From positions 186,001 to 250,000 of the forward strand of contig JANSXE010000004.1 of assembly GCA_024743195.1 (NCBI GenBank): a stretch of 64,000 bases of DNA. Direction: 5' to 3'. Shown here piece after piece: positions 1 through 64,000 of the stretch (the first letter of the stretch is position 1; every line of letters begins with the position of its first letter). The notes beneath the pieces are model-generated. The model did not search any database and had not been told where the DNA came from. It saw only the letters and a list, made by a program, of their open reading frames with translations. Origin of the DNA: Alphaproteobacteria bacterium. Lineage in GTDB: Bacteria; Pseudomonadota; Alphaproteobacteria; UBA8366; Aestuariispiraceae. A program made the translations under genes and the position numbers.

Positions 1-1112
1 AGCGCCGCTTTCGCGATTTCGCGGAGATCGCCTCCGACTGGTTCTGGGAGATGGATGCGGAGCTGCGCTTTTCCTATTTCTCGGAGACCCTGGCCTCCGA
101 GGTCGGCGTCGAGCCGAAGGACCTCCTCGGGCGCGGCCGGCTCGAGAGCGCCGGGGCGAGCGAGAACGACCCGCACTGGCGCGCGCATATGGAGGATCTG
201 CGCGAACGCCGGCCCTTCTACGATTTCCGCTACGGCTTCACCCGGACGGACGGGCGCGACATCGTGATCAGCACCAGCGGCGTGCCGGTCTTCGACGAGA
301 GCGGGGTCTTCCGCGGCTATCGCGGCGTCGGCTCGAACGTGACGGAGGAGGCGCGCGTCCAGCAGTCGCTGCAGGAGGCGAAGCTGCAGGCGGAGTTCGC
401 CAACCGCGCCAAGTCCGAGTTCATCGCCAATGTCAGCCACGAGCTGCGGACGCCGTTGAACGCCATTCTCGGCTTCACCGACATCATGCGCGACGAGTTG
501 TTCGGCCCGATCGGCGTTCCGCGCTACGGGCGCTACCTCGACGACATCCACACCAGCGCGGCGCACCTGCTGTCGATCATCAACATGATCCTCGACCTGT
601 CGAAGATCGAGTCCGGCAAGCTGGAGATCGACGACGCCGAGATCGATCCGTCCGCCTGCGTCGAAGGCGCCGTCGAACTGGTGCGGCCCATGGCGCGCGG
701 CCGGGGAGTCGAGATCGTCTTCGCGCCCGACCCGGCGCCGCCCATCCTGCGGGCTGACGAACGCGCGCTGCGTCAGATGTTGCTCAACCTTCTCTCCAAC
801 GCCGTGAAGTTCAGCAGCGCCGATCAGACGGTAGACGTGGTCGTCGGCCGCGATTCGGCCACGGGCGAAGTCGACATCCGGGTGATCGACCGGGGCGCCG
901 GCATCCCCGCGGACAAGATCGATCTGGTGACGCAGCCTTTCGGACACAGCGAGAGCTCGATGTCCAAGAGTTACGAGGGCTCCGGCCTCGGCCTCGCGAT
1001 CACCCGGCGGCTGATCGAACTGCACGGCGGCCGCTTGGACATTGAAAGCGACCTGGGGCGCGGCACCACCGTTCGCTTGGTGTTTCCGGCGGACCGGGTC
1101 CGCGGCGCCTGA
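1..1112 (+). CDS. PAS-domain sensor histidine kinase (5' end outside the window)
   Basis: This is the C-terminal part of a sensor kinase that autophosphorylates on histidine and passes the phosphate to a response regulator not seen here. The reading frame is open from base 3, and the residues before the first ATG at 51 (RRFRDFAEIASDWFWEMD) already look like the start of a PAS fold, so the true start lies upstream. A PAS domain with its PAC tail covers about the first 110 residues after that ATG. The H-box SHELRTPLNAILGF follows at about 128-141, then the N-box LLNLLSNAVKF, the G1 box DRGAGIP and the G2 box GSGLGLAITRRL. No membrane segment is visible in the part seen. It ends 131 bases before the glycan locus, and I see no sign that it controls that locus. 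Confidence 0.9.
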   Translation, partial: RRFRDFAEIASDWFWEMDAELRFSYFSETLASEVGVEPKDLLGRGRLESAGASENDPHWRAHMEDLRERRPFYDFRYGFTRTDGRDIVISTSGVPVFDESGVFRGYRGVGSNVTEEARVQQSLQEAKLQAEFANRAKSEFIANVSHELRTPLNAILGFTDIMRDELFGPIGVPRYGRYLDDIHTSAAHLLSIINMILDLSKIESGKLEIDDAEIDPSACVEGAVELVRPMARGRGVEIVFAPDPAPPILRADERALRQMLLNLLSNAVKFSSADQTVDVVVGRDSATGEVDIRVIDRGAGIPADKIDLVTQPFGHSESSMSKSYEGSGLGLAITRRLIELHGGRLDIESDLGRGTTVRLVFPADRVRGA

Positions 1113-1243
1113 CCCCCCACCCCTGGCCCAAACCCGGCCTCGCCGGAGCCCTTCTCGGCCTTCAAGGTCGTTGCGTTGCGACGCGCGAGCCCTTAAAGCC
1201 TGCGGGGATTGGGACCGTCGCGCGTCTTCGAAAAAGGAACCCG

Positions 1244-2113
1244 ATGTCCTGGCAGCGGATCAAGGAGCGCTTTCGCGACCTCGTCGTGGCCGTCGATGCG
1301 AACGCCCCGCTCATGGAGCCGTGGGAGCGGTTCCGCGCGGCCGCGGAGGCGAGCGCGGACGACCCTCCCTATCACCTGCTCGGCCTGCTGGAGGCGCTGG
1401 AGGCGGAGCGCGGCGCTCGGCCGCGCGCGGACCTTGCGATCCTCGACCATGGCTGCGGCGGCGGGTTGACGCTGCTCTATCTCGCGGCGCGGGGCTACGC
1501 CAACGTCTGGGGCGTCGACATCCTGGCCAGCAGCTGCGCGCGCTGGAACCGCCTGATGCGGGAGGTTCTGGGCGCGGAGGAGGATCGGTTCTTCACCTAT
1601 GACGGCGTGCGCCTGCCGATCGCCGACGCGTCGATCGATGTGGTCTTCAGCCAGGAGGTGCTGGAGCATGTCCGGCCCGACGTTCTGGAGGCCTACTACG
1701 CCGAGGAGCGCCGCGTGCTCAGGCGCGGCGGGCTCGCCGTGCACGGCGTGCCGCACCGGCTGACGCCGTTCGATTCCCATACGCGCACCTGGTTCCTGCA
1801 TTGGGTGCTGCCGCGCGGCCTCTGGCTGAAGGCGTTGCAGGCGATGGGGCGCGACGTGCGCACCGCGGAGGCGGCGCTTTTCCTGCGCTGGCCGTGGGTG
1901 CACCGGCGTCTCGCCCGACGCGCTTTCGGGTCTTTGGAGGATCGCACGGCGCAGCGCATGATGCGGCTCACGTCCTTCGACTACTACGACGGCCCGGTGC
2001 GGCTGCGCCGCCTGCTGGCGCGCATCGTGCGCGCGCCGGTGATCGGCCGCCCGCTGTGCGCGGTGCTGACCCAGTTCGTTATGATGGACACGGTGTCCCG
2101 CAATGTCCGCTGA
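1244..2113 (+). CDS. SAM-dependent methyltransferase, first gene of the glycan locus
   Basis: A 289-residue class I methyltransferase of the Methyltransf_11 type. The SAM-binding motif I is ILDHGCGGGLTLLYLA near residues 66-81, followed by the acidic GVDI. The post-motif region VFSQEVLEHV is typical of small-molecule or sugar methyltransferases. The ATG is preceded by AAAGGA at a good distance. The stop overlaps the next gene (LegC-like aminotransferase) by 11 bases, which suggests translational coupling and a role in tailoring the sugar or glycan made by this locus. The C-terminal half is Arg-rich with aromatic stretches and may lie at the membrane surface. The substrate cannot be read from the sequence. 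Confidence 0.8.
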   Translation: MSWQRIKERFRDLVVAVDANAPLMEPWERFRAAAEASADDPPYHLLGLLEALEAERGARPRADLAILDHGCGGGLTLLYLAARGYANVWGVDILASSCARWNRLMREVLGAEEDRFFTYDGVRLPIADASIDVVFSQEVLEHVRPDVLEAYYAEERRVLRRGGLAVHGVPHRLTPFDSHTRTWFLHWVLPRGLWLKALQAMGRDVRTAEAALFLRWPWVHRRLARRAFGSLEDRTAQRMMRLTSFDYYDGPVRLRRLLARIVRAPVIGRPLCAVLTQFVMMDTVSRNVR

Positions 2114-3269
2114 TCCGCAATCCGCCGCCGCCCGGGAAGCGCGCCCGGCCGCAGCGCCTGCCGGCGCGGCGCGCATTCCCCTGTCGGTCCCCGACCTCAG
2201 GGGCCGGGAGAAGGCCTATCTGGCGGCCTGCGTCGACGACAACTGGATCTCCTCCGCCGGCCCCCGGATCGCCGAGTTCGAGCGCGCGATCGCCCGGGCC
2301 GCCGGGGCGGCGCATGGGGTGGCGCTGGTCAACGGCACCTGCGCCTTGGAGCTCGCGCTGCGCGTCGCGGGCGTCGGGCCGGGCATGGCGGTCATCGTGC
2401 CGGACTGGACCTTCGTCGCCACCGCCAACGCCGTGCGCCATATCGGGGCGGAGCCGCACTTCGTCGACGTGACGGCGGAGAGCTGGACCCTCGACCCGGC
2501 GCTCGCGACCGAGGCGCTCGCCGCGTCGGACCGGCCGGTCGGGGCGATCGTTCCGGTGCATGCGCTCGGTCATCCGGCGGACCTCGATCCGATCCGCGCG
2601 CTCGCCGACGCGCACGGCCTGCCGGTCGTCGAGGACGCCGCCGGCGCTATCGGGGCCCGCTACAAGGGCCGCCCGGTCGGGGCGGGCGCGGCCCCGGCCG
2701 TCATGTTCAGCTTCAACGGCAACAAGCTCCTGACCGCCGGCGCCGGCGGCGCGTTGGTCACCGACGACGCCGCCTTCGCGGAGCGCGCCCGGCTGCTGTC
2801 GGCCCAGGCGCGACGCGGCGACGCCTACCGGCATGAGGAACTGGCCTTCAACTACCGCATGTCGAACGTGAACGCCGCGATCGGCCTCGCTCAGGCGGAG
2901 CGGCTGGACGAGATGACGGCGGCGCGCCGGGCGACGGCCGCCGCCTATCGGGGGGCGCTCGACGGCAGCCGGCGGCTCGCCTTCATGCCGCGGGCGGACT
3001 GGGCGGAGCCCAACGGGTGGATGTCGGTCGTCCATTGCGCCGACGCGGAGACGGCGGCGGCGTTGATCGAGGCGATGGACGCGGCCGGGATCGACGCCCG
3101 TCCCTTCTGGGAGCCGCTCTCGGAGCAGCCGGCCTACCGGGACAGCCCGCGCACGCTTGCGGGCGTCGCCGCGCGTTTCAGCGGTCGGACGGTCGCCCTG
3201 CCCTGCTCCTCCTCGCTTGCGGCGGCGGATCGGGCCCGCGTGATCGCGGTGCTGGAGCGCTTCCGATGA
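2103..3269 (+). CDS. legC: DegT/DnrJ/EryC1 aminotransferase, LegC-like
   Basis: A 388-residue PLP-dependent sugar 4-aminotransferase. The opening IPLSVPDLRGREKAYL and the stretch VNGTCALELALRVAGV resemble the LegC (LLPSF_NHT_00031-type) branch more than PseC. The PLP lysine is expected in FSFNGNKLLTAGAGG at about residue 205. In the legionaminic acid pathway this enzyme aminates the 4-keto product of LegB, and a LegB-like dehydratase is present at 38.25 kb. The start overlaps the upstream methyltransferase by 11 bases, and the next gene overlaps its stop by 4. Assignment to legionaminic rather than another diamino sugar is inferred from the neighbours (LegG, LegI, LegF, PtmE and LegB homologues). 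Confidence 0.82.
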   Translation: MSADPQSAAAREARPAAAPAGAARIPLSVPDLRGREKAYLAACVDDNWISSAGPRIAEFERAIARAAGAAHGVALVNGTCALELALRVAGVGPGMAVIVPDWTFVATANAVRHIGAEPHFVDVTAESWTLDPALATEALAASDRPVGAIVPVHALGHPADLDPIRALADAHGLPVVEDAAGAIGARYKGRPVGAGAAPAVMFSFNGNKLLTAGAGGALVTDDAAFAERARLLSAQARRGDAYRHEELAFNYRMSNVNAAIGLAQAERLDEMTAARRATAAAYRGALDGSRRLAFMPRADWAEPNGWMSVVHCADAETAAALIEAMDAAGIDARPFWEPLSEQPAYRDSPRTLAGVAARFSGRTVALPCSSSLAAADRARVIAVLERFR

Positions 3270-3868
3270 GTGCGCCCGCAGGGTTCCTGCTGGTCGGCGC
3301 CGGCGGTCATGCGCAGGGCGTGGCCGATGCGGTGCGCGCGGCCGGCGGGCGGGTCGCGGCCTTCGCCGATCCCCATGCGGCGCACTGGCTGGCGGACGGG
3401 GGCGACGCGCCGGCGCATCATCGCGACGACGAGGCGGCGCGCGCTGCCGCCGTGCGGGACGCGCTTGCGCTCGCCCTGGGGCTGGGCGGGACGGACGGCG
3501 AGGCGCTGGCCCGGCGGCTCGCCTTGCTGGACGCCTATCTGGACGCCGGGATCGCCGCGCCGCCGGTCGTCCATCCGACCGCCGTCGTCGCGCGGAGCGC
3601 GCTGATGGACGAGGGCGTGACCGTTCTCGCGCGCGCCGTTCTGCAGCCCTTCGCCCACGCCCATCGCGGGGTGCTGATCAACACCGGCGCGATCGTGGAG
3701 CATGGGGCGCGTCTCGGCGCGGGCGCCCATATCGGGCCGGGCGCGATCGTGCTGGGCGGGGCGGAGGTCGGCCGCGCGGCGATGATCGGGGCGGGCGCGG
3801 TGATCCTGCCGGGCGCCCGGGCGCCGGACGGCGCGCTCGTCAAGGCGCTGACCCGCTTCCCCGCCTAG
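3266..3868 (+). CDS. NeuD-like left-handed beta-helix acetyltransferase
   Basis: A 200-residue sugar O- or N-acyltransferase of the NeuD/PglD type. The N-terminal PglD-like part has the dinucleotide-style loop LLVGAGGHAQGVADAV. The C-terminal half (from about residue 95) is a hexapeptide-repeat helix (GVLINTGAIVEHGARLGAGAHIG and so on) with the expected acceptor His region. In this position it could be the LegH-type N-acetyltransferase acting on the LegC product, or an O-acetyltransferase for the finished nonulosonic acid. The ATG overlaps the legC stop (ATGA). Its stop shares the 4-base palindrome CTAG with the stop of the converging aldo/keto reductase gene. Confidence 0.78.
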   Translation: MSAPAGFLLVGAGGHAQGVADAVRAAGGRVAAFADPHAAHWLADGGDAPAHHRDDEAARAAAVRDALALALGLGGTDGEALARRLALLDAYLDAGIAAPPVVHPTAVVARSALMDEGVTVLARAVLQPFAHAHRGVLINTGAIVEHGARLGAGAHIGPGAIVLGGAEVGRAAMIGAGAVILPGARAPDGALVKALTRFPA

Positions 3869-4758
3869 CGCGCCTGCGGCCAGGTCCGGGGATCGACCAG
3901 CCCCGGCGGCAAGGCGGCGGCCAGCGCGTCGAACGCCGCGATCCACGCGGCCGGCGGTGACGCGGCCTCTGCCAGATCCGCAAGCGCCTCGGCCTGATCC
4001 ACGCTGTCGACGCCGAGCACGGCGTGCGCGCCGGGCGCGCCCGCGAGCCCCAAGGCGAGGGCGAGGCGCGCCGCCCCGATCCCGGTCTCGGCCGCGCAGG
4101 CCGCGAGCTTTGCACGCAGCGGCGCAAGCGGCGCGAGATGCGCCGGCAGCGCCTCGTCCGGCGCCAGGAGCGCGCCCTGCAGGAACAGGCTGCGCAGCAC
4201 CAGAACGCCGCCGGCCCGCGCCAAGCGGCCGGGCAAGCCGGAGGACGCGACGCGTCGGTCGGCGAGGCTGCCCGGCGCCTGCACCAGCCGAATCTCCGGA
4301 CAGAGGTCGAGCCCGCTCAGCGCCTCGTCCGGCGCATAGCAGGACAGGCCGATTTCGGCGGCGAGGCCGCGCTCTCGCGCCGCCAGCAACGCGTCGCGCA
4401 CCGGCGCGCGCCGCAGGTCGGCTGCGTCGTGCAGCAGGAGATAGTCGAGCCGCTCGACGCCCAGCGCGGCCTGCGACTGCGCCAGCGCGTCGCGAAACGC
4501 CGCGCCCGCGTCCGCATCGGGAACTGCGGCGAGGGAGGGGATCTTGGTCGCGATGATCGGACGCCGCCGGCGCGCGCGCAGCCAGTCGCCTACCCGCGTT
4601 TCCGCGGCGCCATAGGCGCGCGCGCAGTCGATGCGCCGCAGGCCGGCGTCCCAGGCGGCGTCGAGGATACGCGCAGTCTCCGCCGCATCGGGTTGGCGTC
4701 CGCTCAAACCATAGGGCAGGCCGAGTTGCACCGCCCCCAACCACAGCCGATCGATCAC
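3865..4758 (-). CDS. Aldo/keto reductase, opposite strand inside the NulO module
   Basis: A 297-residue NAD(P)H-dependent oxidoreductase of the TIM-barrel AKR family. The start is WLGAVQLGLPYGLSG. The catalytic region is visible as DCARAYGAAETRVGDWL, with Asp and Tyr of the tetrad, then IATKI with the Lys, and YLLLHDAADL where the His is expected. I chose the GTG at 4758 because GGAGGAG lies just upstream on the minus strand; the longer frame back to 4932 adds only Arg-rich sequence. AKR genes recur in nonulosonic acid clusters, but the role is unsettled. A stereochemical or keto-sugar variant is a guess. It is the only minus-strand gene in the first 42 kb. Confidence 0.82.
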   Translation of the reverse strand: MIDRLWLGAVQLGLPYGLSGRQPDAAETARILDAAWDAGLRRIDCARAYGAAETRVGDWLRARRRRPIIATKIPSLAAVPDADAGAAFRDALAQSQAALGVERLDYLLLHDAADLRRAPVRDALLAARERGLAAEIGLSCYAPDEALSGLDLCPEIRLVQAPGSLADRRVASSGLPGRLARAGGVLVLRSLFLQGALLAPDEALPAHLAPLAPLRAKLAACAAETGIGAARLALALGLAGAPGAHAVLGVDSVDQAEALADLAEAASPPAAWIAAFDALAAALPPGLVDPRTWPQAR

Positions 4759-4821
4759 CGTCCCGCTCCTCCGCGTCGCCGCGCGCGCCCTGCGGCGCAG
4801 CTTTGCGCGCCGGTCCGCCGC

Positions 4822-4850
4822 TTGACAAGCCGCGATCCTGGGCTTACCCC
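4822..4850 (+). promoter_or_regulatory. Possible promoter for legI
   Basis: A perfect TTGACA at 4822-4827 is followed, after 17 bases, by TACCCC, a poor -10 box. It lies in the 185-base gap between the divergent AKR gene and legI, about 95 bases upstream of the legI start. Only the -35 element is convincing. Confidence 0.3.
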
Positions 4851-4943
4851 AACCCGTGACCGCGCGGAGATCGACTCCGTCGCGGTGCGGTAGCCGTGGC
4901 GGCGCTCGCCGCCCGTAAACGGCGCTTTTCACGACATGGTTTG

Positions 4944-5981
4944 ATGACCCGATCGACCGGCAAACGGCCCGTGATCATCGCGGAGGCCGGCGTCAATCAC
5001 AACGGACGCCGCGATCTCGCGCTGCGTCTGGTGGACGCCGCCGCAGACGCGGGCGCGGACCTGGTGAAGTTCCAGGCCTTCTCCGCCGATACGCTGGCCA
5101 GCGACGCCAGCCCGGCGGCCTCCTATCAGCGCGAGCGGACCGGGGCGTCGGCGCAGCGCGCCATGCTGAAGGCGCTGGAGCTTTCGGCGGACGACTTCGC
5201 GGCCGTTGCGGCGCATTGCCGGAGCCGCGGGATCGGGTTCCTGTGCACGCCGTTCGATGTGGAGCAGTTGGACGCGCTGATCGCGCTCGGCATGCCGGCG
5301 GTCAAGGTCGCCTCCGGCGAACTGACCAACCACCCGGCCCTGCGGCGCTTCGGAGCCAGCGGGCTGCCGGTCTATCTCTCCACCGGCATGGCGACGCTGG
5401 CGGAGGTGCGGGCCGCGCTCGACGCGCTGCGCGCCGCCGGCGCGGGCGAGGTCACGGCGCTGCACTGCACGTCGCTCTATCCCGCGCCGCCGGAGACGCT
5501 GAACCTCGCCGCGATCGCAACCCTGCGGGAAGCGCTTGCAACGCCCGTCGGCTATTCGGACCACAGCCTGGGCGCGCACATGGCCGTCGCCGCGACGGCG
5601 CTCGGCGCCTGCGTGATCGAAAAGCATCTGACCCTGGACCGGGCGATGCAGGGGCCGGACCACGCCGCCTCGCTGGAGCCCGAACCGTTCGCGCGCATGG
5701 TGCGCGAGATTCATGAGGTCGCCGCGGCGCTTGGCGACGGCGAGAAGCGCCCCCATCCGCTGGAGGCGGAGACCGCCTATGTCGCCCGGCGCAGCTGGCA
5801 TGCGACGCGCGACCTGCCGGTCGGCGCTGTGCTCGGCGCCGGCGACATGGCGCTGTTGCGCCCGGCGGCGGGCGCGCCCGGCGACCGCGCCCTCGAGGGC
5901 CGCCGCCTGCTGGCGCCGGTCGCCGCCGGGGCGCCGATCCGGGAAGACGCCCTGGCGCCGGATGCGGGGAACGGGCCGTGA
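4944..5981 (+). CDS. legI: N-acetylneuraminate/legionaminate synthase (NeuB family)
   Basis: A 345-residue NulO synthase that condenses phosphoenolpyruvate with a 6-carbon amino sugar to make a 9-carbon nonulosonic acid. The N-terminal TIM barrel begins with VIIAEAGVNHNG, the NeuB signature. It continues with VKFQAFSADTL, LCTPFDVEQ, KVASGEL, YLSTGMATL and GYSDHSLG, and contains EKHLTLD. The C-terminal SAF/antifreeze-like domain starts near residue 285. I took the ATG at 4944 because the family begins right at this motif. It overlaps the next gene (NeuC/LegG type) by 4 bases. It differs clearly from the second synthase at 23,316, which is PseI-like, so the locus makes two different nonulosonic acids. 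Legionaminic versus N-acetylneuraminic acid cannot be separated on sequence alone. Confidence 0.88.
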   Translation: MTRSTGKRPVIIAEAGVNHNGRRDLALRLVDAAADAGADLVKFQAFSADTLASDASPAASYQRERTGASAQRAMLKALELSADDFAAVAAHCRSRGIGFLCTPFDVEQLDALIALGMPAVKVASGELTNHPALRRFGASGLPVYLSTGMATLAEVRAALDALRAAGAGEVTALHCTSLYPAPPETLNLAAIATLREALATPVGYSDHSLGAHMAVAATALGACVIEKHLTLDRAMQGPDHAASLEPEPFARMVREIHEVAAALGDGEKRPHPLEAETAYVARRSWHATRDLPVGAVLGAGDMALLRPAAGAPGDRALEGRRLLAPVAAGAPIREDALAPDAGNGP

Positions 5982-7117
5982 CCCGCATCCTGAGCGTCAC
6001 CTCCAGCCGCGCCGACGTCGGCATTCTGACGCCGGTCTGGCGCGCCCTCGCCGAAGCCGGCGCGGAGGTCGAGCTGTTCGCGACCGGCATGCACCAGGCC
6101 GACGACGCACTCGCCCAGGCGGACTTGCCGCCGGGGATCGCGATCCATCGCGGCGGCGCCGATCTCGGCGGGGCGGCGCCCGCCCGCGCGGCCGCGGCAA
6201 TGGGGGAGATCGAGCGCGCCGCCGGCGCCCTTTACGCCGACCGGCGCCCGGACCTCGTGCTGGCGACGGGGGACCGGCTCGACATGGTTCCGGCCGCCAT
6301 GGCGACGGTTCCCTTCAATCTTCCCCTCGCCCATCTGCATGGCGGGGAGGCGACGGAGGGCGCGGTCGACGACCGGCTGCGCCATGCGATGAGCAAGCTC
6401 GCCCATCTGCATTGCGTCTCGTCGGACGGCGCGCGGCGCCGGCTCCTCGCGCTGGGCGAGGCGGCGGAGCGCATCACGGTCACCGGCGCGCCGGGGCTCG
6501 ATACGCTGACCGCCGCGCCGGCGCTGTCGGCGGCGGATTTTGCCGACGCGGTCGGTCTGGCGGACGCGACGGGGCTGCGCCTCGTAACCGTCCACCCGGA
6601 AACCAACGCCGTCGACCCGCTCGCCGCCGCGCGCGCGGTCCTGACGGCCTTGGCCGGGACGCCGGGCCCGGCGCTCGTGACCGCGCCCAACAGCGATCCC
6701 GGCGGCGCGGCGATCCGGACGGAGATCGAGGCCTTCTGCGCCGCGGCGCCGGATCGCGTCTTTCGCGAGACACTGGGCGGACGGCTGTTCGCCAACGCCC
6801 TGCGCCATGCGGCGGTGATGGTCGGCAACTCCTCCAGCGGCGTGATCGAGGCGGGCCTGTTCGGCCTGCCCGTGATCGATGTGGGCGACCGCCAGGCGGG
6901 GCGGGAGGGCGGCGAGAACGTCCGCCGCGTCCCGGCCCAGGCGGCGGCCGTCGAGGCGGCGATCGCCGACTTCGCGGCGCGCCCCGGCCGCTTCGCCCCC
7001 GGCACGCCCTACGGCGACGGCCGCTCGGGGCCGCGCGTGGCGCGCGCGCTGCTCGACGGGCTGGCGCTGCCGGGTCTTCTCAGGAAACCGACGCCGCCGC
7101 CGGCGGCGGTCGGATAA
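5978..7117 (+). CDS. legG: Hydrolysing nucleotide-sugar 2-epimerase (NeuC/LegG type)
   Basis: A 379-residue GT-B-fold enzyme that removes the nucleotide and inverts C2 to give the free mannosamine-type precursor used by the NeuB-family synthase just upstream. The start is ILSVTSSRADVGILTPVWRAL, matching the TRADYG-type opening of NeuC. Later blocks are DLVLATGDRLDMVPAA, LPLAHLHGGEATEGAVDD and VGNSSSGVIEAG, which match the conserved nucleotide-binding segments. It starts on GTG overlapping the legI stop (GTGA). With PtmE and LegB homologues nearby, a GDP-linked substrate (LegG) is more likely than UDP-GlcNAc (NeuC); that is inference. Confidence 0.86.
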   Translation: MTRILSVTSSRADVGILTPVWRALAEAGAEVELFATGMHQADDALAQADLPPGIAIHRGGADLGGAAPARAAAAMGEIERAAGALYADRRPDLVLATGDRLDMVPAAMATVPFNLPLAHLHGGEATEGAVDDRLRHAMSKLAHLHCVSSDGARRRLLALGEAAERITVTGAPGLDTLTAAPALSAADFADAVGLADATGLRLVTVHPETNAVDPLAAARAVLTALAGTPGPALVTAPNSDPGGAAIRTEIEAFCAAAPDRVFRETLGGRLFANALRHAAVMVGNSSSGVIEAGLFGLPVIDVGDRQAGREGGENVRRVPAQAAAVEAAIADFAARPGRFAPGTPYGDGRSGPRVARALLDGLALPGLLRKPTPPPAAVG

Positions 7118-7130
7118 GGGGCCAGCAGGC

Positions 7131-8612
7131 GTGACCGACGGACAAGACGCCCTTCGGCCCAGCATCATGCTGGGCGCCCATTCGCAGTATCGCGCCGTCT
7201 ATACCGGCGTTGCGCGCCAATTGCGGCAGACGGGATGCGATGTGCATCTCTATGTCGCCTTGCCGGAGCAGGCGGGTTTCTACGAAGGCCGGGATCCGGA
7301 TCTCTACAGCCGCGTCACGATCGCGAACCGCCTCTACGAAGCCTGCGCGGAGGCGGTGGCGGACGAAGCGGCCGTGATCGCGCGCGCGAAAGAGAACGAG
7401 GCGCGCCTCGGCGCCAGCTACAACAGCATCCTGCTGACCGACCGGCATCTCGGCCGCGGCTTCGCGCTGGGCGGCTTCCGCCATCCGCGCTCGCGCATCT
7501 CGCGCGAGACGAGCTACGTTCAGGCCGTGCATGCGGTCAATGAGACCATCGCCTTTTGGGAGCGCGAAATCGACCGCACCGGCGCGCGCCTGATCCTGAA
7601 CTGCGGCAAGATCGCGGCGCTGGTCGCCCGCGCGCGCGGGATCGCCTACCGGCGGCTTTCGGCCTCGCGCTACAAGAACTACCACTATTGGGGAATTGAC
7701 GAATACTCCACCAACCCCGCGCTCGGGCCCGCCTTCGACGCGACGGAGGATGCGGAGGCCGGCGGGGTCGAGGCCCCCTATGCGACGCATCTTCAGATGC
7801 GCGGATTCTTCAAGTCGCGCCTCACCCTGCACGGCGTTCTGCGCGACATCGGGACGACCCTGGCCCGGCGGCTTTACTGGCGGCTGCGCGGCTACGAGAA
7901 GGCGAAGGGCTACCTCGTCGCCGACGAACTCGGCTATCTCTGGCGACGCTATGCGGACATGAAGGCGATCGCGCGGCGCAGCGTGACGCTGGAGCAATTG
8001 GCCGGCCGGCGCTTCATCTATTACCCGCTGCACACCGAGCCGGAGACGGCGCTGCAGACCTTCTCGCCGGAGTATTTCTTCCAGCTCAGTTCGATCGCCG
8101 CGCTGGCGCGCGACGCGCCGGCGGGCGTTCTGGTCGCGGTGAAGGAGACCGCGGCGGCGGTGGGCCGGCGCCCGCGCGACTTCTACGATCAGATCGCCGA
8201 ATTCAAGAACGTGGTCTTCATCGACCCGAACGAGTTGGGCCTGAAGGCCGCGGCGCAATGCGACGTGGTGGCGACGATCACCGGCACCGGCGGCCTGGAA
8301 GGCGCGGCGATGGGCAGGCCGGTGGTCACCTTCGGGCTGCACAACAGCTACAACTTCCTGCCCCATGTCCGCGTGATGCGCGATCCGGAGGATTTGAAGC
8401 CGGCGCTCGACTGGGCGCTGGGTCCGGCCTTCGACGCGGCTGCGGCGGACCGCGACGGGCGGCGCTTCCTGCGGGCGCTCGCGTCCGTCTCCTTCGATCT
8501 CGGCGATTTCAGCCTGCGTGCGCCGGACGCGATCGACCCCGCGGCGGTGGAGGCGGCGGTCGAGAACCTGCTCGCCGGCGCGCCCGACCTGCGGGTCTCC
8601 GAAGCGGCGTGA
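7131..8612 (+). CDS. Capsule-biosynthesis-like protein, candidate NulO glycosyltransferase
   Basis: A 493-residue protein I cannot name exactly. It starts on GTG at 7131 after AAGGGG; an ATG at 7167 is an alternative. The C-terminal part resembles the capsule polysaccharide synthesis/KDO-transferase-like fold: IYYPLHTEPETALQTFSP, then VAVKETAAAVG, and a Gly-rich loop ITGTGGLEGAAMGRPVVTFG, which in that family binds the nucleotide sugar. The N-terminal part has ILNCGKIAALVARARG. There is no signal peptide or membrane segment. It sits directly after the synthase and epimerase and before the CMP-NulO synthetase, so use of the CMP-activated sugar as donor is a reasonable but untested idea. A counterpart of different sequence (16,240) sits in the pseudaminic module. 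Confidence 0.6.
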   Translation: MTDGQDALRPSIMLGAHSQYRAVYTGVARQLRQTGCDVHLYVALPEQAGFYEGRDPDLYSRVTIANRLYEACAEAVADEAAVIARAKENEARLGASYNSILLTDRHLGRGFALGGFRHPRSRISRETSYVQAVHAVNETIAFWEREIDRTGARLILNCGKIAALVARARGIAYRRLSASRYKNYHYWGIDEYSTNPALGPAFDATEDAEAGGVEAPYATHLQMRGFFKSRLTLHGVLRDIGTTLARRLYWRLRGYEKAKGYLVADELGYLWRRYADMKAIARRSVTLEQLAGRRFIYYPLHTEPETALQTFSPEYFFQLSSIAALARDAPAGVLVAVKETAAAVGRRPRDFYDQIAEFKNVVFIDPNELGLKAAAQCDVVATITGTGGLEGAAMGRPVVTFGLHNSYNFLPHVRVMRDPEDLKPALDWALGPAFDAAAADRDGRRFLRALASVSFDLGDFSLRAPDAIDPAAVEAAVENLLAGAPDLRVSEAA

Positions 8613-8650
8613 GATCGCGCCCCGCCGGCCCGCCCAAGAGACGCTCCCTC

Positions 8651-9583
8651 ATGAAAGACGGTACAAGTATGACGGACCTCACCCCTCTCCTCATCAGCGG
8701 CGCGCCGCGCTCCGGCACCAGCCTGCTCTACAATCTGTTCGACGGGCATCCGGAGGTGACGTGGCTCGTCAATGAGGGGTACCTGTTCGAGTATCTCGCG
8801 GATCTCGGCGCCGATCGCGCGCATCTCTTCGAGGCGGCGCTGCCGGCCGATTTGGACGCGCTGATCGCCGGCCTGCGCGACAAGCAGGTCATGCCCCCGA
8901 TGCACAAGGACTACACCCAGTCGCTGGCGCGCGGCTCGGTGTCGGAGGTGCATATCGCCTCCCCCTGGTCGGAGGAGCGCTTCCGCGCCGCGCTGGCCGC
9001 GCCGCGCGACCGGGGGATGAGCGCGCTCTGGCGCTGGCTCGCCGCGGCCTACGCGGCGGGGGAGGGGCAGCCGCCGCGCCGCTACGCCGTGATGAAGTCG
9101 CCGGATTTCGGCAAATCGATCGCGTCCTCGCTCACGCTGCTTCCCGAGGCGCGGGGGCTGGTCATCCTGCGCGACCCGCTGCGGGCGCTCGACAGTCTGA
9201 AGCGCTCGCGCGAGCTGCGGGGGGAGAAGCTGGTGACGTGGCCGCAGCTCGCGCTGGCCGTCGGCAGTTTCCTGGATATGGCGGACCGGCTCGAGGCCGC
9301 CGACCCTGCGCGCCTGCTCGTGCTGCGCTACGAGGATCTGACGGCCGAGCCGGAGCAAACCATGCGCGGCGTGGCGGACCGGCTGGGGTTGGCGTACGCG
9401 CCCAGCTTGCTTGAGCCCACGATGCGGGGTCAGCACTGGCCCGGAATCTCCAGCTTCAAGCCGACGGACGGGATCGAGACCGGCCCGGCCGACCGGCCGC
9501 TGCAGGCGCTGACGCCCGAGGAGGCGGATTACGTGCGCTCGGCCCTGCACGAGTTCCGAGAGCGGCATGGCTATAGGGACTGA
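8651..9583 (+). CDS. Sulfotransferase family protein
   Basis: A 310-residue cytosolic sulfotransferase-like enzyme expected to move sulfate from PAPS to a sugar hydroxyl. The 5'-phosphosulfate loop is LISGAPRSGTSLLYNLFDGH near residues 13-32. The 3'-phosphate binding region is LVILRDPLRALDSLKRSREL at about 175-194, and LRYEDLTAEPEQTM is the usual late motif. The start is uncertain between ATG 8651 and ATG 8669. Its presence between the Leg synthesis genes suggests the nonulosonic acid or its glycan is sulfated. The PAPS-forming enzymes CysD and CysNC are encoded 27 kb downstream in the same locus, which supports this. Confidence 0.82.
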   Translation: MKDGTSMTDLTPLLISGAPRSGTSLLYNLFDGHPEVTWLVNEGYLFEYLADLGADRAHLFEAALPADLDALIAGLRDKQVMPPMHKDYTQSLARGSVSEVHIASPWSEERFRAALAAPRDRGMSALWRWLAAAYAAGEGQPPRRYAVMKSPDFGKSIASSLTLLPEARGLVILRDPLRALDSLKRSRELRGEKLVTWPQLALAVGSFLDMADRLEAADPARLLVLRYEDLTAEPEQTMRGVADRLGLAYAPSLLEPTMRGQHWPGISSFKPTDGIETGPADRPLQALTPEEADYVRSALHEFRERHGYRD

Positions 9584-9607
9584 CGGACGCGTGCGGGAGA
9601 CCCGCCG

Positions 9608-10354
9608 ATGAGCATCGGCGCGCCGGACGTCGCGGTGATCGTGCCGATGCGCGGCGGCTCGAAGCGGCTGCCGGGCAAGCACGCGCGCCTGTTGGCCGGC
9701 CGCAGCCTGCCGGCGCGCACGGCGGCCGTGCTGCAGGCGTGCGGGCTCGGCGACCGCGTCTGGCTGACGACCGACGACCCCGATCTGGCGGAGACGGGCC
9801 GGGCGCTCGGCTGGCGCGTGCCGGCGTTGCGGCCGGCGGACCTGGCGGGCGATGGGACGCCGACCTTGGATGCGGTCTTTCATGCGTTGGATGAGATGGT
9901 GACGGGCGAACCCGAAATCGTGATCGTGATGCAGACGACCTCTCCCTTCTGCCCGGCCGACGCGCCGGCGCGGGCGCTCGCGCTCTTGGCGGAGCGTCCG
10001 GCGCTCGCCAGCGTCCTCGCCGTCAAGCGGCTGCATGTCGCCGCCGCCCATGTCCGGGGCGCCCGCGCGGACGGAACGATCGCGCCGCTGCTGCCGGCCG
10101 ACGCGCCGGCCGACGCGCCGGCCGACGCGGCAGTCGGCCGCGGACCGGCCTTCACGCCGACCGGCGCGCTCTATGCGGTGCGCACGGCCGCGCTGCGTCA
10201 GGCGCGAAGCCTGACGGTCGACCCCGTCGCGCCCCTCGAGCTGGACGAGGTCGGCGCCGTCGACATCGACACGCCCGAGGATTGGGCCCGCGCGGAAGCC
10301 TTCGCGCAGGCCGGTCTGGCGGGGCGCTGTCTCGACCTTGAGGAGCCGGCATGA
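9608..10354 (+). CDS. legF: CMP-nonulosonate cytidylyltransferase (NeuA/LegF type)
   Basis: A 248-residue enzyme that activates a nonulosonic acid with CTP. The nucleotide-binding motif is VIVPMRGGSKRLPGKHARLL at about residues 11-30, a slightly divergent form of ARGGSKG-P-KN. It is followed by VWLTTDDPDLAETG, VIVMQTTSPFCPADAPARAL and the late EVGAVDIDTPEDW, all expected in the family. GGAGA precedes the ATG. A 12-base unit repeated three times gives Ala-Asp-Ala-Pro repeats within the protein at about residues 163-174. It overlaps the PtmE-like gene by 4 bases. A second, different cytidylyltransferase is fused to an aminotransferase at 18,219, so each NulO module has its own. Confidence 0.84.
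   Translation: MSIGAPDVAVIVPMRGGSKRLPGKHARLLAGRSLPARTAAVLQACGLGDRVWLTTDDPDLAETGRALGWRVPALRPADLAGDGTPTLDAVFHALDEMVTGEPEIVIVMQTTSPFCPADAPARALALLAERPALASVLAVKRLHVAAAHVRGARADGTIAPLLPADAPADAPADAAVGRGPAFTPTGALYAVRTAALRQARSLTVDPVAPLELDEVGAVDIDTPEDWARAEAFAQAGLAGRCLDLEEPA
10094..10129 (+). repeat. Three perfect 12-base tandem repeats inside legF
   Basis: The unit CCGGCCGACGCG occurs three times head to tail. It keeps the frame and encodes Ala-Asp-Ala-Pro repeats. Copy-number change would lengthen or shorten the protein by four residues without a frameshift. Confidence 0.9.
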
Positions 10355-11403
10355 TCGTCGAACGCGATGTCGCCGCCTACTGCTGCGGCCCGGACGCCAC
10401 GATTGCGGAGGTGCTGCGCCGCATCAACGCGACGGCGTTCCTGTTCCAGGTCGTCGTCGATGCGCACAACAAGCCGGTGGGCACGGTGACGGACGGCGAC
10501 ATCCGCCGCGCGCTGGTGCGCGGCGAATCGCTGGAGGCCGCGGTCGAACGCTGCATGTTCCCCCGCCCGCAGATCGCGGCCGAATCGGACATCGATCGGG
10601 CGCGCGCGAAACTCGCCGCCGCCCGCATCAGCTTCCTCCCCCTGGTCGATGGCGCCGGCAGGATCGCGGCCTTCCTGGTCGATCGCCCGCAGCGGCGCAA
10701 GATGCCCGCCGCGCTCGTCATGGCCGGAGGATTCGGCAAGCGCTTGGGCGAGCGGACGAAAGAACGGCCGAAGCCGCTTCTGGAAGTGGCCGGACGTCCG
10801 ATCCTCGACCATCTGCTCGGCAAGCTGGAGGAGGCGGGCGTCCGCGACGTCTATATCTCGGTGCACTACCGGGCCGACCAGATCCGCGCGTTCGTCGCGG
10901 CGCGCGACAATGCGGCGGCGATCGAACTGGTCGAAGAACCCGTGAAGCTTGGCACCGCCGGCGCCGTCTCGCTGGTCGGCGAGCGGAGCGAAGGGCCCCT
11001 CTTCGTGCTGAACGGCGACGTGCTGACCCGGGCCGATCTGCGCTCGATGGTGGAGTTTCACGAGGCGCACGGCCACGACCTGACCATCGCGATCGCGCGC
11101 TACGACGTCACGCTGCCCTATGGGGTGGTCCAGTTCGACGACGCCGGCGAATTCAGAAGCGTCGATGAGAAGCCGACCCTGACCTTCAACGTGTCCGCCG
11201 GAATCTATCTTCTGTCCGCCCAGGTGCGCGGCTTCGTGGAGCCGGAGATCGAGACCGACATGCCGCTCGTCATCAACCGGGCCCGTGAGATGGGTCTCAA
11301 GGTCGGCGTTTTTCCAGTCTACGAGTATTGGCGCGACATCGGCCGACCCGACGATCTGCACGCCGCCAACAACGACCATGCGGAAGACGAGGGCGGCGCA
11401 TGA
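10351..11403 (+). CDS. ptmE: CBS-domain sugar-1-phosphate guanylyltransferase (PtmE-like)
   Basis: A 350-residue protein with a CBS pair at about residues 1-120 (DGDIRRALVRGESLEAAVE is typical) followed by a nucleotidyltransferase domain. The catalytic loop is ALVMAGGFGKRLGERTKERP at about 127-146, then VAGRPILDHLL, and FVLNGDVLTRADL with the metal-binding Asp. The end EYWRDIGRPDDL is usual for mannose-1-P guanylyltransferase relatives. In Campylobacter the homologue PtmE makes the GDP-amino sugar that starts the legionaminic acid pathway. Finding it here with LegB, LegC, LegG, LegI and LegF homologues supports a GDP-linked legionaminic route. It starts on ATG overlapping legF. CBS domains suggest allosteric control by an adenine nucleotide, which is general family knowledge. 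Confidence 0.82.
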   Translation: MIVERDVAAYCCGPDATIAEVLRRINATAFLFQVVVDAHNKPVGTVTDGDIRRALVRGESLEAAVERCMFPRPQIAAESDIDRARAKLAAARISFLPLVDGAGRIAAFLVDRPQRRKMPAALVMAGGFGKRLGERTKERPKPLLEVAGRPILDHLLGKLEEAGVRDVYISVHYRADQIRAFVAARDNAAAIELVEEPVKLGTAGAVSLVGERSEGPLFVLNGDVLTRADLRSMVEFHEAHGHDLTIAIARYDVTLPYGVVQFDDAGEFRSVDEKPTLTFNVSAGIYLLSAQVRGFVEPEIETDMPLVINRAREMGLKVGVFPVYEYWRDIGRPDDLHAANNDHAEDEGGA

Positions 11404-11447
11404 GACCGGCGACGCCGTCCGTAGCCGCGCCGACGGAGGCCCGCTGA

Positions 11448-13304
11448 ATGGTCCGGAAGTTCCTGGAGCATGCGGATCTTCTGGGATTCCGGCGACGCTG
11501 GATCGCCCTGATCCTCGTGCTGCAGTTCGCCTCCGTCCTGTTCGAAGGGATCGGCATCGGCATGTTCCTGCCGATCCTCGAACTGATCACCAGCGGTCGC
11601 GAGCCGGCCGACCTGGCCGCCGACTCGGCGCTCTGGCGCCTGCTGGTCGACGCGTTCCAGGTGATCGGGCTGGAGCCCACCTTGGGGCCGCTGCTCGGGG
11701 CGGCCTTCCTCGCCTTCCTGCTGCGTCAGGCCTTCATGGCCGCGAAGCTCCTGAGCCTCAATACGGTCAAGTTCACCTTCATGCGCGACGTGCGCCGTCA
11801 GGCGTTCGGCAAGTTCCTCGCCGCCGACCTGTCCTTTCACGACCGGGTCTCGCCGGGGGAGTTCACCAACGAGCTGACGACGGAGTTGACCAACGCCACC
11901 GGGGCGTTGATCGCCTATGTGAACTATGTCGGCCAACTGACGGTGTGCGCGGTCTACGGCGTCGGGCTGTTCGTTCTGGCGCCGACCATGACCCTCGCCA
12001 CCTTCGCGATCTTCGGCGTGACGGCGCTCCTGCTCTCCGGCCTGATCCGCAAGAGCCGGGCGGCCGGCAAGCAGGTGACGGCGGCCAATCAGTCGTTGTC
12101 CAAGTTCCTGCTGGAGCGCATCCGCTCGATCCGTCTGATCCGGCTTTCGGCCATGGAGCGCGCCGAGCGGGAGGCGGTCGCCGACCTGACCGACCGCCAA
12201 TGCGACCGGCTGATCCACCTCAGCAAGATCTCCACGCTGCTCTACGTCGCGGTGGAGCCGCTGATCCTGCTCGGCGGGTTCGTCGTCTTCTATCTGTCGA
12301 TCGAGCGTCTCGGCGTGCCGACGGAGCGCGTCATGCTGCTGTTCGTCGCCATCCTGCGTCTGCTGCCGGTGGTGAAGGAGGCGATGATCCGCCGCCAGGT
12401 CTTCGTCGGCTCTTCGGCGTCGGTGCAGACGATCCACAAACGGCTTCTGGAGATGGACCGCGCGCCCGAGATCTTCTCCGCCGGCCGCGCCTTCGACGGC
12501 GTGCGCGACGCGATCCGGTTCGAGGACGTGCGCTTCGCCTTCGCCAAGAGCGGCGGCGCGCAGGCGTTGAGCGGGGTGAGCGCCGAAATCCCCGGCGGCG
12601 CGATCACCGCGATCGTCGGCCCGTCCGGCGCCGGCAAGTCGACCCTGATCGACCTGCTTCCACGGCTGCGCCAGCCGACGGCGGGTCGGGTTGCGATCGA
12701 CGGCGTTCCGATCGAGGCGTACGACCTGCGGGCCTTGCGCGACCGGATCGCCTTCGTCTCGCAGTTCGCGACCGTGCTCGACATGACGGCGGCGGAGTAC
12801 ATCGCCTACGGCGCCGGGCCCATCGGCCGCGCCGAGGTCGAGGCGGCGGCGCGCCTCGCCAACGCCGCCGATTTCATCGAGGCCTTGCCCAACGGCTATG
12901 ACGAGCCGTTGGGCGAGGCCGGCGGGCGCCTCTCCGGCGGCCAGCGCCAGCGCCTCGACCTCGCCCGGGCGCTGGCCCGCAAGGCGGCCCTGATCGTGCT
13001 CGACGAGCCGACCAGCAACCTCGACGCCGGGGCCGAGCGGGCGATCGTCTCCGCCCTGGAGCGGATCCGGCGCGAGACGGCGGCCACCATCGTCATCGTG
13101 GCGCATCGACCCTCCGCCGCCCTGGTCGCCGACCATATCCTGATCCTGCGCGACGGCGCCGTCGCCGACGCCGGCGGGCACGAGAGCCTGCTGGCGCGCG
13201 ACGCCTGGTATCGCGAGACGCTGCACGCCGTCGCACCGCACTCGGCCGCCGCCCTCGGCGCGACGTCGAGCGCCGTATCGAGCGCTGCGCCGGACGGCTC
13301 CTGA
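11448..13304 (+). CDS. ABC exporter, fused membrane and ATPase domains
   Basis: A 618-residue half-transporter of the ABC type I exporter group (MsbA/PglK-like). About residues 1-330 form the six-helix membrane domain (for example LILVLQFASVLFEGIGIGMF and a helix near YVAVEPLILLGGFVVFYL). The ATPase follows: Walker A GPSGAGKSTLIDLLP near 391-405, signature LSGGQRQRLDLARAL, Walker B ALIVLDEPTSNLDAG and the H-loop His in VIVAHRPSAALVADH. GGAGG lies upstream of the ATG. It sits exactly between the Leg and Pse modules, so it probably flips a lipid-linked glycan or exports a glycolipid built from these sugars. It could instead be the only flippase of the locus, because no Wzx is present. Confidence 0.88.
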   Translation: MVRKFLEHADLLGFRRRWIALILVLQFASVLFEGIGIGMFLPILELITSGREPADLAADSALWRLLVDAFQVIGLEPTLGPLLGAAFLAFLLRQAFMAAKLLSLNTVKFTFMRDVRRQAFGKFLAADLSFHDRVSPGEFTNELTTELTNATGALIAYVNYVGQLTVCAVYGVGLFVLAPTMTLATFAIFGVTALLLSGLIRKSRAAGKQVTAANQSLSKFLLERIRSIRLIRLSAMERAEREAVADLTDRQCDRLIHLSKISTLLYVAVEPLILLGGFVVFYLSIERLGVPTERVMLLFVAILRLLPVVKEAMIRRQVFVGSSASVQTIHKRLLEMDRAPEIFSAGRAFDGVRDAIRFEDVRFAFAKSGGAQALSGVSAEIPGGAITAIVGPSGAGKSTLIDLLPRLRQPTAGRVAIDGVPIEAYDLRALRDRIAFVSQFATVLDMTAAEYIAYGAGPIGRAEVEAAARLANAADFIEALPNGYDEPLGEAGGRLSGGQRQRLDLARALARKAALIVLDEPTSNLDAGAERAIVSALERIRRETAATIVIVAHRPSAALVADHILILRDGAVADAGGHESLLARDAWYRETLHAVAPHSAAALGATSSAVSSAAPDGS

Positions 13305-13341
13305 CCTCCGCCTTTCCCTTCGATCAGTTCACGAGATCCCA

Positions 13342-14385
13342 ATGACGATCATGCGCTCCTTTGACGGCCCGCTTCCCGATCTGGACGGGGCTCGAGTCCT
13401 GGTCACCGGCGGCACCGGCTCCTTCGGCCAGGCCTTCGTGCAGCGGGTCCTCGACCTCTACCCGACGGCTTTGGTGATCGTCTTCTCCCGGGACGAGCAG
13501 AAGCAGTACCAGATGGAGGCGCGCCTCGACCCGGCGCAGCGCGAGAGGGTTCGCTTCTTCCTCGGCGACGTGCGCGACGCGGAGCGGTTGGAGCTCGCCA
13601 TGCACAACGTGTCGACGGTCGTGCACGCTGCGGCGCAGAAGCACGTCTCGCTGGCCGAATACAATCCCTTCGAATGCATCAAGACCAACGTCCATGGGGC
13701 GGAGAACGTGGCCAACGCCGCCCGCCGCGCCGGCGTCTCGCGCGTGGTCGCGCTGTCCACCGACAAGGCGGCCAACCCGATCAACATCTACGGCGCGAGC
13801 AAGCTCGCCTCCGACAAGATCTTCATCGCGGCGAACGCGCTCTCCGGCGCGGCCGGCGCGCGCTACGCGGTGGTGCGCTACGGCAACGTGATCGGCTCGC
13901 GCGGCAGCGTGATCCCCTTCTTCAAGCGGCTGGCGGCTGCCGGCGCGGCGGAGGTTCCGATCACCGACGCGCGCATGACGCGCTTCGTCATCACCTTGGA
14001 GCAGGGCGTCGCCTTCGTCCTCTCCGCCCTGGCCGAGATGAAGGGGGGCGAGATCTTCGTGCCGAAGATTCCGAGCGTGCGCGTCGTCGATCTGGCCCGC
14101 CTCATCGCGCCCGACGCCGAGCGGAAGATCGTCGGCGTGCGGCCGGGGGAGAAGCTGCACGAAATGATGATCTCCGAAGACGACGCGCGCATGGTGACGG
14201 AGTTGGACGACCGCTACATCATCAACCCGAGCTTCAGCCCCTGGACGGCGGAGCCGGAGAAGCTGGTGCGCGGAACCCCTGTTGCGGAGGGCTTCAGCTA
14301 TCGCAGCGACGCGAACCCCGAATGGCTCGACGACGCGGCGATGCGCGGCCTGATCGAAGCCGCCCCCGTCGACCCGTCGCATTGA
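13342..14385 (+). CDS. pseB: UDP-GlcNAc 4,6-dehydratase (5-inverting), PseB
   Basis: A 347-residue extended SDR enzyme that begins pseudaminic acid synthesis by dehydrating UDP-GlcNAc and inverting C5. The NAD(P) loop is VLVTGGTGSFGQAFVQRVL near residues 20-38. It is followed by VFSRDEQKQYQM, VHAAAQKHVSLAEYNPFECI and ALSTDKAANPINIYGASKL, which holds the catalytic Asp, Lys and Tyr; these blocks are hallmarks of PseB/FlaA1. The late GVRPGEKLHEMMISEDD is also characteristic. It starts 37 bases after the ABC exporter and is followed by pseC, the normal pathway order. Confidence 0.94.
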   Translation: MTIMRSFDGPLPDLDGARVLVTGGTGSFGQAFVQRVLDLYPTALVIVFSRDEQKQYQMEARLDPAQRERVRFFLGDVRDAERLELAMHNVSTVVHAAAQKHVSLAEYNPFECIKTNVHGAENVANAARRAGVSRVVALSTDKAANPINIYGASKLASDKIFIAANALSGAAGARYAVVRYGNVIGSRGSVIPFFKRLAAAGAAEVPITDARMTRFVITLEQGVAFVLSALAEMKGGEIFVPKIPSVRVVDLARLIAPDAERKIVGVRPGEKLHEMMISEDDARMVTELDDRYIINPSFSPWTAEPEKLVRGTPVAEGFSYRSDANPEWLDDAAMRGLIEAAPVDPSH

Positions 14386-14430
14386 GCCGTCGCGAACCGC
14401 GCCCTGAGCTTCCGCTCCCGGATCCCACCG

Positions 14431-15648
14431 ATGAACAGGTCCCGACCCTTCCTGCCCTACGGCAAGCCGACGATCGAGGCGGACGACCGCGCCGCGGTCG
14501 CGGACGCGCTCGGCTCCGACATGCTGACCACGGGCCCGCGGCCGGCGGCCTTCGAGGCGGCGTTGGCGGAGCGGCTGGGCGCGCCGCACGCGGTCGTCTG
14601 CAGCAACGGCACGGCGGCGCTGCATCTGGCGGCGCTGGCGCTCGGGCTCGGCCCCGGCGACTGCGCGGTGGTCCCGAGCCTCACCTTCCTGGCGACGGCC
14701 AACTGCGTCGCCTTCACCGGCGCGCGGGTGGTTTTTGCGGACGTCGATCCGCAGACCGGTCTGATGACGCCGGAGACGGCGGCGGCGGCGGTCGCGCGCT
14801 CGGACGGGCCCGTGCGCGCCCTCTTTCCGGTGCATCTGAACGGGCAGTGCTGCGACATGGCGGGGATCGCCGCGGTCGCGCGCCGCGCCGGCGCCCGGAT
14901 CGTCGAGGACGCCTGCCATGCGATCGGCGGCGCCCAGACGGCCGACCCGGCCCGATGGCCGGGCGGCCTCGCCCCCGTCGGGGCGTGCGCCCATTCGGAC
15001 ATGGCGACCTTCAGCTTCCATCCGGTGAAGACGATCACGACGACCGAGGGCGGGGCGGTCCTGGCGCGCGACGGCGACCTGACCCGTCGCCTGCGCGATT
15101 TCCGCAATCACGGCCTGATCCGGGAGGCGGAGCGCTTCACCAACCCCGACGGCTTCGACGGCGCGGGCGCGCCCAATCCCTGGTTCTACGAGATGCAGGC
15201 GCCCGGCTACAACTACCGCCTCTCCGACGTGCAATGCGCGCTGGGGATCAGCCAACTCGCCAAGCTCGACCGCTTCGTCGCCCGGCGCGCGGCGCTGGTC
15301 GCGCGCTATCGCGAGCGGCTGGGCGCTTGCGCCCTGCCGCTCGCACCGGTTCCGGAAATCGCGACCGGCCGGCCGGCCTGGCACCTGTTCGCGGTCGCGA
15401 TCGATTTCGAGGCGGCGGGCGCAAGCCGGGCCGAGACGATGCGGGCGCTCGCCGCGCAAGGGGTCGGCTCGCAGGTGCATTACTACCCGGTCCACCGCCA
15501 GCCCTATTACCGGGCGCTCGATCCGACGCTCGACCTGCCCGGGGCGGATCGCTACTACGACCGCGCGCTGTCGCTGCCCCTGTTCCCCGCGATGACGGAT
15601 GCGGACGTCGATCGCGTCGTGGACGCGCTGGCGGAGGCGCTGGGCTGA
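14431..15648 (+). CDS. pseC: UDP-4-keto-6-deoxy-N-acetylaltrosamine aminotransferase, PseC
   Basis: A 405-residue DegT-type PLP aminotransferase that acts on the PseB product. The opening FLPYGKPTIEADDRAAVADAL matches PseC. Conserved blocks are CSNGTAALHLAALALGLG, FHPVKTITTTEGGAVL with the PLP-binding Lys near residue 198, and APGYNYRLSDVQCALGISQL. It shares only family-level similarity with the LegC-like enzyme at 2103 and the WbpE-like enzyme at 28,439, so the locus has three DegT aminotransferases for three sugars. It ends one base before the next start codon. Confidence 0.93.
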   Translation: MNRSRPFLPYGKPTIEADDRAAVADALGSDMLTTGPRPAAFEAALAERLGAPHAVVCSNGTAALHLAALALGLGPGDCAVVPSLTFLATANCVAFTGARVVFADVDPQTGLMTPETAAAAVARSDGPVRALFPVHLNGQCCDMAGIAAVARRAGARIVEDACHAIGGAQTADPARWPGGLAPVGACAHSDMATFSFHPVKTITTTEGGAVLARDGDLTRRLRDFRNHGLIREAERFTNPDGFDGAGAPNPWFYEMQAPGYNYRLSDVQCALGISQLAKLDRFVARRAALVARYRERLGACALPLAPVPEIATGRPAWHLFAVAIDFEAAGASRAETMRALAAQGVGSQVHYYPVHRQPYYRALDPTLDLPGADRYYDRALSLPLFPAMTDADVDRVVDALAEALG

Positions 15649-15649
15649 G

Positions 15650-16243
15650 ATGCGGCTGGATCGGCCCATCGAAACCCCCCGTCTGCGGCTCGAGAGCTTC
15701 GAGCCGGACCAGGTGGATGCGGGCTATCTCGGATGGCTCGACGATCCGCAGGCCACGCGCTTTACGGAAGTGCGGCCAGGGGCCTATGACGCGGCCCGCG
15801 CGCGCGCCTATGTGGCGGGCAATCTGGAGAGCCCGGACGCGCTGCTGCTGCGCATCATCGCGCCCGATGGGGCGTCGAAGGGGGCGCCGGACGGGCCGGA
15901 GGGCCCACATAATGGCCAGGAGCGCGCGATCGGCACGATGCGCCTGAGCGGCCTGGCCGGCCCGCATCGATGCGCCGACCTCGCCCTGATGATCGGGGCG
16001 GCCGGCGCGCGCGGGCGCGGTTACGGGACGGAGGCGATCCGGGGCGCGGCCGAAGCCGCCTTCGCCCGGTTCGATCTGCACAAGATCTGCGCCGGGATCT
16101 ATGCGCCGAACGAGGCCTCCCGGCGCGCTTTCGAGAAGGCGGGCTTCCACCTCGAAGCCCGCCTGGTCGAACAGGTCTTTTTCGAGAGCGCCTTCGTCGA
16201 TGTGCTGAAGATGGCGCGCTTCGCGGACGGGAGGAGGCGGTGA
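15650..16243 (+). CDS. GNAT N-acetyltransferase, RimJ/PseH-like
   Basis: A 197-residue GNAT acetyltransferase. It opens with IETPRLRLESFEPDQ, as in the RimJ/RimL and PseH subgroups, and its acetyl-CoA loop is GARGRGYGTEAIRGAAEAAF, followed by KICAGIYAPNEASRRAFEKAGF. Following pseC directly, it could be the PseH N-acetyltransferase that acetylates the 4-amine. A second GNAT domain is fused to PseG at 20,279, so one of the two is probably PseH and the other acts on a different amine. A Gly/Pro-rich insert near residues 70-85 is unusual. The start is the ATG two bases after the pseC stop, and the stop overlaps the next gene (GTGA). Confidence 0.78.
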   Translation: MRLDRPIETPRLRLESFEPDQVDAGYLGWLDDPQATRFTEVRPGAYDAARARAYVAGNLESPDALLLRIIAPDGASKGAPDGPEGPHNGQERAIGTMRLSGLAGPHRCADLALMIGAAGARGRGYGTEAIRGAAEAAFARFDLHKICAGIYAPNEASRRAFEKAGFHLEARLVEQVFFESAFVDVLKMARFADGRRR

Positions 16244-18222
16244 GCCCGCCCGCCGTGCGCCATCTGCTGGTCGAGGATTCCGACGCCTTGGCCGGGATCG
16301 CGGAGCGCTCGGAGCTCCGCCTGTGGAGCCAGTCGACGGGGCTTTCCTACAGCGAGGCGGCGCGCGGCCTGAGCGTCCGCGCGCTCGACGATCCGCGCGA
16401 CGCGCCGGCGTTCGAGGCCCTCTGGCGCGATCTGCTGGCGATACGGCTTCCGATCGCGCGCGCGCTGCGCGCCGCCGAAGATCCCGAAGGACTGACCCAT
16501 CTCGCGCAGGTCGCGGGCCATGGCCTCTATGTCGCGGCCGTCCAGATCGCGACCAAGGCGCTGATGCTTGCGCTCTGGCGCGCGCGGCTCTCCGGCGCGG
16601 AGGCGGTCGTCGCCGGCGCGCCGGCCCTGAGCCCGCCGGCGGGGCTCAATCCGGGCGTCGGGATTCACGATCATCTGTTCGCGGCGATCGCCGGGCGTCT
16701 GCCGGCGGAAGCCGGGATCGCGCTGCGGCCCTGCGCGCCGGTTCCGCCCGACCGCTTCCTGCGCAGCTTCGCGCACGTGCCGCCGCTCGACCGCCTGTTC
16801 AACAGCGTCAATCGGCCGGTCTCCTCGCTCCGCTTCAAGCTCTGGCGGCGGCGCGGTCGGCCGACGGGCTCGGGCGCCCGCGGCCGGCTGCTGATGCTGC
16901 GCGAGAACGAGCTGCTGGAGGAGGCCTTCCTGCCGCTGCGGCGCGACGGGTGGCGGATCGAGAGTTGGCCGATCCCCGACCGCCGGCCCGAGGCGGCGCC
17001 CGAGCGGGCGCCCGGCCGCCTGCCGGATGCGGCGGACCGCGCGCTTTCGCAGCTATGGACCGAGGCGGTCGGGCCGCACCTGCCGCCGACTTTCGACGCG
17101 GCGGGGGCGAGCCTGTGGCGCGAGCGTCTGGCGTGGGTTCTAGCGGAGTATCCGGCGCGGCTGGCGGGGATGCGGGAGTGGGCGGCGCGGGCCCGAGCCG
17201 GCGCGATCGAGGGGCGGCCGACGGTCGCGCTGTCGACCGGGCTCTATGCGCCGCTGCACCGGATGGCCGATGCGGCGCTGCGCGAGACGGGGACGCCGGT
17301 GGTGTGCGCGGACCATGGGACCGGCATCGGGATCCAGGCCCGGCTCGACGCGATGGCGGACGCCTATGTGGGCTTCTCCGACCTGTATCTCGCCTTCAAT
17401 CCGGCGATCGCGGGGCTGTTCGAGCGCGCCGTCGCGCCCGAGGGCGGGGCCGTCGAGGTCGTGGGCGCGCCGCGCGAGATCGCCCGCGCGCGCTTCCCCC
17501 GGCTGCAGCGCGCGGTCATGCGGCGGCGCCTCAAGCTGGCGCCGCGGGAGACCGTGCTGACCTACGTGACCGGTCTTGGCCAGAACAACCTTCTGGGCGG
17601 CGCCGGGGCCGGGCTCGACGCGGTCTATGCGGCGTTCCAGCGCGATCTGGTCGCCTGCCTGGAGGCCTTTCCCGGACGCGCCTCGGTCAAACCGTACCCG
17701 GCGCACCGCTTTCCCGATCCGGAGCAGATCTGGGCCATGCCGCTTCCCGAGGGCGTGCATCGCCAGCCCTTCGGCGAGTTCCGGCACAGCCGGTGGGCGG
17801 CGGACCTGCTCCTGCTCGACCTGACCTCCAGCACGTTGAGCTGGGCCTTGGGCTGCGGCCGGCCGGTGATCTATGTCGACAACCCGATCGATCCGATGAA
17901 CGAGGCGGCGCGGCGCGCGGCCTCGCGCGCCCTGTTCCTGATCGACCCGCGCGAGGCGGATTGGCGCCAGCGCCTGCGCGCGCTGCTGAGCCAGGACATC
18001 GCGCGCACGCGCGCCGCCTGGCGCGACAAGGCGGCCGCCCGGCGCGCTTTCTGCGCGCAGTTCGTTCTCGGCCCCAGCACGGATCCGGCCGCGACGCCGG
18101 GGGAGGCGCCAGGGGAGGCGCCAGGGGAGGCGGTGGCGGCGGCGCTGCGGCGCGACTGGTCCGCCGGGCCGCGTCGGCGCATCGGGGCTGCACGCGCCTT
18201 GGAAGGATGCTCCGACCGATGA
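16240..18222 (+). CDS. Large surface-carbohydrate protein of unknown family, candidate transferase
   Basis: A 660-residue soluble protein I do not recognise. The GTG start overlaps the GNAT stop and its own stop overlaps the next start (ATGA), so it is translated as part of the pse operon. The N-terminal half (to about 380) is Arg-rich and lacks clear motifs. The C-terminal part looks like one half of a GT-B fold: VVCADHGTGIGIQARLDAM, VEVVGAPREI, VLTYVTGLGQNN, ASVKPYPAHRFPDPEQIW and then LLLLDLTSSTLSWALGCGRP. The last piece resembles the donor-binding loop of surface carbohydrate proteins of the LIC12162/LIC13510 kind. Position suggests transfer of pseudaminic acid, by analogy with the unknown protein in the Leg module. 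Confidence 0.5.
   Translation: MSPPAVRHLLVEDSDALAGIAERSELRLWSQSTGLSYSEAARGLSVRALDDPRDAPAFEALWRDLLAIRLPIARALRAAEDPEGLTHLAQVAGHGLYVAAVQIATKALMLALWRARLSGAEAVVAGAPALSPPAGLNPGVGIHDHLFAAIAGRLPAEAGIALRPCAPVPPDRFLRSFAHVPPLDRLFNSVNRPVSSLRFKLWRRRGRPTGSGARGRLLMLRENELLEEAFLPLRRDGWRIESWPIPDRRPEAAPERAPGRLPDAADRALSQLWTEAVGPHLPPTFDAAGASLWRERLAWVLAEYPARLAGMREWAARARAGAIEGRPTVALSTGLYAPLHRMADAALRETGTPVVCADHGTGIGIQARLDAMADAYVGFSDLYLAFNPAIAGLFERAVAPEGGAVEVVGAPREIARARFPRLQRAVMRRRLKLAPRETVLTYVTGLGQNNLLGGAGAGLDAVYAAFQRDLVACLEAFPGRASVKPYPAHRFPDPEQIWAMPLPEGVHRQPFGEFRHSRWAADLLLLDLTSSTLSWALGCGRPVIYVDNPIDPMNEAARRAASRALFLIDPREADWRQRLRALLSQDIARTRAAWRDKAAARRAFCAQFVLGPSTDPAATPGEAPGEAPGEAVAAALRRDWSAGPRRRIGAARALEGCSDR
18097..18132 (+). 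repeat. Three 12-base tandem repeats near the end of the 660-residue protein gene
   Basis: Units CCGGGGGAGGCG, CCAGGGGAGGCG and CCAGGGGAGGCG encode a Pro-Gly-Glu-Ala tract about 30 residues before the stop. The first copy differs at one base. The repeat preserves the reading frame. Confidence 0.9.
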
Positions 18223-20282
18223 TCCTCGCCGCCTTCATTCAGGCCCGCATGAGCTCCACCCGTCTGCCCGGCAAGGTGCTGCGGCCGCTAGGTGGCGAGC
18301 CGGTTCTCGCCCGGGTCGTGCGCCAGGCCCGCGCGATCCCCGGGATCGACCGCGTCGCGGTCGTCACCTCGGAGGAGGCGTCGGACGACCCGATCGCCGC
18401 CTGGTGCGCGGAGGCCGGCGTCGCCTGCCGCCGCGGCGCCTTGGCGGACGTGCTGGACCGATTCCGCGCCGCGGCGGAGGCGGAGGGCTTGTCCGCCGGC
18501 GACGGGGTCATGCGGTTGACCGCGGATTGCCCGGTGCTGGACCCCATGGTGTGCGGGCTGGTCGCGCGCCTGTTTCGCGCGGGCGGCGTCGATTACGCGC
18601 ACAATGTGGGGCCGCGCAGTTGGCCGGACGGGCTCGACTGCGAGGTCTTCTCGGTCCGCGCCTTGCGCGCGGCGGCGGATGAGGCGTCGGCGCCCGGCGA
18701 TCGCGAGCATGTGGGCCCCTATATCAAGCGGAACCGGCGCCGCTTTCCGCAGGCCAACCTGACCTGCCCGATCGGCAATCACGCAGCCCATCGCTGGACC
18801 CTCGACCGGGCGGAGGATCTGGCGTTCCTGGAGCGGCTGATCGCGGCCGCTGGCGGGCGCACCGACTTTTTGTCGCTGCTGTCGGCGCTCGACGCGGATG
18901 CGGCGCTTCGGGCCCGCAGCCTCGACGCCGCGCGCTGCGCCGCGGCTCCGATCGTCGGCGACGCGCAGGCGCCCGTGGCGGAGGCGCCGGCGTCCAGCGT
19001 CGGCTACGCGGCGTCCAACGCCTTCCTGGAGCGTGCGCGGGCGGCCGTGCCGCTCGGCAGCCAGACCTTCTCCAAGAGCCACATCCAGTACCCGGCCGGC
19101 CGCGCGCCCATGTTCCTGACCCATGGCGACGGCGCCAGGGTCTGGGATCTGGACGGCAACGAGTATGTCGATCTGGTGAACGGGCTGCTGCCCGTCGTCT
19201 TGGGCTATTGCGACCCGGACGTCGACGAGGCGGTCCGCCGGCAACTCGACTGCGGCGTCTCCTTCAGCATGGCGACGACCTTGGAGGCGGAGTTGGCCGA
19301 ACGGCTGGTGCGCCTCATTCCCTGCGCCGAGCAGGTGCGCTTCGGCAAGAACGGTTCGGACGCGACCACCGGCGCCGTGCGGCTCGCCCGGGCGATGACC
19401 GGGCGGGAGCGGGTGGCGCTGTGCGGCTATCACGGCTGGCATGACTGGTACATCGGATCGACCAGCCGCAACAAAGGCGTGCCCGAGGCGATCCGCGCGC
19501 TTTCGTCGACGTTTCCCTATAACGACGCCGGCGCGTTGGAAGCGCTGCTCGAGGCGCATCCGAATGACTTCGCGGCGGTCGTGATGGAGATCGCGAATGC
19601 GACGCCGCCGGCGCCCGGCTTTCTGGAGACGGTGCGCCGCCTGACCGAGAAGCATGGCGTCGTGCTGATCTTCGACGAGATCATCACCGGGTTCCGATTC
19701 GCCCTCGGCGGGGCGCAGCAGATGGTGGGGGTGGTCCCGGACCTCGCCTGCTTCGGCAAGAGCATGGGCAACGGCTTGCCGATCTCCGCCGTCGTCGGAC
19801 GCGAGAGCCTGATGCGGGGCATGGAGGAGATCTTCTTCTCCGGCACCTTCGGCGGCGAGGCGCTGTCGCTGGCCGCGGCGATCGCGACGATTGACAAGCT
19901 GGAGCGCGAGGACGGGATCGCCCGCCTCTGGCGCACCGGAGAGGCGATCGCCAATCGGGTCGCGGCGCGGACGGAGCGGCATGGTCTGAGCGACGTTCTC
20001 TCCTTCGCCGGCTACGACCCCTGGCGGATCCTGGCGATTCAGGATCACCCGCACGCGCGCAAGGAAGCCATCCGGACCCGGCTGCTGATCGAGCTGTTGG
20101 ACCGCGGCGTGCTGGTCGGCGGCGGTCACAACATCTCCTGCGCGATGGGGGGCGAGGAGGTCGAGCGGATCGTCGCCGCCTATGACGCCGCGCTCGGCGT
20201 GCTGGCGGACGAATTGTCCCGGCCCGGCCTCGAACAGCGGCTGCCCTGCCCGGCCATCGAGCCCGTCTTCAAGGTGCGATGA
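18219..20282 (+). CDS. pseF: Fusion: CMP-pseudaminate synthetase-like domain + class III aminotransferase
   Basis: A 687-residue two-domain protein. Residues 1 to about 235 are an SpsF/PseF-type cytidylyltransferase: FIQARMSSTRLPGKVLRPLG, VAVVTSEEASDDPIAAWC, RLTADCPVLDP and then HRWTLDRAEDLAFLE. After a linker, residues about 265-687 form a class III PLP aminotransferase like glutamate-1-semialdehyde aminomutase: PLGSQTFSKSHIQYP, FGKNGSDATTGAVRLARAMT, VVMEIANATPPAPGF, FDEIITGFRFALGG, and the PLP lysine in LACFGKSMGNGLPIS. The ATG overlaps the upstream stop and the stop overlaps pseG. The first domain fits CMP activation of pseudaminic acid. The second suggests an extra transamination of a sugar or of a small acyl donor. 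I see no frameshift between the domains. Confidence 0.85.
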   Translation: MILAAFIQARMSSTRLPGKVLRPLGGEPVLARVVRQARAIPGIDRVAVVTSEEASDDPIAAWCAEAGVACRRGALADVLDRFRAAAEAEGLSAGDGVMRLTADCPVLDPMVCGLVARLFRAGGVDYAHNVGPRSWPDGLDCEVFSVRALRAAADEASAPGDREHVGPYIKRNRRRFPQANLTCPIGNHAAHRWTLDRAEDLAFLERLIAAAGGRTDFLSLLSALDADAALRARSLDAARCAAAPIVGDAQAPVAEAPASSVGYAASNAFLERARAAVPLGSQTFSKSHIQYPAGRAPMFLTHGDGARVWDLDGNEYVDLVNGLLPVVLGYCDPDVDEAVRRQLDCGVSFSMATTLEAELAERLVRLIPCAEQVRFGKNGSDATTGAVRLARAMTGRERVALCGYHGWHDWYIGSTSRNKGVPEAIRALSSTFPYNDAGALEALLEAHPNDFAAVVMEIANATPPAPGFLETVRRLTEKHGVVLIFDEIITGFRFALGGAQQMVGVVPDLACFGKSMGNGLPISAVVGRESLMRGMEEIFFSGTFGGEALSLAAAIATIDKLEREDGIARLWRTGEAIANRVAARTERHGLSDVLSFAGYDPWRILAIQDHPHARKEAIRTRLLIELLDRGVLVGGGHNISCAMGGEEVERIVAAYDAALGVLADELSRPGLEQRLPCPAIEPVFKVR

Positions 20283-21760
20283 CCCGAGACTCCCAGCCCG
20301 TCGCGGTCTTCCACTGCCTGGCCGCGCCCGCGGTCGGCGCCGGCCATGTGGTGCGCTGCCTGACCCTGGCCGACGCCTTGCGCGCCCGCGGCTGGCGCGT
20401 CGGCTTCGCGGTCGACGCGGAAAGCCGGCGCACCGCGCCGACGCTGGACGCCGCCGGGGTCGACGTGCGGGCGGCGACGACGCCCGCGGAGATTCTCGCC
20501 GCCTGGCCGGGGGGCGCCGATCTGGCGGTCGTCGACCGCTATGGCTGCGACGCCGATTTCGAACGCGCGCTCAGGCCCTGGGCCCGGCGTCTGCTCGCGA
20601 TCGACGATCTGGCGAACCGGTCGCACGACGTCGATATGCTGCTCGACAGCGCGGGGTCGGAGACGGCCTATGGGCCGTTGATCCCGGCGGCGTGCGAGCG
20701 CCTTCTGGGCCCGGACTACGCGCTGCTGCGGCCGGAGTTCCGCCGCCTGCGCGAGGGCGGCCCGGCGCGCGCCGTGCGCGCGCGGGCCTCGCGGCTTCTG
20801 ATCTCGCTCGGCGGCTCCGATCCGCACAACGCGACGGGCGCGCTGCTCGACTGGCTCGATCGCTGTGCGTCGCCGCTGGAGATCACCGCCGTCGTCGGCG
20901 CCGCCGCGCCGCACCGCGAAGCGCTGGCCGCGCGCGCCCGGACCATGCGGCACCCGACGACGGTGCGCCGGCAGATTTCCGACATGGGCGCGGCGCTCGC
21001 CGAGGCGGACCTCGTCGTCGGCGCCGGCGGGAACAGCGCCTGGGAGCGTTGCTGCCTGGCGACGCCGACGCTGCTCGCGGTCATCGCCGAGAACCAGCGC
21101 ACCGTGGCCGAGCGCCTCGTCGCCGCGGGCGCGGCGCGTGAAGTGCTGCACGATCCGGCGGGGGAGCCCTGCATGAGCCTCGAGGCGTTCGAGGCGCTGC
21201 TCGGCGACGCCGCGGCGCGCGGCGCGATGGCGGCGGCGGCGGCGGCGCTGTGCGACGGCCTGGGCGCCGACCGGGTCGCGCTCGCCGTCGAACGGCTGTG
21301 CGGGCGCCTGTCGACGCGCTGCCGGCTGCGCCCGGCGGCGCAGGCGGACCGCGACGTCCTCCTCGCCTGGCAGCGCCATCCGGAGACCCGCCGCCATTTC
21401 CGCAATCCAGAGCCGCCCGACGCCGCGGAGCATGCGGCCTGGTTCGCGGCGAAGGCGCGCGATCCGCGCTGCCTGATGCACATGGTCGAGGACGCAGACG
21501 GGGCGGCGGGCCTCGTTCGCCTCGATCTCGATGGGGCGGGGGGCGCGGAGGTCTCGATCCTGATCGCGCCGGACCGCCGCGGGCGGGGCGTCGGCGCGGA
21601 AGCGCTGGCGCTGATCGCGGCGCTGCGCCCCGACCTGCGCTTGACGGCCGAGGTGCTTCCGGGCAATACCGCCTCGCATCGGCTGTTCCGGAAGGCGGGC
21701 TATCGCGCCCGATCCGAGGGATCCTACGTCCGGGCGCCCGCGGGTGCGCCCCCGGCCTGA
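20279..21760 (+). CDS. pseG: Fusion: PseG nucleotide-sugar hydrolase + GNAT (PseH-like)
   Basis: A 493-residue protein. Residues 1 to about 335 match PseG, which cleaves UDP from the diacetamido-trideoxy-altrose sugar. Seen are GAGHVVRCLTLADALRARGW, VVDRYGCDADFE, LLAIDDLANRSHDVDMLLDS, LISLGGSDPHNATGALLDWL and VVGAGGNSAWERCCLATPTL. From about 345 onward there is a GNAT domain: RLRPAAQADRDVLLAWQRHP, RHFRNPEPP, SILIAPDRRGRGVGAEALAL and NTASHRLFRKAGY, close to PseH in length and pattern. Fusion would join steps three and four of the pathway. It overlaps pseF by 4 bases. Which GNAT (this one or 15,650) is the true PseH is open. Confidence 0.88.
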   Translation: MTRDSQPVAVFHCLAAPAVGAGHVVRCLTLADALRARGWRVGFAVDAESRRTAPTLDAAGVDVRAATTPAEILAAWPGGADLAVVDRYGCDADFERALRPWARRLLAIDDLANRSHDVDMLLDSAGSETAYGPLIPAACERLLGPDYALLRPEFRRLREGGPARAVRARASRLLISLGGSDPHNATGALLDWLDRCASPLEITAVVGAAAPHREALAARARTMRHPTTVRRQISDMGAALAEADLVVGAGGNSAWERCCLATPTLLAVIAENQRTVAERLVAAGAAREVLHDPAGEPCMSLEAFEALLGDAAARGAMAAAAAALCDGLGADRVALAVERLCGRLSTRCRLRPAAQADRDVLLAWQRHPETRRHFRNPEPPDAAEHAAWFAAKARDPRCLMHMVEDADGAAGLVRLDLDGAGGAEVSILIAPDRRGRGVGAEALALIAALRPDLRLTAEVLPGNTASHRLFRKAGYRARSEGSYVRAPAGAPPA

Positions 21761-21785
21761 TCCCCGCCCGCAGTTTCGCGCAATC

Positions 21786-22595
21786 ATGGAGGACGCGTTG
21801 GCTGAGAGAAGCATCTATGACGGCGAGAAGCAGGAAGCCGCCATCTCGACCGAGAGCCTGGCCACCCGGCTCAAGATCAACGCGGCCTTCGCCTCGGTGG
21901 ATTTCAACGATTGGCTGTTCGAGCGCCTTGCGGTCCGCCCGGGCGAGGATGTGCTCGACCTTGGCTGCGGCAACGGCGCGCAGAGCCTCCCCTTCCTGGA
22001 GAAGGTCGGACCGGACGGGTCGGTCAGCGCGCTCGACCTCTCCGAGAGCTCGGTCGAGGAGCTGAAGGCCAAGGCGCCGGCCGGCGCGCCGCTGACGGCG
22101 GTCGCGGCCGACATGGCCGATCTTGAGAGCGTGATCGACGACGTCTTCCCGACCAAGCGCTACGATCTGGCGCATTCGAGCTATGCGCTCTACTACTCCG
22201 TCGATCGGAGCCAGGTGCTCGACGTCATGCGCACCCATCTGAAGCCGGGCGGACGCTGCGCCGTCTTTACGCCGAACGCGCCGCACGGGCTGGTCGAGTT
22301 CGCGGCCCGCTTCCACAGCGTCCAGGAGGAGATCTACGAGTGCTTCCGGTTCGGACCGGAGGTGCTGAAGCCCTATTTCGACGCCAATTTCGACTCTGTC
22401 GAGGTGCATCACTTCCACAACCGCGTCCGGCTGCCGGACGTGGACACCCTGATGGAGTTCTATTCCGCGACCACCTATTACGACGCCGGGACGGCCGACG
22501 CCTTCCGCGCCGAAGCCGACCGGATCGTCGCCGACGCGGGCGCCTTCGAATACGAGAAGAACGGCTACCTGATTGTCGGCCGGGTCCCGGGCTGA
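21786..22595 (+). CDS. SAM-dependent methyltransferase of the pse module
   Basis: A class I methyltransferase of about 269 residues. SAM motif I is VLDLGCGNGAQSLPFLEKVG, followed by VSALDLSESSVEELKAKAP and HSSYALYYSVDRSQVLDVM, and the post-motif LKPGGRCAVFTPN. I prefer the ATG at 21,786; an in-frame start at 21,744 would overlap pseG but adds only Pro/Arg-rich sequence, and neither has a strong ribosome site. It lies between pseG and the PIG-L deacetylase and probably methylates the Pse-type sugar or an acyl group on it. The exact target is unknown. Confidence 0.78.
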   Translation: MEDALAERSIYDGEKQEAAISTESLATRLKINAAFASVDFNDWLFERLAVRPGEDVLDLGCGNGAQSLPFLEKVGPDGSVSALDLSESSVEELKAKAPAGAPLTAVAADMADLESVIDDVFPTKRYDLAHSSYALYYSVDRSQVLDVMRTHLKPGGRCAVFTPNAPHGLVEFAARFHSVQEEIYECFRFGPEVLKPYFDANFDSVEVHHFHNRVRLPDVDTLMEFYSATTYYDAGTADAFRAEADRIVADAGAFEYEKNGYLIVGRVPG

Positions 22596-22626
22596 GCGGC
22601 CGCGGGATCTGAGAGGAGACCGAGCC

Positions 22627-23319
22627 GTGCAGGCCCGAGCCGTGCTGGCCGTCGCGGCCCATCCGGACGATGAGGTCCTGATGGCGGGCGCGACGCTCGC
22701 CCGGCATGCGGCCGAGGGGGCGCGCGTCGACATCCTGTTCGTCGCGGACGGCGGCTCGGCGCGTTTCGCGGCGCCCGACGCGCCCGGCGCCGCCGAGGCG
22801 ATCGCCGCGCGCGAAGAGGCGGCGCGCGCGGCGGCGCGGATCCTCGGCGCCCGACCGCCGCGCTTCCTGCGCTTTCCGGACAATCGGCTGGACTCGGCGG
22901 CGCTTCTGGACATCGTCAAGGCGATCGAAGCGGTCGTCGCCGAGAGCGAGCCGGAAACCGTCTACACCCATTTCGAGGGCGATCTGAACATCGATCACGC
23001 GATCGTCGGCCGCGCGGTGCGCACCGCCTGCCGGCCGACGCCGGGGCGCGGCGTCCGGCGCCTCTACGCCGGCGAGACGCTGTCCGCCAGCGAGTGGGGC
23101 GGCGGCCCGCGCTTCCGTCCGACCCGTTTCGTGGGATGCGATGCGGCGGGCGCGCTTGCGACCAAGATCGCGGCGCTCAGAGCCTATGGCGATGAGATTC
23201 CCCCCGCGCCGCATCCTCGGTCGCTCGAGGCGGTGGAGGCGTTGGCCCGGTCCCGCGGCGCCGAAGCGGGGCTGGACCACGCCGAAGCCTTCGAGATCAT
23301 CCGGGAGATCGATGCATGA
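22627..23319 (+). CDS. PIG-L family deacetylase
   Basis: A 230-residue zinc-dependent N-deacetylase of the LmbE/PIG-L family. The metal motif AHPDDEVLMAGATLARHA is at about residues 11-28, and the later HFEGDLNIDHAIVG supplies the third ligand. The GTG start at 22,627 is chosen because GAGAGGAG lies a few bases upstream. In this family N-acetylated amino sugars or their derivatives lose acetate to leave a free amine. Sitting between a methyltransferase and PseI, it could free one amine of the pseudaminic acid or its precursor so that another group can be added. The substrate is inferred only. Confidence 0.85.
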   Translation: MQARAVLAVAAHPDDEVLMAGATLARHAAEGARVDILFVADGGSARFAAPDAPGAAEAIAAREEAARAAARILGARPPRFLRFPDNRLDSAALLDIVKAIEAVVAESEPETVYTHFEGDLNIDHAIVGRAVRTACRPTPGRGVRRLYAGETLSASEWGGGPRFRPTRFVGCDAAGALATKIAALRAYGDEIPPAPHPRSLEAVEALARSRGAEAGLDHAEAFEIIREIDA

Positions 23320-24377
23320 CCGCGACCGGTCCGAGCCTGACGATCGCCGGCCGGCGCGTCGCCGCCGACGCGCCGCCTTATGTGATCGCGGAGATGTCGG
23401 CGAACCATCTGGGCGATTTTGAGCGCGCGGTGCGCATCCTCGAAGCGGCGGCCGACGCCGGCGCCGATGCGGTCAAACTGCAGACCTACACCGCCGACAC
23501 CATCACGATCGATCACGACGGGCCTGGCTTCAAGATCGAGGGCGGCTTGTGGGACGGCCGGACGCTGTACGGCCTCTATCGGGAGGCCTTCACCCCGTGG
23601 GACTGGCACGAGCCCCTGATGAAGCGCGGGCGGGAGCTGGGCCTCGACGTCTTCAGCTCCCCCTTCGATCCGAGCGCGGTCGCGTTTCTCGACAGGCTCG
23701 ACGCGCCGGCGATCAAGATCGCCTCCTTCGAATGCGTCGACACGCCGCTCATCCGGCTGGCGGCCCAGACCGGACGGCCGCTGATCCTGTCGACCGGCAT
23801 GGCCGATCTGGCCGAGATTTCGGAGGCGGTCGACGCCGCCCGGGACGGCGGGGCGCGCGATCTGGCGCTGCTGCATTGCGTCAGCGGTTATCCGACGCCG
23901 GCCGGGGACAGCAATCTGCGCACCATCCCCAATCTTGGCGAGGCGTTCCAGTGTCCGGTCGGGCTTTCCGACCACACGATGGGCGTTGCGGCGGCGACGG
24001 CGGCGGTGGCGCTCGGCGCCTGCCTGATCGAGAAGCATTTCACCCTGGCCCGCGCCGACGGCGGGCCGGACGGGGCGTTCTCGCTGGAGCCGGACGAGCT
24101 GAAGCGACTGGTCGAGAACAGCCGCACGGCCTGGGAGGCGCTGGGCCGCGTCGAGTACGGCCTGAAGGCGAGCGAGCGCGGCAACCGCGGCCTGCGCCGG
24201 TCGCTCTATGCGGTGGCGGACATCCCGGCGGGCGCCCTGCTGGACGAGGGCAACTGCCGGTCGATCCGGCCGGGCTACGGTCTCGCGCCCAAGCATCTGC
24301 CGGCGGTGCACGGCATGCGCGCGCGCGTCGACATCCCGAAAGGGACCCCGATCCGATGGAGCCTGCTGGACGACTAA
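23316..24377 (+). CDS. pseI: Pseudaminic acid synthase PseI
   Basis: A 353-residue NeuB-family synthase condensing phosphoenolpyruvate with the PseG product. It has YVIAEMSANHLGDFERAV rather than the AGVNHNG form of the first synthase. The SANH-type motif, the later VKLQTYTADTITID and the insert GGLWDGRTLYGLYREAFTPW are distinctive of PseI. Further blocks are VFSSPFDPSAV, KIASFECVDTPLI, ILSTGMADL, LSDHTMGVAA and EKHFTLARADGGPDGAFSLE. A SAF domain begins near residue 295. It starts on ATG overlapping the PIG-L stop and closes the pse operon, completing PseB, C, H, G, I and F. Confidence 0.93.
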   Translation: MTATGPSLTIAGRRVAADAPPYVIAEMSANHLGDFERAVRILEAAADAGADAVKLQTYTADTITIDHDGPGFKIEGGLWDGRTLYGLYREAFTPWDWHEPLMKRGRELGLDVFSSPFDPSAVAFLDRLDAPAIKIASFECVDTPLIRLAAQTGRPLILSTGMADLAEISEAVDAARDGGARDLALLHCVSGYPTPAGDSNLRTIPNLGEAFQCPVGLSDHTMGVAAATAAVALGACLIEKHFTLARADGGPDGAFSLEPDELKRLVENSRTAWEALGRVEYGLKASERGNRGLRRSLYAVADIPAGALLDEGNCRSIRPGYGLAPKHLPAVHGMRARVDIPKGTPIRWSLLDD

Positions 24378-24417
24378 GGCGGCGTTGCAGAGGCGCCGGC
24401 TCTCCGATCCCACGATC

Positions 24418-26082
24418 ATGACAGACAACTCCTCCCCGGTCTTCACGCCGCCGCCGCAAGGCGGGTGGCGCAGCGAGCGACGCGGCGCGCTTCGCATTCA
24501 CAGCGCGGGCGCGCCCGAGGGGCTTTCGGCGCTGCTGCAGGCGCTCGAACGCGCGCCGGACGCCGCGGGGGCGGCGCGCGCGCTGGCCGGCGTTTCGGGA
24601 GTCTTCGCCCTGGTGATCGAGGGGCCGGACTGGCTGCTGGCGGCGGTCGACCGCATCCGCTCGATCCCGCTGATCTGGCGGCGCGACGCCGCCGGCCGGA
24701 TCGCGCTGGCGCAGACGGCGGCGACGCTGGGCGAGGGGCCCTTGACGCCCGATCCGGAGCAGGCGCTCGCAACCGCGCGCGCGGGCTATACGGTGGGGCG
24801 CGGGACGCTGTTCCGCGAGGTGACGGGGCTGATGGCCGGGGAGCTTCTGCTCGTCGGGCCGGACGGCGCGGCGCAGCAGGCCGCCTATCACCGCTACCGC
24901 CCCTGGCGCGCTCCGTTCGAGGCCACGCGCGACGAGGCGGCGGCGCGGCGCGATCTGGCCGAGCTCACCCTGGACATCCTGCGCGAGACGATCGTAAAGG
25001 CGGACGGCCGCCCCATCGCCCTGCCGCTGAGCGCGGGCCTGGATTCGCGCCTCATCGCCAGCGGGCTCAGACATCTGGGTCATGAGAATGTGATCTGCTT
25101 CGCCTACGGCCGGCCGGGAAACCGGGAGGCGCTGGCGAGCGAACGGATCGCGCAACGGCTGGGCTATCCCTGGCGCTTCGCGCCCTATGACAACCTCACC
25201 ATGCACTGGGCCTTCCGACGGCCCGATTACGCCGCCTTCCGCGTCCATTCCGACAGCCTGACCGGCGTGCATTTTCCGCAGGACTTTCCGGCGCTCTCCT
25301 TTCTGCTGGCGCGCGGACTGCTGCCCAAGGACTGCCTGGTGGTCAACGGCCAGTCGGGCGACTTCCTGACCGGGAACCATATCCCGGACTCACTCCTGGC
25401 GGACGGCGCGCGCGGCCTGGACGAGAGGGCGCGCGCAGCGGTTCTGGAGGCTCTGCGGCTCAAGCATTTCAAGCAGTGGGGCTTCCTCGAGACCGAGGCG
25501 GCGAACCGGCGCGTCGACGCGCTGCTCTCCGCGCAGGTCGACGCGCTCATGGCGGGCGAGGACGCCGAGGAGGCCGCGCCCTTCGGCGTCTACGAGGCGG
25601 TCGAGTTCCACGACCGCCAATCGAAGTACGTGGTCAACGGCCAGCGGGCCTACGAGGCGCTTGGCCTCGCCTGGGACCTGCCGCTGTGGCGGGAGCGCTA
25701 CATCGACTATTGGGAGGCGGCGCCGCGCGCCTGGAAGGCGCGTCAGCGGCTCTATCGCGAGATGCTGGAGGAGGCGGACTGGGGCCGCGTGTGGCGCGAC
25801 ATCCCGGTCAACCGGCTGCGCGTCCGGCCGGGTTGGATGCGGCCCGTGCGCTTCTTCTTCAAGGCGCTGCACGCGCCGCTGGGCCGCGCCGCCTGGCGCC
25901 GGTTCGAGCGCCGCTATCTCGACTACTTCACCTCGCCGCTGTGCGGCTATGCGCTGAGGCCCTGGCGCGCCGTCGCCTTCGATCGGCGCGAGCCCATGAC
26001 TGCTTTGAGCCCGCATATCGAGGAGTATCTGGACGCGCACGGGATCGCGTTGACGGCGCTCGCCGAGGAGGGCGCCGCGTGA
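24418..26082 (+). CDS. Asparagine-synthase-like protein with a degenerate N-terminal domain
   Basis: A 554-residue protein related to the C-terminal, ATP-pyrophosphatase half of asparagine synthetase B. The PP-loop is ALPLSAGLDSRLIASGL near residues 199-215, replacing the usual SGGxDS. Conserved context follows with VVNGQSGDFLTGNHIPDSLL. The N-terminal 190 residues resemble the shape of the glutaminase domain but do not begin with Met-Cys, so glutamine hydrolysis is not expected; ammonia or another amine may be the nucleophile. The gene begins 40 bases after pseI, and the polysaccharide-deacetylase-like gene overlaps its stop. A role in forming an amide on a sugar carboxylate or joining an amine to the glycan is inference. 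Confidence 0.72.
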   Translation: MTDNSSPVFTPPPQGGWRSERRGALRIHSAGAPEGLSALLQALERAPDAAGAARALAGVSGVFALVIEGPDWLLAAVDRIRSIPLIWRRDAAGRIALAQTAATLGEGPLTPDPEQALATARAGYTVGRGTLFREVTGLMAGELLLVGPDGAAQQAAYHRYRPWRAPFEATRDEAAARRDLAELTLDILRETIVKADGRPIALPLSAGLDSRLIASGLRHLGHENVICFAYGRPGNREALASERIAQRLGYPWRFAPYDNLTMHWAFRRPDYAAFRVHSDSLTGVHFPQDFPALSFLLARGLLPKDCLVVNGQSGDFLTGNHIPDSLLADGARGLDERARAAVLEALRLKHFKQWGFLETEAANRRVDALLSAQVDALMAGEDAEEAAPFGVYEAVEFHDRQSKYVVNGQRAYEALGLAWDLPLWRERYIDYWEAAPRAWKARQRLYREMLEEADWGRVWRDIPVNRLRVRPGWMRPVRFFFKALHAPLGRAAWRRFERRYLDYFTSPLCGYALRPWRAVAFDRREPMTALSPHIEEYLDAHGIALTALAEEGAA

Positions 26083-26858
26083 GCGCCGCGCCCGCCGATT
26101 TCACGCGCGCCGGCTATCGCGCGCTGCTGCAGGCCTTGCTTGAGCGCGGCTACGAGGCCCGACGCTTCCGGGACGCGGGGCCCGAGCGCCCGCATCTGAT
26201 CCTGCGTCACGACGTCGACCTGTGGCCGGAGATCGTGGGCGAGATGGCGCGGATCGAGGCCGATCTGGGCCTTACGGCCGTCTATTTCTTCCTGACGGAC
26301 AGTCCGCTCTACGCGATCGACGCGCCGGAAACGCGCGCGGTGTTCGAGGAACTGGCGGCGCTGGGGCACGAGGTCGGGCTGCATTTCGACGCCGCCGCCC
26401 ATCCCGACGAGGCGGCGGCGCTCGACCGGGCGGCGGCCGACGCCTGCCGCCGGTTGGAGGCGGCCAGCGGTCAATCGGTCGAGACCGTGAGCTTCCACCG
26501 CCCCGCCCGCGCGCTCCTGGGGCGGGCGGAGCCGATCGCGGGGCGCCTGCACGCCTATCAGCCGCGCTTCTTCGAGGATATGGACTATTGCAGCGATTCC
26601 CGCGGCGCCTGGCGGCGCGGCCACCCCTTGGCGCGCCGCTCGGTCCGCGAGGGGCGCGCCCTGCAGCTCTTGACCCACCCCATCTGGTGGGTCCATGACG
26701 ACGCGGGCGACGCCGAGGCGGCGCTCGCCCGCCTGATCGCCGCCAAGGGGGCGGCGTTGAAGCCGGCCGTCGCCGAGACCGTGACCGGTTACGACCCCGC
26801 GACTGGCCGCATTCTGGGCCGCATTCAGGGCCCCATTCAGGGCCCCATTCAGGATTGA
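26079..26858 (+). CDS. Polysaccharide-deacetylase-like protein (NodB fold)
   Basis: A 259-residue protein resembling the NodB-homology carbohydrate esterases. LILRHDVDLWPE near residues 39-50 carries the catalytic Asp region, then YFFLTDSPLYAI and ELAALGHEVGLHFDAAAHPD. VSFHRPARALLGRA and LLTHPIWWVHDD are compatible with later motifs. I cannot see the canonical HxxxH zinc pair clearly, so activity is uncertain. It starts on GTG overlapping the asparagine-synthase-like gene. The protein ends in a Gly-Arg/Pro-Ile-Gln repeat encoded by a 12-base tandem repeat. It may deacetylate an N-acetyl group that is later modified. Confidence 0.68.
   Translation: MSAAPADFTRAGYRALLQALLERGYEARRFRDAGPERPHLILRHDVDLWPEIVGEMARIEADLGLTAVYFFLTDSPLYAIDAPETRAVFEELAALGHEVGLHFDAAAHPDEAAALDRAAADACRRLEAASGQSVETVSFHRPARALLGRAEPIAGRLHAYQPRFFEDMDYCSDSRGAWRRGHPLARRSVREGRALQLLTHPIWWVHDDAGDAEAALARLIAAKGAALKPAVAETVTGYDPATGRILGRIQGPIQGPIQD
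26805..26852 (+). repeat. Four 12-base tandem repeats at the 3' end of the deacetylase gene
   Basis: Four units follow head to tail: GGCCGCATTCTG, GGCCGCATTCAG, GGCCCCATTCAG and GGCCCCATTCAG. They encode the last residues (Gly-Arg-Ile-Gln-Gly-Pro-Ile-Gln and so on) and end directly at the stop codon region, in frame. Confidence 0.92.
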
Positions 26859-26871
26859 GACACGCGACGCC

Positions 26872-27876
26872 ATGATCGAGGACCAAGCGCCCCGGACCGC
26901 CGTCATCGGCGCCGGCTATTGGGGCAAGAACCTGCTGCGCAACCTCGCAGCGCTAGGCGCGCTCGCCGGCTTCCACGACGCCGATGCGGAGACCCGCGCG
27001 CGCTTCGCCGCGCAGTATCCCGAGGCCGCCATGCATGACGACCTGGCGGCGCTGCTGGCGGACCCCGCGATCGAGGCGGTCGCCATCGCGACGCCGGCGG
27101 CGACCCACGGCGCCATCGCGCGCCGGGCGCTGGAGGCCGGCAAGCATGTCTTCGTCGAGAAGCCGCTGTGCCTCGACCTCGCGGAGGCGCGCGCGCTTGG
27201 CGCTCTGGCGGACGCCCGGGGCGTCGTGCTGATGGTCGGCCATCTGCTGCTCTACCATCCGGCCTTCACGGCCCTGCGCGCGCAGGTCGAGGCGGGCGCG
27301 ATCGGCAGGCTGCGCTACGTCTATTCGACGCGCGCCTCGCTGGGCAAGATCCGGCGGGAGGAGAACGCGCTCTGGTCTTTCGCGCCGCACGACATCTCGA
27401 TGATGCTGGCGCTGACCGGACGGGCTCCGACCCGCGTGACCTGCAACGGGGAGGCGTGGCTGAGCCCCGACGTCGCGGACCTGACGCTCAGCCATTTCGA
27501 CTTCGGCGACGGTCTGCAGGGCCATATCTTCGTCAGCTGGCTGCACCCCTACAAGGATCATCGGCTCGTCGTCGTGGGTGAGGCGGGGATGCTGGTCTTC
27601 AACGACACCCTGCCGGGCGCCGACAAGCTGCTGCGCTATCCGCATAGTATCGGCTGGGACGGCGACTTGCCGGTGCTCGACAAGGCCGAGGCGCGCCCGG
27701 TTCCCTTTGGCGAGCAGGAGCCCTTGGCGGAGGAGATGCGTCACTTCCTGACCTGCTGCCGCACCGGGGCGCGGCCGCGCTCCGACGCGCGGGAGGGCGC
27801 GGCGGTGCTCGCCGTGCTCGACATGTGCCAGCGCGCGCTCGCCGCCGGCGCGCCGGTCGAGGCCGACGCCGCATGA
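26872..27876 (+). CDS. wbpB: Gfo/Idh/MocA oxidoreductase, WbpB/WlbA-like
   Basis: A 334-residue NAD-dependent sugar dehydrogenase. The Rossmann loop is [20 protein letters not shown] at about residues 9-28. [20 protein letters not shown] and [11 protein letters not shown] hold the conserved EKP motif, and [14 protein letters not shown] contains the His of the active-site region. Together with the next two genes it matches the WbpB-D-E / WlbA-B-C set, in which this enzyme oxidises C3 of UDP-GlcNAc uronic acid. No UDP-GlcNAc 6-dehydrogenase (WbpA) is present in the window, so the uronic acid must come from elsewhere. It starts 13 bases after the deacetylase gene. Confidence 0.86.
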
Positions 27877-28442
27877 GCGCGCCCTTCATCCATGAGACCG
27901 CCGTGGTCGACGCCGGCGCCGAGATCGGCGACGGCTGCAAGATCTGGCATTTCGTCCACGTGCTGCCGGGAACCCGCATCGGCGCCGGCAGCGTGCTGGG
28001 CCAGAATGTCATGGCGGGGCCCGACGTCACCGTCGGGGCCGGCTGCAAGATCCAGAACAACGTCTCCCTCTACAAGGGCGTGACGCTGGAAGACGAGGTG
28101 TTCTGCGGGCCCTCCTGCGTCTTCACGAACGTGCTGACGCCGCGCGCCTTCGTGGAGCGCAAGGACGCGTTCGCCGACACGCTGGTGCGGCGCGGCGCGA
28201 CCATCGGCGCGAACGCCACGATCGTTTGCGGGGTGACGATCGGGGCCTACGCCCTGGTCGGCGCCGGCGCGGTCGTGACGCGCGACGTCGCCGACCATGC
28301 GCTGGTCGTCGGCAATCCGGCGCGGCGCATCGGCTGGGTCAGCCGCACCGGCGACCGGCTGGGCGCGGACCTGGTCTGCCCGCGCACCGGCGAGCGCTAC
28401 GCCGAAACCGAAACCGGACTGACGCGGAGCGACCGGACGTGA
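27873..28442 (+). CDS. wbpD: Hexapeptide-repeat N-acetyltransferase, WbpD/WlbB-like
   Basis: A 189-residue left-handed beta-helix acetyltransferase. The opening [20 protein letters not shown] and [20 protein letters not shown], followed by [20 protein letters not shown] and [17 protein letters not shown], is the pattern of WbpD/WlbB, the enzyme that acetylates the 3-amino group of the 2,3-diamino uronic acid. The ATG overlaps the wbpB stop, and the stop overlaps the next gene. The 3D fold is typically a trimer with active sites between subunits, known from the family. Confidence 0.88.
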
Positions 28443-29578
28443 GCGATAGGGACCCTATCCAGTTCGTCGATCTTAAGGCCCAATACGCGGCCTACCGGCC
28501 GGAGATCGACGCGGCCGTGCACGCGGTCCTGGACCACGGGAAGTTCATCATGGGTCCGGAGGTCGCGGCCTTCGAGGCGGCGTTGGCCGATTTCGCCGGC
28601 GTCGCGCACGCCGTTGGCTGCTCCAGCGGCACCGACGCCCTTCTCATGATGATGATGGCCGAAGGGGTGGGACCCGGCGACGCGGTCTTCGCGCCCGCCT
28701 TCACCTTCACGGCGACGGCCGAGGTGCCGCTGCTGCTCGGCGCGACGCCGGTCTTCGTCGACGTCGATCCGGACGATTTCAACATGGATCCGGCGGACCT
28801 CGCCCGGCGGGTCGAGGCGGTCAACGCGGCGGGCGCGCTCACGCCGCGCGGCGTGCTGGCGACGGACCTGTTCGGCCTGCCGGCCGACTATGCGGCGATC
28901 GAGGAGGTTGCGTCGGCGAACGGCCTCGCCGTCTGGGCGGATGCGGCGCAGAGCTTCGGCGGGGCGCTCGGCGCGCGGAAGGTCGGCGCGCTCGCCCGCG
29001 CGACGGGCACGAGCTTCTTCCCGGCCAAGCCGCTGGGCGCCTATGGCGATGGCGGGGCGGTGCTGACCGACGATTCGAATTTCGCGGACGCGCTGCGCTC
29101 GATCCGCGCGCACGGCAAGGGCGCGGCGAAGTACGACATCGTGCGCGTCGGCCTGAACGCCCGGCTGGACACCATCCAGGCGGCGATCCTCGGGGTGAAG
29201 CTCGCCCACTTCGCCGACGAGATCGCCGCGCGCGAGCGCGTTGCGAAAGCTTATGATGCGGCGCTGGCGGATGTCGTGCGCACGCCGGTTCGCCGCCAGG
29301 GGCGCCGCAGCGCCTGGGCGCAATACACGATCAAGCTGCCGGCCGACCGGCGCGACGCCGCGGCCGCCGCGCTGAAGCAGGCGGGCGTGCCGACGGCGGT
29401 CTACTATCCGACGCCGATGCATCTGCAGAGCGCGTACCGTGCGCATGGCGACGGCGAAGGCTCCATGCCTGTTTCCGAGGCGCTGTGCGGCGAGGTGCTG
29501 AGCCTGCCGATGCATCCCTTCCTGACCGAGCCGCAGATCGCGCGCATCGCGGATGCGGTGCGCCGCGCCGTCGCCTGA
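28439..29578 (+). CDS. wbpE: DegT aminotransferase, WbpE/WlbC-like
   Basis: A 379-residue PLP aminotransferase that places the 3-amine. It opens with [20 protein letters not shown], characteristic of WbpE, and has [49 protein letters not shown] and the PLP lysine in [19 protein letters not shown] near residue 194. GTG start overlaps wbpD. With wbpB and wbpD this completes the cassette making UDP-2,3-diacetamido-2,3-dideoxy-glucuronate, a third unusual sugar for this locus. Confidence 0.9.
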
Positions 29579-29590
29579 CCCGCCGCGCCG

Positions 29591-30034
29591 ATGAGCTCCT
29601 TCGCACCCTTCACGCCGGACCTGTTCGCGGCGCATGAGGACGCGTTTCTCGCGATCGCGGCCGATCAGCCGCACGAGTATTGGCGCGCTGAGCATTTTCT
29701 GGCCGAACGGCCCGGCAAATGGAGGCTGTCCTTCGCGGCGATGGCGCAGCCGGAAGCGGTTCCGATCGGCTATGCGATCCTGTCGCAGCCGGAGCCCGCG
29801 CGGGTTCATCTTCACCACTTCATGCTGCGCGCCGATCGGCGCGGCCACGGCCTCGGGACGCGGATGCTGGACGAGTGCGTGCGCCGGGCGCGCGCCGCCG
29901 GGGCCTCGGACCTGACCCTCAAGATCGACCGCGCCGCGCCGCGCGCGCGCGCCTTTTACGCCCGCGCAGGCTTCGTCGAAGCGGACGACGGCGCGCCCTA
30001 TCTGGGGGCCCGCCTATCGCTCGACGCCCGGTGA
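29591..30034 (+). CDS. GNAT N-acetyltransferase
   Basis: A 147-residue single-domain GNAT protein. The acetyl-CoA loop is RADRRGHGLGTRMLDECVRR, and the C-terminal RAFYARAGFVEADD is also typical. It follows wbpE by 12 bases and overlaps the WbqC gene by 4 (GTGA). It may acetylate an amino sugar made in the locus. No feature fixes the substrate. Confidence 0.75.
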   Translation: MSSFAPFTPDLFAAHEDAFLAIAADQPHEYWRAEHFLAERPGKWRLSFAAMAQPEAVPIGYAILSQPEPARVHLHHFMLRADRRGHGLGTRMLDECVRRARAAGASDLTLKIDRAAPRARAFYARAGFVEADDGAPYLGARLSLDAR

Positions 30035-30747
30035 TCCAGCCGCAGATGCTCGTCGCGATCCATCAGCCCAACTACGCGCCCTGGGCGGGCTATTTCCACA
30101 AGCTCGCCCGCGCCGACATCTTTATCTTCCTGGACGATGCGCAGTTCCCAAAGAATTCCTATGTCAATCGGGTGCGGATCCTGGAGCAGGGAAATCCCGT
30201 TTGGCTGACAGTCCCGGCGAAGCCGCGTCTCGGCGCGCCGATCTGCGCCGTGCGCCCCGCGCAGACGGACTGGCCTGCGCGTCATCTGAGCCGCCTCTAC
30301 AACGCCTACCGCACGGCGCCCGCCTTCTCCGCCGTCTGGGGCGACGTGGAATCGGTCTATAAAGCGCTGCCCGCGGGATCGCTGGCGGAGGGAAACCGGA
30401 TGCTGATCACCGGAATTGCGGATCGCCTGGGACTCGAAACGGAGACGCGAAACGCGTCGTCCTATCCCAATTCCGAGGACCTGCGGGCCGACGGCCGCTT
30501 GATCGATCTGGTCCGTCGGGTCGGCGGCGAGGCCTATCTATCGGGCCGCGGCGGGGCCGGTTATCAGGACCCGGCGACGTTCAGGGCGGCGGGGATCGCG
30601 CTTGAAATGACGGATTTCGAGGCCGCTCCCTATCCGCAGGCGGCTGATGCTTTCGCGCCCGGCCTGAGCATTCTGGACGTCGTCTTCGCGCTTGGCTGGG
30701 AAGAGGCGGCGGCCTACGTCCGCAGGCGCGGAGGCGCGCGCGGGTGA
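30031..30747 (+). CDS. WbqC family protein
   Basis: A 238-residue member of the WbqC-like family. It begins VAIHQPNYAPWAGYFHKLAR and continues FIFLDDAQFPKNSYVNRVRI, the family hallmarks, and near residue 175 SGRGGAGYQDPATFRAAGI. The family occurs in O-antigen and glycan clusters; its chemistry is poorly defined, and a role in adding or processing amino acid or amine groups on sugars has been suggested. The GTG at 30,031 overlaps the previous stop; an ATG five codons later is an alternative. It overlaps the double glycosyltransferase gene by 4. Confidence 0.85.
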   Translation: MIQPQMLVAIHQPNYAPWAGYFHKLARADIFIFLDDAQFPKNSYVNRVRILEQGNPVWLTVPAKPRLGAPICAVRPAQTDWPARHLSRLYNAYRTAPAFSAVWGDVESVYKALPAGSLAEGNRMLITGIADRLGLETETRNASSYPNSEDLRADGRLIDLVRRVGGEAYLSGRGGAGYQDPATFRAAGIALEMTDFEAAPYPQAADAFAPGLSILDVVFALGWEEAAAYVRRRGGARG

Positions 30748-33056
30748 GCGCTCTCAAGGTCCTTTGCCTGGACATCGAAGGCGGGCGCGGCGGGTCGTCG
30801 CGCAGCCTGTTGCAGGCGCTTTCGGCGCTCGACCGGCGGCGGGTCGCGCCTACGGTCGTTTGCCGCAGGGGCGGTTGGATCGAGGAGGCCTATCGCGCGC
30901 TCGAGATTCCCTGCCGCATCGAGCCCGAGACGCCGACGCTCACGGCGCTGCATCGGACGAGCCGCAATCTGGCGGTCAACGCGCTGTTTCGGATGCGGGA
31001 TTGGCCGCGGTCCGCCGCGTTCCGGGAGCGCTTGCTGCAAGCCGTCGACGAGAGCGATCTGGTCCATCTGAACCACATCTCGCTGACGCCGTTGGCGGGT
31101 TGGATGCGACGTCTGCGCCCTGCGATCCCCGTCACCCTGCACATCCGCACGATGCCGGTGCGCAGCGTCTTCGCGAGCCGACAGGCGCGCGCCGCGCGCG
31201 CCGCCTGCGACGGGTTCGCCTTCATCACGGAGAACGAACGCCTGCATTTTGAGAGTCAGGCCGGCGGCGCCGCGCCCGGCGCGGTGATCTACAATCCGGC
31301 GCAGCCGATCCCGCCCGGGACGGCGCCGCTGGACGCAATTCCCGCCGACGACCGGCTGAAAGTCGCCTGTCTGTCGAATTATTCCCATTCAAGGGGAATA
31401 GACCGGCTGGTGGATGTCGCCGCCGCCCTGCCGGAGGCGGCGCGACGGCGCATCCTGTTCATCGTCGCCGGCGACATGCGCCTGACCGGCCGGCTGCCCG
31501 GCGCGCTCGGGGACGTCGCGCGGCGCGGCGGAACGCTGGCGGATCATGCGGCGGCGTGCGGGGTGGCCTCGTCGTTCCTGTTCCTCGGCCATGTGACGGA
31601 GCCGGAGCGGGTGCTCGCCGCGGCGGACGTGCTGGTGAAGCCGACGCGCGAGGCCAATCCCTGGGGGCGGGACATCCTGGAGGCGATGGCCGCCGGCGTG
31701 CCGGTCGCCTCCGTCGGCTGGTGCGACCGGTTCGTCGAGAGCGGCGAGACCGGGCTGCTGCAACCCCGCTTCGACGCGCCAGCGCTCGCCGACTGGTTGA
31801 CGGCGGTCGATGGCGATCGCACGCGGCTGCGCGCTCTTGGCGAGCGGGCGCGCCGCCGGGCGGAGACCTTGTGCGCGCCGCCGCGCAGCGCCGCCGCATT
31901 GGTCGACTTTTGGGAGCGCACGGCGCGCGGGGAGGTCGTGGAAGGTCAAGCGCGGGAGGGTCCGACGCCGGCTCGTTCGACGCCGCGGCTGGCGGGCGTG
32001 CTGCCGTCCTTCGCGGGCGGCGGCGCCGAACGCGTCGTGCTCTCGCTGCTGCGCGGCGTCAAGGATGCGGGCGGGGCGGCCGAACTGATTGCGCTCGACG
32101 GCAAGGGGCCGCTCGCGGACAAGGCGGTGGGGCTGGATCGCGTGCAGGTGCTCGACCGGCGGCGGCTGCGCCGGGCGGCGCCGGCCTTGATCGGCGCGAT
32201 CCGCTGGGCGCGCCCCGAGGTGCTGTTCGCCAGCCAAGCCCATCTCAACGCCGGCCTGCTGTTTCTCAAGCCGTTGCTCGGGTCGGTGCGCCTCGTGGTG
32301 CGTGAGGCCAACATGCCGAGCGCCTGCCTTGCGAACGGCCACTGGCCCGGCTGGTTCAAGCCGCTCTACCGGCGGGCGCTGCGCCGTGCGGACCTGGTGA
32401 TCGCGACGTCTCAGCAGATGGCGCTAGAATTCGAGCGCGACTTCCGCGTTCGCCCGGAACGCCTCCGCGTCGTCTACAATCCGGTCGATGAAGCGGAGAT
32501 ACGGGACGCCGCCGCGGCAGGCGCGGTTCGGCGACCTGGGACAGGGCGGCGCTTCGTGGCCGCCGGCCGGCTGGTGCGCCAGAAGGGATTCGGCCGTCTG
32601 GTCGAGTGGATGGCGGCGATGGACGCGGCCGACCACCTGACCATCCTGGGCGAGGGGCCGGAGCGGCGGCGGCTGGAACGCCTGATCGCCGGATGCGGGG
32701 TCGAGAACCGCGTCGACTTGGCCGGTTACTCCGGGGACGCGTGGCGGTGGATGGCGGGCGCCGACGCGCTCCTGATGTCCTCGCTTTGGGAGGGGATGCC
32801 GAACGCGGCGCTCGAAGCATTGGCTGTGGGCGCGCCCGTCATCGCCACCGCGGAAAGCGGCGCGATCGCCGAGGTCGCGGCGTTGGCTCCGCCTGGCGCG
32901 GTCCGGGTGGCGAAAGACGGACCGGGCTTTATCGCCGCCATGCGCGCGGTGCGCCCCGGCCCCGCCGGCCTGCGCGCCAGTCTGTTGCCGCAGGATATGC
33001 AGCGGGATCGCGCCGTGGCCGCCTTCGCGGCGTGGGTCGGGGAACTGGCCCGGTGA
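30744..33056 (+). CDS. Double-domain GT4 glycosyltransferase
   Basis: A 770-residue protein holding two complete GT-B, GT4-type glycosyltransferases in tandem. In the first (about 1-385) the opening is VLCLDIEGGRGGSSRSLLQAL, and the donor-binding block is DVLVKPTREANPWGRDILEAMAAGVPVAS. The second (about 408-770) opens GVLPSFAGGGAERVVLSLLR and has AGRLVRQKGFGRLVEWM and LLMSSLWEGMPNAALEALAVGAPVIATAE. Each half has the EX7E-like acidic motif. Such a protein can add two sugars in succession. It is the clearest glycosyltransferase of the locus. It starts on GTG overlapping wbqC. Confidence 0.88.
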   Translation: MSALKVLCLDIEGGRGGSSRSLLQALSALDRRRVAPTVVCRRGGWIEEAYRALEIPCRIEPETPTLTALHRTSRNLAVNALFRMRDWPRSAAFRERLLQAVDESDLVHLNHISLTPLAGWMRRLRPAIPVTLHIRTMPVRSVFASRQARAARAACDGFAFITENERLHFESQAGGAAPGAVIYNPAQPIPPGTAPLDAIPADDRLKVACLSNYSHSRGIDRLVDVAAALPEAARRRILFIVAGDMRLTGRLPGALGDVARRGGTLADHAAACGVASSFLFLGHVTEPERVLAAADVLVKPTREANPWGRDILEAMAAGVPVASVGWCDRFVESGETGLLQPRFDAPALADWLTAVDGDRTRLRALGERARRRAETLCAPPRSAAALVDFWERTARGEVVEGQAREGPTPARSTPRLAGVLPSFAGGGAERVVLSLLRGVKDAGGAAELIALDGKGPLADKAVGLDRVQVLDRRRLRRAAPALIGAIRWARPEVLFASQAHLNAGLLFLKPLLGSVRLVVREANMPSACLANGHWPGWFKPLYRRALRRADLVIATSQQMALEFERDFRVRPERLRVVYNPVDEAEIRDAAAAGAVRRPGTGRRFVAAGRLVRQKGFGRLVEWMAAMDAADHLTILGEGPERRRLERLIAGCGVENRVDLAGYSGDAWRWMAGADALLMSSLWEGMPNAALEALAVGAPVIATAESGAIAEVAALAPPGAVRVAKDGPGFIAAMRAVRPGPAGLRASLLPQDMQRDRAVAAFAAWVGELAR

Positions 33057-33188
33057 ACCGCCGGCTCCCGACCGGCGTGCAGACGCGGCGGCGCCTTTGG
33101 CCGCCGCTGGAAGGCGCCCGTGTCGTCTCGGCGATCGGCAGGGCCCCGCGCCGGTCCGTTCCCTTGCGTTTCACGGAGCGCGGCTGAG

Positions 33189-35009
33189 ATGTGCGGGATC
33201 GCCTGTCTGATCCAGCCGGGCCGCCGCTTCCCGCCCGATCTGCTGGACGCGATCGATCGCGATCTCTTCCACCGCGGCCCCGACTCCGGCGGGCTGATGT
33301 CGGAGGAGGGGGCCGCCTTCGTCTTTCGCCGGCTCGCCATCATGGATCCCACGCCGGGCGCGGATCAGCCGATGACCGACGCGGCCGGCGAAGTCACGCT
33401 CGTCTTCAACGGCGAGATCTACAATTTCCTCGATCTCCGCGCCGAACTGGAGGGCGCGGGCGTCCGCTTTCGCACCCGCAGCGACAGCGAGGTCGTGCTG
33501 CAAGGCTATCGCCACTGGGGCGAGGCCCTGTTCGACCGGCTTGAGGGGATGTTCGCGATCGGCCTGCTCGATCGCCGGCGGAACCTGTTCCTGGCGGCGC
33601 GCGACCCGCTCGGGATCAAGCCGCTCTATCTCGCCCGTACGGGCGATCTGACGGCGGTGGCGAGCGAGGTGCGACCGCTGTTGCGCCTCGTCGGGGCGGA
33701 GGTCGACGAGGCGGCGCTCGGCGAACTGCTGACCTTCGGCTGGGCCGCGGGGCGGCTCTCCAATTATCGCGGGGTGGAGCGGGTCCCGGGCGGGACGCTG
33801 ATCCGCGTCGATCTGGCGGACGGGACCCGCCGCGAGACGCGGTTCTGCGACCCGTTGGAGACCCTGACGGCCGCGCGCGACGCCGACGAGGAGGCGGCGC
33901 ACGAGGCGGTTCGCCAATCGGTCCGGTCCCATCTGATGAGCGACGTCGGCTACGCCCTGCAGCTCTCGGGCGGCGTCGACTCGAGCCTCGTCACCGCGCT
34001 CACCGCGGCGGAGACGAAGAGGCCGCCCAGCACCTTCGCCGTGGCGGTCGACGACCCGGCGCTCGACGAGGCGGCCTATCGCGAACCGCTGGTCGCGCGT
34101 TACGGTCTCGACCATCGGGAGCATCCGATCGACGGCGTCGGCTTCGCGGACGCGCTGCCGGCCGCGGTCCGCGCGATGGAGGGGCCGGTCCCGCACGGCG
34201 GCTGCGTGACGCTCTATGCCTTGTGCGGCGAAATCGCGGCGTCGCACAAGGTGGTGCTGACCGGCGAGGGCGCCGACGAGATGTTCGGCGGCTATATGCG
34301 CTATCAGATCTGGCGCAAGCTGATGCTGCAGGAACGGCTCGACCGGATCTGGCCCGGCGCGGCGCCGATGCCGGACGTCTGGCCGTTCCGCGGGGCGCGA
34401 CGGCTGCGCGGCTTCGACGCGGCCGCCTATGCGGCGCTCTACGAGAATCTGGAGGCGATGCGGCAGGTCTTTCCCGATCTGCTGCCCGCGCCGCCCGGCG
34501 CGCGGGAGGCCGCCTCCGCCCGCTTCAGCGATTTTCGCGATAGGCTCTTCGCGGTGGACCAGAGCGCCTATCTGGAATCCCTGCTTGTCCGGCAGGACAA
34601 GATGAGCATGGCGCGCTCGGTCGAGGCGCGGGTGCCCTTCGTCCACATGCCGTTGTTGCGAGTCGTGAATCGGTTGCCCCACGCGCTGCGCTGCCCAGGT
34701 GGAGAGACCAAGCCGGTGCTGAAGCGACTGGCGGACCGCTATCTCGAGCGCGAGATCGTGCACCGGCGCAAGGTCGGACTGCTGTTGCCCTATGACCGCT
34801 GGGCGGCTGACCCGAAGGCGCTCGGCCGCCACCTCGACGATCTGACCGACCCGAACGGCCGCTTGCGCGCGCTCGCGGCCCCGGGCGCGCTCGACGCCGT
34901 CGTCGAGCGGTTTCGCAAGGGCGAGCGGCGCGGTCTGCCCCGCCTTTTCGCGCTGATCAACCTGGAGCAGTGGTTGCGCAGCGTCGCGGTGGAGGGGCCG
35001 CGGCTGTGA
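33189..35009 (+). CDS. asnB: Asparagine synthetase (glutamine-hydrolysing), AsnB-type
   Basis: A 606-residue complete class II glutamine amidotransferase. Met is followed at once by Cys (MCGIACLIQPG), the Ntn nucleophile; RGPDSGGLM, FNGEIYNFLDLR and DPLGIKPLYL are further glutaminase landmarks. The synthetase half has LQLSGGVDSSLVTAL at about 258-272 and TGEGADEMFGGYMRY. In glycan loci such enzymes (WbpS-like) amidate uronic or nonulosonic carboxylates; true asparagine synthesis is also possible. The ATG overlaps nothing, being 132 bases after the glycosyltransferase gene, but its end keeps the GTGA pattern. Confidence 0.9.
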   Translation: MCGIACLIQPGRRFPPDLLDAIDRDLFHRGPDSGGLMSEEGAAFVFRRLAIMDPTPGADQPMTDAAGEVTLVFNGEIYNFLDLRAELEGAGVRFRTRSDSEVVLQGYRHWGEALFDRLEGMFAIGLLDRRRNLFLAARDPLGIKPLYLARTGDLTAVASEVRPLLRLVGAEVDEAALGELLTFGWAAGRLSNYRGVERVPGGTLIRVDLADGTRRETRFCDPLETLTAARDADEEAAHEAVRQSVRSHLMSDVGYALQLSGGVDSSLVTALTAAETKRPPSTFAVAVDDPALDEAAYREPLVARYGLDHREHPIDGVGFADALPAAVRAMEGPVPHGGCVTLYALCGEIAASHKVVLTGEGADEMFGGYMRYQIWRKLMLQERLDRIWPGAAPMPDVWPFRGARRLRGFDAAAYAALYENLEAMRQVFPDLLPAPPGAREAASARFSDFRDRLFAVDQSAYLESLLVRQDKMSMARSVEARVPFVHMPLLRVVNRLPHALRCPGGETKPVLKRLADRYLEREIVHRRKVGLLLPYDRWAADPKALGRHLDDLTDPNGRLRALAAPGALDAVVERFRKGERRGLPRLFALINLEQWLRSVAVEGPRL

Positions 35010-35384
35010 CGCTCCTGGCGCCGGTCGGCCTCCTGTGCCGCGCGCCGGCGCGGCGCGCAGGGTGATCCGCCTCCGCGGCGACGCCGACGATTCCTAGCCG
35101 GCGCGGCCGGAGGGAACGCGCCTCAGCCCGAGCTGCGGGATCGACGCCGAGATCGCGGCGGCCCCGCGCCCGCCTCGCCGAGCGCGCGGGCTACGTTCCC
35201 GCCGACGCCGCGCCGATACCATGCTGAGGCGGGCTGACGCGCCTGGCGCAAGAGGGTCGCTCCTGCGATCTAACCCGCGGAGATCAAGGATTCCGGCTCC
35301 GGCTTGCAGTGGACAAGGCGGGACCCCTCCGCTAAAAAGCGCGCGCCCAATGCGAGCAGGCCAAAGTAAGGAAGACCGACTGGC
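35010..35384. other. Gap between asnB and cysD
   Basis: No gene of convincing size is here. Two short frames keep the 4-base overlap style of the upstream operon (GTG at 35,006 giving 19 residues, then GTG at 35,062 giving 11), perhaps remains of a lost gene, perhaps chance. TTGCAG at 35,304-35,309 could be a -35 box for cysD, but no good -10 is seen. AAGGAAG precedes cysD. No terminator hairpin is obvious. Confidence 0.4.
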
Positions 35385-36290
35385 ATGAGCGAGCGCCTGA
35401 CCCATCTGCGCCGTCTCGAGGCGGAGGGCCTTCACATCATGCGGGAGGTCGCCGCCTGTTTCGAGCGGCCGGTGCTGATGTACTCCATCGGCAAGGACAG
35501 CTCGGTGCTGCTGCATCTGGCGCAGAAGGCCTTCTATCCGGCGCCGCCGCCCTTCCCGCTGCTGCACATCGACACCACCTGGAAATTTAAGGAGATGATC
35601 CAGTTCCGCGACCGCCGCGCCGCGGAGATCGGGATGGATCTGATCGTGCACACCAATCAGGAGGGTCTGCGCCAGGGCGTCAATCCCTTCGCCAGCGGCT
35701 CGGCCGTGCACACCGACGTGATGAAGACCCAGGCGCTCAAGCAGGCGCTCGACATGTACCGCTTCGACGCCGCGATCGGCGGCGCGCGGCGCGACGAGGA
35801 GAAGAGCCGCGCCAAGGAGCGCGTCTTCTCCTTCCGCTCGTCCGCCCACCGCTGGGACCCCAAGAACCAGCGGCCGGAGCTCTGGAACCTCTACAACACC
35901 CGCATTTCGAAAGGCGAGAGCATCCGAGCCTTCCCGATCAGCAATTGGACCGAGCTCGACATCTGGCAGTACATCCATCTCGAAGGGATCGAGATCCCGT
36001 CGCTCTATTTCGCCAAGGAGCGCCCGGTGGTCGCGCGCGAGGGCCAACTCATCATGGTGGACGACGACCGCATCCCGATGGCGCCGGGCGAGCAGCCGAT
36101 GATGAAGACGGTGCGGTTCCGCACGCTCGGCTGCTATCCGCTGACGGCCGCGATCGAGAGCGAGGCGAAGACCCTGCCCGAGATCATCCGGGAGACGCTG
36201 GTGACCCGCACCTCCGAACGCCAGGGGCGGATCATCGATCACGATCAGGCCGGCTCGATGGAGAAGAAGAAGCAGGAGGGCTATTTCTGA
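35385..36290 (+). CDS. cysD: Sulfate adenylyltransferase subunit 2, CysD/NodP type
   Basis: A 301-residue PP-loop ATPase that, with CysN, forms adenosine 5'-phosphosulfate from sulfate and ATP. The PP-loop is [19 protein letters not shown] near residues 27-45, followed by [18 protein letters not shown] and [20 protein letters not shown]. The tail QEGYF is usual in CysD. TGATG joins it to the next gene. In rhizobia an almost identical pair, nodPQ, feeds host-glycan sulfation. With a sulfotransferase at 8651 and no sulfite-reduction genes in the window, the same use is likely here. Confidence 0.95.
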
Positions 36291-38212
36291 TGGCCGATCC
36301 CGCGCTGCAGGCGATCGCCGACGCCGAGACGCAGGAGGAGATCGAACGCTTCCTGGTCGAGCAGGAGCGCAAGGACCTGCTGCGGTTCATCACCTGCGGC
36401 AGCGTCGACGACGGCAAGTCGACGCTGATCGGCCGGCTGCTGTTCGATTCGAAGCTGATCTTCGAGGATCAACTCTCCGCCCTGGAGCGCGACAGCAAAT
36501 CCGCCGGCACGGTGCGCGACGGGATCGACCTCGCGCTCCTGGTCGACGGGCTCCAGGCGGAGCGCGAGCAGGGCATCACCATCGACGTCGCCTATCGTTT
36601 CTTCGCGACCGACAAGCGCAAGTTCATCGTCGCCGACACGCCGGGGCACGAGCAGTACACCCGCAATATGGCGACCGGCGCCTCGACGGCGGACGCCGCC
36701 GTCATCCTGATCGACGCGCGCAAAGGGGTCCTCACCCAGACCCGCCGCCACAGTTTCATCGCCCATCTGATGGGCATTCGCCATGTGGTGCTGGCGGTCA
36801 ACAAGATGGATCTGGTGGGCTTCGACCGCGCGATCTTCGAGGAGATCGTCGCGGACTATCGCGCCTTCGCCGAGGCGCTTGATTTCGAGACCGTGACGGC
36901 GATCCCGCTCTCGGCGCTGACCGGCGACAATGTTCTGCGCCGGGCTGCGGAGGCGACTCCCTGGTATGACGGCCCCACCCTTATCGAGGCGCTGGAGGGG
37001 ATCGACGCGGCGCGCGACTGGAGCGCGCTGCCCTTCCGCCTGCCGGTTCAGTATGTAAACCGCCCCGATCTCAATTTCCGCGGCTTCTGCGGGACCATCA
37101 CCGGGGGGCGCGTTCGGCCCGGCGACGCCGTGGTCGTGACGCCGTCCGGCAAGGCGACCCGGATCGCGCGGATCGTCGATTTCCACGGCGATCTCGACGA
37201 GGCCGTCGCCGGCCAGTCCGTCACGCTGACGCTCGAAGACGAGATCGACGTCTCCCGTGGCGACGTGATCGCCGCCGAGGCGGCGCCGGCCCAGGTGACC
37301 GATCAGTTCGCCGCCCATATCATCTGGATGGCGGAGGCGGAGATGCTGCCGGAACGGCAGTACCTGTTCAAATTCGGAAGCCAGACCGCGAACGGTGCGG
37401 TGACGGAGCTGAAGCATCAGGTCAACGTCAACACGCTGGAGCATGGCTCTGCCAAGACGGCGACGCTGAACGACGTGGTCTTCTGCAACGTCGCCTTGGA
37501 CCGGCCGATCGCCTACGACCCCTATCGCGAGAATCGCGAGGCCGGCGCCTTCATCATTATCGACCGCTACAGCAACCAGACGGTCGGCGCCGGGATGATC
37601 GCGTTCGGCCTGCGCCGGGCGACGAACCTGCAATGGCAGGCGCTGGATGTCGACAAGCCCACGCGCGCGGCCGCGAAGGGCCAGAAGCCGGCGGTTTTGT
37701 GGTTCACCGGCCTGTCCGGCGCGGGCAAGTCGACGGTGGCCAATCTGGTCGAGCGGAAGCTGACGCGCCTCGGCCGGCACACCTATACGCTCGACGGCGA
37801 CAATGTGCGCCACGGCCTCAATCGCGATCTCGGCTTCACCGACGTCGACCGGGTGGAGAACATCCGCCGGGTGGGCGAGGTGGCGAAGCTGTTCGTCGAC
37901 GCCGGCCTGATCGTCCTGGTCTCCTTCATCTCGCCCTTCCGCAGCGAGCGCGCCATGGCGCGGGAGCTTGTCGAGGAGGACGAGTTCGTCGAGATCTTCG
38001 TGGACGCGCCGCTCGCCGTGTGCGAGCGGCGCGATCCCAAAGGTCTCTACGCCAAGGCGCGCGCCGGGGCGATCAAGAATTTCACCGGCGTCGACAGCCC
38101 CTACGAGCCGCCCGAGACCCCGGAACTGCGCCTTGCCGCCGGCGATCGCCCGGCGGAGGATCTGGCGGAGGACGTGGTGGCCTATCTGCGCGCCCGGGGG
38201 TTGATCGATTGA
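36290..38212 (+). CDS. cysNC: Bifunctional sulfate adenylyltransferase GTPase / APS kinase, CysNC
   Basis: A 640-residue two-enzyme protein. The N-terminal CysN GTPase has G1 [21 protein letters not shown]2/G3 in [15 protein letters not shown] and [19 protein letters not shown], and G4 VNKMDLVGF. From about residue 445 the CysC APS kinase begins with [20 protein letters not shown] and contains [16 protein letters not shown] and [17 protein letters not shown]. It completes PAPS synthesis with CysD, as in NodQ. The start ATG shares a base with the cysD stop (TGATG). The presence of the kinase domain favours supply of PAPS to sulfotransferases over simple assimilation. Confidence 0.95.
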
Positions 38213-38249
38213 TCGCACGGGCCGAGGCATGGGGAAAGGCGAAGCGGGG

Positions 38250-39266
38250 ATGACGACCGCGCGCTTCGACGGCAAGGCGGTGCTGGTCACCGGCGCCGAC
38301 GGCTTCATCGGCTCGCATCTGGCGGAGCGGTTGGCGCGGGACGGCGCGCGGGTGCGCGCGCTCTGCCAGTACAATTCCTTCGGGACGCGCGGTTGGCTCG
38401 ATTCCCTGGACCCTGAGATCCGGGACGCGCTGGAGATCGTCTCCGGCGACGTGCGCGACCCGCATTTCGTGCGCGATCTGGCGGCGGGGCAGGCGCTCGT
38501 CTTCCATCTGGCCGCGTTGATCGCGATCCCCTTCTCCTACGCGGCGCCGCAGAGCTATGTGGAGGTGAACGTCACCGGCGCGCTGAACGTTCTGGAGGCC
38601 GCCCGCAGGGCGGGCGTCGAGCGCGTCGTGCACACCTCCACCTCCGAGGTCTACGGCACCGCGCGCACGACCCCGATCGCGGAGAGCCATCCGCTGCAAG
38701 GCCAATCGCCCTATTCCGCCAGCAAGATCGGTGCGGACCATATGGTGGAGGCCTATGCGCGCTCTTTCGACCTGCCGGCGGTGATCTTGAGGCCTTTCAA
38801 CACGTTCGGCCCGCGCCAGAGCGAGCGGGCGGTGATCCCGACGGTGATCCGCCAGATCCTCGACCCGGCCTGCGAAGACGTTCGGCTTGGCGATCTAAGC
38901 CCGATCCGCGACTTCAACTATGTGGAGGACGTCGTCGACGCCTTCTGCCGGATCGCGCTTGCGGACGGGATCGACTTCGGCGCCGCCTACAACGCCGGCT
39001 CCGGCCGCGCCGTGACCATCGGGGAGATGGTCGAGATGGTCCGGGGGATCGCCGGCGCCGACAAGCCGGTCGTCGAGGAGGCGGCGCGCAAGCGGCCTGC
39101 GAAGTCCGAGGTCTTCGAGCTGCTGGCGGACGCCTCCCGGCTGCACGCGCTGACGGGCTGGCGATCCGAGATCGGCCTGGAGGCGGGGCTCGCGCGCACC
39201 GTCGACTGGTGGCGCGCGGAAATCGCGGCCGGCCGCCAGCGCGCCGACAGCGGGTATCTGGTTTAG
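38250..39266 (+). CDS. legB: NAD-dependent 4,6-dehydratase, LegB-like
   Basis: A 338-residue (345 if started at 38,229) extended SDR. The NAD loop is VLVTGADGFIGSHLAERL and it is soon followed by CQYNSFGTRGWLDSLDPE, a signature of the LegB (LLPSF_EDH_00030-like) family. The active site is in HTSTSEVYGTA with YSASKIGADHMVEAYA, and NTFGPRQSERAVIPTVI is also typical. It would dehydrate GDP-GlcNAc in legionaminic acid synthesis, giving the substrate for the LegC-like enzyme at 2103. The gene is 27 kb from its pathway partners and lies just after cysNC. The later ATG is preferred because the family opens close to the Rossmann motif. Confidence 0.84.
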   Translation: MTTARFDGKAVLVTGADGFIGSHLAERLARDGARVRALCQYNSFGTRGWLDSLDPEIRDALEIVSGDVRDPHFVRDLAAGQALVFHLAALIAIPFSYAAPQSYVEVNVTGALNVLEAARRAGVERVVHTSTSEVYGTARTTPIAESHPLQGQSPYSASKIGADHMVEAYARSFDLPAVILRPFNTFGPRQSERAVIPTVIRQILDPACEDVRLGDLSPIRDFNYVEDVVDAFCRIALADGIDFGAAYNAGSGRAVTIGEMVEMVRGIAGADKPVVEEAARKRPAKSEVFELLADASRLHALTGWRSEIGLEAGLARTVDWWRAEIAAGRQRADSGYLV

Positions 39267-39305
39267 ACGGCGCAGCGGCGCCGGCGAAGCGGGAAGGCGA
39301 ACGCG

Positions 39306-41840
39306 ATGCGAAGCCTGCGGCGTCTAGGAACCGCGGATTTGGAGACCCTGGCGGAGCGGGCCGAGCCGCTCGTCGAGCGCGTCGGCGACTGGCTGCGCGG
39401 CCTGGATCGGGCGCGCGCGGCGGGGGCGCTCGTCGGCGCGGCGCCCTTGGCGCTGCTGTTCGGCAATGCGGTGCTGGGGATCGTCTTCTTGGCCGCGGTC
39501 GTCTGTGCGGCGCCGACCCTGCGCGACCGCATCATGCGGTGGCGCTATCGCGATCTGCTGCTTAGCGTCTGCGGCGGCTTCGCCGCGCTCACCGTCATCT
39601 GGTGGTCGTTCTCGGCCCTGTTCTCGCTGGAGCCGCTGAGTTCCTTCGAGGTGATCCTTCGAATGACGCTCTTCGTCGGGGCGGGGCTGCTGTTGGCGAT
39701 CTGTCTGGCGGAGAGGCCGGACGCGCGGCGGCTGGGGGAAAGCGTCCTGCTGATCGGCTTCCCGATCCTGATGGCGCTCGCCGCGGCGTCGATGTACGGC
39801 GACGCTGGCCTGCTGCACCTTTTCACCCCGTTCCACGGGCCCGACGTCCAGCCGCCGGGGTTTTTCAAGTCCTACGCCTCGGTGATCGCGGTCGCGCTGC
39901 CGATCCTGCTTTGGATCGGCTGGCGGCGCGGCGGCGGCTGGGTGTGGCTTGCGCTTGTCTCGGCGCCGGCGGCGCTTTTCGTGATGTGGGGCGACGGCCT
40001 GCAGCCGGCGCGCGCCGGAATGGCGGGTCTTGTCGCGGCGGGCCTCGCGGCGTTGCTGATCGCCGGGGCCAGGCGCCTCGACCGGCGCGGTCGGGCGGCG
40101 CTCTTCGGCGCGCTCGGCGCGGCGGGTCTGGCGCTTGCGGTCGCCGTGGTCGCGGTATTGCCGGGCCCGCCGGTGACGGAGGCCGATCGGGCTGACCCGC
40201 CCCTACCGCTGGTCGATTTCCACCGGCAGGCGATCTGGGGCTTCGTCGCGGACAAGGCGCTGGACGCGCCGCTGGTGGGGCACGGGATCAACGTGATCAA
40301 CAAGGTCGAGGGGGCGGGCGAGCCCGTCCTGGACCTGAATCAGGAGTACGTGCCCTCGCACCCGCACAACTGGGTGCTGGAAGTCGCGGCCGAGACGGGC
40401 CTTCCCGGCTTTCTGCTCCTGGCGATCAGTCAGTTGCTGCTGGCCGCCGCCTTCGTGCGCGCGGCCTGGGCCGGACGCGCCGGCGGCTATGCGGGCGCGG
40501 CCGCGATGGCGGCTTTCTGGTTCAGCTCGATGGCCAACTTCTCGATCTGGTCGGCCTGGTGGCAGGTCGTGTTCATCGCCTTGCTGCTGTTGCCGGCGGC
40601 GCGCACGCTGAAGCCCGTGATCGCTGAGCCGGAGCCTGACGACCCGCCCGGCGTCGGGGGCACCCGGATCGGCGCCGCGCTGACGGTCGGATTGCTGACG
40701 CTGGCGCTGGCGTTGGTCTGGACGGCGCGGCGGACGGAGGCCGGCTACGTCGTCTATAAGCGTCTCGCGGCCGAGAACGCCTATGTCTATGACGCGATCC
40801 GCCCCGCCGTCCTGGAGACGCAGCCGGCCGAGCTGATCCGGCCGCGCGACGCGGCCACCCTGGCCGCGATCCGGGCCGACCTGACGGCGGCCGTCTGGGG
40901 CGACGCGGGCCTGCCCGAAGCGCACCAACCGGACAGCGCCCAGCCGGTGGAGGCCACCGGATACGGCGTGGAGGCCGGGGCCCCGCCGCTCGCCGCGATC
41001 GAGCGGTTCACGGTTCCGATCGAGGCGAATTACACCGCCGTCGGCTATGTGCTGCGGCCCGAGGCCGCGACCGGACGCGGCGTCGTCTATGCGCACGGCT
41101 ATGCGGGTGATGTTTCCCAGGCGGCGCGGCTGGTGCGCGGCCTGCTGGAGGAGGGGGCGACGGTCGCGCTCCTCAACTTCCCGGGCTATGCGGAGAACGC
41201 CTTCCGGCGCTACGACCACCCGCGCTTCGGGCCTATTCTGTTCGACCACGACTATCTGCTCCATTACGCGGAGCGCCCGATGCGCTTCTATATCGAACCG
41301 GCGATTGTCGCCGCGAACCGGCTGCGCGCGGCCCACGGGGTGGAGGGGGTCGGGATCGCCGGCTTCTCAGCCGGAGGCTGGGTGGCCGCCGTCGCTGCGG
41401 CGGCGGATCCGCGGTTCGACCGCGCGGCGTCAGTGGCGAGCTTCCTGCCGATCTACATGCGCGACTGGCGCAATTCCAACGAATGGACGCCGCCGCATTT
41501 CTATGCGCCGCTGATCCGGGCGGCCAACTACCTGGAAGTCCCGGTCCTGGCCGGCTCCGGCGACGGCCGCGCCTATCTGCAGATCTTCAACCGGTACGAC
41601 GCCTGCTGCTATCGCAACCGCTACGGCGCGCTCTACCAGCAACCCGTCGAGGCTGCGATCGGGGCGATCGGCGCCGGCGGCGATTTCGGGGTCGCGATCG
41701 ACGAGACGCACGCGCGTCACCAAGTCTCCCCCTGGGCGATTGCGCGGCTGGCGGACTTTCTGACGGGGGGGGGTGTCGCGCCCGACGAGCGGCACCCGGA
41801 CTCGCTCGCGGCGGCGCGGGCGGAGGCCGACCTCGACTGA
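39306..41840 (+). CDS. Fusion: O-antigen ligase/polymerase-like membrane domain + alpha/beta-hydrolase
   Basis: An 844-residue protein, twice the length of a usual WaaL/Wzy. The N-terminal ~450 residues carry about ten hydrophobic segments (for example AVLGIVFLAAVVCAA and LFVGAGLLLAICLAE). The long periplasmic loop has VPSHPHNWVLEVAAETGLPGF near 349-369, the H-x-x-N motif of O-antigen ligases. A further membrane segment (TVGLLTLALALVWTA) is followed by a 340-residue soluble domain with the nucleophile elbow GIAGFSAGGWVAAVA, Ser about 688, then YLEVPVLAGSGDGRAY and a His near DETHARHQVSPW. If the helices number as I count, the hydrolase faces the periplasm. Fusion suggests attachment coupled to ester removal or transfer. 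Confidence 0.72.
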   Translation: MRSLRRLGTADLETLAERAEPLVERVGDWLRGLDRARAAGALVGAAPLALLFGNAVLGIVFLAAVVCAAPTLRDRIMRWRYRDLLLSVCGGFAALTVIWWSFSALFSLEPLSSFEVILRMTLFVGAGLLLAICLAERPDARRLGESVLLIGFPILMALAAASMYGDAGLLHLFTPFHGPDVQPPGFFKSYASVIAVALPILLWIGWRRGGGWVWLALVSAPAALFVMWGDGLQPARAGMAGLVAAGLAALLIAGARRLDRRGRAALFGALGAAGLALAVAVVAVLPGPPVTEADRADPPLPLVDFHRQAIWGFVADKALDAPLVGHGINVINKVEGAGEPVLDLNQEYVPSHPHNWVLEVAAETGLPGFLLLAISQLLLAAAFVRAAWAGRAGGYAGAAAMAAFWFSSMANFSIWSAWWQVVFIALLLLPAARTLKPVIAEPEPDDPPGVGGTRIGAALTVGLLTLALALVWTARRTEAGYVVYKRLAAENAYVYDAIRPAVLETQPAELIRPRDAATLAAIRADLTAAVWGDAGLPEAHQPDSAQPVEATGYGVEAGAPPLAAIERFTVPIEANYTAVGYVLRPEAATGRGVVYAHGYAGDVSQAARLVRGLLEEGATVALLNFPGYAENAFRRYDHPRFGPILFDHDYLLHYAERPMRFYIEPAIVAANRLRAAHGVEGVGIAGFSAGGWVAAVAAAADPRFDRAASVASFLPIYMRDWRNSNEWTPPHFYAPLIRAANYLEVPVLAGSGDGRAYLQIFNRYDACCYRNRYGALYQQPVEAAIGAIGAGGDFGVAIDETHARHQVSPWAIARLADFLTGGGVAPDERHPDSLAAARAEADLD

Positions 41841-41861
41841 AGGCGGGAGTCGCGCGCCGGC

Positions 41862-41981
41862 TCAGGCGTCGTTGCGCTCGCCCAGCCAGGAATACCACCG
41901 CGGAAAACTCCAACCGAGAGCGATCCGGTTTTTGAGGATCAGACGACCGGCAAACGGCGGATCAAGGCGGCCCGAGCGCGG
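41862..41981 (-). pseudogene. Possible C-terminal remnant of a lost gene
   Basis: Between the ligase-hydrolase gene and pdxJ, the minus strand has an open frame of 39 codons ending in TGA, bounded upstream by TAG and without a good start. It reads in part KNRIALGWSFPRWYSWLGE, rich in Trp and aromatic residues like the tail of a real protein. G+C at third positions is lower than in neighbours. I do not know the family; chance is possible. Confidence 0.25.
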
Positions 41982-42045
41982 CTAGACGCCGCGATCCGTT
42001 AGGAGGCGAAGAGGAAGGCGACGGGCGCGGAAAGGCGGCGTCGCT

Positions 42046-42849
42046 TCACGCGGCCTGCTGCGCCGTCGCGGGCTTGGCGCCGAGCGCGTCGAGATAGGCC
42101 TTCACCGCCCCCTCGAAGCCCATCCACAGCGCGTCCGCCGTGAAGGCGTGGCCGATGGAGACCTCGTCGAGGCGCGGCAGCGCGTTCAGCAGCGGGCCGA
42201 CATTCTCGGTCGTCAGGTCATGGCCGGCGTTGATCAGGAGGCCCGCCTTCACCGCGGCTTCGGCGGTCTGGACGTAGTGCGCCAGCACCTCCGCGCGCTG
42301 CAGCCTGTCGAAGGCGTGGGCGTAGGGGCCGGTGTAGAGTTCGATCCGCTCCGCGCCCAACTCGGCGGTCTTGGCCATCACGTCGGCCGCGCGGGCGGCG
42401 TCCGCTTCCGCATTCATGAAGAGGGAGACGCGCGCGCCCGCCTCATGCAGCGCGGCGATGCGCTCGGCCAACCGGATGGAGTCGGCGAAGACGTCCCAGC
42501 CATTGTCCGACGTCGCGGCGTCCGGACTGTCCGGCACCAGCGTCGCCTGATCCGGGCGCACGGCTGCGACGAGCTGCATGTAGTCGTCGAAGGGATTGCC
42601 CTCAATGTTGAACTCGACCCCGCGGCGGCGCCAGCCCTCGGCCTCCATCATCTCGGCAATGGCGTAGACGTCGGTCTTGCGGATGTGCCGCTCGTCCGGG
42701 CGCGGATGAACGGTCAGACCGTGCGCGCCGGCCTTCAGGATGGTGCGCCCGGCGGCGACCGGGTCGGGATAGCCGACGTCGCGCTGGTTGCGCAGCAGCG
42801 CCACCTTGTTCAGGTTCACCGAAAGCTTCGTCGCGCCGTAAGCCGTCAT
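42046..42849 (-). CDS. pdxJ: Pyridoxine 5'-phosphate synthase PdxJ
   Basis: A 267-residue TIM-barrel enzyme that condenses 1-deoxyxylulose 5-phosphate with aminoacetone phosphate in vitamin B6 synthesis. It begins KLSVNLNKVALLRNQRDVGY and has GAHGLTVHPRPDERHI, VEFNIEGNP, TLVPDSPDA, RIELYTGPYAHAF and LINAGHDLTTENVGPLL, matching the family including the catalytic His and Glu areas. I used the ATG at 42,849, which has GAAGG nine bases upstream; the frame can be extended three codons to a GTG. It points toward the glycan locus from the opposite strand and is not obviously tied to it, although the locus contains four PLP-dependent aminotransferase domains. Confidence 0.93.
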   Translation of the reverse strand: MTAYGATKLSVNLNKVALLRNQRDVGYPDPVAAGRTILKAGAHGLTVHPRPDERHIRKTDVYAIAEMMEAEGWRRRGVEFNIEGNPFDDYMQLVAAVRPDQATLVPDSPDAATSDNGWDVFADSIRLAERIAALHEAGARVSLFMNAEADAARAADVMAKTAELGAERIELYTGPYAHAFDRLQRAEVLAHYVQTAEAAVKAGLLINAGHDLTTENVGPLLNALPRLDEVSIGHAFTADALWMGFEGAVKAYLDALGAKPATAQQAA

Positions 42850-42980
42850 GATCCGCACCCTTCGGTCGAGAGACCCCGCCCCGACCTTTTCATATGATCA
42901 ATTGGCCCTAGAGATAGGTCCGTCTGCATGAAAAGGGTAGGGCCATTTAGCGGGAAAGGATTCGGGCCGCTGCGCGCGCC

Positions 42981-43733
42981 TCAGCGCTTCTCCAGCACCA
43001 CCAGCAGCCGCCAGGCGGCCCACATGCCGAGAAAGGGCAGCAACCGGTCCTCCAGGCGCAGCAGCGGCGCGACCCAAGCTTCCGGCAGCAGCGTCCAGCG
43101 CTTGAAGCCGCCGGTCAGCGGATAGGCGAAGAGGCTGAGCCAGCGCCGCTCCACCGTCTTGAGCGCCGGGACCCGGTCGCTCAGCGCGATCCGGTGCTCC
43201 TCCCGCTTGAACAGCAGGGTGGGGATCGCCTGGTTGCTCTCGAACGGGTCGTTGTCGTCCGCGTTCGCCGCCGGCGCCAGCGGGTCGGCCGCCATGTCGA
43301 CCGTCTCCTCATGCAAGAAATGGTAGAACAGCCAGGAGAGCGGCGTGATCCCCGGGTCCAGCAGGACGATCCGGCCGCCGGGCTTGAGGGCGCGCGCGGC
43401 CTCCTCGAAGAAGCGGCCCGGATCGCCCAGATGGTGCAGCACGTCGAGAAGCGCGATCCCGTCCAGGCTTTCGTCCGCGAACGGCAGCCGCTGGGCGTCG
43501 CCGACGACGTCGATCCAAGGGCTCTCCAGAATGTCCATCCGCAGGCGCGCGTCCAGCAGCCCCGTCGAATGGCCCGAGCCGGCGCCGATCTCAAGCCAGA
43601 CGCCGCCGTCGGGCAGCGCGTCCGTCATCCGGCGATAGTAGTCGGCGTAGACGGCCCGCAGCGCGGGCTTGCGCTCCCAGGCCGCGCGGCGGGCTGCGAG
43701 CCTCGGGTCGCCACCGTGCGCCAGCCCCGCCAT
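42981..43733 (-). CDS. Class I SAM-dependent methyltransferase
   Basis: A 250-residue Methyltransf_11-type protein. Motif I is VWLEIGAGSGHSTGLLDARL, followed by VVGDAQRLPFADESLDGIAL, LDVLHHLGDPGRFFEEAARA and LKPGGRIVLLDPG. The C-terminal region has hydrophobic, aromatic stretches (LFYHFLHEE, WAAWRLLVVLEKR) suggesting contact with membrane or lipid. The target is unknown. A 38-codon small frame ends 4 bases upstream of its start, so the two could be co-translated. Confidence 0.78.
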   Translation of the reverse strand: MAGLAHGGDPRLAARRAAWERKPALRAVYADYYRRMTDALPDGGVWLEIGAGSGHSTGLLDARLRMDILESPWIDVVGDAQRLPFADESLDGIALLDVLHHLGDPGRFFEEAARALKPGGRIVLLDPGITPLSWLFYHFLHEETVDMAADPLAPAANADDNDPFESNQAIPTLLFKREEHRIALSDRVPALKTVERRWLSLFAYPLTGGFKRWTLLPEAWVAPLLRLEDRLLPFLGMWAAWRLLVVLEKR

Positions 43734-43737
43734 GACC

Positions 43738-43854
43738 TCAGAGGGCCTTCAGCGCGCGCCCGGCGGCGATGCGGTTGGCGACCTCGCGGATCGCGGCTTC
43801 ATGCGGAGAGAGGTCGGGCGCGGCGTCGGCCGTCTCGATCGCCGGGTCGATCAT
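43738..43854 (-). CDS. Possible 38-residue small protein upstream of the methyltransferase
   Basis: This short frame runs from ATG at 43,854 to TGA, four bases before the methyltransferase ATG. It encodes an acidic-to-Ala-rich peptide with MIDPAIETADAAPDLSPHEA and a likely amphipathic helix REVANRIAAGRALKAL. I see no strong ribosome site, so expression is uncertain. It is included because of its spacing and protein-like composition. Confidence 0.3.
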   Translation of the reverse strand: MIDPAIETADAAPDLSPHEAAIREVANRIAAGRALKAL

Positions 43855-43915
43855 GCGCTGGGGCCGTGGCGGTTGTTTAAACGCGGGCGTGAATAGCCGC
43901 TCGCGGCGTCTGTCG

Positions 43916-43960
43916 CAAGCGATCCCGCCGCAAGCGATCCCGCCGCCAGCGATCCCGCCG
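43916..43960 (+). repeat. Three 15-base tandem repeats
   Basis: Units CAAGCGATCCCGCCG, CAAGCGATCCCGCCG and CCAGCGATCCCGCCG stand head to tail, just downstream (minus strand) of the small YjfB-like gene. They are non-coding in the annotation given here. Confidence 0.9.
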
Positions 43961-43968
43961 GGGTCGGC

Positions 43969-44160
43969 TCAGGTCAGCAGATTGACCACCTGGCCGCGAC
44001 CGCTGCTGCTGAGCGCCTGGGAGGAGGACTGAACGGCCTGCGTGACGAGTTGCAGAACCGCCTCGTCGGTGCGCTGCTGCTGCTTGATCGCCGCGATGGA
44101 GAAGTTCTGCCGCGTGACCGCGCTGGACAGCGCGACGCTGGCGCCGGCGAGTTCGGACAT
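43969..44160 (-). CDS. Small YjfB-like putative motility protein
   Basis: A 63-residue protein with ELAGASVALSSAVTRQNFSI then AAIKQQQRTDEAVLQLVTQA and a Ser-rich tail. Length and layout (short variable head, Ala/Gln-rich helix, ending VNLLT) resemble the YjfB family of putative motility proteins. A good ribosome site, GGAAGGAGGG, lies upstream of the ATG. If right, it ties the flagellar system to this region next to the Leg/Pse sugars, which in several bacteria decorate flagellin. The family assignment is from memory and not certain. Confidence 0.6.
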   Translation of the reverse strand: MSELAGASVALSSAVTRQNFSIAAIKQQQRTDEAVLQLVTQAVQSSSQALSSSGRGQVVNLLT

Positions 44161-44311
44161 GGCCGCCCTCCTTCCACGAGATCGGCCGGCGTTCTGCCGG
44201 CTTGAACGTCAACGTGCGCGGCGTCCGGCCGCCGCTGGGCCTTGCGCGGGCTTCTCCCGCACGGGCTCCACAATAGCGCGGCCGGTCGCTCGGGGCAAGC
44301 TGGGCGGCGCG

Positions 44312-44887
44312 CTACTGCACGTCCGCCATCACCCGCATGGTGACGATCTGGTCCGGATCGCGGACCATGCCGCTGCCCGGCGCGCCGCGCTTCAGGTCGT
44401 CGACCAGCTCCATGCCATCCACGACCTCGCCCCATACGGTGTACTGGCCGTCGAGATGGGGCGCGCGCTCGAACACGATGAAGAACTGGCTGTTGGCCGA
44501 ATTCGGATCCGGCGTGCGCGCCATCGAAACCGTGCCGCGCACATGCGAAGCGTCCGAGAACTCGGCCTGCAGGTCGGGATAGCTTGAGCCGCCGGTGCCG
44601 GCGCCGGTCGGGTCGCCGGTCTGCGCCATGAAGCCGTCGATCACCCGATGGAAGACGACGCCGTCATAGAAGCCTTCGCGCGCCAAGGTCTTGATCCGCT
44701 CGACATGGTTCGGCGCGAGGTCGGGGCGCATGGCGATGGTCACCGCGCCCGACTCAAGGGTCAGGATCAGCGTGTTCTCGGGATCCAGGCTCTGCGCGGC
44801 GGCGCCGTCGCCGCCGGCGGACAGGGTGAGGCCGAGGCCGAGGGCCAGCGCCAGGCGGCGCAGCGGGGAGCGCGGGGAAAAGGCCAT
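44312..44887 (-). CDS. Cyclophilin-type peptidyl-prolyl cis-trans isomerase, exported
   Basis: A 191-residue PPIase. The first ~32 residues form a signal peptide (LRRLALALGLGLTLSAGG, then AAAQS). The catalytic domain has FYDGVVFHRVIDGFMAQTGD with the active Arg, VSMARTPDPNSANSQFFIVF, and HLDGQYTVWGEVVDGME. It matches the short bacterial periplasmic cyclophilins (PpiA/B type). It probably aids folding of envelope proteins. It stands alone on the minus strand between a gap upstream and the small YjfB-like gene. Confidence 0.92.
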   Translation of the reverse strand: MAFSPRSPLRRLALALGLGLTLSAGGDGAAAQSLDPENTLILTLESGAVTIAMRPDLAPNHVERIKTLAREGFYDGVVFHRVIDGFMAQTGDPTGAGTGGSSYPDLQAEFSDASHVRGTVSMARTPDPNSANSQFFIVFERAPHLDGQYTVWGEVVDGMELVDDLKRGAPGSGMVRDPDQIVTMRVMADVQ

Positions 44888-45022
44888 GATCGTTTCTCTC
44901 CGACGGGTTGCGGGTCCAGCGTTGCGTTTTTGGGTTTAGACGCGCGCGCCCTTCCGGTAAACCCTGGGCATGCAGGGATTATGTCGGTCACTCGGAAAGG
45001 CGAAGGGACGAGAGGGTCGATC

Positions 45023-45679
45023 ATGGGGTGGGGACTTCGTGGGTCGGCCGGGGCGCTGAGACGCGCGGCGGCGGTCGCGTCGCTCGCGGCGGCGATGGCG
45101 ATCGGATGGGTCGCGCCGCCGGCGCTCGCCAACCCGGTGCCGGTGGACGGGAAGGATCCGAAGGACGGCGCGACCCTGACGGGCTTTCGGGTGCAGTCCG
45201 CGGACGGCGGGGCCTTTCTCTATTTCCTGTGCGACGAGGGCGAGGAGAATCCGCGTCTCTGGTTCAGCCACGGCCACACGCTGGGCGAGGCGACGCAGCC
45301 CTTCCGGATCGCCTATTCGATCGACGGCGGTCCGCTGCAGCAGCATTGGTTCTTCGTGCTGCCGAACCTGAAGTCCGCCGCCTTCTTCCCGCGCTACAAT
45401 CAGATGTACGAGGCCCGCTTCGGCGAGACGCCGGAGATGTTCGACAAACAGGCCGGCGCGGTCAGCCAAGCCTATGTCGATTGGTACGACAACATCTACA
45501 ATTCCATCGTCGCCGATTTCGGATTCGGCGGCGATGCGGGGCTCGTGAAGATCGTCGACGGCGCCGGGACGGAGTACGAATACCTTTTCAACCTTATCCC
45601 GCTGCGCGATTTCATGGTGCGCCTGAGGAGTTGCTACGAGCCGCCGGTGAACTACACGCCGGTCACCCCGTCGGGGTAG
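45023..45679 (+). CDS. Hypothetical exported protein
   Basis: A 218-residue secreted protein of unknown family. The signal peptide is RRAAAVASLAAAMAIGWVAP with likely cleavage after PALA. The mature part has Trp/Phe-rich segments (RLWFSHGHTLGEATQPFRIA, HWFFVLPNLKSAAFFP) and two Cys (FLCDEGEE and RSCYEPP) that could form a disulfide. No enzyme motif is visible. The ATG at 45,023 has AGAGGG upstream. It lies 38 bases before the L,D-transpeptidase gene, so a joint envelope role is possible. Confidence 0.65.
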   Translation: MGWGLRGSAGALRRAAAVASLAAAMAIGWVAPPALANPVPVDGKDPKDGATLTGFRVQSADGGAFLYFLCDEGEENPRLWFSHGHTLGEATQPFRIAYSIDGGPLQQHWFFVLPNLKSAAFFPRYNQMYEARFGETPEMFDKQAGAVSQAYVDWYDNIYNSIVADFGFGGDAGLVKIVDGAGTEYEYLFNLIPLRDFMVRLRSCYEPPVNYTPVTPSG

Positions 45680-45717
45680 GACGCCGAGGCGACCGAGGCG
45701 GCCGCGCGACCGAAAGG

Positions 45718-47448
45718 ATGCTCGACCTGGACGGACGGATCTGGCGGCGCGTGTTTGCTGGGCTCCTCTGCGCGGCGCTGCTCGGCTGTGCGCCGCGAAT
45801 CGCGCCCGATGGGAACCGGTCGGCGGAAGCCGAGCCGGCGCCCGCGGCGGCGCGCGCCGCCGGCAACGGCGAAGCGCTTGCCTTGCTGCTGCGCCGGGAA
45901 GCGGCCCGAACGGGGTTCGGGCCCGCCCCCGCATCCACGGCTGTAGGCCCGCCGCCGGGCCGACAGCCGCTGGTCGAGGCTCTCTTCGCGGCCTATGAGG
46001 CGCGCGATTGGCGTTCCGTCTGGTTTCCGGGCGGCGGCGCACCTCAGGCGGTTCGCCTCGCAAGCGCGGCCGCGATGGTTGAGCGGGCGGCCGATCACGG
46101 CCTGGATCCGGCGGACTATCGGCTGCCGGCGCCCGCTTCCGACATCGCGAAGATCGCCCGCAACGCCGCCCCGGGGACGCTCGCCGCGCTCGAAATCGCG
46201 GCGATGTCGGCCGTCCTCGCCTTTGCGCATGACGCGGCGGTGGGTTGGCGCGCGGCGCGCCTCACGGACCCCAATGTCTTCGCCGAGCTGGAGCCGTTCG
46301 ACGCCCAGGCCGTGATCCGTCGGTTGGCCGACCCCGCCCGTGATCCGGCGGACACGCTGCGGGCGCTCTTCCCTGACCACGCCCCCTACCGCGCGCTCCA
46401 GGCGGCGCTCGCGGCCTATCGGGCGCGCGCCGCGCACCCGGAGCCGCCGGCCGTTCCGGAGGGGCCGTCGCTTCGGCTCGGCGCCCGCGACGGCCGGGTT
46501 GCGGCGCTGCGGGCGCGGCTGGCCTATTTCGGCGATCTGGCGCCGCAGTCGGGCGACGCCGCGCGCTTCGATCCTGAAGTGGATCGCGCGGTCCGAAGGC
46601 ATCAGGAGCGCCACGGCCTCGAGCCGGACGGCGTGGTCGGCCCGCAGACGCTGGCGGCGCTTAACGTTCCGATCGCCGCGCGGCTGCAGCAGCTGCGCCT
46701 CAATCTGGAGCGCTGGCGCTGGCTGCCCCACGATCTGGGCGCGGCCTACGTGTTGGCCAATATCGCAGCGTTCGAGGTCCGGATCGTCGAGGAGGGCGCC
46801 GTTCTCGACCGGATCCGCGCGGTCGTCGGCAAGCCCTTCCGGATGACGCCTGTTTTCTCGGACGCGATAACCTATGTCGAGGTCAATCCGACCTGGACCG
46901 TGCCGCCGCGCATCGCCGGCCAGGACCTGTTGCCGAAGATTCGCGACAATCCGACCTTTCTGGCGGACGAGGGATACGAGCTGTTCGACGGCTGGGGCCC
47001 GGACGCCGCGCGGCTCGATCCGTCGAGCGTCGATTGGGCGTCGGTGTCGCCCGACGCCTTTCCCTACAAGCTGCGCCAGCGGCCGGGACCGTCGAACGCC
47101 CTTGGGCGGGTGAAGATCATGTTCCCGAACCGGTTCGACGTTTATCTGCACGACAGTCCGGCCCGGGCCCTTTTCGAGCGCCGGGTCCGCGCCTTCTCCT
47201 CCGGCTGCATCCGCCTGGAGCGGCCGTTCGATCTCGTCGACTGGCTGATGCGTCGAACCGGGGGGCCGGAGCGCGCGGAGATCGAGGCGATCCGCGCGGC
47301 CGGGGAAACGCGCGTCGTGCCGCTCAGGTCGGACGTGCCGGTTCATCTGATCTACGCCGCCGCTTGGGCGGAGCCGGACGGAACGGTGCAGTTCCGCAGC
47401 GACGTCTATGGGCGCGACGCCTTGCTGCAGGCGGCGCTCGTCCGGTGA
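45718..47448 (+). CDS. L,D-transpeptidase, YcbB/LdtD type
   Basis: A 576-residue murein-modifying enzyme. Residues 1-25 form a signal sequence ending in the lipobox-like LLGCA, so it may be a lipoprotein. A peptidoglycan-binding repeat (LAYFGDLAPQSGDAARFDPE then VDRAVRRHQERHGLEPDGVV) lies at about 275-320. The YkuD catalytic domain has the YcbB-type capping insert and the motif YLHDSPARALFERRVRAFSS continuing SGCIRLE, with the nucleophile Cys at about 500. It cross-links 3-3 peptides or attaches proteins to peptidoglycan. It is followed by a DUF882 peptidase gene, another peptidoglycan enzyme. Confidence 0.92.
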   Translation: MLDLDGRIWRRVFAGLLCAALLGCAPRIAPDGNRSAEAEPAPAAARAAGNGEALALLLRREAARTGFGPAPASTAVGPPPGRQPLVEALFAAYEARDWRSVWFPGGGAPQAVRLASAAAMVERAADHGLDPADYRLPAPASDIAKIARNAAPGTLAALEIAAMSAVLAFAHDAAVGWRAARLTDPNVFAELEPFDAQAVIRRLADPARDPADTLRALFPDHAPYRALQAALAAYRARAAHPEPPAVPEGPSLRLGARDGRVAALRARLAYFGDLAPQSGDAARFDPEVDRAVRRHQERHGLEPDGVVGPQTLAALNVPIAARLQQLRLNLERWRWLPHDLGAAYVLANIAAFEVRIVEEGAVLDRIRAVVGKPFRMTPVFSDAITYVEVNPTWTVPPRIAGQDLLPKIRDNPTFLADEGYELFDGWGPDAARLDPSSVDWASVSPDAFPYKLRQRPGPSNALGRVKIMFPNRFDVYLHDSPARALFERRVRAFSSGCIRLERPFDLVDWLMRRTGGPERAEIEAIRAAGETRVVPLRSDVPVHLIYAAAWAEPDGTVQFRSDVYGRDALLQAALVR

Positions 47449-47591
47449 GCACGGCCCCGCCGCGCGGACATGGGCCGCGGTTAACCATTGGGGTCATTCC
47501 GTGGCCGCGGGCGCTTATCGATTGACGAAGGGGCGAGGTTCGCGGCTTTCTAGCGGAACAGTCCGTCTCACAGTGCGCATGGACCTTCGGC

Positions 47592-48191
47592 ATGGCCAAT
47601 CCCCACGATCCGAACGCCCCGCAGCTTTTGCCTCAATCCCCTCCATCCGTCCGCCGCCGCAGCGTCCTCGCCGGCCTGGGCGGTCTTGTCGCGGCGGCCG
47701 CCGTTCCGCTCGCCGGCCCCTCCGCCGCCCGGGCGGCTGCGCCGCCGGCCGCACGCAGCCTCGCCCTTGAGAATCTCCATACCGGCGAGGTCTGTCGGGT
47801 GGTGTTCGAAGAGCAGGGCGTCCTCGACCCCGCGGCGCTGGCGGAGATCGCGCGCGTCCTGCGCGACCATCGGACCGGCGAGGTGGCGGAGATCGAACCG
47901 GATCTGTTGATCCTGCTCTCCGACCTGCGCCATCGGCTGGGCTCGACGAAGGCGGTGCAGGTGATCTCCGGCTATCGCTCGCCAAAGACCAACGCCATGC
48001 TGGCCAAGAAGAGCGACGGGGTTGCTCGGAAGAGCTTCCACATGCGCGGCATGGCGATCGACTGCGCGCTGCCGGACGCGCCCTTGCGCGCGCTGCATCG
48101 CGCGGCGCTGGAGGCGCGGCGCGGCGGCGTCGGGCTCTACGCCAAGTCCGGCTTCGTGCATCTCGATGTCGGTCCGCCGCGCAGTTGGTGA
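47592..48191 (+). CDS. DUF882 / YcbK-type M15 peptidase, Tat-exported
   Basis: A 199-residue protein with a twin-arginine signal (VRRRSVLAGLGGLVAAAAVP). The folded part shows RSLALENLHTGEVCRVVF, VISGYRSPKTNAML, then SFHMRGMAIDCALPD and VGLYAKSGFVHLDVGPPRSW, carrying the zinc ligands (H-x6-D and the later His) of the YcbK/M15 group. It probably trims peptidoglycan peptides. In E. coli ycbK lies beside ycbB, and the same order is seen here, which supports both calls. Confidence 0.9.
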   Translation: MANPHDPNAPQLLPQSPPSVRRRSVLAGLGGLVAAAAVPLAGPSAARAAAPPAARSLALENLHTGEVCRVVFEEQGVLDPAALAEIARVLRDHRTGEVAEIEPDLLILLSDLRHRLGSTKAVQVISGYRSPKTNAMLAKKSDGVARKSFHMRGMAIDCALPDAPLRALHRAALEARRGGVGLYAKSGFVHLDVGPPRSW

Positions 48192-48261
48192 CCGCCACGA
48201 GGAAGCCGCCGATCCCGCCGCCCGGCTGATCCGGTCGCATGGCGGGGCCGTATCATAGATC

Positions 48262-49140
48262 GTGAGAGCGCCCCGCCCCCGCCTGTCCCGACTGATCGCC
48301 GCACCGCTCGCGCTCGTGAGCGCGGGGTTGGCGCTTGCGGCCTGTTCGCCGCTCAGGGCGCTCGACGCCCTCGTGCCGGAGGACGGCTATCGCTTGGTCC
48401 CCAACGTCGCCTACGGGGATCACCCGCGCATGCGCTTCGACCTCTACCTGCCGGAAGAGGGGACCGTCGCCGCGCCGCCGGTCCTGTTCTTCCACGGCGG
48501 GTCCTGGCGCAGCGGCGGTAAGGACGGCTATCGCTTCGTCGGCCACGCCTTCGCCAGCCGGGGCGTCGCGGTCGCGATCGTCGAGTACCGGCTCTATCCC
48601 GACATCCGCTACCCGACCTTCGCGGAAGACGCAGCCGCGGCCGCGCGTCGGCTTCTCGAGTTGGCGCCGGAGCACGGGCTTCCCGAGCGCGTCGTGGCGA
48701 TGGGCCACAGCGCGGGCGCGCACACGGCGGCCGCGCTGATGTTGGAGCCGCACTATCTCGACGGGGCCGGGGTGGACCCGGACCTTCGCGCGGGCCTGAT
48801 CTCGATCTCCGGCCCGGTCTATATCGATCCCCAGGAGTACGAGATCACGCGCGCCGTCTTCGCGCCCGTCGCCGACCAGCCGGAGCGCGGGCGTCCCGCG
48901 CTGCATGTCAGCGCCGACGACCCGCCGAGCTTCATCATCCACGGAGCCGCCGACAGCACCGTCTATCCGATCAACAGCGAGAAGCTGGCCGCAGCGCTCG
49001 GAGCGGCGGGCGTCCCGGCTCAGCTCGAATTGCGCGCGGAGGAAGGGCATATCGCGCCGCTCCTGGCGCTGGCGCATCCGTTCGAGGAAACCGAGAACCC
49101 GCTGGCCGCACGGCTCGCGGAGTGGGTGCGGGGACTGTAG
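48262..49140 (+). CDS. Lipoprotein alpha/beta-hydrolase (carboxylesterase-like)
   Basis: A 292-residue esterase. The N terminus is an Arg-rich signal followed by LALVSAGLALAACSPL, a lipobox-like end. The oxyanion motif is VLFFHGGSWRSGGKDGYRFV, the nucleophile elbow VVAMGHSAGAHTAAALML, and the acid/His region FIIHGAADSTVYPIN then EEGHIAPLLALAHP. It resembles acetylxylan esterase or kynurenine-formamidase-like enzymes. The start is GTG at 48,262; no ATG gives a better signal peptide. Substrate unknown. Confidence 0.82.
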   Translation: MRAPRPRLSRLIAAPLALVSAGLALAACSPLRALDALVPEDGYRLVPNVAYGDHPRMRFDLYLPEEGTVAAPPVLFFHGGSWRSGGKDGYRFVGHAFASRGVAVAIVEYRLYPDIRYPTFAEDAAAAARRLLELAPEHGLPERVVAMGHSAGAHTAAALMLEPHYLDGAGVDPDLRAGLISISGPVYIDPQEYEITRAVFAPVADQPERGRPALHVSADDPPSFIIHGAADSTVYPINSEKLAAALGAAGVPAQLELRAEEGHIAPLLALAHPFEETENPLAARLAEWVRGL

Positions 49141-49306
49141 CGGCCGTCCTGCGGACCTCCGCGTCGACGCAACCCCCGAGCGCGCCGCAGACCGCGCCGG
49201 CGCGAACGCCGAAGCGGACGGTTCGGAAAGAATGCCCAGGGTCCCGCGGATCTCGGTTCCCGTCGACTGAGGGCGCGGCTGGGTCCGCGCAAGCTCCTCG
49301 GCGTCA

Positions 49307-49337
49307 CCCCGGCCGACGCGATAGCGTCGAGCCGGGG
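49307..49337. repeat. Palindromic element (REP-like)
   Basis: CCCCGGC and CGACGC pair with GCGTCG and GCCGGGG around a short GATA loop. It can fold into a stable hairpin and belongs with the neighbouring repeats. Confidence 0.7.
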
Positions 49338-49386
49338 TCCAGAGCGGCGCAGACTTCCACTACAGCCCAGCCTGAAGACACAGTTG

Positions 49387-49418
49387 CCGGATCGCCCTGA
49401 CGGCCGTCCGGGACGACG
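49387..49418 (+). repeat. Repeat half A, 32 bases, inverted copy at 62,110-62,141
   Basis: Every base matches the reverse complement of 62,110-62,141. It contains CGGCCG and the arms CCGGATCGCCC and CGGACG-like halves. It is part of a composite intergenic element with half B, which begins 25 bases after it. Confidence 0.88.
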
Positions 49419-49442
49419 GGCGCAGCCGCACAACCGCCGTCA

Positions 49443-49472
49443 TCCCGGCCGGAGCGAAGCGGAGAGCCGGGA
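49443..49472. repeat. Repeat half B, palindrome, inverted copy at 62,184-62,214
   Basis: TCCCGGC pairs with GCCGGGA around an inner CGGAGCGAAGCGG. The same element, with a one-base longer loop, recurs in opposite orientation near 62.2 kb. Confidence 0.85.
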
Positions 49473-49633
49473 GCCAGAGCGGGTCGCTCGGGCTCGCGCT
49501 TGCCGCCCCTTGGTCCGGGATCGGCTTGGCGGCCGTCCGGTACGACGCGGCGACCGCAGAAATCGCCAACGCGATGCGTCTGACCCGCCCCGCCCCGCGC
49601 CGGAACCGAGGCGGGCCTCGTTACCAGGCGGCC

Positions 49634-50602
49634 TCACGCCTCCGGCGAGCGGTCCTGGCGCGGCGAGGCGCCGAAGAACTCGCGATAGCATTTCGCGAAG
49701 TGCGAGGCGGAGACGAAGCCGCAGGCCAACGCCACCTCCAGAACCGACAGGGTCGTCTGGCGCAGCAGGATGCGCGCGCGCTGCATGCGCAGCGCGAAAT
49801 AGTATTTGCGCGGCGTGGCGTTGAGGTACTTGCGGAACAACCGCTCGAGCTGCCGGGTCGACAGGCCGACGGCTTCCGCGATCTCCTCCCGGTCGACCGG
49901 GGCCTCCAGGTTCTCCTCCATCTTCTCGATCGCGGCGAGCAGCTTCGGATGGCTGACGCCCACGCGGAAACGCAGGGCCATGCGCTGATGTTCGCTCTGC
50001 TCGCGGATCTGCTTGTGGATGAACCATTCGGAGACGGCGGCGGCGAGGTCGTGGCCGTGCTGCGCGCTGATCATGTGCAGCATCAGGTCGATCGCCGCCG
50101 TGCCGCCGGAGCAGGTGAAGATCGGCCCGTCGATCTCGAACAGCTCGTCCGTCACGTCGAGATGCGGGTAGTCCTCCCGGAATCCGTCCATGTACTCCCA
50201 GTGGATGGTGCAGGTCCGGTGGTCCAGCAACCCCGCGTGCGCGAGCACGTAGGGCGCCGTGGAAACCGCTCCCAGATAGGCGCCCATGCGCGCGATGCGC
50301 CGCAGATAGCTGATGATGCGGGCGTCCTTCACCCGCTCGGTGCCCGCCCCGCCGATCGCGATCACCGCGTCGTAATGGGGCTGGTCGCCAAGCGCCCGGT
50401 CCGGCATCACGGCGATCCCGTTGGAGGCGACGACCGGCGCCATGTCCGCCGACAGAAGCGTCCAGCGATAGAGCTCCCGTCCGGACAGCGTATTCGCCGC
50501 GCGCAACGGTTCGATCGCCGAGGAGAAGGCCATCAGCGAGAAATTGGGCAGCATCAGATAGCCGAAATGCTGCGGCAGCTTGTCGGGGGGTCCCTGGAAC
50601 AT
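49634..50602 (-). CDS. GlxA-family transcriptional regulator (DJ-1/PfpI-like + AraC HTH)
   Basis: A 322-residue regulator. Residues 1 to about 190 form the class I amidotransferase-like DJ-1/PfpI sensor domain, with HFGYLMLPNFSLMAFSSAIE and then VIAIGGAGTERV. The C-terminal ~110 residues carry two AraC helix-turn-helices: REEIAEAVGLSTRQLERLFR and LSVLEVALACGFVSASHFAK. This architecture matches GbdR/CdhR-type controllers of choline, glycine betaine and carnitine breakdown. It lies beside an MttB homologue transcribed in the same direction, so betaine-like compounds could be its signal, as inference. Confidence 0.9.
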   Translation of the reverse strand: MFQGPPDKLPQHFGYLMLPNFSLMAFSSAIEPLRAANTLSGRELYRWTLLSADMAPVVASNGIAVMPDRALGDQPHYDAVIAIGGAGTERVKDARIISYLRRIARMGAYLGAVSTAPYVLAHAGLLDHRTCTIHWEYMDGFREDYPHLDVTDELFEIDGPIFTCSGGTAAIDLMLHMISAQHGHDLAAAVSEWFIHKQIREQSEHQRMALRFRVGVSHPKLLAAIEKMEENLEAPVDREEIAEAVGLSTRQLERLFRKYLNATPRKYYFALRMQRARILLRQTTLSVLEVALACGFVSASHFAKCYREFFGASPRQDRSPEA

Positions 50603-50743
50603 GCGCGTTGCGTCGCCGCCGGCCTCATGGTCGCGATCCCGTTCAGGGCCGTCGGCCCGTGTCGGAATCTGAACAGTCGGCGCAGCTTACACGAAACCGC
50701 CCGGCTGGAAAGATCGCATTTGACGCATGGTTTTAGGGGCGCG

Positions 50744-52279
50744 CTACGGCTCTTCGCTCCCCAAGGCCTCCTTGCGGTGAGCGACATAGGAGTCGATCGC
50801 CTCGCGCCGGCTCTCCTCCATCGGCGGCGGCGTGAAGTCGGCCAGCAGCCGCTGCCAGATCTCGGTCGCCCGTTCCGTCGCGGTCTTCGAGCCGTCGGCG
50901 GCCCAGTTCTCCTGCGTGCGCCAGTCGCTCAGGAAGGGGGCGTAGAAGGCGGTTTCATAGCGCGCCATCGTATGCTCCGTCCCGAAGAAGTGACCGCCGG
51001 GCGGCACCGATTCGATGGCGTCCAGCGCGATCTCCGACGGGCTCGTGTCGATCGGCTGCAGGAAAGAGATCAGGTGCTGCAGGATTTCCGCATCGACCAC
51101 CAGTTTCTCGAAAGAGGCGACGAGCCCGCCTTCGAGCCAGCCGGCGCCGTGATAGATCAGGTTGCCGTGGCCCATCGATGCGCCCCACAACGCCATCATG
51201 GTCTCCCAGGTCGCCTGGGCGTCGACCGTGTTGCCCGCGTTGCAGTCGCTGGTGCGGTAGGGCAGGCCGTAGCGCCGCGCGAGCTGGCCGCCGGCGAGGT
51301 TGGCCTTGGCGTTCTCCGGCGTGCCGAAGGCCGGCGCGCCGGTCTTCATGTCGACGTTCGAGGTGAAGCCGCCATAGACCATCGGCGCGCCGGGCCGGGT
51401 GAGCTGGACCAGCGTCAGGCCGAGCAGCGCCTCGGCGTTCTGCTGCGTCAGGGCGGCGGCCAACGTCACCGGCGTCATCGCCCCCATCAGCGTGAAGGGG
51501 GTGATGATGGTGGCCTGATTGCGCCGGGCGCTCTCCATCAGCCCCTCGGCCATGGCGTCGTCCAGCTTGCGCGGGCTGTTGACGTTGATGTTGACGATGA
51601 CGGACGGATCGCTTTCCAGTTCCGCCGCCGTCAGGCCGCGGGCGCGGGCGACCATCTCCACCGCGTCGGCGACGCGTCCGGCGCCGATCCCGATCGCATG
51701 AAAGATGCGGTCGGTGTAGACGAGGTTGGCGTGCGCGATGTCGAGATGGCGCGTGTTCGCCGGCAGTTCGATCGGCGGCGCGGGCTGCGAGCCCAAAAAA
51801 TGGATGCAGGGGAAGCTCTGCCCGAGGCTGATCAGGCGGATGTAGTCCGGCAGATTGCCGGCGCGCCGCCCGTTGATCCGGTCGTGCAGGTTGGGCGCGC
51901 CGGAGACCAGACCGAAATGCAGGCGATTGCCGCCGATCTGCAGCGCGTGCGCCGGCTCCCGGGGCGTCAGGGTGAAGCGCGAGGGCGCCTTGGCGATCTG
52001 CTCCAGCACCAGATCCCGGTCGGGCCGCACGACGCCGCTCGCGCGGTCGACCGCCGCGCCGGCGGCGGCGAACAGGTCGAGGGCGGCCTCGCTCATGACC
52101 TCGACGCCGCTGCGTTCGAGGAGCGTCAGCGAGGCCTCGTGGACGGCCTCAATCTGGTCGGCGCTGAGCGGTTCTAGCGGGGGAAACGGATTGTCGACGG
52201 CGCGCCAGGGAAGCGGGGTCACGCCGGGGTCGCGGCTGCGGCGTTCTCGTCCTCGGACGCGCCGGGCGCCATGGGGCAT
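50744..52279 (-). CDS. MttB-superfamily methyltransferase, non-pyrrolysine
   Basis: A 511-residue member of the trimethylamine methyltransferase superfamily. It contains HEASLTLLERSGVEVMSEAA, GAPNLHDRINGRRAGNLPDY, INVNSPRKLDDAMAEGLMES, YGGFTSNVDMKTGAPAFGTP and SDCNAGNTVDAQATWETMMA. There is no in-frame TAG, so it lacks the pyrrolysine of true MttB and belongs with the non-Pyl group, some of which (MtgB) demethylate glycine betaine. No corrinoid protein gene is in the window. The first 18 codons before a possible GTG are Arg-rich; TGGAGA precedes the chosen ATG. The downstream GlxA-type regulator may control it. Confidence 0.87.
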   Translation of the reverse strand: MPHGARRVRGRERRSRDPGVTPLPWRAVDNPFPPLEPLSADQIEAVHEASLTLLERSGVEVMSEAALDLFAAAGAAVDRASGVVRPDRDLVLEQIAKAPSRFTLTPREPAHALQIGGNRLHFGLVSGAPNLHDRINGRRAGNLPDYIRLISLGQSFPCIHFLGSQPAPPIELPANTRHLDIAHANLVYTDRIFHAIGIGAGRVADAVEMVARARGLTAAELESDPSVIVNINVNSPRKLDDAMAEGLMESARRNQATIITPFTLMGAMTPVTLAAALTQQNAEALLGLTLVQLTRPGAPMVYGGFTSNVDMKTGAPAFGTPENAKANLAGGQLARRYGLPYRTSDCNAGNTVDAQATWETMMALWGASMGHGNLIYHGAGWLEGGLVASFEKLVVDAEILQHLISFLQPIDTSPSEIALDAIESVPPGGHFFGTEHTMARYETAFYAPFLSDWRTQENWAADGSKTATERATEIWQRLLADFTPPPMEESRREAIDSYVAHRKEALGSEEP

Positions 52280-52431
52280 GGAAAGGGTCTCCAGGTGATC
52301 GGCCGCGGGTTCAGGGGCGTGACGGGCGCGTCGGGACGGGCCGGTCCCCGCGCGCCGATCCCCAGCATTTCCCGAGGGGCGGACAGCGACTGTTCCATTC
52401 CCGACGGGAATCGCTCGTTTTGGCCGATGGG

Positions 52432-53358
52432 TCAGCCGGGCGGCGGCGCCGCGGCGCGCGGGGCCGCCGGTCGAAGGCGCGATTCGCGCACCGCGATGTA
52501 GGTGGCGGCGGCGAAGATCGCGGCGCCGCCGATGAAGGTGAACCGGTCCGGGACCTCAAGGAACAGCAGATAGCCGAGCGCCGACGCCCAGATCAGCCGG
52601 AAGAAGTCGATCGGCATCACGACGGCCGTCTCGCCGAGACGCAGGCTTTCCGCCAAAGCCCATTGCGACACCGCGCCGAGCGCGCCGATCGCGACCAGCC
52701 AGCCGAGCGCTTCGAGGCTCGGCCAGGTCCATACGAACAGCGCCGGGACGAGGGACATCGGCGCCATCATCAACGACATGTAGAGGGTGATGGTGAGCGC
52801 GCTTTCGGTGCGCCCCAGAACCTTGATGATCAACAGCGCCGCCGCCCAGATCACGGCGGAGATCACGACATAGACGTGGCCCGTATCGAGCGCCGCGAAG
52901 CCGGGCCGAATGATGATCAGCGCGCCGGCGAACCCGACCAGAACCGCCGCCCAGCGCCGCCAGCCCACCCGGTCCTTCAGGAACAGGACGCCGAGCAGCG
53001 TCGCGAACACCGGCGCCAGAAAGCCCAGCGCGGACGCGTCGGCCAGCGGCGTGATGCTGAGCGCCGTGAAATAGAGCAGCATGGCGGCGAGATTGACCGC
53101 CGCGCGGGCGCCGAGCAGCCCCATCCGCTCGGTCTTGAGCGGCGCGAGCCCCACCCGCAGAAGCACCGGCGCGATCACGACCGCGGCGAAGAAATTGCGG
53201 AAGAAGGCGATCTCGAACGGGTGCACCTCCTGGCTCACCTGGCGGATCGCGGCGTGCATGCTGGCGAAGCCGACGGCGGACATCAGCATCCAGCCCATGC
53301 CCTTCAGATTTCCGGCGCGGGCGATCCGCGCCGCGTCGAGCGCGCCTCCGTCGCTCAT
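52432..53358 (-). CDS. EamA/DMT-family transporter
   Basis: A 308-residue inner-membrane permease with ten predicted helices in two EamA repeats. Segments such as MGWMLMSAVGFASMHAAIR, FFRNFFAAVVIAPVLLRVG, LADASALGFLAPVFATLLG and VGFAGALIIIRPGFAAL are typical of drug/metabolite exporters of the RhaT/YdcZ-like group. The tail is Pro/Ala-rich. It ends a minus-strand group: its start is 10 bases after the FAD oxidase stop, so they may share an mRNA. The cargo is unknown; an amine or amino-acid product is possible from the neighbours. Confidence 0.88.
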   Translation of the reverse strand: MSDGGALDAARIARAGNLKGMGWMLMSAVGFASMHAAIRQVSQEVHPFEIAFFRNFFAAVVIAPVLLRVGLAPLKTERMGLLGARAAVNLAAMLLYFTALSITPLADASALGFLAPVFATLLGVLFLKDRVGWRRWAAVLVGFAGALIIIRPGFAALDTGHVYVVISAVIWAAALLIIKVLGRTESALTITLYMSLMMAPMSLVPALFVWTWPSLEALGWLVAIGALGAVSQWALAESLRLGETAVVMPIDFFRLIWASALGYLLFLEVPDRFTFIGGAAIFAAATYIAVRESRLRPAAPRAAAPPPG

Positions 53359-53368
53359 GCTCCGGCCG

Positions 53369-54643
53369 TCATTCGAGACCCGCCGCCTTGCGGCGCGCCC
53401 GCACGGCGCTCACCGCGCGCAGCCCGCTGGAATAGGCCCCGTGGGCGGAGGCGAAGCGGTTGGGGTGGGTCGCCTCGCCGGCGAGGTGCAGGCGCTCGTC
53501 CACCGGCTCCGACAGCCGGGCGCGCAAAGCGGCCTGACCCGGCCGTGCGGCGGAATAGGCGCCGCGGATGTCGGGATCGCCGCTCCACTGGCTGGCCGCC
53601 CAGCCGGTGATGCGGGCCTCGATTCCGCTCCCGAAGATGTCCTTCAGGGCGTCGCGGTGGAAGGCGAAGGCGGCCTCCGGACCGGCGCTTCCCAGGTCCC
53701 GCGCCAGATCGCCGGAGAGGTAGCCGGTCAGCTCCGCCCGGCCGAACTCGTGGATCATCAGGCCGATCTCGTCGCCCGCCTTGGTCAGGATATGGCCCGC
53801 CACATGGTCGCCCAGCCCGTCCAGCTTGGCGTCGAGCGACACGCCGATCCGCTCCGCATGGCCGAGCCGGACCGCGTCCAGCGCCGCGCGCACATCGTCC
53901 GGCAGGCCGGGCTCGATGCGGATCGCCTCGTCGGCCAGCACCGTGGTGGAGACGGCGAGGATCACATCCTCCGCGTCGATCGCGCCGCGGTCCGTCTCGA
54001 CCCGCAGGCGCGGACCCGACCGGTCGATGCGGCGCACCGGGCAGTTCAAGTCGACCTCGGCTCCGGCGAAGGCGGCGGCGATCAGGGCGCCGTAGCCGCG
54101 CTCGACCGGCCAATTCTCGCCGGTGTCGAGGCAGGTGGCGTAGTCGAGGGTCGACAGGCGCGCCGGCGGCACGGCCATGATCGCCGCGCACCAGCCGTGG
54201 AACAACGGGTAATGGGGCGAGGCCGCGTCGATCACGTCCAGCGCCGGCCGGTCCTCGCCGCGCTCCCCGGCGGCGCGGATCGCCTCGAAGCTCGCCGCGT
54301 AGTAATCGGCGACGGCGTGACGCTCGGCTGCGTCGGCGAGCCGCCCGCCGAGCGCCAGCCAATGCGGCATCCGCCCGGGATGCGTCTTGTTGCGGAAGCC
54401 GCAGCCGGTCGCCAGCGCGACCGCGGTGAAGGGGTTCTCGCTGGCGTCGTGCATCCAGTGGCAGCCGACGTCGAACGGGCCGCTGGGAAGGCCCGTCGGA
54501 TCCGTGAAGGCGCGCCCGCCGATGCGGTCCTTCGCCTCCAACAGCACGACGTCGAGCCCGCCGGCCCGCGCCGCGGCCGCCGCCGCCAGCCCGGCCGCAC
54601 CCGCGCCCACCACCACGATGTCGGCCTCGCGCCGTCCGCTCAT
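53369..54643 (-). CDS. FAD-dependent flavin amine oxidase
   Basis: A 424-residue oxidoreductase. The FAD loop is DIVVVGAGAAGLAAAAAARA at about residues 8-27, then VVLLEAKDRIGGRAF with the GG motif of monoamine oxidases. ESKIGCH-like substrate residues cannot be identified, but GCHWMHDASENPFTAVAL and near the end LAGEATHPNRFASAHGAYSS match the family's C-terminal FAD block. It likely oxidises an amine or amino acid with O2. A perfect 12-base palindrome lies 22 bases upstream, a possible operator. Confidence 0.88.
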   Translation of the reverse strand: MSGRREADIVVVGAGAAGLAAAAAARAGGLDVVLLEAKDRIGGRAFTDPTGLPSGPFDVGCHWMHDASENPFTAVALATGCGFRNKTHPGRMPHWLALGGRLADAAERHAVADYYAASFEAIRAAGERGEDRPALDVIDAASPHYPLFHGWCAAIMAVPPARLSTLDYATCLDTGENWPVERGYGALIAAAFAGAEVDLNCPVRRIDRSGPRLRVETDRGAIDAEDVILAVSTTVLADEAIRIEPGLPDDVRAALDAVRLGHAERIGVSLDAKLDGLGDHVAGHILTKAGDEIGLMIHEFGRAELTGYLSGDLARDLGSAGPEAAFAFHRDALKDIFGSGIEARITGWAASQWSGDPDIRGAYSAARPGQAALRARLSEPVDERLHLAGEATHPNRFASAHGAYSSGLRAVSAVRARRKAAGLE

Positions 54644-54664
54644 CCCTTATGCTCCGCCCGTCAA

Positions 54665-54676
54665 ATGTGATCACAT
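54665..54676. promoter_or_regulatory. Perfect palindrome, possible GntR-type operator
   Basis: ATGTGATCACAT is a perfect 12-base palindrome, between the divergent FAD oxidase and nitrilase-family genes and 22 bases from the FAD oxidase start. The TGTnnnACA core fits GntR/FadR-type operators. No GntR gene is nearby, so the assignment is tentative. Confidence 0.4.
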
Positions 54677-54780
54677 GCTCGTCGCCGCTGCGGCAGCCTA
54701 GCCGAGCGCGTCGGGCCTGTCAGGCGTCCGTTCGGATGAAGCAGTTGTGCGGCGTCGTCATGCATGCGCGCGGGCTTGCC

Positions 54781-54810
54781 TTGTGCGCGGGGGGCGCGAT
54801 CCGCTATAGG
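54781..54810 (+). promoter_or_regulatory. Possible promoter for the nitrilase-family gene
   Basis: TTGTGC at 54,781-54,786 and TATAGG at 54,805-54,810 are separated by 18 bases and end 39 bases before the ATG at 54,850. This is the best -35/-10 pair in the gap. Confidence 0.45.
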
Positions 54811-54849
54811 CGTCGAACGCTCTTCGCCGCACCGATCCAGGGGGCAGCC

Positions 54850-55734
54850 ATGGCCGTCGCGTCCCGTCTGAAGGTCGCCGTCGCGCAGGTCGCGACCGAT
54901 CTGCACCATCTCGAGCGCAATTTGGAGCGGCACCGCGCCTTCATCGAGCGCGCGCGCGAGCAGGGCGTCGACCTGCTGCTGTTTCCGGAGCTGTCGCTGA
55001 CCGGCTATCAGGTGGCCGACCATGCGGTCGACGTGGCGATGGAGAAGTTCGACCCCCGCCTGCTGACGCTCGCCGAGGCGGCGGGCGAGATGACCGTGAT
55101 CGTCGGCTTCGTCGAGGAAGGCTACGCCGCCCAGTTCTACAACGCCGCCGCCGTTCTGCGCCGCGGGCGGGTCGATTTCGTCCACCGTAAGATCAACCTG
55201 CCGTCCTACGGCCGGATGGAGGAGGACAAGTACTTCGCCGAGGGCCGCTATGTGGAGGTCTTCCCGATGGAGGCGCCCTGGGCCGCCAGCCTCTTGATCT
55301 GCGCCGATCTCTGGAATCCCGGTCTCGTGCATCTGGCCGCGCTGCACGGCGCGACCCTGATGCTGACGCCGATCGCGTCTGCGAACGAGGTCGTGGGCGG
55401 GGAGTTCTCGAACCCCGACGGGTGGGACGTGACGCTGAAATTCTACGCCATGATGTACGGCATGCCGGTGGTGATGGCGAACATCGCCGGCCGGGAGGGC
55501 GGCCTGCATTTCTGGGGCGGCAGCCGCATCCTGGACCCGCACGGCGAGCCGTTGGCCCAGGCCGAGGGCGACGAGGAGACGCTCTTGGTCGCCGAGCTCG
55601 ACTACGACGCCGTGCGCCGCGCGCGCTTCGCGCTGCCGACCGTGCGCGACAGCAATCTCGACCTGATCCACCGCGAGGTCGACCGTCTGGTCAATCGCGT
55701 CGGCGTGCCGGTGGGAATCCGGCGAACGGTGTGA
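54850..55734 (+). CDS. Carbon-nitrogen hydrolase (nitrilase superfamily amidase)
   Basis: A 294-residue amidase with the Glu-Lys-Cys triad visible: Glu in LLLFPELSLTGYQVADHAVD, Lys in DFVHRKINLPSYGRMEEDKY, Cys in ASLLICADLWNPGLVHLAAL. Length and the EDKYF motif suggest the glutamine-amidotransferase/NAD synthase-like or N-carbamoylputrescine amidase branches. The ATG at 54,850 begins the conserved part (KVAVAQVATDL). It diverges from the amine oxidase gene. A role in degrading amides derived from amines is plausible but unproven. Confidence 0.87.
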   Translation: MAVASRLKVAVAQVATDLHHLERNLERHRAFIERAREQGVDLLLFPELSLTGYQVADHAVDVAMEKFDPRLLTLAEAAGEMTVIVGFVEEGYAAQFYNAAAVLRRGRVDFVHRKINLPSYGRMEEDKYFAEGRYVEVFPMEAPWAASLLICADLWNPGLVHLAALHGATLMLTPIASANEVVGGEFSNPDGWDVTLKFYAMMYGMPVVMANIAGREGGLHFWGGSRILDPHGEPLAQAEGDEETLLVAELDYDAVRRARFALPTVRDSNLDLIHREVDRLVNRVGVPVGIRRTV

Positions 55735-55738
55735 GGCG

Positions 55739-56320
55739 CTATCGCCGGACGAAGTCTAGGAGCGGTTCGATATCGTGGCCGTCGGCCGCCCGCAAAGCGC
55801 TGAGGTAGGCGTCCCGCGCTGTCTCTGGCGCAAGCGATCGGGCCCCCCAACTGAATCCGCTCGCCCCACCGCGCCATAGGAACAGATCCGTAAGATACCG
55901 GGTGAACCGTCCGTTGCCGTTTGGGAAGGGATGAATGGAGACTGCGCCATGATGCAGACGCACAGCGATCTCATCTAACGGAAAAACCTTGTTGTCCTGC
56001 CAATAGCGCACAGTCTCGCAGAGTTCGGCGGTTCGGGCTGCTATCATGGCCGGCTCGACGCCGAGATTCGTTATGCGCCTCCTGGGTCGCCCGGCCCATC
56101 GCCAAACCTGACCGAACATCCGGCGATGCATCCGTTGGAAGAACGTAAAGGTCAGAATGTCGGCGCGGCGGTTCCCGGCGGAGAAGATCCAAGACTCCGC
56201 AGCAAGGATGTTCTGCTGCTCCGCTTCGTTCAACTCTCCGCGGGTCGTGATGTGGGTGGGAATGAGATCGACAAGGTCGTCGGGCGACAAGGCCGTTTGG
56301 CCGTCGACTTTCTCGTACAC
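55739..56320 (-). CDS. Mobile mystery protein B, Fic domain
   Basis: A 193-residue Fic/DOC-family protein. The Fic motif HPFPNGNGRFTR begins at residue 130, with Asn where most active Fic enzymes have Asp/Glu before the GNGR. The upstream flap region has RRRITNLGVEPAMIAARTAE. Length and gene order match 'mobile mystery protein B', always found after an HTH partner. The partner ends three bases before this start. Fic proteins transfer nucleotides or phosphate groups to hydroxyls of targets; whether this one is active is uncertain. Codon use and G+C are lower than in neighbours, consistent with recent arrival. Confidence 0.88.
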   Translation of the reverse strand: MYEKVDGQTALSPDDLVDLIPTHITTRGELNEAEQQNILAAESWIFSAGNRRADILTFTFFQRMHRRMFGQVWRWAGRPRRRITNLGVEPAMIAARTAELCETVRYWQDNKVFPLDEIAVRLHHGAVSIHPFPNGNGRFTRYLTDLFLWRGGASGFSWGARSLAPETARDAYLSALRAADGHDIEPLLDFVRR

Positions 56321-56323
56321 GCC

Positions 56324-56788
56324 CTACTCCTCCCAAAGCTTTCGCCACTGTTCTTGTTGCAGTCGGGCGGCTAGCACGGCGATTTGCTTTTCCTGTGGTT
56401 CCGCGGCCAGCGCTTGATTTTCGAGAAGCATGTGATGTGCAGCTGCCGCAGCGATGGCGCGGGCCTTGTCCTGTGCTTGAGCGTTCACGGTCTCCTCAAG
56501 CGAGTCCTTTGGAACCAACGCGTAGACAAGCCGACAATTGAGCGCCTCCGCCGCCCGCTCCATGCTCTCCAAAGTCACGCGCCCCAGCACCTCGTCCTTC
56601 TCCAACTGTGAGACCCGCGGTTGCGAGACCGCCATGCGCCGCGCCAATTGCCGGGCGGACATGCCGAGCGCGTCGCGGACAGCCCTGATCCAGCCACGCG
56701 GTGGCCGGCGCAAGCCCGGAAGATCCTGGAGAGGACGCAACTTATCATCCAGGCTGCGGCGAGCGAGGAGGACGTTGGTTAAGCTCAT
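56324..56788 (-). CDS. Mobile mystery protein A, Xre-type HTH
   Basis: A 154-residue protein with an Xre helix-turn-helix: WIRAVRDALGMSARQLARRM then VSQPRVSQLEKDEVLGRVTL. The C-terminal half is a helical region with many Ala, Gln and Glu. It matches 'mobile mystery protein A', the first of the A/B pair. The ATG has GAGGG upstream, and an AT-rich region with repeated ATTATCGAAA sites lies just before it; the protein probably represses its own operon there. The pair behaves like a toxin-antitoxin-like module moving on its own. Confidence 0.88.
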   Translation of the reverse strand: MSLTNVLLARRSLDDKLRPLQDLPGLRRPPRGWIRAVRDALGMSARQLARRMAVSQPRVSQLEKDEVLGRVTLESMERAAEALNCRLVYALVPKDSLEETVNAQAQDKARAIAAAAAHHMLLENQALAAEPQEKQIAVLAARLQQEQWRKLWEE

Positions 56789-56819
56789 ATAACCCTCACA
56801 TTATCACCAAAACAATTTG

Positions 56820-56875
56820 GCATAATTTAAATATTATCGAAAGCACCAAAATGCATAATCTATATATTATCGAAA
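56820..56875. promoter_or_regulatory. AT-rich control region with two 23-base direct repeats
   Basis: GCATAATTTAAATATTATCGAAA (56,820-56,842) and a copy differing at two positions (56,853-56,875) are spaced 33 bases apart, about three helical turns. A shorter related site, ATTATCACCA, lies at 56,800. They stand 30-90 bases upstream of the Xre gene, in the only clearly AT-rich stretch of the window. They are likely operators for that protein, and AT-rich minus-strand -10-like boxes overlap them. Confidence 0.6.
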
Positions 56876-56941
56876 CAAGCGTTTTCTTTGTGCCGAGTGC
56901 GGGGTACAAACCGACGGTGTTCCGCTTTGGAGGCCGTCGCA

Positions 56942-57289
56942 ATGACCGTCACGATCTATCACAATCCGCGCTGTTCGAAGTCGCGGCAGACGCTGCAGCT
57001 CCTGCAGGAGCAGGGCGTGGAGCCGGAGATCGCGCTCTATCTGGAGAGCCCGCCCGACGCCGCCGCGATCCGCGAGCTGATCGGCAAGCTGGGCCTGGCC
57101 GGCGCGCGCGAGATGATGCGCACCAAGGAGGCGGTCTATAGGGCGCTCGGCTTGAAGGACGTGGACGACGAGGCGGCGCTGATCGCCGCCATGGCGGAGA
57201 ACCCGATCCTGATCGAACGGCCGATCGTGGTGTCGGGCGGCGCGGCCCGCATCGGCCGTCCGCCGGAAGCGGTGCTGGAGATTCTGTGA
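56942..57289 (+). CDS. arsC: ArsC-family arsenate reductase (glutaredoxin type)
   Basis: A 115-residue thioredoxin-fold protein. The reactive Cys is in TIYHNPRCSKSRQTLQLLQE near residue 10, and the Arg residues expected in IERPIVVSGGAARIGRPPEA are present. Such proteins reduce arsenate with glutathione and glutaredoxin, though many ArsC/YffB-like members act otherwise; no ars operon is visible. The ATG at 56,942 sits at the canonical point; the longer frame adds no conserved sequence. The next gene overlaps its stop (GTGA) if the upstream GTG is used. Confidence 0.87.
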   Translation: MTVTIYHNPRCSKSRQTLQLLQEQGVEPEIALYLESPPDAAAIRELIGKLGLAGAREMMRTKEAVYRALGLKDVDDEAALIAAMAENPILIERPIVVSGGAARIGRPPEAVLEIL

Positions 57290-57291
57290 GC

Positions 57292-58095
57292 ATGGAAGCG
57301 CCGCGCGTCCTCTACGAACAGACCGACCATGTCGTCACCCTGACCCTGAACCGGCCGGAGGAGCTGAACGCCTTTTCCGAGCCCGCGATGATCGAGGCCT
57401 TCCTGGAGGCTCTGGCCCGCGTCCGGGACGAGACCACCGTGCGCGCGGTGGTGCTGACCGGCGCCGGCAAGGCTTTCTCCGCCGGCGGGAACGTCAAGCA
57501 TATGCGCGACAAAACGGACATGTTCGCCGGTTCGGCGGCCGACATCGAGCGCGCCTATGCGACCGGCATTCACCGCGTGCCGCCGGTTATGGACGCGCTG
57601 GAGGTTCCGCTGATCGCCGCGGTCAACGGCGCGGCCTACGGCGCGGCGCTCGACCTCGTCTGCCTGTGCGACATTCGCCTGGCCGCGCCGGCGGCGACCT
57701 TCGGCGCGCCCTTCGTGAAGATCGGCATCGCGCCAGGCGACGGGGCGGCTTGGTTCCTCGCCCGGGCGGTGGGCGAGCAGGCGGCGGCCGAGATGCTGTT
57801 CACCGGCGAGCCGATCGACGCCGAGCGCGCCCGCGAGATCGGCCTCGTCGCCCGTCTCGTCGAGGCGGACCGGCTGGTCGAGGAGGCCCAGGCGCTGGCC
57901 CGGCGCATCGCCGGGAACGCCCCCCAGGCGGTCGCGCTCACCAAGCGATTGATGCGCGCGCAGCGGTTCCAGACGCTGCCGGAGCATCTCCGGCTCTGCG
58001 CCGCCTATCAGGCGCTGCTGCACGGGACCGAGGATCACGCCGAGGCGCTCGCCGCCTTCTTCGAGAAGCGCCCCGCCACCTTCACGGGACGGTGA
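57292..58095 (+). CDS. Enoyl-CoA hydratase/isomerase
   Basis: A 267-residue crotonase-fold enzyme. Landmarks are VVTLTLNRPEELNAFSEPAM, VLTGAGKAFSAGGNVKHMRD (oxyanion Gly), PLIAAVNGAAYGAALDLVCL and DIRLAAPAATFGAPFVKIGI. The Glu often used as base in the ATFxxPExxxG region is replaced by Pro-Phe-Val here, so the reaction may be isomerisation or hydrolysis rather than hydration. ATG 57,292 is preferred; GTG 57,286 overlaps the arsC stop. Likely acyl-CoA metabolism. Confidence 0.85.
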   Translation: MEAPRVLYEQTDHVVTLTLNRPEELNAFSEPAMIEAFLEALARVRDETTVRAVVLTGAGKAFSAGGNVKHMRDKTDMFAGSAADIERAYATGIHRVPPVMDALEVPLIAAVNGAAYGAALDLVCLCDIRLAAPAATFGAPFVKIGIAPGDGAAWFLARAVGEQAAAEMLFTGEPIDAERAREIGLVARLVEADRLVEEAQALARRIAGNAPQAVALTKRLMRAQRFQTLPEHLRLCAAYQALLHGTEDHAEALAAFFEKRPATFTGR

Positions 58096-58324
58096 TCGGG
58101 CGATCCGGCCTCCTGCGCCGTCGATGTCGTCATCCCGGTAAAACAAGTCGCGGGGGGGCAGTCGCCGGCGGGTCATTGGGCTAGCGTGCGCGTCATCCGC
58201 CCGCCGGTCGTCGTCCCGTTCGACGTCCGTGCGGGCGGTCCGCGATCGGGCGAAGCCTTACATCAACCGCGTTCAGTCGGAGCGCCCGCGCCGCCGACGC
58301 CGCGCCCCGGGGGGAAGACCAGAG

Positions 58325-59998
58325 ATGAGCAATTCCGATATCGAGATCGCGCGCGCCGCGACCCTGAAGCCGATCACCGAGATCGGCGAGAAGGCCGGCG
58401 TGCCGGCCGACCAGCTCATGCAGTACGGGCCCACCAAGGCGAAGGTCTCCTACGACTTTCTGAACTCGGTCAAGGACCGCAAGGACGGCAAGCTCGTGCT
58501 GGTCACCGCGATCAGCCCGACCCCGGCGGGCGAAGGCAAGACCACCACCACGGTCGGCCTCGGCGACGGCCTGAACCGCATCGGCAAGCAGGCGATGATC
58601 TGCCTGCGCGAGCCCTCGCTCGGCCCCTGCTTCGGGGTGAAGGGCGGCGCGGCCGGCGGCGGCTACGCCCAGGTCGTGCCGATGGAGGACATCAACCTCC
58701 ACTTCACCGGCGACTTCCACGCCATCACCTCGGCGCACAATCTGCTCTCGGCGCTGATCGACAATCACATCTACTGGGGCAACGACCTCGGCTTCGACGA
58801 GCGCCGCGTCGCCTGGCGGCGCGTGCTGGACATGAACGACCGCGCGCTGCGCGACATCGTCTGCTCGCTGGGCGGGGTGGCGAACGGCTTCCCGCGCCAG
58901 ACCGGCTTCGACATCACGGTCGCGTCCGAGGTGATGGCGATCTTCTGCCTGGCCGACGGGCTGGAGGATCTGCAGCGGCGCCTCGGCGCCATCGTCGTCG
59001 GCTACACCCGCGAGAAGAAGGCGATCTACGCCCGCGACCTGAAGGCCGACGGCCCGATGACGGTGCTGCTGAAGGACGCGCTGATGCCGAATCTGGTGCA
59101 GACGCTGGAGAACAACCCCGCCTTCATCCATGGCGGGCCCTTCGCCAACATCGCGCATGGCTGCAACACCGTCTCGGCCACCAAGTCGGCGCTGAAGCTC
59201 GCCGACTACACCGTGACCGAAGCCGGCTTCGGCGCCGATCTGGGCGCGGAGAAGTTCTTCGACATCAAGTGCCGCAAGGCCGGCCTGTCGCCGGACGCGG
59301 TCGTGATCGTCGCCACCGTGCGCGCGCTCAAGATGCACGGCGGCGTGCCGAAGGACCAGCTCGGCGAGGAGAATGTCGAGGCGGTCAAGGCGGGGCTCGA
59401 GAATTTGGGCCGCCACATCCGCAATGTCGGCAAGTTCGGCGTCCCGGCGGTCGTCGCGGTCAACCGCTTCGTCAAGGACACCGAGGCGGAGCATGCGGCG
59501 ATCCAGGCCTATGTCCGCGACCTCGGCGTCGAGGCGGTGATCTGCGAACACTGGGCCAAGGGCTCGGAAGGGACCGAGGCGCTGGCCCACAAGGTGGTCG
59601 AACTGGCCGAGAGCGGCCAGGCCCAGTTCCGCCCGCTCTACGAGGACGGCATGGGTCTGTTCGACAAGATCAACACCATCGCCCGCGACATCTACGGCGC
59701 CGACGAGGCGATCGCCGACAAGAAGGTGCGCGACCAGCTTCGTCAGTGGGAGGCCGACGGCTTCGGCGACCTGCCGGTCTGCATGGCGAAGACGCAGTAC
59801 AGCTTCTCCACCGACCCGGGCCTGCGCGGCGCGCCGACCGGCCATGTGGTGCCGGTGCGCGAAGTGCGCCTGTCGGCCGGCGCGGGGTTCATCGTCGCGA
59901 TCTGCGGCGAGATCATGACCATGCCCGGCCTGCCGCGAGTCCCCAGCGCGAACCACATCAAACTGAACGAGGCGGGCCATATCGAAGGGCTGTTCTGA
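58325..59998 (+). CDS. fhs: Formate-tetrahydrofolate ligase
   Basis: A 557-residue one-carbon enzyme that makes 10-formyl-tetrahydrofolate from formate, ATP and THF. Conserved blocks include [20 protein letters not shown] (P-loop), [60 protein letters not shown] and [20 protein letters not shown]. Length is the family's usual. AGAGATG gives the start at 58,325 with a purine-rich leader. A 229-base region lies upstream, and a weak hairpin follows. It could supply one-carbon units linked to betaine or methylamine demethylation (MttB homologue). Confidence 0.96.
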
Positions 59999-60030
59999 GC
60001 CCTTCGACGGGCCCGCTCGACGGATCGCAA

Positions 60031-60064
60031 CGCCGCCGCCTCGGCTCGCCCGGGGCGGCGGTTT
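60031..60064 (+). terminator. Possible terminator after fhs
   Basis: CCGCCGCC at 60,033-60,040 pairs with GGCGGCGG at 60,054-60,061 across a 13-base loop, followed by TTT. The loop is large and the T run short, so function is only likely. Confidence 0.5.
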
Positions 60065-60280
60065 CGCATTTCGGCCCGGCGGCTGACTCGCGCTCTGCGT
60101 TCATTTTTTGCGCCGCAGCGAAACTGGTAACCCGCCCTTAACCTTCCGCCCGGTAGAAGGCCCGCCATGTGGGGGGCCGACGCGGCCCGTATCCGGGTCG
60201 AAGCGCGGTTTCGGCCCATGCAATCCGGCGCCGGGGCGGCAGCTCGCCGCTTCCGGCGCGCCAGCAGACAGGAGGGGTCG

Positions 60281-61978
60281 GTGCTGAGCCGTTTTTCCGT
60301 TTCCCAGAAAATCTATGCGCTGGTCGGGGCCGCCTTGATCGCGCTGCTCGCGCTCGCGCTCTACATGGGCGGGACGCAGACCCGGAACCTCAAGGAGGAT
60401 CGGGTCCGCGAGCTGACGTCCGTGATCGAGATGGTCGAATCCTTCGCCCGGGACGTTGAGGCGCGCGACCTCACGACCGAAGAGAAGCACGCGCTCTTCC
60501 GCGAGGTGGTTCACAGTTTCCGCTTCCGCGGCGATGAGTACATCTTCGGTTACACCACGGCTGGCGACGGCGTCGCGCACGGCGCAAAGCCTGAACTGAT
60601 CGGGCGGAATCTTTGGGACGTGCAGGATCCCACCGGCCTCTATCTCCTGCGCGAGATCGTGGGGACGGCGCAATCCAACCGCGACGGCGGGGTGGTGCAG
60701 TACATGTGGCCCAAGGCCGGCAGCGACGTGCCGGTCGCCAAGACTTCGTTCGTCAAGCTCTTCGCACCCTGGGACATGGTGATCGGGACGGGCATCTATG
60801 ACGACGATCTGCAGGCGGAGTTGAACGCCCTCTATCTTGAGATGGGCGTCGGAGTCGCCTTGGCGATCGCCGCGCTGCTGGCCCTCTCGATCGCGATCAC
60901 CCGCAACATCACGATCCCCTTGCCGCGCGTGTCCGGCGCGGTCCAGAAGCTGGCCGACGGCGATCTGCAGGTCGAGATCGGCGACACCGAGCGCGGCGAC
61001 GAAATCGGCCTGATGGCCCGGGCGGTCGAGCATTTCCGCGCCAAGCTGATCGAGAACGAGGATCTGCGGGCCGAGACCGAGCGCGCCGCCAAGGAGCGCG
61101 CGGAGGCCGACGAGCAGGCCAAGCAGGAGCGTCGTCAGGCGATCCTCGATCTCGCCGATCGCTTCGAGCAGACGGTCGGCGGCGTGGTCGACGGCGTCTC
61201 GTCCGCGGCGACCGAGTTGCAGGCGAGCTCCGACACCATGGCCTCCTCGGCCCGGGCGACGTCGGAGCAGACCACCTCGGCCGCGGCCGCGGTCGAGGAG
61301 GCGTCGAACAACGTCACCGTGGTCGCCAGCGCGTCCGAGCAGCTCTCCGGCTCGATCCGCGAGATCAGCCAGCAGGTCTCCGAAAGCTCGTCCGTCGCCG
61401 CCGAGGCGGTGCGCGAGGTCGAGGCCACCGGCGCCACGGTCAAGCAGCTCGCCGAGTCGGCGCAGTCGATCGGCGGCGTCGTGCAGCTCATCAACGACAT
61501 CGCGGAGCAGACCAACCTCTTGGCCCTCAACGCCACCATCGAGGCGGCGCGCGCGGGCGAAGCCGGCAAGGGCTTCGCGGTCGTGGCGCACGAGGTGAAG
61601 TCGCTGGCCGAGCAGACCGCCAAGGCGACCGAGGAGATCGCCGGTCAGGTCAAGGCGATGCAGACCAACACCGACGGCGCCGTCTCGGCCATGGGGTCCG
61701 TCAGCGCCACGATCGGCCGCATCAACGACATCGCCAGCTCGATCTCGGCGGCGGTCGAGGAACAGTCGGCCGCGACGCAGGAGATCTCGACCAACGCCGG
61801 TCAGGCGGCCAGCGGCGCAAGCGACGCCGCCGGCAGCATCGCGCTGGTGCAGACCGCGGCGGCCGAGGTCGGCGAAACCGCGGGCGGCGTCAAGCAGGCC
61901 TCCGACGAACTCGCCACTCAGGCCGAGCGCCTGAAAGCCGAGGTCGACAGCTTCATCGACCAGATCCGCCAGGGCTGA
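60281..61978 (+). CDS. Methyl-accepting chemotaxis protein, sCache domain
   Basis: A 565-residue chemoreceptor. The first helix is [20 protein letters not shown], then a periplasmic single Cache domain (sCache_2) with [20 protein letters not shown] and [20 protein letters not shown]. The second membrane helix is [23 protein letters not shown] domain and a long methyl-accepting coiled coil follow, with the hairpin tip [20 protein letters not shown] and [25 protein letters not shown] lies just before the GTG at 60,281. It signals to CheA/CheW; the ligand is likely a small organic acid or amine, not determinable here. Confidence 0.95.
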
Positions 61979-62002
61979 GGACGCTACACAGCAAACTCAA
62001 AC

Positions 62003-62040
62003 AGCCGCCGCCGCAGCTCGTCTCGGCGGCGGCTTTGCTT
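62003..62040 (+). terminator. Hairpin terminator after the chemoreceptor
   Basis: AGCCGCCGCCG at 62,003-62,013 pairs perfectly with CGGCGGCGGCT at 62,024-62,034 over a 10-base loop, followed by TTGCTT. The stem is long, 11 base pairs. Confidence 0.75.
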
Positions 62041-62109
62041 TCCGGGCGCCGGTCGGCCGGAGCCCTGGCGCGCGGGTCGGCCCACGCCCCGGCGGCCGCG
62101 CCCTGGCGT

Positions 62110-62141
62110 CGTCGTCCCGGACGGCCGTCAGGGCGATCCGG
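62110..62141 (-). repeat. Repeat half A, inverted copy of 49,387-49,418
   Basis: All 32 bases match the reverse complement of the element at 49.4 kb. It lies in intergenic sequence downstream of the chemoreceptor terminator. Confidence 0.88.
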
Positions 62142-62183
62142 GATCCAGGAGCGGCCGGCGCCTCCGGCGGGAGCCGCTCTGCA

Positions 62184-62214
62184 TCCCGGCTCTCCGCTAT
62201 CGCTCCGGCCGGGA
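62184..62214. repeat. Repeat half B palindrome, inverted copy of 49,443-49,472
   Basis: TCCCGGC pairs with GCCGGGA around TCTCCGCTATCGCTCCG, the reverse complement of the 49.4-kb element except for one extra base in the loop. Confidence 0.85.
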
Positions 62215-62241
62215 TGACGGCGGAGCCGCCCGAATGGGCCT

Positions 62242-62295
62242 TGAGCCCTCGTCCTGAGGAGCCGCCGTCAGGCGGCGTCTCGAAGGGCGAGGACC
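62242..62295. repeat. Alphaproteobacterial palindromic repeat
   Basis: The hairpin GCCGCC-GTCA-GGCGGC is framed by CCTCGTCCTGAGGA and CTCGAAGGGCGAGG. This pattern is a familiar repetitive element in alphaproteobacterial genomes, recognised from memory. It abuts the 3' end of the quinone reductase gene and may end its transcript. Confidence 0.7.
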
Positions 62296-62315
62296 GAGCG
62301 CGCGTCGGCGCCCCC

Positions 62316-63311
62316 TCACACCGTCAGCATGATCTTGCCGATGTGGGTGGAGCTCTCCATCAGCGCGTGCGCGTCGGCGGCGTCGGCCAGCGGGAAGGTC
62401 TTGTGGATGATGGGGCGCACCTTGTCCGTCTCCAGCAGCGGCCAGACATGCTCCTTCAACTCGCCGGCGATCGCCTCCTTCTCCGCAATCGTTTGCGGGC
62501 GCAGGGTGGAGCCGAGCACGCTCAACCGGTTGCGCAGGATGGGGGAGAAATCAACCTCCGCCTTGGCGCCGCCCAGGAAGGCGATGAAGCAATAGCGCCC
62601 GTCGCGCCGCAGGAGCTTCAGGCTCGGGTCGATGTAGGACCCGCCGACCATGTCCAGGATCACGTCGATCCCCTCGCCCTGGGTGTCGGTCCGGATCGCC
62701 TCCGCCCAGTCCTCGGTCTTGTAGTTGATCGCGCGGTCTGCGCCCACTTCGCGGCAGACGTCGAGCTTGTCGGAGCTCCCCGCGGTGGTGAAGACGGTGG
62801 CGCCGAAGCGCGTGGCGAGCTGGATCGCGGTCAGCCCGATGCCGCTGGAGCCGCCATGCACCAGGAAGCGCTCCCCCGCCGTCAATCGGCTGCGCATGAA
62901 GACGTTGTACCAGACGGTGAAGAAGTTCTCCGGCAGGGCGGCCGCCTGCACCATGTCGTAGCCCTTGGGCGGCGTCAGGCAGTGGCCGGCGGGCGCGGTG
63001 CAGTATTCCGCATAGCCGCCGCCCGGCGTCAGCGCGCAGACCGGGTCGCCGACCGTCAGGCCCGCGACCCCCTGGCCCAGCGCGGCGACGGTCCCGGCGA
63101 CCTCCAGCCCCGGCAGCGGGCTCGCGTCCGGCGGCGGCGGATAGGCGCCGGCGCGCTGCAGGCAGTCCGGGCGATTGACCCCGGCGGCCGCGACCTTGAT
63201 CAGCGCCTCGCCGGCCTTGGGCTCGGGCACGGCGGTTTGGATCGGCTTCAGAACCTCCGGGCCGCCGGGGGCGGAGATCTCGACGGCGTTCATCGTGGTC
63301 GGCAGGGCCAT
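62316..63311 (-). CDS. NAD(P)H quinone oxidoreductase (MDR, PIG3-like)
   Basis: A 331-residue zinc-free medium-chain reductase. Blocks are AAAGVNRPDCLQRAGAYPPP, LPGLEVAGTVAALGQGVAGL, FFTVWYNVFMRSRLTAGERF, FLVHGGSSGIGLTAIQLATR (NADPH loop) and LDVCREVGADRAINYKTEDW. The set is typical of the TP53I3/PIG3-like quinone reductases. The ATG at 63,311 has GAGGA upstream; longer frames add no conserved sequence. It diverges from the DUF1192 gene across 110 bases. Confidence 0.92.
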   Translation of the reverse strand: MALPTTMNAVEISAPGGPEVLKPIQTAVPEPKAGEALIKVAAAGVNRPDCLQRAGAYPPPPDASPLPGLEVAGTVAALGQGVAGLTVGDPVCALTPGGGYAEYCTAPAGHCLTPPKGYDMVQAAALPENFFTVWYNVFMRSRLTAGERFLVHGGSSGIGLTAIQLATRFGATVFTTAGSSDKLDVCREVGADRAINYKTEDWAEAIRTDTQGEGIDVILDMVGGSYIDPSLKLLRRDGRYCFIAFLGGAKAEVDFSPILRNRLSVLGSTLRPQTIAEKEAIAGELKEHVWPLLETDKVRPIIHKTFPLADAADAHALMESSTHIGKIMLTV

Positions 63312-63421
63312 GGCGTCCTCGCTCGCTTTTCCTCGGGGGGCGTTTCTGCTTGTCTTGCGGGGCGGACTATAGGAAGCGCGGGCCCGCATAGACAAGCGGC
63401 CCCGATGGCGGGAGGCGAAGG

Positions 63422-63610
63422 ATGGCGATTTTCGACGACGAAGAACCGGCCCCGCCGAAAGGCCTGGCGCCGCGCGATCTGGAGCCGATGTCGATCGACG
63501 CGCTCGAGGCCTATATCGGCGAGCTGCAGGCCGAGATCGAGCGCGTGACGGCCAAGATCGAGGCGAAGCGCGCCGCCCGCGGCGCGGCCGACGGCTTTTT
63601 CAAGACGTGA
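63422..63610 (+). CDS. DUF1192 domain protein
   Basis: A 62-residue conserved alphaproteobacterial protein with FDDEEPAPPKGLAPRDLEPM and SIDALEAYIGELQAEIERVT, a short coiled coil. Function unknown. The ATG at 63,422 is preceded by GAAGG. The next gene begins 19 bases after its stop, so they are probably co-transcribed. Confidence 0.88.
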   Translation: MAIFDDEEPAPPKGLAPRDLEPMSIDALEAYIGELQAEIERVTAKIEAKRAARGAADGFFKT

Positions 63611-63629
63611 CGCGAAGGAGAGGAACCGC

Positions 63630-64000
63630 ATGAGCGAGATGAACCGCGCCTGGGTGCTCGACCACTATCCCGACGGCATGCCGACGGCCGATTGCTGGCG
63701 GATGGAGGAGCGGGCGCGCCCCGCGCCCGGCGACGGGCAGGTGCTGGCCCGGTCGATCTACCTCTCGGTCGATCCCTATATGCGCGGGCGCATCTCGAAG
63801 GCGGCCAACTACGCCGCCGGCGTGCAGATCGGCGAGGTGATGCACGGCGGCGCCGTCGCCGAGATCGCCGAGAGCCGGCATCCCGACTGGAAGCCCGGCG
63901 ATCTGATCGAAACCATGGGGTTCGGGTGGCGCGAATGGGCCGTGCTCGACCCCGCGACCGAGGGGCCGAACGGGCTGCGCCGGGTCGATCCGGCGCTGGG
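63630..64000 (+). CDS. NADP-dependent MDR oxidoreductase, curcumin/alkenal-reductase-like (cut by window end)
   Basis: The first 123 residues of a medium-chain reductase. AGGAGAGG precedes the ATG. The block ARSIYLSVDPYMRGRISKAA and then GVQIGEVMHGGAVAEIAESR are hallmarks of the prostaglandin/leukotriene reductase-like (YncB, CurA) subgroup. The nucleotide-binding half lies outside the window. It reduces activated double bonds of alkenals or enones in related proteins. Confidence 0.88.
   Translation, partial: MSEMNRAWVLDHYPDGMPTADCWRMEERARPAPGDGQVLARSIYLSVDPYMRGRISKAANYAAGVQIGEVMHGGAVAEIAESRHPDWKPGDLIETMGFGWREWAVLDPATEGPNGLRRVDPAL

Follow-up and report, generated by a model that had tools for sequence, protein, structure and literature searches.

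The two large unnamed proteins encoded at positions 7131 and 16,240 of the window (the whole 64,000-nucleotide stretch of alphaproteobacterial DNA analysed here) are well supported as CMP-nonulosonic acid (CMP-NulO) transferases by their genomic linkage to nonulosonic acid synthesis. For the first protein, P0001, legionaminic acid (Leg) is the likely donor sugar; for the second, P0002, pseudaminic acid (Pse) is a plausible one. Both open frames exist as the preliminary description gave them, each with a GTG start, and "unnamed" is still apt since both proteins, taken as such, stay below every curated Pfam and NCBIfam cut-off. Each gene also lies inside a single NulO gene set, as had been proposed: P0001 sits between NeuC/LegG and a cytidylyltransferase/PtmE-like pair, and P0002 between PseC with a GNAT gene and the SpsF-like, PseG and PseI genes. 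The relevant genes of the window are the following.

2103-3269, + strand: LegC-family aminotransferase (profile, 359 bits, cut-off 420)
3281-3868, + strand: NeuD/PglB-type sugar acetyltransferase (profile, 120 bits, cut-off 160.8)
4929-5981, + strand: NeuB/LegI-type synthase (profile, TIGR03569 369 bits, cut-off 400; PseI model 236)
5978-7117, + strand: NeuC/LegG hydrolysing 2-epimerase (profile, 275 bits, cut-off 236)
7131-8612, + strand: P0001, 493 aa, candidate transferase for CMP-Leg (or a related NulO), a divergent member of the KpsS/KpsC superfamily (profiles, co-occurrence)
8639-9583, + strand: sulfotransferase (profile, PF13469), also found 3' of the P0001 homologue in locus L141
9608-10354, + strand: cytidylyltransferase (profile, PF02348), probable CMP-NulO synthetase
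10351-11403, + strand: CBS and nucleotidyltransferase domains, which we take to be PtmE-like
13342-14385, + strand: PseB (profile, 480 bits, above cut-off)
14431-15648, + strand: PseC (profile, 440 bits, above cut-off)
15650-16243, + strand: GNAT acetyltransferase (profile), 5' of P0002 and overlapping its start
16240-18222, + strand: P0002, 660 aa, candidate CMP-Pse (or other NulO) transferase with GT-B matches over about residues 214-611 and a low-complexity tail (model, co-occurrence)
18234-20282, + strand: fused gene 3' of P0002, joining an N-terminal SpsF-like part (by eye) to a class III aminotransferase part (profile)
20279-21760, + strand: PseG (profile, above cut-off) with a fused GNAT domain that is weakly PseH-like
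23316-24377, + strand: PseI pseudaminic acid synthase (profile, 472 bits, above cut-off)
38229-39266, + strand: LegB-type 4,6-dehydratase (profile, TIGR04180 420 bits, cut-off 475)

The order aminotransferase-neuB-neuC-P0001-sulfotransferase recurs in L141. Across 289 alphaproteobacterial genomes the link to NeuB-family synthases is near-absolute. A NeuB-type synthase is encoded in 31 of the 32 genomes with a P0001-family protein (E<1e-20) and in 104 of the 257 without one (p 1.4e-10), and in all 23 genomes with the P0002 family against 112 of 266 without it (p 8e-9); these Fisher p values overstate independence because the genomes are related. The single P0001-family genome in which no synthase was found is G108, and homologues spread widely without a synthase were not seen in this set. 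KpsS-like proteins, taken as a control in the same genomes, do not track synthases (10/18 vs 125/271, p 0.30): eight of the 18 KpsS-like genomes have none, and in nine others no TIGR03569 match lies within 10 kb of the PF05159 genes listed. At closer range, a NeuB-family synthase gene lies within 10 kb of 33 of the 53 P0001-family genes and 20 of the 30 P0002-family genes, counts that are lower bounds because many stretches end at contig ends. These sets comprise proteins from the fetched stretches that are 330 aa or longer and score 60 bits or more (P0001 family) or 44 bits or more (P0002 family); one of 31 P0002-family rows, a duplicate fragment, was left out of the neighbour contrast, and loci L040 and L041 stand outside the counts. 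The two families also keep company, with the P0001 family present in 18 of the 23 P0002-family genomes and both genes within 30 kb of each other in 14 of those 18.

Sequence profiles place P0001, as a remote member, among the retaining beta-Kdo transferases of the KpsS/KpsC (PF05159) superfamily. As a 493-aa protein it scores 18.7 bits against PF05159 (gathering cut-off 20), and 20.2 bits, just above the cut-off, when counted with its neighbours in a longer open frame; NCBIfam models give no match. PF05159 is matched at E<=0.1 by 20 of 22 family members (best 1e-12). A search of the PDB with the family profile returns KpsC as the best match (E 4e-10) and also WbbB (1e-3), and these two make up the top 9 of 13 matches (top 9 of 11 in another profile search). 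In hhalign the family aligns with 16 KpsS-like proteins at 98.8% (E 7e-17, 294 columns), against 1.2% for a reversed control, 31.8% for PseG, 24.1% for NeuC, 2.6% for PseC and 0.5% for NeuB. The KpsS-like relationship raised in the preliminary description is thus borne out for P0001. The 16 KpsS-like loci were chosen by similarity from 16 of the 18 genomes with PF05159 at E<1e-30 (without G226 and G239). An earlier subset of six of these loci had been picked by a pattern that demanded the Asp discussed below and is therefore unfit to test it; KpsS-like proteins compared with NeuC gave 38.8% with that subset and 9.1% with all 16. A single-sequence AlphaFold2 model of P0001 has no usable fold (pLDDT 36, pTM 0.22), and a GT-B fold is predicted for it from homology only.

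The retaining beta-Kdo transferases of GT99 and GT107 use CMP-beta-Kdo as donor and achieve retention via a covalent adduct. In beta-Kdo transferases, the Asp of the QXXXD motif is described as the nucleophile (PMC12887879). Three segments of P0001 align with this donor domain.

8031-8045, + strand: codons 301-305, H-T-E-P-E, where beta-Kdo transferases have QXXXD, with E305 at the position of the Asp nucleophile (alignment)
8142-8153, + strand: codons 338-341, K-E-T-A, aligned to (K/R)XHP, with the Lys kept and no His-Pro (alignment)
8277-8321, + strand: codons 383-397, ITGTGGLEGAAMGRP, donor-domain loop predicted to bind phosphate and ribose (alignment)

P0001 departs from the GT99/GT107 enzymes at both motifs: HTEPE has neither the Gln nor the nucleophilic Asp of QXXXD, and KETA replaces the (K/R)XHP CMP motif. 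The change at the nucleophile position belongs to the whole family, with Glu in 53 of 53 members vs Asp in 16 of 16 KpsS-like controls. The Gln is present in 17 of the 53, and the His of KXHP in 34 of the 53, P0001 not among them; activity was not detectable in a KrkA mutant in the equivalent His (PMC12887879). The loop quoted in the preliminary description is found at residues 383-397, where residue 390 is Glu in 50 members and Gln in three, and residue 386 is Thr or Ser in 51 of 53 (alignment A7 holds 44 of the 53 proteins; the motifs were rechecked on all 53). The C-terminal domain of P0001 would be built as in retaining beta-Kdo transferases, K338 holding the cytosine, the G385-T386 loop the phosphate and E390 the ribose, and E305 may stand in for the nucleophilic Asp.

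P0002 represents another family, GT-B-like in character, which is marked by a KP(Y/H)P motif and whose donor domain is remotely similar to that of P0001. Its main conserved segments are these.

17314-17319, + strand: codons 359-360, His-Gly, with the His in all 31 rows and the Gly in 30 of them (alignment)
17689-17700, + strand: codons 484-487, K-P-Y-P (alignment)
17818-17865, + strand: codons 527-542, DLTSSTLSWALGCGRP (alignment)

Among the 30 rows reaching residue 486, 18 have Tyr there and 12 have His. The last segment, also quoted beforehand, is located at residues 527-542; over 12 relatives, conservation at S531 and P542 is 90% or more, and over the wider 31-row set residue 531 is Ser in 25, Thr in three and a gap in three (alignment A8 holds 29 of the 30 proteins; motifs were rechecked on all). 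In both families the C-terminal stretches are conserved more than expected by chance. The predicted model of P0002 has a mean pLDDT of 42.8, with confident regions only in parts of about 437-605 and values below 50 over residues 1-436. The matches of its C-terminal part, which is confident in places, are to GT-B donor domains, with Z 11.5 for TagF and 10.3 for the CMP-Kdo domain of WaaA among them, so that the fold search proposed in the preliminary description does return a C-terminal GT-B donor domain. With as many as 442 of the 998 aligned chains at Z 8 or above, P0002 resembles GT-B enzymes as a class and no single family. Antibiotic glycosyltransferases and WaaG head the Foldseek list; KpsC and WbbB are absent from the structure matches listed, which is not counted against a relation. 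DUF6732 was dismissed as the family of P0002, the match being a 31-aa fragment.

How similar are the two proteins? Unrelated N termini and alike C termini had been described. BLASTP finds no similarity between them, and family profiles built from A7 and A8 align at 82.8% (E 9e-6), confined to the C-terminal donor domain, with reversed controls at 0.2%. This remote link rests on the larger alignments, which include shorter relatives, since hhalign with the small alignments A1 and A2 gave 1.3% only. Against KpsS-like proteins the P0002 family reaches only 4.9-17.3%.

On balance we hold it probable that both proteins act in the cytoplasm as GT-B glycosyltransferases, with CMP-activated NulOs as donors for the surface polysaccharide encoded by the cluster. 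P0001 would most likely transfer CMP-Leg or a derivative. P0002 would most likely transfer CMP-Pse through an analogous donor domain (KPYP, SST loop), together with the conserved His-Gly of its N-terminal half. The weaker part of this reading is the assignment of donors. Both proteins may be NulO transferases whose donors are not one-to-one, P0001 taking Pse or another sugar and P0002 Leg or another, or both using one donor with different linkages, and we regard this as a possible if less likely arrangement. The preliminary description had asked whether homologues co-occur with only legI or only pseI, and neither family proves specific to LegI or PseI: both are found next to either synthase type, PseI-type synthases adjoin P0001-family members in G242 and G003, and NeuB-type synthases lie near P0002-family members in G010, G268, G238 and G305. 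Genome-wide donor exclusivity is rejected, PseI being above cut-off in 16 of 32 P0001-family and 11 of 23 P0002-family genomes, which leaves 12 of the latter without it. For L040, the closest relative of P0002, the synthase type is unclear, and neither pseB nor pseC lies within about 10 kb. Proximity within 10 kb does not separate the families either, for PseI (P0002 8/30, P0001 10/53, p 0.42) or for NeuB/NeuC (5/30 and 13/53, p 0.58). Against exchanged donors, synthase labels cluster on the P0001-family tree (which excludes two of the 53 proteins, shorter than 420 aa), with four Leg/Pse changes vs a shuffled mean of 7.7 (3 of 500 shuffles as low). P0001 falls in a NeuB/NeuC-linked clade of 20 rows, of which ten including P0001 are labelled Leg, a label that also covers Neu5Ac, none is Pse-only, two are ambiguous and eight unlabelled. 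CMP-Leg is supported for P0001 because synthase type follows the tree and P0001 lies in this clade. For P0002, CMP-Pse draws mainly on gene order beside pseC; its family leans towards pseB-pseC, and pseC within 3 kb is enriched in it (13/30 vs 3/53, p 6e-5). Of the original proposal of CMP-Leg and CMP-Pse transferases, the NulO linkage thus stands; donor specificity across each family does not, and PseI is no nearer to the P0002 family than to the P0001 family.

It is likewise possible, if less likely than a NulO, that P0002 takes another donor as a GT-B enzyme working on this polysaccharide, such as a TagF-like polyol-phosphate transferase or an NDP-sugar enzyme. Its best structural matches (TagF, UDP-GlcNAc 2-epimerases, TDP/UDP-sugar GT-Bs) suggest as much, as do the Tyr in place of the CMP-binding His and the lack of any match of P0002 or its profiles to a CMP-sugar enzyme sequence in the PDB. 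However, the synthase found in every P0002-family genome argues for a NulO, as do relatives with (K/R)XHP near pseI (L132 at 0.4 kb, abutting pseG; L129 at 0.7 kb; L103 at 1.5 kb), and no polyol-phosphate pathway was recognised among those cluster genes that were inspected, unsystematically. For P0001, the clear homology to KpsS/KpsC and WbbB would also fit a capsule-linker-type Kdo transferase placed in a NulO cluster by chance. This is very unlikely, since its family tracks NeuB-family genes whereas KpsS-like proteins do not, the published catalytic Asp is missing from every member, and P0001 is the sole PF05159 match found in its own genome, so that no kpsC/kpsS pair is detected. That the one protein in the genome matching PF01973 (listed as MptE-like, which we take to cover Maf) transfers the NulOs while P0001 and P0002 add other sugars is very unlikely, because this Maf-like protein has a flagellar setting of its own: it is encoded on a different contig, where its neighbours are a flagellin-like gene (by eye) and the third NeuB-family synthase gene.

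Among known systems, KpsS/KpsC and WbbB (PF05159; GT99, GT107) are closest to the P0001 family. The donor domains are homologous and the N-terminal halves more weakly similar but co-linear; the Lys of KXHP, the phosphate loop and the ribose Glu are conserved in both, whereas the P0001 family has Glu at the nucleophile position and is linked to NulO synthases. We count Leg among the ulosonic acids with an equatorial C5 group. The Discussion of PMC12887879 argues on structural grounds that retaining Kdo-like enzymes may not easily shift to equatorial-C5 ulosonic acids, and a Leg-linked Kdo-like family with a replaced nucleophile would make that argument directly testable. Tentatively, the P0001 family may be a branch of the Kdo transferases that adopted NulOs including Leg, with the Asp turned into an invariant Glu and the carboxylate-binding Gln and phosphate-binding His relaxed, and that pairs with the P0002 family for two-NulO glycans.

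KpsS1 (GT118) of Acinetobacter baumannii, a Pse transferase (Walklett 2024, as cited in PMC12887879), is likewise a KpsC/KpsS relative using a CMP-NulO, as proposed for P0001; by its description there, it is 30% identical to Escherichia coli KpsS, whereas the relationship of P0001 shows at profile level. GtfS (Tanf_01245) and TFUB4_00887 of Tannerella forsythia, reported with knock-out support as Pse and Leg-derivative transferases, are also encoded in NulO clusters and carry a reported HP motif, but are about 445 aa long as described (PMC6388019, PMC6120980). The NCBIfam BFO_1060 domain model, which we guess to be GtfS, is weakly matched by eight of 22 P0001-family members (best 6e-10). The LIC12162 family transferase (TIGR04331) is weakly related to the wider P0002 family: its model matches 2 of 12 members at E<=0.1 and, among 10 shorter relatives, another 2 (best 2.5e-5). 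It was rejected as the family of P0002 itself, which has no match at E<=1 (cut-off 225 bits), with none in G000. An LIC12162-like gene lies directly downstream of pseI in G264. The Maf flagellin proteins (PF01973), described as NulO transferases (PMC11339370), form a separate family that neither P0001 nor P0002 matches. Leg and Pse transferases other than Maf appear few in the literature searched, and the two families could serve as markers for predicting NulO-bearing surface glycans in Alphaproteobacteria and possibly as tools in enzymatic synthesis. The viral contigs searched hold no relative of either family. A small sample of 65 genomes from the phylum, including 48 from other classes, gave a single strong match beyond Alphaproteobacteria (G369) and one further inside (G367).

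Within the surface-polysaccharide cluster of the window lie two gene sets for nonulosonic acids (NulO), one of the legionaminic acid (Leg) and one of the pseudaminic acid (Pse) type, each including one large protein, P0001 and P0002, respectively.

Genes of the two NulO sets (window positions)
2103, LegC-type aminotransferase (best match, under cut-off), Leg set
3281, NeuD-type acetyltransferase (best match, under cut-off), Leg set
4929, NeuB/LegI (best match, under cut-off), Leg set
5978, NeuC/LegG (NeuC above cut-off), Leg set
7131-8612 (+), P0001, Leg set
8639-9583, sulfotransferase directly after P0001, Leg set
9608, cytidylyltransferase, Leg set
10351, CBS-nucleotidyltransferase, presumably PtmE-like, Leg set
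13342, PseB (above cut-off), Pse set
14431, PseC (above cut-off), Pse set
15650, GNAT, Pse set
16240-18222 (+), P0002, Pse set
18234-20282, SpsF-like/aminotransferase fusion directly after P0002, Pse set
20279, PseG fused to a GNAT domain (PseG above cut-off), Pse set
23316, PseI (above cut-off), Pse set
38229, LegB-type dehydratase (best match, under cut-off), Leg set

The fusion couples what looks by eye like an SpsF-type cytidylyltransferase with a class III aminotransferase; in locus L040 the parts are apparently two genes (2174-4356). An aldo/keto-reductase-like frame (by eye; 3865-4932, -) lies on the opposite strand within the Leg set.

The preliminary description placed both frames correctly (493 and 660 residues), and the Gly-rich stretches it quoted fall within conserved columns of each family. 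The proteins remain without a family name, each scoring, when taken as a protein, under every curated Pfam and NCBIfam cut-off.

Judged by profile comparison, P0001 is a relative of the Kdo transferases. PF05159 (Capsule_synth) is matched at E<=0.1 by 20 of 22 family members (best 1e-12), and when the family profile was searched against all PDB sequences the first nine matches were KpsC and WbbB (E from 9.5e-6 in one search and from 4e-10 in another). Against 16 KpsS-like proteins, drawn from 16 of the 18 genomes in which PF05159 matches are strongest, the family reaches 98.8% across 294 columns; taken separately, the C-terminal part gives 98.0% and the N-terminal part only 24.6%. The reversed-profile control gave 1.2%, PseG and NeuC, which we take to be both GT-B folds, 31.8% and 24.1%, and NeuB and PseC <3%.

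The kinship does not extend to the whole active site. The retaining beta-Kdo transferases share, according to PMC12887879, an Asp nucleophile and a carboxylate-binding Gln, both in QXXXD; CMP is bound by (K/R)XHP, with a pair of Ser residues at the phosphate and a Glu at the ribose. Q...D and K.HP are present in 16/16 KpsS-like proteins. In HMM alignments, QXXXD of KpsC and the KpsS-like proteins aligns to HTEPE of P0001, whose own motifs are H...E and KETA. Among 53 P0001-family proteins, the nucleophile position is Glu in all 53 and the Gln is retained in 17; in KXHP, Lys (51) or Arg (2) is kept throughout and His in 34, while position 386 is Thr/Ser in 51 and position 390 Glu in 50. P0001 thus shares, judged by homology, the fold family of GT99 and GT107 but lacks a defining catalytic feature, and is therefore not filed under either.

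For P0002, part of the predicted structure supports a GT-B donor domain, in line with the GT-B-like character proposed earlier. The AlphaFold2 model (three-row alignment) has a mean pLDDT of 42.8 and exceeds 50 only in parts of residues 437-605, with stretches of 70-90. The GT-B donor domains that resemble this confident part include those of TagF (Z 11.5), of UDP-GlcNAc 2-epimerases and of antibiotic GTs, and the one with which WaaA binds CMP-Kdo (Z 10.3). Because Z 8 is reached by 442 of the 998 chains aligned, the match identifies the GT-B class, not one family. Conserved positions include His359 (31 of 31 rows, one a duplicate fragment) and Gly360 (30); in the 30 rows reaching the motif, position 484 is Lys (28) or Arg (2) and position 486 Tyr (18) or His (12). 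Among the His-bearing relatives, one (L132) abuts pseG at 0.4 kb from pseI, and two others lie 0.7 kb (L129) and 1.5 kb (L103) from pseI. The short GEAP repeats in the P0002 tail (window 18100-18132, residues 621-631) are absent from 28 aligned relatives.

The two proteins, described earlier as unrelated at the N terminus, share no similarity by BLASTP. Family profiles do link them: the wider P0002 profile matches the P0001 family over the donor domain at 82.8% (E 9e-6), a value showing remote fold kinship and not a common donor, since PseG and NeuC reach 94.7% against each other. In this alignment KET of P0001 falls on KPYP of P0002, and the TGTGG loop on SST; the C-terminal half of P0001 gives 91.0%, the N-terminal half 31.2% and reversed controls 0.2%. 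When the GT-B controls were compared with the P0002 family, PseG reached 24.9%, NeuC 3.9% and the KpsS-like proteins 4.9-17.3%.

Both families follow NulO synthases across 289 alphaproteobacterial genomes, searched with the P0001 and P0002 profiles, NeuB, PseI, PF05159 and TIGR04331. A NeuB-family synthase occurs in 31/32 genomes with the P0001 family (E<1e-20) vs 104/257 others, and in 23/23 with the P0002 family vs 112/266 others; these genomes span 23 and 17 taxonomic families. KpsS-like proteins show no such enrichment in the 289 genomes (10/18 vs 125/271). At E<=1e-3 the P0001 figure is 40/47, and the matches in the six synthase-negative genomes besides G108 are partial (55-152 model positions). 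A synthase-family gene lies within 10 kb of 33/53 P0001-family and 20/30 P0002-family genes. The families also accompany each other: P0001 relatives are present in 18/23 P0002-family genomes vs 14/266 others (p 4e-10 within synthase-positive genomes). Of the 18, 14 have both on the same contig within 30 kb and three on different contigs; in G082, where the P0002-family match is weak, they lie far apart. Taken as judgement rather than calculation, as are the donor gradings below, P0001 is very probably a CMP-NulO transferase, and P0002 probably one.

Which donor would each use? An exclusive link of each family to legI or pseI, which the preliminary description suggested checking, does not hold. 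PseI above cut-off is found in 16/32 P0001-family genomes vs 33/257 others and in 11/23 P0002-family genomes vs 38/266 others. Among genomes that have a synthase, this overall enrichment is not seen (p 0.06 and 0.24); a tie to a single donor therefore holds for neither family. P0002 and P0001 genes likewise do not differ in PseI (8/30 vs 10/53) or NeuB/NeuC (5/30 vs 13/53) within 10 kb; pseC within 3 kb favours the P0002 family (13/30 vs 3/53; p 6e-5). When 51 members of the P0001 family are placed on a maximum-likelihood tree, a 100/99 branch sets off P0001 and 19 others, comprising ten Leg rows (P0001 included), no Pse-only, two ambiguous and eight unlabelled; all ten Pse-only rows fall outside. 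A row counts as Leg when NeuC or a synthase of the NeuB type is encoded no more than 10 kb away, so Leg rows may include Neu5Ac loci. Restricted to the 23 rows labelled Leg or Pse, the labels change 4 times on the tree, compared with 7.7 on average after shuffling (3/500 as low); all four labels cluster weakly (24 vs 27.4; 16/200 as low). The relative closest to P0002 (33-34% identical) is at L040, in an assembly of Hwanghaeella sp.; this locus retains, by reading, much of the gene order found downstream in the window, with a synthase not clearly Leg- or Pse-type. Leg is the likely donor of P0001, and Pse a tentative candidate for P0002.

Leg is among the sugars with an equatorial C5 group. 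Kdo-like enzymes are expected not to switch readily to such sugars (PMC12887879, Discussion), and the P0001 clade would be a test case for this expectation. A KpsS-like NulO transferase is already a known kind, since KpsS1 (GT118) is cited as one in PMC12887879; in T. forsythia, knockouts support NulO transfer by GtfS and TFUB4_00887 (PMC6388019, PMC6120980). Two things are new as far as the literature surveyed goes: a family linked to NulO genes in which Glu occupies the nucleophile position, and another, co-clustering with it, whose donor motif is KP(Y/H)P.

In genome G264 a LIC12162-like gene (L177:7539-10222; 184 bits, cut-off 225) immediately follows a strong PseI gene on its downstream side; the 'transferases' named LIC12162 may act on NulO and be distant kin of the P0002 family. 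Locus L141 (G031) holds two P0001-family paralogues (10805-12412 and 16632-18167), 4.2 kb apart on opposite strands, both adjoining a single neuB-neuC pair; a sulfotransferase follows a P0001 homologue there too. CysD/CysNC-like sulfate-activation genes (by eye; window 35385-38212) share the cluster with the P0001 sulfotransferase, and judging by these genes the NulO-bearing glycan may be sulfated. An 844-residue protein (window 39306-41840) combines, by eye, an O-antigen-ligase-like membrane part and then a hydrolase-like part, with 0 NCBIfam matches at E<=1e-5. A third NeuB-family synthase gene lies on another contig of the source genome (C3; L176:4887-13893, -), adjoining a 658-residue protein of PF01973 (listed as MptE-like), which we take to cover Maf, with asparagine-synthase-like, amidotransferase-like and flagellin-like genes (all by eye). 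This locus probably serves the flagellum as a NulO system apart from those of the window, and flagellin is thus probably glycosylated by dedicated machinery.
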